From: a virus
Length of the DNA stretch: 23,846 nt
Strand: one strand, 5' to 3'
Virus record (IMG/VR): IMGVR_UViG_3300042894_003098
Coordinates: 1 to 23,846 of that record
The notes below the pieces were generated by a model. It did no database searches. It was given only the letters and a program-made list of their open reading frames with translations, and was not told where the DNA came from. How positions within the stretch are numbered: position 1 is the stretch's first letter; each line of letters starts with the position of its first letter. Of the stretch, positions 1 to 23,846 are shown piece after piece. The translations under genes were made by a program, and so were the position numbers.

Positions 1-585
1 AGGAGTTAAAACATAATCATTTTTTCCTGTTTTTTCCATCTCTTCTTGTTTGTCGTCAAAAAATTGTGAAAGTTTTTGGTTAAATGGATATGAATCATAA
101 CTTCTCAACTCTAATTTTTCTTGAGGTGTCTTTTCTCTGTATTTCTCAATTTTGTTTTCAAGAGCATTAAGTTTATTCATAATTGCATCCATCTCACCTA
201 ATCTTGATTCTAATTTATTTAATTGACCAAATAAATTTTCAAAATAGTCATCTTGTTTAGATTGAATATCTTTTTGAGCGGTAACTAATTCTGTGATGTC
301 TAATTCTTCTGAATCAGATGATTCATCTTTCTTTTCATCAGATTTACCCTCATCATCAATTTTTTCAACATCAGGGTCATTTTCAACATCAATTGGTTCA
401 GACCCACCTGTTGGCGGTGGTGGAGGTGTTGCAGCAACATCTGCAGGAGGTGGTGGAGGTGTAGCTCCTGCTTCAGGTGCTAATGCACCTAAATCGGCAG
501 GTACTTCCGCATCTTGCTCCATTATATATTTATTGATACTTCTGTATCTATTAATTTCACTTAATATTTTTTTATCTAAACTCAT
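1..585 (-). CDS. Proline-rich, coiled-coil phage protein, C-terminus cut off by the window edge
   Basis: An open frame runs 195 codons from an ATG at 585 to the left edge without a stop, so the gene continues outside the window. I do not recognise a family. The N-terminus (about residues 1-22) is a short basic/amphipathic stretch. Residues about 40-60 hold two near-identical AATPPPPP-type blocks, followed by an acidic, Ser/Asp/Glu/Lys-rich linker (about 62-95). From about 95 to 155 the sequence is rich in heptad-like Leu/Ile/Lys/Glu and probably forms a coiled coil. The start lies 5 bp after the stop of the 74-aa gene on the same strand, so the two are likely cotranscribed downstream of the baseplate genes. 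A virion or assembly role is inferred from position only. The only long frame opposite it, on the plus strand, is low-complexity and looks like a shadow. Confidence 0.72.
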   Translation of the reverse strand, partial: MSLDKKILSEINRYRSINKYIMEQDAEVPADLGALAPEAGATPPPPPADVAATPPPPPTGGSEPIDVENDPDVEKIDDEGKSDEKKDESSDSEELDITELVTAQKDIQSKQDDYFENLFGQLNKLESRLGEMDAIMNKLNALENKIEKYREKTPQEKLELRSYDSYPFNQKLSQFFDDKQEEMEKTGKNDYVLTP

Positions 586-589
586 AGTA

Positions 590-814
590 TTAACCGTTTA
601 ATAATTGTTTTATACCGTTAGCAGTTTCAACTCTAACTTTTCTGTTGGCAGTTGTTTGGTGTCCGGCTCTTTCAATAAGACCGTCTCTTTCTCTTACAGT
701 ATAACAATCTCCTGTATCTAAGTCACAAACTTGTTTAGTTCCATCACCGTTGTCTTCTTGGGAGAATCTTGTTGATTTACCAAGATAATTATCTAATGCT
801 GATTTAATATCCAT
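590..814 (-). CDS. Small conserved-looking hypothetical protein (74 aa)
   Basis: A 74-residue protein beginning MDIKSALDNYLGKS. It has a Cys-containing core (KQVCDLDTGDCYTV) followed by RERDGLIERAG and a basic C-terminal part ending in KQLLNG. The two Cys (about residues 30 and 37) and compact Gly/Asp-rich pattern suggest a small folded domain, but no family is recognised. The open frame extends 19 codons further upstream to an ATG at 871. I prefer the ATG at 814 because the longer start would overlap the upstream hub gene by 26 bp, its extra residues look like translated AT-rich spacer, and the recurrent TATTTAT element sits 14 bp before the ATG at 814. Likely cotranscribed with the large baseplate gene and the proline-rich gene. 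Function unknown. Confidence 0.7.
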   Translation of the reverse strand: MDIKSALDNYLGKSTRFSQEDNGDGTKQVCDLDTGDCYTVRERDGLIERAGHQTTANRKVRVETANGIKQLLNG

Positions 815-819
815 AATAA

Positions 820-835
820 TGTTTCTATATAAATA
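820..835 (-). promoter_or_regulatory. TATTTAT-type upstream element, copy 1 (74-aa gene)
   Basis: The minus strand reads TATTTATATAGAAACA, ending 5 bp before the ATG at 814, inside the 31-bp spacer after the 2546-aa gene. It resembles elements before five other structural genes in this window and is a candidate late promoter or leader element. Function is inferred from recurrence and placement only. Confidence 0.35.
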
Positions 836-845
836 TATGATTAAG

Positions 846-3800
846 TTATAAAGTGAATGGTGGTCCAACAACTGTTTGAGTTAATACCTGACCATTTACC
901 GGTGACTTAAGTCCATAAGGTCTATACTTAACAATTAACTTGAAAACACCTTTACCTGTTAAAGTATATTCATATGTATACCTTGTTTGAGTATCTACCA
1001 ATCTACTTGAAGATGCTTTATCACCATCCGAATCTAAAAAATATATTTCAACATAATTTTGTTCTTGAAACGATGGGGTATTAAATTGGAATGTAATATA
1101 TCCATTGTTATCTGGTTTTTTAATGTTAAAAAACTGAGGTCCATTACCTTGTAAAGTCGGACTTTCACCAATTAAAACAATTGATGCCGCAACTTCCGCA
1201 AATGTTGGGATTGTTGTTTGTGTTGGTCTAAAATCAAAATTAAATGATTGTGTAACATCCTGTATGTTTATTGCTCTATCTGTAGGTGCCGCAACTATTG
1301 TAAATTTAATTTGAGCCGTCTGTGTTGGTGTAATAGGACTTACCTTAAATTCTTCAATAGGATAACTTACTAATATAACCTGTAAATTTTCATGTGTTAT
1401 ATTAAACACATTTTTCGAAACATATCCTATAATTGGTATTGTTACAGTTCTATTTAATGTTTTTGTTTTGAGATTATTAACAACATTATTGTCATAAACA
1501 GAAACTACCATTTCAACAGTTTGGTCTAATGTCCAAGTATTTTTGTTTAATACTTGAGGATTAACTCCAACCATCAAACTTGATGTTGATCCGTTTACAC
1601 CTATTTGTGTATTTTCTATTAATGTGACAGGACCTGTTTGTTGTGGCTGAGTGTTGGTGTTGTTTGTATTATTTGGTATTGGAGTCACTTGAGATGGATT
1701 ATAGGTAAATAATCCTGACGTTACTGTACTACCATGAATTCCTCTAACAATAATCGGGGTTTGTTGAATATTTGTTAATCCATTATTACTAAAAGGAACG
1801 ACAACACTAATATTAAACGCATTTAAAATGGTTATACCTGTAGTTGTGGTTACGTTATTTATTGTAATACCCGTTACCTCATCTAAGTTGTTACCAACAA
1901 TAGTTAAAATAGTACCACTAACACCTGTTAATGGTGAGAATGATGTTATTGTTGGAGGTGGACAAGACGGTACCACATTTGTAGTTGTGTTTAAATTATT
2001 TGCTGGTGTTGTAACACCAGCCAAAGTGTTATTATTTTTTTTCTTTTGGTTTGTAGTTGCAACTTTTAATTCTGTAGTTGCCTCAACATTTAATCCAGCA
2101 ACTCCTGCAGATTTAAACGCTTTGTTAAATGTCTCCTCTAAAGTTGTAAATTCCGAAGTATGTGAATCATAATAAGATTCTTCAACATTAGAAACAGGCC
2201 AATGACAAACATAGTATTTGGTAATACCCATTCCATTAACAAACACTTGGTTAACTCTTGGTAATAATCTAGCAATCATAAAATCAAAAAAATCTCCAAT
2301 TGTATTAAAATTTGCAACTGGTTGTGACGTTTTTGTTCCTGTTGAATTTGGAATGTTAACACAAGAATATTTTTTAGAACTAAAATATCCACTACCTGTT
2401 GGACCGTAGTCTGTTGTTAACGTTACGTTTGCATAATTGTTGGCATATCCATAAAACTTAGTTTGGTCAAATGTTTTTGCATAACATATCATGTAAATAA
2501 GAACTTGTAACTTAGGATTACTTGTTTTCTTTTCAAGTTCCTTAACAAAGTCATCTATAGTAATACTCATTGTTGTTGATGATTGAACATCTCCAAAACT
2601 ATTATATGCAACCGCTAAATTATTACGACATGAATTTTGAGCGGCGGCGGTACTACCGCCAGCCTGACTAATATATTTAGACTTATCAACGTTTGTAATT
2701 GCCTTGGCTGTAACATCATCTTTAGAGTTTTTAACAAGAGATTCAATTTTAGTTAATAAGTTTTGATTAATACTTTGTAAGAAATTATTAATTGATGGTA
2801 AATCGTATATTCCTTGTCTAGTACCTGTAAATGATGTTTGAAAGTTACCCGCGGTTATTACATGGTCAACTTGTGTTATAAAATAAGGTCCGTTAAACAT
2901 TGGTACATGTCTAAGATTAAAATACATTGTTGGTTGTAATAAAGCATTACCTAAACATCTAACAGTACATTGATAACTTCTTTGTTTATATAAATTGTAT
3001 AAACCAACATTTTGTGTTGCGGTATTTTTACCGTTGTATTGATTAACCATATTTAATTGTGTCTGTATTGACTCTGAAGTTGCTTTACCAGAATCCATAT
3101 TAACATCAATTGAATAAAATATGTTTTGATTTCTATTCCCAACATCAACATTAAACCCAACACATTTGTTTGAGATAGCATAATCTTTTTTACCCGCAGG
3201 GTTCTCAATTAAAGGGTTATCTGAAGCCCTCCTTAAATCAAACGCATCATCTCTAAATCTTGAATTTCCTTTAGGTAAATCTAAGTGTGTTGATGGTTGT
3301 CCTGCATAAAAACAAATCATTTTTGGCCCTGATTTTCTATAATCAACATTTAAAAATGTCCCCCACATATTGTCCGCAAATTCTAGACTACCTTCAGGTT
3401 GTGGTATTGTTGTACCATCAACTTCTTGTATATTATAAAAATTAACATAAGCAGGAAGTGGCATAACATTAAATTTATTTTTAATTAAAATACCACTCAT
3501 AAATGTGAATACGCTCATCTCCATGTTAAGTGAATTTTCACTCAACATATTTTTTAAATCAAAAATATCAATAATAATAGTGTCACCAATATTTCTTGAT
3601 GCTCTATCTAAGAACATAACATCTTCAAATAAAGTCTTAGATGTATAATCAGAACCTGCAATCCATTTGTCATTTAACGCTTTGAATACTTCGTAATTTT
3701 CTACCTTACTTTGTTGTCCGTCAATAACACTTTGAATTGCCCTTTCGGGTAATTCTTGTTGGTCAGGTAAATCTTTTCTAACTCTAGTTAATATTTGATT

Positions 3801-6800
3801 TAATACGTTATTTTGAAAATTTGAAGTTAAACCTAAGTAAGTTTGAACCCTACTTTTAAATTCAGTTCCTGACAATGTTGGTGTATACAGTTTTTGAGTT
3901 GCATACATTTTTATAATTGGTGCTAACAATACTACATTGTTTTCAGTAAATTCAATATCATTATCAATAAAGAAATCTGTAATGTATGAACCGTTATTAT
4001 CGTATGTCAAATTTGGTATTGTTGAAAACCCAACTTCGGTTTCCAAAACTTTCCAAGCATTAGGGTATCTTGATTTAGAAACATCTAAAGTAATTGTATT
4101 TAATGATGATGGTAAACTATTTTTAACGTATGGATTAAATATTATTGGGTCAACAACATCGTTGTTTCCACCACCTTGAGCAAGGTATGAGGCCATCACT
4201 CTTCTATTATAATCCGCAGGATTACCGTATTTTAAAATCACATCATACTCTAAAAACGCTTTAATAGTGTTTGAAAAAATAGTTAATTGTGTTTCCCCAA
4301 TTGTTTTAAAATATTCTCCATTAGTAATCGAACTTTCCTTACCGTCAATCTCCATCATATTTGTAAAAAGATACTGAAAGTTTCTAAATAACGCATTTGA
4401 GTCAACAGGTGAAACCCCTATTGGTACCGCAACTTGTAAACCTAAATCAATATTTGAGGCTGGTTTACAAAAGTTTAAAAATTCATTTTCAAATTTATCT
4501 AAAATACTTTTATCAAAAACTGAAAATATTTCTTCAATCTTAGAATAATCCGAATCCATCAATAATTTAAATGGAGATTGTTGTTTGGTACCAGTTTCAA
4601 TTTTATTAATATAGGAGTCAGCTTGCGGTTTTGAAATTTGGGTATTATCAAAATAACCGTAGTTTGGTGATGACCATAATAATCTAACAGAACCATTATA
4701 AATGGATGGGTTATCAATAAAAATACACTTAGGTTCGTTATTAATTAAACATTCACTTTTTACTTGATTGATTTGAGAACCAAATGATGGTACCACATAA
4801 TATTTTAAAGCGGTTGTATTGTTGCTTGGGTTACATGCATTTCCAACGTCTGTTGGGTCAATAGTATTATTAGGTAACACAACAGACCAAGTTTGTATGG
4901 TTGAGTATTGCGTAGGCGTAATTAAAGGAAATACAATAGTTTGAGCATTAATGTTTGAATCTGTAAAGTTATAAACTTTAACACCTCTATCAATACTTTC
5001 TTGTATTTCAGTGTCAGTATATCCACTATATAAATTATATCCATTATAAAAAACATTAAAATCATTAATTACTTTTGGATAGAATCCTGTTTGAATTTTG
5101 GTGATATTATTACTAACATTTTGTAGTGTGATTTTATTTTCACCATCAAATTTAAAAGTATATGTTTTTGTGTCGGAACTTGTTACTGGATCAAAATTTG
5201 TTTTGTAATCAAAGTTTTTCCAAGCAGACTCTAGTATATCAGTATTACTATTAATATAAGTCTTATATCTATACCATATTGAACCCATTTTTAATACCCA
5301 AGCATATGGCATTTTATGAATTGCACCAAACTTTTTAAAACAAGATGCAATATAATCTAAATCACTTGACTCACCATTAGTCTTATATTTTTCTTTTAAT
5401 GATGCTAATGGTAAAGAATTAATAAATAGATATGCCGCTTGTGTGTATGGATATGGGTCTTTCCTTCTCCAATTATTAACACCATTCTGAATTGCATTTA
5501 TAAAATACGGAGTATTCAACATTGATGTTGTTGTTTCAATTAGAATGTTTTTACTAGGTGAAAAATAATTAACATATCCTTCAGTAGGTACAAAAAATGT
5601 AGGGTCTTTTCTTATTAAATAAAAACTATCTAACCCTATTGAAGTTATTTGGTTTGTTGGATTAGAAACTTTTAAATAAGAAAAATTAGTTACAGGTCTA
5701 TTTTTACTATAATTATAAACACTATTAAAATTTGAAATAACATCTCTATCTTCAAAAACAGTTAATACTCTATTTGTGTTATATACAAAATTTTTAGTAT
5801 TCGTAATACTATTTGCCATGTGTGTTGCCACCCATGTTGGGTCAGTAAATGGATATGTATCAATGATTATTGGTTCATTTGTTACATTTTTAACTAATTG
5901 TAATAACCCATCAGTATTTGTTGTTGTCTGTGGTTCTTTACCTAAATCAGTTAAACTTAAAATATTAAAAGAATTTTCGGTTAGATTTCTAATATATGGT
6001 GTTACAAAAAAATCTCTAATATAATCTTGATATGCTCTACCCGTTCCTTGGTTTGAAATATTTTCTAAAAAAGATGGGTAATTTTGTGCAGTAATATCAT
6101 AGTTTTTAAGTTTTAAAGTTAAAAATGGTGAACTAACTCCTAAGCTAGTTACAACATTATTAGTTTCGGCACTTACAATTAATTTTGTTAGTTGGTCTAT
6201 TTGATTGTTATTTGCCCTAATAAACCCAGAGTAGTTTGAGGTTAGAAATTGTCTTTCCCATATTTCATAGAAAAATTTAATTTCTTCTTTATTTGCATAC
6301 GCAATACCTTCTGACGGATATTCAATAGCGTTTACATTAATAATGTTTGTCGTTGCCTGACTATCTATAGGTGGTTGGGATACAGGTGGATTAAATTTTT
6401 GAGTTAATCCTCTCATGTATTCCTCAACAAACTCAACCTCTGGCCATTTTTCGTACAAATAACCTTTGGTTAAATCAACAACAGATGGGTCTGCAATATA
6501 TTTTAACTGAAATCTACCCTTCTTATCTTCAGGAGTTTCCACAAAAAATTGAGGCCAAGGATACACAGGTGTTTGACCGTTAACTAACCCTTGATTAGAA
6601 CTTTGAGCGGGTTGACTTATTTTAACATTACCTTCAGTCTCTGTACCTTGAGCTGAAGATGGATTGTCTAAAATCGCAAGTTGTCTTATAGGATCATATT
6701 TTACGTTCCAAGCTTTAGTGTGTACCTCATCAAGTAATCGAATAAAACCTTCGGCCGAAGCCATAATTACCGCACATATATTTCTAACGGTCGGATTAAA

Positions 6801-8486
6801 TCCTACTTTTTCTTCTATTTTTTTCGCCAACTCGCTCGTTAACGCGGTTTCAGCTTCTGATAGTTTTTGATTTGCTTGAGTTTCCATATTAGATAATAAA
6901 TCTTGAAACTCTTCAAAATTATAAAGTGGTGGATTAACAAGATATCCAAATAAACTTTCAAATTTAGTATCGACACTACTTTTTTCAAAAGACGGTTTTA
7001 AAGCCATTTGTAAACTCAACTGCATTGACTTAGTATCCGCAGTTGTTGGTAATAATTTACCTGTTTGAGATGTTGTTGTTTTTTCTAAGTTTATGTCAGT
7101 TAAAGCAACTTGTTTAAGCATAGTATTAAAAGTAATACTATTTTTAATAGGTGTTTTACCAGATTTACCTAAAGTTGGATTTTCTGCTAAAAAACTATTA
7201 TACTCAATAGTATACGCACTTAAAAAACTAATTGCTTCCGCTTTTTTTGTTGGATTACTAATAAATTCTTGTTTAAAGTTATAAACTTCTTGTCCTGTCC
7301 CTTTTAGTATGATTGGTTTTGGGTTTAAATACGTGTTAAACCAAGAGTCTCTATCACCATAAACTGAGTTGTAGTAATTTTTTAAAGTCTCTTTATATGT
7401 TCTAATGTTTGTTAATGGTTCAACATCTGCTTTGGTATATTTATCCGCAATTGAATTTTCAAAAGTTAAAAGTTTAGTCATTAATTGAGCAAGCGTAAAT
7501 TCAGGAAAGTCAGGACTAATTAGTCCTTTAGCCTTATATTCACTATAAACTTCAATTATTTTTTGATATCCTCTTTCTGTAACTAATTCTGTTGTTATAT
7601 TTTCTGTTGATATTGACGATTCTCTTGAAACTACGTCACTTTTTGATTGAGATTCAATAGATTTGTTTGTTCCTCCTTCAGGTGATGTTGGAGATTTTGA
7701 AATATCAAATCTAGTACTGTACATGTGTGGTGCCGCAAGTAAGTTACCCATTGACACCTCATTTAAAATATTAAACTTATAACCAACAAATTCTAACTCA
7801 ATTGAGTAGTTACCGCTATAACTATTAAATCTAGCATTAAATGTTTTTAAATTTAATTGGTATCTGATGGCTTGACCATAATACCCTTTTAGGGTTAAAT
7901 AAAATGGACAATACGGTAAATTAAAAAATGCCGAATATGGTGAATTGTCTCCAAGTTGGAATAAAGCTCTTCCTTGAATATCTTCAAGAGACATTGATAC
8001 TGATGGAACGAAAGAAGTATTTGTTTTTATATTAATACTTGTAATTCCCAATAACCCATTATCGGTTGCTTTGCCACCTGGGTCGGTTATTGTCATTTTT
8101 GCATAAGGTTTTGTACCGTTTTTTGGGTCAATAATCTGCTCTTGCATTTGATTCACCCCTAAACCATTCTTTGCGTTTTTACCAGTTAATTCATCATAAT
8201 AACCCGTCGTTAAAGATTTTTCTTCAGTAGGTCTCAAAAAATTCATTTTAGCAACTGAAATAGTTCTAATTCTATCTTCAGGACTACCCCCTACCGATAG
8301 TTTAGTTCTTGGTACAACTTCAGCCTCAAGATTAGCATACATCACTAAATTTTCGTGGTCAACTAATCTTTCACGAATATTTCCAAGGGCATCAATAGTT
8401 TTATTAGGGTCAACTATAATAATATTATTATAATCAAACTCTACTAAAATATTTCCACTATTGTCTCCTTGTACATTACCTGCCAT
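846..8486 (-). CDS. Giant multidomain baseplate hub-type structural protein (2546 aa) with IPT/TIG domain
   Basis: One uninterrupted 2546-codon frame. Residues about 142-250 (from GLLGITSINI through FYLTLKGYYGQA to NLLAAPHMY) look like a beta-rich phage baseplate domain. Residues about 1830-1900 (GNALLQPTMYFNL, GPYFITQVDHVI, FQTSFTGTRQ) resemble the final domain of gp27/gpD-type tail hubs. A helical segment at about 1955-2120 follows, with NNYANV-like and Phe-rich motifs; I cannot say whether it is a degenerate peptidoglycan hydrolase. Residues about 2173-2266 (PTITSFSPLTGVSGT, LTIVGNNL, FTYNPS) match the IPT/TIG Ig-like fold, and two or more beta-sandwich-like stretches follow to the C-terminus. 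T4 hub gp27 is about 390 aa, so this is far larger. The start overlaps the 3' end of the 107-aa gene by 11 bp, implying translational coupling. A baseplate role is likely; equating it with gp27 is inference. Confidence 0.8.
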   Translation of the reverse strand: MAGNVQGDNSGNILVEFDYNNIIIVDPNKTIDALGNIRERLVDHENLVMYANLEAEVVPRTKLSVGGSPEDRIRTISVAKMNFLRPTEEKSLTTGYYDELTGKNAKNGLGVNQMQEQIIDPKNGTKPYAKMTITDPGGKATDNGLLGITSINIKTNTSFVPSVSMSLEDIQGRALFQLGDNSPYSAFFNLPYCPFYLTLKGYYGQAIRYQLNLKTFNARFNSYSGNYSIELEFVGYKFNILNEVSMGNLLAAPHMYSTRFDISKSPTSPEGGTNKSIESQSKSDVVSRESSISTENITTELVTERGYQKIIEVYSEYKAKGLISPDFPEFTLAQLMTKLLTFENSIADKYTKADVEPLTNIRTYKETLKNYYNSVYGDRDSWFNTYLNPKPIILKGTGQEVYNFKQEFISNPTKKAEAISFLSAYTIEYNSFLAENPTLGKSGKTPIKNSITFNTMLKQVALTDINLEKTTTSQTGKLLPTTADTKSMQLSLQMALKPSFEKSSVDTKFESLFGYLVNPPLYNFEEFQDLLSNMETQANQKLSEAETALTSELAKKIEEKVGFNPTVRNICAVIMASAEGFIRLLDEVHTKAWNVKYDPIRQLAILDNPSSAQGTETEGNVKISQPAQSSNQGLVNGQTPVYPWPQFFVETPEDKKGRFQLKYIADPSVVDLTKGYLYEKWPEVEFVEEYMRGLTQKFNPPVSQPPIDSQATTNIINVNAIEYPSEGIAYANKEEIKFFYEIWERQFLTSNYSGFIRANNNQIDQLTKLIVSAETNNVVTSLGVSSPFLTLKLKNYDITAQNYPSFLENISNQGTGRAYQDYIRDFFVTPYIRNLTENSFNILSLTDLGKEPQTTTNTDGLLQLVKNVTNEPIIIDTYPFTDPTWVATHMANSITNTKNFVYNTNRVLTVFEDRDVISNFNSVYNYSKNRPVTNFSYLKVSNPTNQITSIGLDSFYLIRKDPTFFVPTEGYVNYFSPSKNILIETTTSMLNTPYFINAIQNGVNNWRRKDPYPYTQAAYLFINSLPLASLKEKYKTNGESSDLDYIASCFKKFGAIHKMPYAWVLKMGSIWYRYKTYINSNTDILESAWKNFDYKTNFDPVTSSDTKTYTFKFDGENKITLQNVSNNITKIQTGFYPKVINDFNVFYNGYNLYSGYTDTEIQESIDRGVKVYNFTDSNINAQTIVFPLITPTQYSTIQTWSVVLPNNTIDPTDVGNACNPSNNTTALKYYVVPSFGSQINQVKSECLINNEPKCIFIDNPSIYNGSVRLLWSSPNYGYFDNTQISKPQADSYINKIETGTKQQSPFKLLMDSDYSKIEEIFSVFDKSILDKFENEFLNFCKPASNIDLGLQVAVPIGVSPVDSNALFRNFQYLFTNMMEIDGKESSITNGEYFKTIGETQLTIFSNTIKAFLEYDVILKYGNPADYNRRVMASYLAQGGGNNDVVDPIIFNPYVKNSLPSSLNTITLDVSKSRYPNAWKVLETEVGFSTIPNLTYDNNGSYITDFFIDNDIEFTENNVVLLAPIIKMYATQKLYTPTLSGTEFKSRVQTYLGLTSNFQNNVLNQILTRVRKDLPDQQELPERAIQSVIDGQQSKVENYEVFKALNDKWIAGSDYTSKTLFEDVMFLDRASRNIGDTIIIDIFDLKNMLSENSLNMEMSVFTFMSGILIKNKFNVMPLPAYVNFYNIQEVDGTTIPQPEGSLEFADNMWGTFLNVDYRKSGPKMICFYAGQPSTHLDLPKGNSRFRDDAFDLRRASDNPLIENPAGKKDYAISNKCVGFNVDVGNRNQNIFYSIDVNMDSGKATSESIQTQLNMVNQYNGKNTATQNVGLYNLYKQRSYQCTVRCLGNALLQPTMYFNLRHVPMFNGPYFITQVDHVITAGNFQTSFTGTRQGIYDLPSINNFLQSINQNLLTKIESLVKNSKDDVTAKAITNVDKSKYISQAGGSTAAAQNSCRNNLAVAYNSFGDVQSSTTMSITIDDFVKELEKKTSNPKLQVLIYMICYAKTFDQTKFYGYANNYANVTLTTDYGPTGSGYFSSKKYSCVNIPNSTGTKTSQPVANFNTIGDFFDFMIARLLPRVNQVFVNGMGITKYYVCHWPVSNVEESYYDSHTSEFTTLEETFNKAFKSAGVAGLNVEATTELKVATTNQKKKNNNTLAGVTTPANNLNTTTNVVPSCPPPTITSFSPLTGVSGTILTIVGNNLDEVTGITINNVTTTTGITILNAFNISVVVPFSNNGLTNIQQTPIIVRGIHGSTVTSGLFTYNPSQVTPIPNNTNNTNTQPQQTGPVTLIENTQIGVNGSTSSLMVGVNPQVLNKNTWTLDQTVEMVVSVYDNNVVNNLKTKTLNRTVTIPIIGYVSKNVFNITHENLQVILVSYPIEEFKVSPITPTQTAQIKFTIVAAPTDRAINIQDVTQSFNFDFRPTQTTIPTFAEVAASIVLIGESPTLQGNGPQFFNIKKPDNNGYITFQFNTPSFQEQNYVEIYFLDSDGDKASSSRLVDTQTRYTYEYTLTGKGVFKLIVKYRPYGLKSPVNGQVLTQTVVGPPFTL

Positions 8487-8799
8487 AATAATAAAAATAA
8501 TTATCTAATGATGCTTTATAGTCTTGTAATGAAGGTAATAACGGAAAAGGAATAATCAATACCGCACCATCATATATATAATTTTCCAACCCACCAAATT
8601 CAGGATTTGCTTGCAAAATTAACCAACCAAAGTATGGTGAATTATAAAATTCTTGAGACACCACATCCAATCTACTTCTACCAACTTTATATATAAAAGT
8701 TTTGTCTGTTGTTTTTTGAGGTAATTGCACAAAAGGAACCACGGTTTGTTCACCGTTAATTAAAAAATCACTATATCTATTCCAATATTGGTATGCCAT
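8476..8799 (-). CDS. LysM-like small baseplate protein (gp53/gpX-type), 107 aa
   Basis: A 107-residue protein. Its middle follows the pattern of small phage baseplate proteins of the T4 gp53 / P2 gpX kind: FIYKVGRSRLDVVSQEFY, then a Trp-containing stretch (FGWLILQANP), then an acidic/Gly turn leading to GAVLIIPFP, as in a LysM-like beta-alpha-alpha-beta fold. The N-terminus (YWNRYSDFLINGE) is typical of wedge proteins that begin with an Arg/Tyr/Phe-rich segment. The start ATG shares one base with the stop of the 1680-aa gene (TAATG), and the stop overlaps the next gene by 11 bp, so the three baseplate genes form a tightly coupled run. T4 gp53 is about 196 aa, so this is a short version. Role at the hub-wedge junction is inferred from family and position. 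Confidence 0.7.
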   Translation of the reverse strand: MAYQYWNRYSDFLINGEQTVVPFVQLPQKTTDKTFIYKVGRSRLDVVSQEFYNSPYFGWLILQANPEFGGLENYIYDGAVLIIPFPLLPSLQDYKASLDNYFYYYGR

Positions 8800-11700
8800 T
8801 AGTTAAGTTTTGCTTTAGATATAAATACCTCTGCAGGTTTTTCGTCATTCCATGTTTTATTTTTTGTGTTTTGGTTTTCAACCCAACCTAAACCTTTTAT
8901 TAAATCTTTTTGAGCATTTGTATTCGCGTTTTCAGTATCATATTCAAAGTTTCTTTTTTTCTTAAGTGTGAATGGAGTATAAATTAAAAAATCTTTTAAT
9001 CTTTCTTTTTCCATGTAATTTATAAACTCTTTAGTAATAGTATTTTCATCAATAAATAATGGTTTTGCTATCTTATCCCAATATGCATCAAAAACTTCAC
9101 CAATATTATCCGCACCATTACCAATCAATCCTTCGTTTTTAATTGTATTACCAATTAACGCATTTTTAAATGTTTCATATTTTTTAGTGTCGGTAACATC
9201 ATCAGAAACAATCATATATACTCTCCTAAAAACATTATTATCAAATGTCGACCCAGGGCTTAAACTAATATAGTCTTGATTAACACTAAAAGGTTCGAAT
9301 ACTTCTTCACCTGAAGGTAATTTATAAGGTAAAGGTAAAACTAAAGTTCCTGTATACGATTTACCGTTGTATGTAAAAGTATTTGCACTCCATACAATTT
9401 TATTAAATTCAGTAATTCCACTATTAATTTTTTTAACATCATTTTCAAGTTCAACTAAAGTATTTGTTGCTGGTGCCGAACTAGCGTCAACTTCTGTGGT
9501 TGGGTATAAGATGTATGAAAATACCTGTCCATTACTTTGTTGGTATCCATCAGTTCCTGTATTAGGGATTGCACTATATGTTATTGTGTTAATTCTTCCA
9601 ATATATCCCATATAATTTTGTTGTACCGCAACCATACCATTTGTGATATTAGTTACCGCACTTTGAAATGAACTTCTTTTATTTTTAACAAAATTTGAAT
9701 AGTTTTCTTTAACTTGTCTTATAAGTTTATTTGAAAACCTTTTAGATTTATCTGAAATAAATTGAATGAACGCCTCATCATCATTCTTAATATCTTTAAC
9801 AAGTTGACCAAATATCTCATCAGTTCTTTTTTCTAAATTGTAAGACTTACCAAACAGAGTAGTTCCTGAAGTTTTTGTAATTAAAAAATTACCCTCAGTA
9901 TATACTCGTTCCATCATCCATTGTTGACGAACGGCATTATTATATTGGTTAACCGTTTCTCTATTTTTATTAACAACATTTGTAAAATATGATTGAGTTT
10001 CTGTTACAACCTTATCCATAAAAATACTATAATTAATTGTACCTGTTTGACCTGTCTCGGTTATGACATTACTTGTTACAGTACCAATTGGTTTGTTATT
10101 GTTTTGGCCATTATTTGGTGTTGTTTGATTAAGTGTTGGAGGTGCAACATTACTTGGTGCTAATTTTAAAAATTCAGCATCAATAACTTTATAACTTAAA
10201 TCAGTAGAATCAGCTCTATCATCATAAATTTCTGTGTTGGCATAATAATTGAATGTTAATGCGTTTTGCAATTTGTCAACAGATTCTTTTAATCCACTAC
10301 CACCTACAAAGTTAAACCCTAATGTAATGTTTGCAATCATAGGTTGAACACCAATACCTTCTGGGTTAATATCCAAATTTTCATACTGGATACCCAAACT
10401 TGTTGGGATTATTTTTGTGTTATAAAAATCACCAACTCTTAATATTAAAACAGGTGGTGCACCAAACGAAGTATTTGTTGCGTCATTATAAACAGGTGTT
10501 GCAGCACCATTAATAGTTTTGATTGTCGGTATTGTATCACCAGGCCTCATGCATTGTTGTAAAAAAGTTAACCTTGAGTTAAGCCCTTCAGGAGTAATTG
10601 AGTGGAAAGCTGGTTGGAAGAATTTTAATTTATCTCTAAGGTTATCGTAAACCATTGGAGTTTCTTCTTTAATTGTTTCAAAATAATCACACTCGGATAA
10701 TAAAGAACGTAAAACTCTCTTACTTATATTGTCTTTATCAATATACTTAGGTTCAATCGGAGGGGTTGTAACTGTCTTTGGAACATCATTAGGTACATTT
10801 TCAGTTGTTACTTTTGCTGGAGGTACTACTTTAGGCGCCTTTAATGTTGATTGTATGTTAGAGATATACGCTCTCCTACAAGCCATTGCCCTTGTTGTAT
10901 AAACTTCTTTATTTTGTACAGTACTGTTACTGTTTCTACCATCATTATCACCACAAGAAACACTACTTCCTGGTACGAAAGTTTTAGTTTTGTCATCAAA
11001 TTTCATTACTTGGGTATTCTCACCACGACCTTCACCAATTTTAACAATTAAATTTGTTCCGACATATTTTGTCATTTTACTATTACCTGTAATGAATATT
11101 GCCGCAGAATTAATTCTTTTTGCAGATAAAATATTATTATATGCCTGTGTTGCTGCGGGTGAAGTACTACTATCAATTGTAATTGTTACAACACCTTCTA
11201 TCTTACCTTCAGAGTTAGCGTTACTTATAAATTCTTTTTCTAACGTATCAATTAGACCATCAAGTTTTTGTTTATTAGATATAACCACACTATCAAAAAA
11301 CGAACTTGTTTGAGCTGAAGTTGTTTTTGATTGATATTCTGGTCTTTGTCCAATATAGTTATCATATAATGGAGTGAACGGTTGATTAAATTCTAATGGT
11401 CTGTTATTATCAAAATAAAAACCTACATTTTCAAAAGTTTTAAGTGTTGATTCAGGAGCACCACCAGTTCCCGTATCACTAGATAAATCAGGAGTTGTTT
11501 TAACCGTATTAATTGCAAACTCTAATTGTTCTTTTGATAGTTCTTTTGATGAAATTGCTTGTTGTATATCAAATAAATCGTTAGGTGATATTGTGTAATA
11601 TTTTTTTGCAAGCTCATATAAATCATATTTTCTACATCCCGCAAAAAATGATTCTAAAATACTATCAACCCTAACCTTATTTGTTTCGTTAGCCAAAACT

Positions 11701-13841
11701 TTATTAACGATAACATTTAAAACTGATGGATGGTCAACCACTATTTTCCAAGTTAAACTACCTGTTCTAGTAGTATTCTTGTAAGTATATATTGGCTCTG
11801 GTCTACCTATAAATTCATTAGGTTGCCAATTCGCTTGCACGGTTTCATTAAATGTTAATCCGTATGGTGGGAACCACATAACTCTACCTCCATTTGGGCC
11901 TCTTTCACAAACAGGCAAATCCGCAACTGAAAATCCTGGAGTATTTGAAGTCGCCCATGCCAAATTTTCAATTGAAAACATATATTTTTTGGCATAAGCA
12001 TTATTATATGTTCCAATCAAATTGGTTGAATCTTGACCACCTTCTTGTTTGTTTGGAGCAATGTTAAGATTATATGTCTTATCTAAAACCGAATACGAAA
12101 ATCTTCTACCTTCAGTAACAATTCCATCTGTTTTTTGTAGGTCATTATATTGAAGATATGGTACGTCTTTAGTAAAAACTCTACAATATTCAGTTCCAAC
12201 TTCTTGTCCAATAGCTCCTGTATATTGTATAACCTTTGAACCTTTGGTTAATTCTTTGTAACCATCATGGAATATTTTACTAACTTGGTCTATTGCATTA
12301 CCAACGTGTTGTAATCTTTTACCCCCTTCAGGTTGGCTATTAATAATTCTTTGAGTGTCATCAAGGATTGAACCTTCTTTAAAGGTTCTTTCTGTAGATT
12401 CGGTTGTATTATATGATGAAGGTTTAAAGTCTTCATCTTGGTCTAATATAACCCCACCTACACCTACTTTCTTACCCGCATTTCCTTTGTATTTTGGAGA
12501 CACCCAAGTGAATCCACCTTCAATACCACCACCATTACTATATGTTGGGCCATTAGCACCTAAACGAATTTCCTTACTTGGACCTTCATATAACTGTGCC
12601 AACTCATGTGGTCCAAATACAGGTGATTGTTGTTCATTACCAAACGCGTCTACGGGTAAAGCTCTACTTGGTGAGAATACTCTTGATGGGTCTGACGTTG
12701 TTGAACCAATATAAAAATTAGCATTGTTTGTTTCGGTCCCTACAATCGCACCTCCTAATCTGTCAAGTAATGTTCTATCGTAATTTGGTTTGTATCTATT
12801 GTAGTTAATATTTTTCCACAATATAGATTTTTGTCCAGGACCTGTATTGTTGTAGAATATTTGTGAACCAGTCTTACCCGCACCTAAAAGTTTACTTGTT
12901 AAATTACCTAAAGCGGCAAGTGGATTTGCCAATAAAGCTTGTCCAATTGTTGTTGGTTGACCTGGATTAATATTTGGGTCAAAATATGAACCAGGTATTA
13001 ATGAAAAAGGTACAAGACTACCACCTAATCTAAGTCCAAAATCAGCAGCGGCAGTTATAGGATTGGCAGGAACGGTGATTTGATAATTAGGTTCAATTAA
13101 CGGAACTCTACCCGTTAGAATATTAACAACATTGGTACTACTATTAATATTTAAAAAGTTGGCACGGCCAATAGTTTCTCTAACAATCGCTCTACCAATT
13201 CTTTCTTCAAATTCTCTTTTAAGTGTTCTTGCACCTAAACGAGCAATAAACGAATCTTGACTTAGTAATCCATTACTACCTGTTGGGTCGGGGCTTAATA
13301 AAATAGATAATGGACTATACGATGAAGGATTAAAAATTGTTGGATAAGGTTGATTATTATATAACTGTCTTATTCCACCAGGTATTGAACTTGATATTGT
13401 ATCTGGTGTTGTAATATAAACACCAGCATCATATTGTTCTAATCCTCCATTACCAAAAGCGTTAACCGCCAAATACGGTCCAGTAATACCATTAAAACCT
13501 TTTTGAGCGGCAATCTTAGCTTGGTCAATAATATGCGCATCTTGTTGACCAGGACCATATTCACCTTTATTTGATACAGTATTTAAGTTTCCACTAATAT
13601 CAGGTACTAATTGGTAACCTCCGTCGTTACCCCACCTATTAAGCGGATATTGTTTATCCGCATAAAAAGTTGTATCAATAAGACCATCAGGACTATCGAC
13701 CACTGAAAAATCGGATTGAATTACTTCGTAAGTTGTCGGAGGCGTAACTTTAGTAGGGGACTTAGCATAAGGTACTAAATTCCTTGTAATTAGTTTTTTT
13801 CTAAAACCTTCTGTGTTTATATAATCTAATGGACTACCCAT
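8799..13841 (-). CDS. Large baseplate protein (1680 aa) with split tube-initiator-like region and OmpA-like insert
   Basis: It lies directly after the tape measure gene, where T4 has the tail-tube initiators gp48/gp54. Residues about 677-700 (GRPEPIYTYKNTTRTGSLTW) resemble the beta-hairpin region of tube-initiator/baseplate proteins. Residues about 1127-1210 (PPVLILRVGDFYN, then IANITLGFNFVGG) resemble the second part of such a domain. Between them, about residues 860-990, lies an OmpA-C-like segment (GVVTITIDSS, then AYNNILSAKRINSAAIF, then IGEGRGEN and ACRRAYISNI), a fold that usually binds peptidoglycan. The N-terminal 600 residues are Gly/Pro/Asn-rich without recognised motifs, and the C-terminal 400 are mixed alpha/beta. 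The ATG is in the same frame as the tape measure gene, 48 bp after its stop. Baseplate location is well supported by context; domain names are from visual pattern matching. Confidence 0.72.
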   Translation of the reverse strand: MGSPLDYINTEGFRKKLITRNLVPYAKSPTKVTPPTTYEVIQSDFSVVDSPDGLIDTTFYADKQYPLNRWGNDGGYQLVPDISGNLNTVSNKGEYGPGQQDAHIIDQAKIAAQKGFNGITGPYLAVNAFGNGGLEQYDAGVYITTPDTISSSIPGGIRQLYNNQPYPTIFNPSSYSPLSILLSPDPTGSNGLLSQDSFIARLGARTLKREFEERIGRAIVRETIGRANFLNINSSTNVVNILTGRVPLIEPNYQITVPANPITAAADFGLRLGGSLVPFSLIPGSYFDPNINPGQPTTIGQALLANPLAALGNLTSKLLGAGKTGSQIFYNNTGPGQKSILWKNINYNRYKPNYDRTLLDRLGGAIVGTETNNANFYIGSTTSDPSRVFSPSRALPVDAFGNEQQSPVFGPHELAQLYEGPSKEIRLGANGPTYSNGGGIEGGFTWVSPKYKGNAGKKVGVGGVILDQDEDFKPSSYNTTESTERTFKEGSILDDTQRIINSQPEGGKRLQHVGNAIDQVSKIFHDGYKELTKGSKVIQYTGAIGQEVGTEYCRVFTKDVPYLQYNDLQKTDGIVTEGRRFSYSVLDKTYNLNIAPNKQEGGQDSTNLIGTYNNAYAKKYMFSIENLAWATSNTPGFSVADLPVCERGPNGGRVMWFPPYGLTFNETVQANWQPNEFIGRPEPIYTYKNTTRTGSLTWKIVVDHPSVLNVIVNKVLANETNKVRVDSILESFFAGCRKYDLYELAKKYYTISPNDLFDIQQAISSKELSKEQLEFAINTVKTTPDLSSDTGTGGAPESTLKTFENVGFYFDNNRPLEFNQPFTPLYDNYIGQRPEYQSKTTSAQTSSFFDSVVISNKQKLDGLIDTLEKEFISNANSEGKIEGVVTITIDSSTSPAATQAYNNILSAKRINSAAIFITGNSKMTKYVGTNLIVKIGEGRGENTQVMKFDDKTKTFVPGSSVSCGDNDGRNSNSTVQNKEVYTTRAMACRRAYISNIQSTLKAPKVVPPAKVTTENVPNDVPKTVTTPPIEPKYIDKDNISKRVLRSLLSECDYFETIKEETPMVYDNLRDKLKFFQPAFHSITPEGLNSRLTFLQQCMRPGDTIPTIKTINGAATPVYNDATNTSFGAPPVLILRVGDFYNTKIIPTSLGIQYENLDINPEGIGVQPMIANITLGFNFVGGSGLKESVDKLQNALTFNYYANTEIYDDRADSTDLSYKVIDAEFLKLAPSNVAPPTLNQTTPNNGQNNNKPIGTVTSNVITETGQTGTINYSIFMDKVVTETQSYFTNVVNKNRETVNQYNNAVRQQWMMERVYTEGNFLITKTSGTTLFGKSYNLEKRTDEIFGQLVKDIKNDDEAFIQFISDKSKRFSNKLIRQVKENYSNFVKNKRSSFQSAVTNITNGMVAVQQNYMGYIGRINTITYSAIPNTGTDGYQQSNGQVFSYILYPTTEVDASSAPATNTLVELENDVKKINSGITEFNKIVWSANTFTYNGKSYTGTLVLPLPYKLPSGEEVFEPFSVNQDYISLSPGSTFDNNVFRRVYMIVSDDVTDTKKYETFKNALIGNTIKNEGLIGNGADNIGEVFDAYWDKIAKPLFIDENTITKEFINYMEKERLKDFLIYTPFTLKKKRNFEYDTENANTNAQKDLIKGLGWVENQNTKNKTWNDEKPAEVFISKAKLN

Positions 13842-13846
13842 TTATA

Positions 13847-13862
13847 CTTTTATTAATAAATA
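13847..13862 (-). promoter_or_regulatory. TATTTAT-type upstream element, copy 2 (1680-aa gene)
   Basis: The minus strand reads TATTTATTAATAAAAG in the 48-bp spacer between the tape measure stop and the ATG at 13841. It is nearly identical to the copy before the tape measure gene. Candidate promoter or leader element, inferred from recurrence. Confidence 0.35.
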
Positions 13863-13889
13863 GGTTGATGGTGTTTTTTTGTTAGACAT

Positions 13890-15731
13890 TTATCTTCTTT
13901 CTAACTCTTTTGCCTTTTGATTGTAATATTCGTAAATCTTTTTTTTGAATTCGTCTGATTCAAAAAATGTTTTAAATTGTTGCTCACTAACACCCGCAGG
14001 TGCATCGACTTTAATTGTAATTGTACCTCCAAAATCAACTTGGGAGTTAATATTAGTTGTTTTTGTTTTTGTGTCCATAGGTGTTGGAGTACTACCTTTA
14101 CCAAAAACAGAACTTCTGGATAATGGTTCTGATTTTTGTGTTCCTGTTATTGCAGAAGTTTTACTTGTTGTTTCTGGAGGTCTTCCAATACCTGTTAAAA
14201 TTTCTGAAGTATATTTTTTAAATTCTTTTTCAATTGCACTACTACCAGTAACTTTTTTATTACTTTCTTCTAAAATATCTTTTAAAGCCTCCATACCTTT
14301 TTCTCCATACGAACTTGCTTTACTTTTAATCCCGTCTTGAAGTTTTTCTAGTTTAGTTGCAAAATCCGCACTACTAATCTTACCCGTATCTTTTTGTAGG
14401 AAAAGCTCTCCCATTTTACTCACAGCACTGTTAACACTTTTTGTTATTTCAGCACTTTCAGGTACATTTTTATCAACGGCACCTGTAACTGCTCTGGTTA
14501 TTCTGTCAGCTCCTAATACGTTACCTCTAACAACCGCAGAACCAGCAATACCAAAAGTTCCTTTTGCAATATTAGCGTCTAAAGATTTTTGAATATTTTT
14601 TAAAACATCTAATTGGTTAATTTGTATATCTTCTAAAGTTTTTGGGGCTTTTTCTTGTTGTTCTCTTAACTTTGTAAGTTCTTCTTGGGTAATATCACCT
14701 AATTTTTTTTGTTCTACTTTACCAGTTTCATCATCTTTAAGTTGGACAACATACTCATTATCTTTCATTGTTGCCATATTAGCCAAAAACTGCTTATCTT
14801 CTTCGTTTTTAAAATTTAAAGATGGGCTAATAGCCGAAAGTCTTTTATCTAAATCGGCGGCTGCTAATGCGGTTTTTGCAAGTTCTTTACTACTAATACC
14901 AGTAACTTCCGACATTTCTTTTAACATTAAGATACCTTGAGGGTTTATCTTAAATGATTTTGTTTTTTCGTCAAATTCAGTGTATTGTTTTGTCGCTTTA
15001 ATAATACTATCTTGTAACGCACCTGGGTCATTAATTGAATCGTTCATTAATTTAAATGGGTCAACTAATCCACCAATATTTACTCCCAACCTTTGAAATC
15101 CTGCCGCAGCCTCAATAGCACCTTCAGGTGACATAACTTTATCTGCGAAATTAGCGGTATTTTGCATATCAAACCTCAACATTGAAGCTTGGGCTGCCAT
15201 TTTTGTCAATCCTTGAACACCATCACTAAAGTTGAATCTATTCATCAACTCCATGTTACCAGTAACGTCTTTCATTACTGTTTTGGCATTAAGACCAACA
15301 CTTTGAACATATTCTATTGAGTTTTCTAAATTTGGACCAATTTGAGATGTTTCATACCCAACTTGAGCAAAAGTTTCAACTAAAGTTTTAGAATCTGTAT
15401 TAAGAATTGTTGACGCGGCATATAATTTACTAACTTGTTCTTCTGTTGCGATAACATTTCTCCTCGCACCATCAGCAATTCCAATCATTGTTCGACTAAC
15501 CTCAGAAATATCACCACCTAAACGAATAACACCTGCTGCCGCTCTTGAGACAGCATCATTCATTTCATCTAATCTAGTCCTACCTTGTAAGAACGCATTG
15601 TTTAACTTGTCCGCCTCATCGTACATGCTACCAATGGCGTCCAAGATATTTTCCATTGGACTTCCTAATTTTTTAAAACTTTCTTCAAGGTCTTTAAGAC
15701 TACCTTTATCTTCTGGATTAAAATCTGCCAT
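13890..15731 (-). CDS. Tail tape measure protein (613 aa)
   Basis: A 613-residue, predominantly helical protein rich in Ala, Lys, Glu and Asp, with long coiled-coil-like stretches. The N-terminal 400 residues show repeated alpha-helical segments (for example EVSRTMIGIADGARRNV and LYAASTILNTDSKTLVETFA) typical of TP901/gp29-type tape measures. The C-terminal part is a Ser/Thr/Pro-rich linker followed by a small beta element (GGTITIKVDAPAGVS) and a charged helix ending KELERR. Length is close to T4 gp29 (590 aa), so a T4-like tail length of roughly 90-100 nm is inferred. It sits just after the gp26-like chaperone genes and before the baseplate genes, the standard place for a tape measure in myophages. 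Shadow frames on both strands within it were discarded. Confidence 0.85.
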   Translation of the reverse strand: MADFNPEDKGSLKDLEESFKKLGSPMENILDAIGSMYDEADKLNNAFLQGRTRLDEMNDAVSRAAAGVIRLGGDISEVSRTMIGIADGARRNVIATEEQVSKLYAASTILNTDSKTLVETFAQVGYETSQIGPNLENSIEYVQSVGLNAKTVMKDVTGNMELMNRFNFSDGVQGLTKMAAQASMLRFDMQNTANFADKVMSPEGAIEAAAGFQRLGVNIGGLVDPFKLMNDSINDPGALQDSIIKATKQYTEFDEKTKSFKINPQGILMLKEMSEVTGISSKELAKTALAAADLDKRLSAISPSLNFKNEEDKQFLANMATMKDNEYVVQLKDDETGKVEQKKLGDITQEELTKLREQQEKAPKTLEDIQINQLDVLKNIQKSLDANIAKGTFGIAGSAVVRGNVLGADRITRAVTGAVDKNVPESAEITKSVNSAVSKMGELFLQKDTGKISSADFATKLEKLQDGIKSKASSYGEKGMEALKDILEESNKKVTGSSAIEKEFKKYTSEILTGIGRPPETTSKTSAITGTQKSEPLSRSSVFGKGSTPTPMDTKTKTTNINSQVDFGGTITIKVDAPAGVSEQQFKTFFESDEFKKKIYEYYNQKAKELERR

Positions 15732-15743
15732 AATTTAGAATTA

Positions 15744-15759
15744 CTTTTATATATAAATA
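15744..15759 (-). promoter_or_regulatory. TATTTAT-type upstream element, copy 3 (tape measure gene)
   Basis: The minus strand reads TATTTATATATAAAAG, ending 12 bp before the tape measure ATG, just after a hairpin (15763-15785) that could end the preceding transcript. This hairpin-then-element order suggests a new transcription start for the tape measure/baseplate genes. Inference from recurrence. Confidence 0.38.
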
Positions 15760-15762
15760 GAA

Positions 15763-15785
15763 GAAGGACTAAAATTTAGTCCTTC
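15763..15785 (-). terminator. Perfect hairpin after the chaperone genes, possible intrinsic terminator
   Basis: Arms GAAGGACTAA and TTAGTCCTTC pair perfectly around a 3-nt loop (10-11 bp stem). The hairpin overlaps the stop codon of the 59-aa ORF. On the minus strand it is followed by a T-rich but interrupted tract (TTCTATTTAT), so termination is plausible but may be leaky. On the plus strand it is also followed by a T-rich stretch. Confidence 0.5.
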
Positions 15786-15955
15786 CTATTTTCTTCAATC
15801 CATTTATCCAATAAATATTTTCTAACAAATATCGGCATTTGAATAAAATCTTGATATGTTATTTTCATTAAGTTATTCAGATAGTAAAATTCATCTATCT
15901 GACTTTTCCTATAATTAGAAGAAAGGACGAAAAAATTCGACCCCGAAACCAACAT
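15776..15955 (-). CDS. Overlapping +1-frame ORF, T-domain-like tail assembly chaperone extension (59 aa)
   Basis: A 59-codon frame that overlaps the last 41 bp of the gp26-like gene in the +1 frame. An in-frame TAA directly precedes its first ATG (15955). The part after the overlap (IDEFYYLNNLMKITYQDFIQ, then MPIFVRKYLLDKWIEEN) looks like the short Met-Pro/Arg/Trp motif of gpT-type tail chaperone extensions and of T4-like gp51/gp26 neighbours. It can be made in two ways: from its own ATG, which has no well-placed ribosome site, or by +1 (or -2) slippage of ribosomes on the TTTTTTC run at 15935-15929, fusing it to the gp26-like protein. Its position between tube and tape measure is where lambda-like phages encode G/GT. 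The ORF looks real because the conserved-looking part continues well beyond the overlap. The expression mode is unresolved. Confidence 0.6.
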   Translation of the reverse strand: MLVSGSNFFVLSSNYRKSQIDEFYYLNNLMKITYQDFIQMPIFVRKYLLDKWIEENRKD

Positions 15956-16658
15956 TTACTGTTAGTTTTTCTCCTGACGGGGTCGTAATAATTTTAGTCA
16001 TATCCAATCTTGGTTCATTTTCATTCATGAAACTTCTAATAAATTTTGAATCAGCGATTGGCATTGATTCAACAAATTTTGCAATAATCGCTTTATCGGT
16101 TGAACCATCAACCTCAATAATTTCTTTTTGCATTCTCCAAGTAATTTTTGGAACAACCCTTCCTTGAGGATATGTGTCCGCCATTTTACTAATCTCCAAA
16201 ATCTCACCATAAGTTAATGGTTTAAGTTTAATTGTTGATTGTGTTTTTGGTAAATTAATTATAAAACTTCCGTCTTCATTTGGTTGTTGACCATTAACAA
16301 TTGATAATTGATCTAACATAACATTTGTTTGAAACTGTTTTTTAGTTCCAGGGTCAGTAAGATTTAATGTCATTTCAGGACCAAACCCTGTGTTTCTTAG
16401 GAAAATTAAGATAGCCTCAACATCACCCTCAATAAGGTCTTCAACCCTCATATCTGGTTCGTATATTTTTGCCCTTAACAAATTAAGGGTTAAATCACTT
16501 CCACCCGCCATTATAATATTTTCATCCGCAGCAGTTAAATAACCAACCTTAATTGATTTTTTTCTGTTTTTGTAAAAAATACCTTGAGATGGTAATGGTA
16601 CCACGTCGTGTGGTAATGTAAAATTTTGTTGACCGTAGTCGTTTGATTGTGTGTCCAT
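15915..16658 (-). CDS. T4 gp26-like baseplate/tail assembly protein (247 aa)
   Basis: The protein matches the pattern of the T4_baseplate family (gp26-like; usual length about 210-240 aa). The N-terminus has LPSQGIFYKN followed by VGYLTAADENIIM. A central ILIFLRNTGFGPEMT and a C-terminal half with KPLTYGEILEIS follow, and it ends in VEFFRPFF, like the FFxP ends common in this family. In T4, gp26 acts with gp51 in hub assembly. Here the gene lies between tube and tape measure, the usual slot for tail assembly chaperones, and a T-domain-like ORF overlaps its 3' end in the +1 frame. The start ATG at 16658 follows directly on a terminator hairpin and its T tract, so translation begins almost at the hairpin's foot. 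No Shine-Dalgarno sequence is visible. Family assignment is fairly firm; a chaperone role is inferred. Confidence 0.78.
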   Translation of the reverse strand: MDTQSNDYGQQNFTLPHDVVPLPSQGIFYKNRKKSIKVGYLTAADENIIMAGGSDLTLNLLRAKIYEPDMRVEDLIEGDVEAILIFLRNTGFGPEMTLNLTDPGTKKQFQTNVMLDQLSIVNGQQPNEDGSFIINLPKTQSTIKLKPLTYGEILEISKMADTYPQGRVVPKITWRMQKEIIEVDGSTDKAIIAKFVESMPIADSKFIRSFMNENEPRLDMTKIITTPSGEKLTVNVGFGVEFFRPFF

Positions 16659-16660
16659 AT

Positions 16661-16698
16661 AAAAAAATTAACCGTAAAGTTTATCGCTTTACGGTTAA
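16661..16698 (-). terminator. Strong intrinsic terminator after the tail tube gene
   Basis: A perfect 12-bp stem (arms TTAACCGTAAAG and CTTTACGGTTAA, 16668-16679 and 16687-16698) with a 7-nt loop, followed on the minus strand by seven Ts (16667-16661). It lies between the tube stop and the gp26-like ATG, so it would separate abundant tube mRNA from low-abundance chaperone mRNA. Orientation is clear: there is no T tract on the plus-strand side. Confidence 0.88.
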
Positions 16699-16730
16699 AT
16701 ATAATTAGGTTTGAAAATTTGTAAATAGTA

Positions 16731-17219
16731 TTAGTAAACTAACACACATCTGTCCATTCTTAATGTTGCAGATATTGTTGCTAATCCATCAGTATTGTAT
16801 GCTAACGAATCAAAGTTAACATCGGTTAAGAATGTTCCATAAAGAATCCATTTCTCAACAACAACTCCTGTTGGGTCCAACATTTCAAGGTCGATGTCTT
16901 TTTTGTAACCCGCAGCATAACCCATACGACCTGTTACTGATTCAGCATGTAAACGAACCCACTCCATAAGAGCTTGAGCTGCTGATGGTCCAATAGGGTC
17001 ACGAAACTTAACTGGAATTGTTTGCCAGTTGAATCTACCTGCAACGTAAGTAGATGTGTTTAAGAACGGTATTTCTGTTGCAACAATTGTAATGTGTGGT
17101 CTAGCCGTTGACTCTACAAACCATTCGTTAATACCCAAACTTGATGGAAACCTTAGGATAAAACGATTTTGACGTTTAGGTTCGTAAGGTATCGGCATTT
17201 TCATTAATAAATCAGCCAT
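16731..17219 (-). CDS. Tail tube protein, gp19-like (162 aa)
   Basis: A 162-residue protein, almost the same length as T4 gp19 (163 aa). It begins MADLLMKMPIPYEPKRQNRF, where the 'PKRQNRFILRFP' stretch is characteristic of T4-like tube proteins. It continues with the beta-rich pattern of the tube fold (IPVKFRDPIGPSAAQALMEW, then GYKKDIDLEMLDPTG, then WILYGTFLTDVNFDSLAY) and ends in a strand with LRMDRCVLVY. Copies stack into hexameric rings inside the sheath. It is preceded by a 99-bp AT-rich spacer with a TATAAATA octamer and a TATTTAT-type element, and followed by a strong intrinsic terminator, consistent with independent, high expression. Confidence 0.92.
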   Translation of the reverse strand: MADLLMKMPIPYEPKRQNRFILRFPSSLGINEWFVESTARPHITIVATEIPFLNTSTYVAGRFNWQTIPVKFRDPIGPSAAQALMEWVRLHAESVTGRMGYAAGYKKDIDLEMLDPTGVVVEKWILYGTFLTDVNFDSLAYNTDGLATISATLRMDRCVLVY

Positions 17220-17250
17220 GTTATTTTATTTTTTTTTAATTTCTTTGTTG

Positions 17251-17266
17251 TTTATATCTATAAATA
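17251..17266 (-). promoter_or_regulatory. TATTTAT-type upstream element, copy 4 (tail tube gene)
   Basis: The minus strand reads TATTTATAGATATAAA, ending 31 bp before the tube ATG, in the middle of the 99-bp spacer. The rest of the leader is A-rich with no Shine-Dalgarno sequence. Candidate late promoter, inferred from recurrence. Confidence 0.4.
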
Positions 17267-17318
17267 TAGTCTTGTTAAAAAATTTTTCTCTTTACTTTTT
17301 TTTCTGTGAGATTATTCT

Positions 17319-18146
17319 TTATTTATATTCCTTTTTAATGCCTCCAGCAGTAGAATAAGTCTTAACTATATTATCTGGTTTATTTTTAAAATGCTTACTC
17401 ATTACTTCTACGTTTCTTATATCATCATCTGAAAATCCTATACTAGGTTCCATTGGAATAAAGTTATTAGATATTTCATTTTTTATATATGCTTTTTTAT
17501 TAAGTATGCCAGCAATTCCTTTTATATAGGAAACAAATTCATCCATCGCTTTAACTTTTAATTCTTCAGGATTGGCAGCACTTCCTTCTCCAAACGTAAC
17601 TGGATGGTATTTATTGAGTTCTAAATATGATTTAATTAAATCATCATCACTCATATCTTCTTCACCAACAAAGGTCCTATATTTTTTAAGGTTTTTAATT
17701 AGTTGGTCTTTGTCTATACCATTATATCCACTAACAATGTAATTGTAAACGGCTTGTTTTAATGTTTCGGGTTTGTGACCTCTTGCAGTAACAATTGAAA
17801 ATATTGAACCGTTATTGATTGCTTCTCTAAAGTCTCCAAATGCAGGACCTTCTTTAGCCCTCATAGCATCAATTAAAAAATCTTTGTCTCCCGCAGTTTT
17901 AAAATTTCTAAAAGCTTCGTTAGATAAACCAACAATAGTTTCACCTTTATATTCAAAAGGTTTTTTACCTAAATCATGTCTGTATTCCGCAAAGTCATCA
18001 GTACTCATACCAATTTCATCACCGTCTTTAGTCTTTAACATTATCTTTGTTGGCATATGAACAATGTTATCGTCCCAATCAAACGCATAATATTTCATGT
18101 CTGGAGTCCCTTCTCCTTTAAATCCTTCTTTAATTTGTTTTTTCAT
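17319..18146 (-). CDS. HAD-fold phosphohydrolase-like protein (275 aa) inserted in the tail operon
   Basis: Residues 19-32 carry a HAD motif I: a hydrophobic strand (YYAF) then DWDDN, with D23 and D25 as candidate nucleophile and general acid/base. Residues 117-123 (SIVTARG) fit motif II with T120. K197 or K199 in ELKVKAMDEF could serve as motif III, and GFSDDD (237-242) fits the acidic motif IV. All catalytic positions appear intact, so an active phosphatase is plausible; substrate is unknown. About 80 residues between motifs I and II form a cap-like insertion. The gene sits between sheath and tube, which are adjacent in T4. The sheath terminator lies upstream, and a tube promoter-like TATAAATA overlaps its 3' end. 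It has no obvious promoter of its own. A nucleotide or nucleic acid 3'-phosphatase role, as in PseT, is one possibility only. Confidence 0.72.
   Translation of the reverse strand: MKKQIKEGFKGEGTPDMKYYAFDWDDNIVHMPTKIMLKTKDGDEIGMSTDDFAEYRHDLGKKPFEYKGETIVGLSNEAFRNFKTAGDKDFLIDAMRAKEGPAFGDFREAINNGSIFSIVTARGHKPETLKQAVYNYIVSGYNGIDKDQLIKNLKKYRTFVGEEDMSDDDLIKSYLELNKYHPVTFGEGSAANPEELKVKAMDEFVSYIKGIAGILNKKAYIKNEISNNFIPMEPSIGFSDDDIRNVEVMSKHFKNKPDNIVKTYSTAGGIKKEYK
17320..17327 (-). promoter_or_regulatory. TATAAATA octamer, T4-late-promoter-like (tail tube)
   Basis: The minus strand reads TATAAATA, the T4 late -10 consensus, overlapping the last codons of the HAD gene about 100 bp upstream of the tube ATG. 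Promoter activity is inferred. Confidence 0.35.
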
Positions 18147-18154
18147 ACTTTGGC

Positions 18155-18181
18155 AATTAAAGGGGATACCGAAGTATCCCC
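18155..18181 (-). terminator. UUCG-tetraloop hairpin after the sheath gene, intrinsic terminator
   Basis: On the minus strand an 8-bp stem GGGGATAC/GTATCCCC closes the loop TTCG with a C-G pair, the extra-stable C(UUCG)G tetraloop. It is followed by TTTAATT and sits 10 bp past the sheath stop. Terminator or mRNA-stabilising 3' end for the abundant sheath transcript. The short T tract may allow readthrough into the HAD gene. Confidence 0.78.
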
Positions 18182-18191
18182 GTTAAATTTA

Positions 18192-21100
18192 TTAGATATT
18201 TTCAAACGAAGCTCCTGTTGGAGTGATGAAGAACTCAATGTCGATGAATTCTAACGCCTTCGTTGGTTTTAAGTAGATTTTACCTACAAGTCTGTTAGCG
18301 TCTAAATCTTCAGGTGTTGAAGATACAGTTACACGGAAATCGTATAAACCTCTATCTCTTCTGATTGAATCTAAGATAGGGTTAACACTATCCAAGAATT
18401 GTTGTCTAACGATTTGGTCGTTTTGTTCGAACAATAATCTTACTGCCACTGCAGAAATCAATTTACGTGCTTGAAGTAATAATCTTCTTACGTTCAATCT
18501 GTTAAGTGCGGTGTCCGCAACTTGTAATGTTTTATTACCCCAAATTACTGTTCCAACATCAGAGAAAGTTGCAATTGGGTTGATTCTACCTTGATACAAT
18601 GTATCTCTATCTGTTTGTGTAAGTTTTTGTCTAGCTTTGATTGAATTAACAAGACCTCTTGTGTAACCCGCTGATGCGAACCAAGGGAATGAAATGTTAT
18701 CTGTCAATGCTAAGTTTCTACAAACCTCACCAGTTGGTGGTAAGTAAATTTGTGTATTATTTACTGTGTCTCTTGTTAAAATCCAAGGATAGTAAGTTGC
18801 GGTATAGTTAGAATCAATTCCTGTGTTATCCAAGTTATCAACCGCTTCTTGTGAGTAGATAATGTCTTGAGGATTTGTTGAGTCAGGAGTAAACATTTGG
18901 TAGTCAGGAGTTGTAGCGATATAAACCGAGTCAGCTCTTGAGAATTGTACCATGTCAATTGCTTCTTCTACTAAGTTTGAGTTATTAACATAATCAATTG
19001 ATGTTGTTGCAAAAACGTTAATGTTTGTAGATTCAGGATTTGAGAATGTTAAAATACCGAGTAAATAAGCGTAATAGTCTGTATTAGCAAAATCTTGAGT
19101 ATTGTTTTGTATAACAATTCTTTTAAATATACCTTCACCTGTTGCTGTTGGGTATCTTGAAGATGGAGACGCTCCTGCTAAGTAACCTGCAGCACCTATT
19201 TGGAATCTATCTTGGTTAGTTCTCCATTCTCTATAAATGTCCCATCCGTCAAATCCACCTGCAAAACATACAGTATATTTTCTTGAGAAGATGAAGTAGT
19301 ATGGATTTTCTTGAGTTTCAGGGTCGTTTCTAAATTCAGCAACACCACACTCAAATGCAGTTTCACCACTTGACATTGACGAGATTCCAATTGTAACAAC
19401 GGTTGCACCTGAGTCCATGTGGAAACCTTTACTAATAACATTCCAACGTTGACCCTCAACCAAAGGATTTGAAATCCAATTTGAAGGATTTTGTTTACCT
19501 TTATATGTTAAGAAAGACTCATCAATACCAAATTGACTTGAGAATCCTAAATAACTTCTTCTAACAATATCACCTGCAGATTCAACTGGAGCACCGCCCG
19601 CATTTGTACCAAAAGGAGGATTATAAATTACTTCTCCAGGAAAATAGTATTTTGTTTTATATTTCGGATATGGTGAAGGGTAAACATTATAATCTAAATA
19701 TTCTCTTTGAGTATATCCATAGAATCCACAAGGTAACGCGTCAATTGGGGCCTCATCAGCCATTTCCACCATTATGAATTTTGATATTAACGCAAATTCA
19801 CCATTTGAAGATCCTATTTTTTTAGCTACAAAGTTATTTGTTGCTGGATCCATATTACAATTTGTGAATTTTTCAATTACAACAGGGTTAGAATCTGTAT
19901 CAAAGAAATTTCTAACTAATACATCAAATGACATGTTATTATATGATAAGTTTGCAATTGAAACTTTAATTTCGGTGTTTGCAGAATTACCATCAGAAAT
20001 TGAAATAAATTTAAATAAATTGTAAACTTTATTACCTCTCAATTCTGAAACTAAAAATGGTGTTTCAGGTGATTGATATTGTTCTAAATTGTAAGCAATT
20101 GAAGTTGACTGCTCACTTCTAGCTTCAGGTAATGCTATTAATCCACAAGCTAAACCACGAATATATCCTTCATTGTAAGCATAGTTTAATGATGCTTGGT
20201 AAGCCTCCTCAACATAAATTGGAACTTCAAATCTTGATTTACCAAAATTATCAACACCCAATACTTTAGTTATGTACTTTGCAGATGACGCTAATAATGA
20301 AGTTTCAAATGTGAATGTTTCATTATTTTTAGTTATACCTGATAATAAAAAAGTTGAGTAAGGTGATTTTGTAATTCCTGAATATTGTCCTGTACACACT
20401 AATTGTAAATCTGTGAGACCACTTACTTGGTAAACTGGTCCGTGATTTTCACTTGCACTATTATTTTCAAATAAAGAGATACCTCTTGAACGAATAGTAC
20501 CTACAATCATGTTATTAAATTCTGTGTATGCAGTACCTGTAAATGCATATGAGTTACCAACAATAGTACCTGTAAATGTGTTAGACGCTCCTGAAACTAA
20601 GTTTGATACTGTATAGTAGAATGAATAACCTGTATAATTGTTTGTTGTTGAGTCATTATTTTCAAACTCAAAATTTGCATAATACCAAGAATCGTTATCA
20701 CCTTCAGTTAAGTCATTTTGAACAAAATCATTTTCACAACCATAAGGATTATAATCGGTAGTGTATGTACTGGTTAACGTTTGATAATCAGTTTCAGGAA
20801 TTGCACCATATATAACTGCAGTAGTTGCAGATGTTGATGGTAAATCCATGATTGAATCTAAAAAATTATTAAAATCATCTTGTAATGTTGATGTTGTACC
20901 GTCTTGTAATCTATATTGTACATTTAAATTAGCATTAACTTCGGCAGGTAAAGAACCCCCAACAAAGGTAACTGTATTACCTGTTGAGCTTCCTGTGAAG
21001 TTCGCACTAAATGGAACACCAACAGATGGGTTTCCAATAGTCGTTGGGTCTACATTGGCGGTAACACTAAGAGACCATGAAGGACCTGCGTCATAACCTG

Positions 21101-21407
21101 ATAAACCCAAAACTCTGGTAACAAACAATTGGTTTGATTGTTGTAAATATGATTTAGCAATATATGCTGCTTCATATTTTGGTATTTGAGTATTAAAAAA
21201 CTTAACGGGTTCTGTTCCCCCGAAATAAGCTTGGAACTCATCATAATTTGTTATGAATACTGGTTCGAATGCTGGACCTTTTATTGTTTCTCCAACAAGA
21301 CCTAAAGTCGTTACACCCACACTTTGGGCTACGAATGATAAGTCGGTTTCAGATGTGTAAACGCCTGGTGATACGAATACTTTTTGATTTGCTTGTGCTG
21401 TTGCCAT
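18192..21407 (-). CDS. Contractile tail sheath protein, enlarged (1071 aa)
   Basis: The N-terminus is diagnostic of T4 gp18-type sheaths: SPGVYTSETDLSFV (residues 13-26), then TTLGLVGETIKGPAF and ITNYDEFQAYFGG. The C-terminal domain is equally typical: FPWFASAGYTRG (about 906), then ARQKLTQTDRDTLY, NPIATFSDVGTVIWGNKT, LNVRRLLLQARKLI and a final strand region with DIEFFITP. T4 gp18 is 659 aa; the extra 400 residues fall mainly at about 115-385, a Ser/Thr/Asn/Tyr-rich beta-type stretch, with smaller additions near 590-780. These are probably surface domains decorating the tail. Polymerises around the tube and contracts at injection. Preceded by a 120-bp spacer with TATAAATA and TATTTAT elements and followed by a UUCG terminator. 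No frameshift or internal stop. Confidence 0.95.
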   Translation of the reverse strand: MATAQANQKVFVSPGVYTSETDLSFVAQSVGVTTLGLVGETIKGPAFEPVFITNYDEFQAYFGGTEPVKFFNTQIPKYEAAYIAKSYLQQSNQLFVTRVLGLSGYDAGPSWSLSVTANVDPTTIGNPSVGVPFSANFTGSSTGNTVTFVGGSLPAEVNANLNVQYRLQDGTTSTLQDDFNNFLDSIMDLPSTSATTAVIYGAIPETDYQTLTSTYTTDYNPYGCENDFVQNDLTEGDNDSWYYANFEFENNDSTTNNYTGYSFYYTVSNLVSGASNTFTGTIVGNSYAFTGTAYTEFNNMIVGTIRSRGISLFENNSASENHGPVYQVSGLTDLQLVCTGQYSGITKSPYSTFLLSGITKNNETFTFETSLLASSAKYITKVLGVDNFGKSRFEVPIYVEEAYQASLNYAYNEGYIRGLACGLIALPEARSEQSTSIAYNLEQYQSPETPFLVSELRGNKVYNLFKFISISDGNSANTEIKVSIANLSYNNMSFDVLVRNFFDTDSNPVVIEKFTNCNMDPATNNFVAKKIGSSNGEFALISKFIMVEMADEAPIDALPCGFYGYTQREYLDYNVYPSPYPKYKTKYYFPGEVIYNPPFGTNAGGAPVESAGDIVRRSYLGFSSQFGIDESFLTYKGKQNPSNWISNPLVEGQRWNVISKGFHMDSGATVVTIGISSMSSGETAFECGVAEFRNDPETQENPYYFIFSRKYTVCFAGGFDGWDIYREWRTNQDRFQIGAAGYLAGASPSSRYPTATGEGIFKRIVIQNNTQDFANTDYYAYLLGILTFSNPESTNINVFATTSIDYVNNSNLVEEAIDMVQFSRADSVYIATTPDYQMFTPDSTNPQDIIYSQEAVDNLDNTGIDSNYTATYYPWILTRDTVNNTQIYLPPTGEVCRNLALTDNISFPWFASAGYTRGLVNSIKARQKLTQTDRDTLYQGRINPIATFSDVGTVIWGNKTLQVADTALNRLNVRRLLLQARKLISAVAVRLLFEQNDQIVRQQFLDSVNPILDSIRRDRGLYDFRVTVSSTPEDLDANRLVGKIYLKPTKALEFIDIEFFITPTGASFENI

Positions 21408-21432
21408 TATTAAATTATTCTGTTACAGATTT

Positions 21433-21448
21433 ATTTTATAGATAAATA
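21433..21448 (-). promoter_or_regulatory. TATTTAT-type upstream element, copy 5 (sheath gene)
   Basis: The minus strand reads TATTTATCTATAAAAT, ending 25 bp before the sheath ATG. Similar in sequence and placement to the elements of the tube, tape measure and 1680-aa genes. Candidate late promoter. Confidence 0.4.
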
Positions 21449-21485
21449 TTCATTATTATATGAAAAAACTTTACTTTTGGGTAAG

Positions 21486-21493
21486 TATTTATA
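21486..21493 (-). promoter_or_regulatory. TATAAATA octamer, T4-late-promoter-like (sheath)
   Basis: The minus strand reads TATAAATA about 79 bp upstream of the sheath ATG, next to the palindrome in the leader of the divergent plus-strand gene. An RHH protein bound to the palindrome could therefore affect this site. Inferred from consensus similarity. Confidence 0.35.
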
Positions 21494-21496
21494 AAC

Positions 21497-21521
21497 GGTA
21501 GGAATTAATTCTACCTTTTTT
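21497..21521 (+). promoter_or_regulatory. Palindrome plus T6 in the leader of the RHH gene: operator or attenuator
   Basis: GGTAG and CTACC arms (21497-21501, 21511-21515) flank GAATTAATT; counting a G-T pair and an A-T pair the stem reaches 7 bp. Six Ts follow on the plus strand and the RHH ATG comes 6 bp after them. Two readings are possible: an operator for the RHH protein, since such proteins bind short inverted repeats, or a weak terminator/attenuator in its leader. The minus strand has no T tract after it. Confidence 0.45.
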
Positions 21522-21527
21522 CTCACC

Positions 21528-21689
21528 ATGAAAACAAAGAAAGAAATCAAGAACATAAAAATATCCCCTGAATCACATGATATACTGAAAAAGTACTGTG
21601 ATAAGCGTGGAATAAAGATTTATAAGTTTTTAGAAAATTTAATTATTGAAAAGTGTAAAGAGAAGAAAGATATATACGGAGAGGATTAA
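21528..21689 (+). CDS. Ribbon-helix-helix-like small DNA-binding protein (53 aa)
   Basis: A 53-codon frame with an ATG at 21528 and TAA at 21687-21689. The protein has a basic N-terminal strand (KNIKISPE), a first helix (SHDILKKYCDKRG) and a second helix (KIYKFLENLIIEKC), the MetJ/Arc/CopG arrangement in which the strand contacts DNA as a dimer; a charged tail follows. It is the only plus-strand gene inside the structural module. It diverges from the sheath gene across a 120-bp spacer and overlaps the 3' end of the convergent 347-aa gene by 4 bp. TACTTTTG at 21472-21479 fits the Bacteroidota -7 box (TAnnTTTG), but no clear -33 box is seen. A palindrome lies just before the ATG. A regulator of its own promoter and perhaps of sheath transcription is inferred. 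Coding is supported by fold-like sequence and compact placement. Confidence 0.68.
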   Translation: MKTKKEIKNIKISPESHDILKKYCDKRGIKIYKFLENLIIEKCKEKKDIYGED

Positions 21690-22729
21690 ATTAACTTACT
21701 ATTAAAAGTAATTTTAGATTCTTGAGTATTATCAATCTTTGTAACTTCAATCCTTAGAATGTCATTAGTTGTAATTTGAATTACTGAAACATCACTACCA
21801 TAATAATCATCATTAATGTAGACATCGTATATATCAACATTATCTGTTCCCACAAGAGACATGTCCGCACTAAAGTCAATCATGTCAATTAATGTTGTAT
21901 TACCTGAAACAAATAAAAAATTAGATTCAAACTCATTTGGGTTTTCAGGATATTTGTTTCTTCTTGGTCTTCTTGTTGTGGTGTCTATTTCAAATAATTG
22001 AGTTATTCTTTGAATTGCGGGTTTAATTTCAAATTCATCCTCATCGATTAGATATCCCAACATTGTAAAGTCATAATTCTGAATATAGTATTTTCTTGCC
22101 TCTATTGTCATTTGAGATTCGTCTGAAACATTATCTAAAATAATTGGAACGTATTGACCCTTAATAAATGTATATGCCTGTCTTGATGAAAATGTTTGCA
22201 TAACAACTTTATTAAGTTGATTAAGCTCTCTCATTCTGTTACAAATAATTTTAACACTATATTTGATATCAACAGGAACAGGTTGTGGAATTGTATAAAT
22301 GTCCATACCTTGCTCATTACCATTCCAAGTTGGAACGGATGCATAATAAAATTGTTTTCTATTTGGAATTGTATATTGAAGTGATGGATTTGTACCATAT
22401 TTAACTTCAGGTTGTCTAACAACCGTAATAAATGGTGGTGACGGATTGTAATCCAAATCCACAAACTTCCAAGTTTCTAAATATTGTGACCAATTTTGCG
22501 TTGTAATAATAATATCCAACATAGGTACAATTTTTCCTGCAGTAACAACCTCAAGTTCTGTTTTAACAAAATCCAACATACCCCTATCCAAATCGGCATG
22601 TAATACTGACTTAGGTAAATAAGTTCCGTCCTCTTTAATATACTCTAAAAGTTGTTCTCTACGTTCAGATAAAACTTTTTTTGGAACAAGTGGTAATGTT
22701 TTTTTAACTATATTTCTTGGTAATGGCAT
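21686..22729 (-). CDS. Putative tail-completion/terminator protein (347 aa)
   Basis: Directly upstream of the sheath gene, where T4 has gp15 (tail completion, 272 aa). The sequence is a mixed alpha/beta structural protein: helical N-terminus (SERREQLLEYIKE), PMLDIIITTQNWSQYLETWK, PPFITVVRQPEVKYG, PQPVPVDIKYSVKIICNRM, then NQLNKVVMQTFSSRQAY and a C-terminal third rich in Asp and Ile. The central strand-helix pattern with an RxxNxxN helix followed by FxSRQ resembles terminator proteins that cap the tail tube, but I cannot confirm the family by eye. It would cap tube and sheath and receive the head. A TATAAATA octamer sits 20 bp before its ATG, and its stop overlaps the RHH gene on the other strand by 4 bp. 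No terminator separates it from the sheath gene. Confidence 0.6.
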   Translation of the reverse strand: MPLPRNIVKKTLPLVPKKVLSERREQLLEYIKEDGTYLPKSVLHADLDRGMLDFVKTELEVVTAGKIVPMLDIIITTQNWSQYLETWKFVDLDYNPSPPFITVVRQPEVKYGTNPSLQYTIPNRKQFYYASVPTWNGNEQGMDIYTIPQPVPVDIKYSVKIICNRMRELNQLNKVVMQTFSSRQAYTFIKGQYVPIILDNVSDESQMTIEARKYYIQNYDFTMLGYLIDEDEFEIKPAIQRITQLFEIDTTTRRPRRNKYPENPNEFESNFLFVSGNTTLIDMIDFSADMSLVGTDNVDIYDVYINDDYYGSDVSVIQITTNDILRIEVTKIDNTQESKITFNSKLI

Positions 22730-22748
22730 TATAATATTTTATTACTTT

Positions 22749-22756
22749 TATTTATA
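22749..22756 (-). promoter_or_regulatory. TATAAATA octamer, T4-late-promoter-like (347-aa gene)
   Basis: The minus strand reads TATAAATA immediately after the stop of the 170-aa gene, 19 bp before the ATG at 22729. Spacing suits a late -10 box with a leader of about a dozen bases. It is followed by AAAAGTAAT, as also seen before the tape measure ATG. Inference. Confidence 0.42.
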
Positions 22757-23269
22757 TTAAATCCCCCTAAATTCGTTTTCACTAACATATGTTGCAACAA
22801 TTGTTCTATAGAACGGTTTGTAACCCGCATATGTATGTTTGTTATCTGACCTTACATATCCATCATCACTAACAGAATAATATCTAACTCTATCTTCGCT
22901 CTCGTAGTACCCAAGATAATCACCTTGAAAAATCTCAACACCTAAATCATCAAGTTGTTTTTGATAAACCGAGAATTTCATATTACCAGGTTCTTGTTGT
23001 CCAACCCTAGAATTACCCAAAAATTTATTGGTTGGAGCCATAACCTGAACAAGGCCTTTTAATTCAACAGGTGCTAAGAATTGTATTCCATCTTCTAAAA
23101 CTTCACCATATACACTATCAGTCTTTGTTTTATATCGGTCAATACGATATAACACAACCGTGAAGTTCATATCACCTTCTAACCACTCTTGACCCATATT
23201 GGTGTCCAAGGCGTAGTCTTCTCCGCCAAAGAACTTACCTAATCTTGTAATTGGAACTAATTTCTGCAT
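22757..23269 (-). CDS. Putative neck/head-tail connector protein (170 aa)
   Basis: A beta-rich protein of 170 residues starting MQKLVPITRLGKFFGGEDYA. It contains NFTVVLYRIDRYKTKTDSVYGE, a Pro-rich middle (FLAPVELKGLVQVMAPTNK), QLDDLGVEIFQGDYLGYYE and a C-terminal FYRTIVATYVSENEF. The first gene of the minus-strand run, upstream of the tail-completion and sheath genes, so a neck or head-closure role (T4 gp13/gp14 region) is inferred from order; the family is not recognised with certainty. The frame could start six codons earlier at a TTG (23287), but I choose the ATG at 23269: the upstream codons coincide with a TATTTAT-type element, and an ATG is available. Divergent from the SNF2-type gene across 56 bp. 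Confidence 0.58.
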   Translation of the reverse strand: MQKLVPITRLGKFFGGEDYALDTNMGQEWLEGDMNFTVVLYRIDRYKTKTDSVYGEVLEDGIQFLAPVELKGLVQVMAPTNKFLGNSRVGQQEPGNMKFSVYQKQLDDLGVEIFQGDYLGYYESEDRVRYYSVSDDGYVRSDNKHTYAGYKPFYRTIVATYVSENEFRGI

Positions 23270-23275
23270 ATATTG

Positions 23276-23282
23276 ATAAATA
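23276..23282 (-). promoter_or_regulatory. TATTTAT element, copy 6 (170-aa gene)
   Basis: The minus strand reads TATTTATCAATATATG, with the ATG at its end, so the element is only 6 bp from the start codon. If it is a promoter the message would be nearly leaderless; it may instead be a translational element or chance in AT-rich DNA. Confidence 0.25.
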
Positions 23283-23325
23283 CTCAAACTTCAACTATAT
23301 TTAAGACAAACTTTTATTAAAAAGA

Positions 23326-23846
23326 ATGGAAATAAGTTTGGAGTCAAAAGCGATGACTATTCTTGAGGGTTATGAAGGTGGTAATAACTACCTTTTAGAA
23401 TTGAAACGTAAATCTAAAATTAACAAAAAATTCTACCCGACAAGGAGTCAATCGGAATACATTATATCGTTCCACGATAAGCAACCAAAGGTTGCCAAGA
23501 AGTGGGTGATTCTTGATGCCTATTTTGCACAGAAGTTAGCAGACGATAAACTATACACCGAAATACCACAAAAAGTTTGGGTTGAAAAGTTATTGGCGGA
23601 TAAAGAAAAGGCGTATCACATTTGGGGTAAAGTTTTTGAAAGTGAGGAACTCCACGATTTTTGGTTACCAAAAGCGTCAATCATAAAAGACAATTCAGTT
23701 AAAAATGTTGTGGTTGATTATTCAAAGTATTCTCATAGACCTCCATTAGATCATCAAAAAGAAGCAATACAAAACCTTTTGGAAAATAAAAAGTTTATAT
23801 TGGCTGACGATATGGGTTTGGGTAAAACCACCTCCACAATTATTGC
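23326..23846 (+). CDS. SNF2-type DNA helicase, N-terminal part (cut by window edge)
   Basis: An open frame from ATG 23326 to the right edge (173 full codons). Residues 138-150 (RPPLDHQKEAIQN) resemble the SF2 Q-motif region. Residues 158-168 (ILADDMGLGKT) are the Walker A/motif I signature DxGxGKT typical of SNF2-family ATPases, followed by TSTII. The first 130 residues form an extra N-terminal domain (YPTRSQSEYIISFHD, VWVEKLL, YHIWGKVFESEELHDFW) of unknown function. Such helicases act on DNA in phage replication, recombination or repair, comparable in role to T4 UvsW. It is on the opposite strand to the tail genes. The 56-bp divergent gap holds TATATTTA (23296-23303), one mismatch from the Bacteroidota -7 box, with TTG 20 bp upstream; a weak promoter candidate. 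The start is chosen as the first ATG, preceded by an A-rich leader. Confidence 0.88.
   Translation, partial: MEISLESKAMTILEGYEGGNNYLLELKRKSKINKKFYPTRSQSEYIISFHDKQPKVAKKWVILDAYFAQKLADDKLYTEIPQKVWVEKLLADKEKAYHIWGKVFESEELHDFWLPKASIIKDNSVKNVVVDYSKYSHRPPLDHQKEAIQNLLENKKFILADDMGLGKTTSTII

What the first reader, a model, noticed from the sequence alone, without database searches (positions are those of the whole stretch)
15776..15955. Recoded or overlapping T-domain-like ORF at the 3' end of a gp26-like gene
The +1 frame overlaps the gp26-like gene by 41 bp and continues 46 codons past its stop, ending in a motif (YYLNN, MPIFVRKYL, DKWIEEN) like the short extension of tail chaperones. A TTTTTTC run (15935-15929) lies in the overlap, 12 bases before the 0-frame stop. 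There, tRNA-Phe could move from TTT to TTC in +1, or -2, giving a gp26-T fusion. Lambda-type phages make G and GT by -1 slippage at this same map position between tube and tape measure. A +1/-2 version attached to the T4 gp26 family would link the T4 gp26/gp51 pair with G/GT chaperones.
Basis: partly seen in the sequence, partly recalled or inferred. Interest (0 to 1): 0.8.

Follow-up and report, generated by a model that had tools for sequence, protein, structure and literature searches.

The report
Frameshifted tail-chaperone gene in gp26-like phages
A phage gene needed to build the contractile tail appears to make two proteins, a short one and a longer one, because some ribosomes skip one base at a run of Ts near its end; lambda makes its tail chaperones by a similar trick, but it was not known in this T4-gp26-like family.

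Summary
The +1 frame overlapping the 3' end of the gp26-like gene is open in every close relative inspected and is under strong protein-level selection (dN/dS 0.10; the other two frames give 1.0 and 2.3). The shift site TTT TTT + CGT/CGC/CTC is invariant there. Every distant +1 relative keeps the same frame relation at the same Phe-[Phe/Leu] site, as UUU_C, UUU_U or CUU_U. Twenty-four of 83 unique distant +1 sequences have no ATG, GTG or TTG before the extension, so only recoding can express it. I conclude that this gene makes a short chaperone (G-like) and a fused one (GT-like) by +1 frameshifting. The published T4 pair gp26/gp51 is the unrecoded equivalent: gp51 is colinear with the fusion. 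A sister group of marine T4-like cyanophages encodes the extension in the -1 frame behind U_UUU_UUC. The window clade also carries a conserved hairpin 2 nt upstream of the T run. Known beforehand: G/GT frameshifting in general, T4 gp26/gp51 as a chaperone pair (2022), and +1 or -2 versions in other phages. Apparently new: recoding in the gp26 family. No product has been seen by experiment.

The parts
15915..16658 (-). gp26-like gene (247 aa), the short, G-like tail assembly chaperone
   Evidence: PF12322 28.1 bits over cut-off 24.5 and phrog_150; AlphaFold model pLDDT 86 matches viral gp26 models, SP-15 hub subunit E=1e-17
15929..15935 (-). shift site TTT_TTT_C; 0-frame GAA TTT TTT CGT, P-site Phe tRNA can re-pair in +1 (UUU to UUC, or UUU to UUU at the first codon)
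   Evidence: TTT TTT 31/31 in both Phe columns, while 8 of 9 other conserved Phe columns mix TTT and TTC
15927..15929 (-). rare codon CGT after the slip codon (CGT, CGC or CTC in relatives)
   Evidence: CGT 9% and CGC 0% of Arg codons in the window; CGT is 2.7% and CGC 0% of Arg codons in gp26 genes but CGT/CGC in 22/23 at this site
15776..15928 (-). +1-frame extension (T-like domain, three helices), read after the shift: VLSSNYRKSQIDEFYYL...WIEENRKD
   Evidence: dN/dS 0.10; AlphaFold helices at residues 13-30, 34-39, 42-57 of the 59-aa ORF, pLDDT 88-91 in the core, residues 1-10 disordered
15776..15955 (-).
   Evidence: ATG lost in L068-L076 and in most distant relatives
15938..15985 (-). predicted RNA hairpin ending 2 nt upstream of the T run: CGACCCCG...CGGGGUCG with an inner stem
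   Evidence: MFE -22.9, z=-4.2, 0/200 shuffles; 92% of pair cells standard, 4 pairs with double change, covariation score 0/500 shuffles
16731..17219 (-). tail tube protein, upstream neighbour
   Evidence: phrog_4542 E=1.3e-23
13890..15731 (-). gene at the tape-measure position (613 aa), downstream neighbour
   Evidence: position only; no family match and no similarity to the immuto tape measure

Best explanation
The gp26-like gene encodes a tail assembly chaperone in two forms. Most ribosomes read to the 0-frame stop and make the 247-aa short form (G-like). A minority pause with Phe-tRNA on UUU and a rare CGU/CGC codon next. The P-site tRNA slips one base forward (UUU to UUC at the second codon, or UUU to UUU at the first) and translation goes on in +1, giving a fusion of about 293 aa with a three-helix C-terminal domain (GT-like). 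By analogy with lambda, the short form would coat the tape measure and the extension of the fusion would recruit tube subunits. Shown by sequence: the frame relation, the conserved site, the selection on the extension, the lack of start codons in relatives, and colinearity with T4 gp51. Inferred: that slippage happens, its direction and rate, the role of the hairpin, and the chaperone function.
For: (1) Protein-level selection in the +1 frame beyond the stop: dN/dS 0.10 over 383 pairs; other frames 2.3 and 1.0. (2) The same +1 relation in 79/79 immuto-type loci, the marine L160 clade and L176/L177, LR756508, immuto, GXN1, LIS04 and SP-15, Mel-JY01 and RM378, and 9 contigs binned with bacteria. 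(3) 24 of 83 unique sequences outside the window clade have no ATG/GTG/TTG in the +1 ORF before the extension and 56 of 83 have no ATG; the window clade lacks ATG in 3 of 30. (4) Slippable codons at the same F-[FL] pair in all +1 clades, mostly followed by CGT, CGC, CTC or the single-tRNA codon TGG. (5) Fused +1 products align to T-even gp51 through the extension (hhalign E=7e-7) and to -1 fusions (E=2e-16); the -1 fusions align to gp51 with E=2e-22. (6) Gene order tube, gp26, extension, tape measure. (7) Synonymous constraint and a covarying hairpin just upstream of the site.
Against: No product, reporter or ribosome-profiling data. Most window-clade members keep an in-frame ATG at 15955 and all keep some ATG, GTG or TTG, so separate initiation is not excluded for them by sequence. 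The extension alone aligns to the gp51 C-terminus only weakly (E=0.003, just above 100 shuffles). L170 and L175 carry the domain as a separate ORF with its own ATG. The Listeria phage LIS04 site is TTT TTT AGT, slippable only at the first codon. The match of the gp26 model to HK97 chaperone 2ob9 is not significant (E=2.3, TM 0.47 by target).
Confidence: 0.86

Rival explanations
1. The extension is a separate small overlapping gene, started at ATG 15955 or another codon by coupled translation, and no fusion is made.
For: ATG present in most window-clade members; L170, L175, P-SSM2 and Cygsa01 have an own-ATG version.
Against: ATG lost in the L068-L076 sublineage; 24 of 83 unique distant sequences have no ATG, GTG or TTG at all. 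The domain's predicted fold starts only after the shift site. T4 gp51 has it fused.
Confidence: 0.08
2. The recoding is a -2 rather than a +1 shift.
For: UUUUUU allows P-site re-pairing 2 nt back in the window clade, LIS04 and SP-15; Mu uses -2 (PMC5009743).
Against: -2 re-pairing is not possible at TTC TTT TGG, TTT CTT TGG or TTT CTA TTC, which +1 explains.
Confidence: 0.08
3. RNA polymerase slippage on the T run makes mRNAs with a changed frame.
For: A run of 6 T in the window (7 in L016).
Against: Relatives with TTC TTT TGG or TTT CTT TGG have runs of only 3-4 T but the same frame relation; rare-codon and hairpin conservation would be unexplained.
Confidence: 0.03
4. Chance open frame or sequencing error.
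For: Short ORF without a family match.
Against: Kept in all relatives under purifying selection.
Confidence: 0.01

Closest known systems
Lambda G/GT tail assembly chaperones (Xu et al. type)
   Same: Map position between tube and tape measure; short protein plus frameshifted C-terminal extension that starts near the 3' end.
   Different: -1 shift in lambda, +1 here; no sequence similarity; gp26 fold family.
T4 gp26 and gp51 (chaperone pair, Vladimirov, Gautam and Davidson 2022, cited in PMC10885494)
   Same: Both T4 proteins match PF12322; gp51 is PF12322 (residues 1-201) plus a 48-aa C-terminus, colinear with the frameshift fusion.
   Different: T4 uses two divergent genes and no frameshift; here one gene with recoding.
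Marine cyanophage gp26 and short 'gp51' (S-CAM22, P-SSM2 and relatives)
   Same: Same F-F site, same extension, out of frame across the stop.
   Different: Extension in the -1 frame behind U_UUU_UUC in 76 of 78 loci.
HSTV-2 (+1), Mu (-2) and Listeria PSA tsh (+1) frameshifts (PMC5009743)
   Same: Non -1 recoding in phage tail genes.
   Different: Other protein families and other shift sites (CCC_UGA in PSA).
prfB CUU_UGA and influenza PA-X UUU_CGU +1 sites (site sequences from my own knowledge)
   Same: P-site slip UUU to UUC or CUU to UUU with a slow next codon.
   Different: No stop codon in the A site, unlike prfB; conserved upstream hairpin in the window clade.

Membership tests
PF12322 / phrog_150 (T4 gp26 family) | Profile match above curated cut-off | tested here: met
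   28.1 bits against 24.5; phrog_150 E=1.4e-10
PF12322 / phrog_150 (T4 gp26 family) | Shared fold | tested here: met
   Foldseek to SP-15 hub subunit E=1e-17, Aeromonas phage 25 gp26 E=3e-5
G/GT tail assembly chaperones | Gene lies between tube and tape measure | tested here: inconclusive
   Tube identified; tape measure in the window by position only, named in immuto and SP-15
G/GT tail assembly chaperones | C-terminal extension in another frame under selection | tested here: met
   dN/dS 0.10, relation conserved
G/GT tail assembly chaperones | -1 slippery heptamer | tested here: not met
   The extension is in +1
G/GT tail assembly chaperones | Two products made at a fixed ratio, absent from virion, binding tape measure and tube | not testable with these tools
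   Needs protein work
G/GT tail assembly chaperones | Solved chaperone fold (HK97 2ob9) | tested here: inconclusive
   E=2.3, prob 0.28, TMt 0.47
T4 gp51 | PF12322 domain plus C-terminal domain, colinear | tested here: met
   Fusion against gp51 E=7e-7 through the extension
T4 gp51 | Separate full-length gene next to gp26 | tested here: not met
   One gp26-like gene in the window record; the record is a fragment
DUF6760 (PF20546) | Profile match above cut-off | tested here: not met
   No match for the 59-aa product; best relative 14.6 bits against 27

The most novel reading that the evidence does not exclude
The Phe-Phe codon pair at the end of gp26-family chaperones is an old recoding hub of contractile-tailed phages: read +1 in one large branch (with an upstream hairpin as stimulator in the window clade), -1 at U_UUU_UUC in marine T4-like cyanophages, and replaced in T-even phages by a duplicated in-frame gene (gp51), so that T4, the textbook exception to G/GT frameshifting, descends from a frameshifting ancestor.
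Probability: 0.5. Interest if true: 0.78.

Novelty: new variant of a known kind. Interest (0 to 1): 0.64.

Why it matters
Reviews list T4 as the exception to the otherwise conserved G/GT frameshift (PMC5009743), and the 2022 work explained T4 itself by gene duplication. Finding the same chaperone family recoded +1 here and -1 in cyanophages puts T4-like phages back in the general scheme and gives a system in which one site has been kept while the direction of slippage changed. It also corrects annotations: the extension is missed, or listed as a separate hypothetical or 'gp51' gene. The +1 site, with its rare codon and 5' hairpin, is directly testable in E. coli reporters.

Tried and rejected
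Fold search of the extension found nothing. DUF6760 as the family of the extension: below cut-off. A shared upstream hairpin in the immuto-type and other clades: a small ATTCC/GGGGT stem there follows from the coded motif I-P-I-G and is not kept. GGGG as a Shine-Dalgarno-like stimulator: GGG at codon -3 is 23/23 against 3.7% background, but the spacing is longer than in prfB (my own knowledge), and it is equally explained as the 3' arm of the hairpin; left open. Downstream structure: no consistent signal. tRNA genes in the window: none. Literature: nothing held describes recoding of gp26; the key 2022 paper is not held, so it may already discuss cyanophages.

Full report
Observation. The window is a 23.8-kb virus record carrying, on the minus strand, a sheath (18192-21407), tube (16731-17219), gp26-like gene (15915-16658), the 59-aa +1 ORF (15776-15955) and a gene at the tape-measure position (13890-15731). 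The gp26 assignment passes Pfam's cut-off and is confirmed by a confident AlphaFold model that matches gp26-like models of other phages.

Close relatives. Eighty IMG/VR contigs encode the gp26-like protein at 80-100% identity. In every one the codons TTT TTT are followed by CGT, CGC or CTC, and the +1 frame stays open to about 142 nt beyond the stop unless the contig ends first. Among 35 distinct sequences (383 pairs), the part beyond the 0-frame stop has dN/dS 0.10 in the +1 frame, against 2.3 and 1.0 in the other two frames; gp26 itself gives 0.16. Both slip-site Phe codons are TTT in 31/31, while 8 of 9 other conserved Phe columns mix TTT and TTC. The next codon is CGT or CGC in 22/23 unique sequences, although CGT is 2.7% and CGC 0% of Arg codons in these genes. 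The in-frame ATG is lost in the L068-L076 sublineage.

Distant relatives. tblastn finds LR756508, Flavobacterium phage immuto, Streptococcus phage GXN1, Listeria phage LIS04 and Bacillus phage SP-15 at 22-30% identity. All have the +1 frame open across the gp26 stop into a short domain. So do the marine L160 clade and L176/L177, 79 of 79 immuto-type contigs, Microcystis phage Mel-JY01 and Rhodothermus phage RM378, and nine contigs binned with bacteria. The site is the last F-[FL] pair of the conserved C-terminal motif: TTT CTT TGG, TTT TTT TGG, TTC TTT TGG, TTT CTA TTC, TTC TTT CGT, TTT TTT CAC and, in LIS04, TTT TTT AGT. Each allows a P-site tRNA to re-pair one base forward. Twenty-four of 83 unique sequences outside the window clade have no ATG, GTG or TTG before the extension, so there the extension can only be made by recoding. 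The -2 alternative cannot re-pair at several of these sites.

What the extension is. Its core is predicted as three helices beginning just after the shift site, with the upstream residues disordered. T4 gp26 and T4 gp51 both match PF12322, gp51 over residues 1-201 with 48 residues left over. Fused +1 products align with T-even gp51 through that C-terminus (hhalign E=7e-7), and the -1 fusions of cyanophages and relatives align even better (E=2e-22). The extension on its own is only weakly similar to the gp51 C-terminus (E=0.003), while the cyanophage version is clearly similar (E=3e-12). The link therefore rests on colinearity plus an intermediate family.

Sister solution. In the S-CAM22 group of marine T4-like phages, 76 of 78 contigs end gp26 with U_UUU_UUC, and 77 of 78 have the domain in the -1 frame open across the stop, several without any start codon. 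Vibrio phage VmeM-32 (U_UUU_UUU), Variovorax phage V45v66 and L260 look alike. L170, L175 and Cygsa01 have the domain as its own ATG gene. P-SSM2 has both a start codon and the heptamer.

Cis signals. In the window clade the last 16 codons before the site show unusual codon choices: CCG 19/23 against 2.6%, GGG 23/23 against 3.7%. These form a hairpin that ends 2 nt before the T run (z=-4.2) and has some compensatory changes (4 pairs; covariation above all 500 shuffles; that control does not remove relatedness). Other clades lack it. A 5' stem-loop is modelled at the take-off site of T4 gene 60 bypassing (PMC5009743), so a 5' stimulator is plausible, but it is untested here.

What is known. G/GT frameshifting is conserved in long-tailed phages 'except T4', with -1, -2 and +1 forms (PMC5009743). 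For T4-like phages a short gene and a separate fused gene were reported in 2022 (cited in PMC10885494; paper itself not held). I therefore do not count the gp26/gp51 link as new. I found no report of recoding in this family, within an open-access library only.

Verdict. The finding stands: a +1 programmed frameshift in a gp26-type tail chaperone gene, with strong comparative and no experimental evidence.

Noticed in passing
L288-L367 (and L264, L267, L268, L269), 3' end of gp26: Marine T4-like cyanophage-type gp26 genes end in U_UUU_UUC; in nearly all, the short 'gp51' domain lies in the -1 frame open across the stop: a likely -1 programmed frameshift, annotated as separate genes.
   Followed up: partly
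L159 (T4 NC_000866) genes 26 and 51: T4 gp51 is a full PF12322 protein plus a 48-aa C-terminal domain, i.e. a paralogue of gp26 with the T-like extension fused in frame.
   Followed up: yes
window 15938-15985 (-): Hairpin directly 5' of the shift site with conserved rare codons in the last 16 codons of gp26; not seen in other clades.
   Followed up: partly
L155 4857-4967; L158 4740-4859: Short 'hypothetical' genes annotated between hub and tape measure in immuto and SP-15 are truncated calls of the +1 extension.
   Followed up: yes
L160:2692-2871 (+): Weak similarity of this +1 extension to DUF6760 (14.6 bits), a small Pfam family I recall from extracellular contractile injection systems; these may hold the same two-part chaperone.
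   Followed up: partly
window 18192-21407 (-): Tail sheath gene is unusually long (1071 aa); sheath profile matches begin only at about residue 840, so some 840 N-terminal residues are unassigned.
   Followed up: no
window 846-8486 and 8799-13841 (-): Two very long proteins (2546 and 1680 aa) beyond the tape-measure position without PHROG matches.
   Followed up: no
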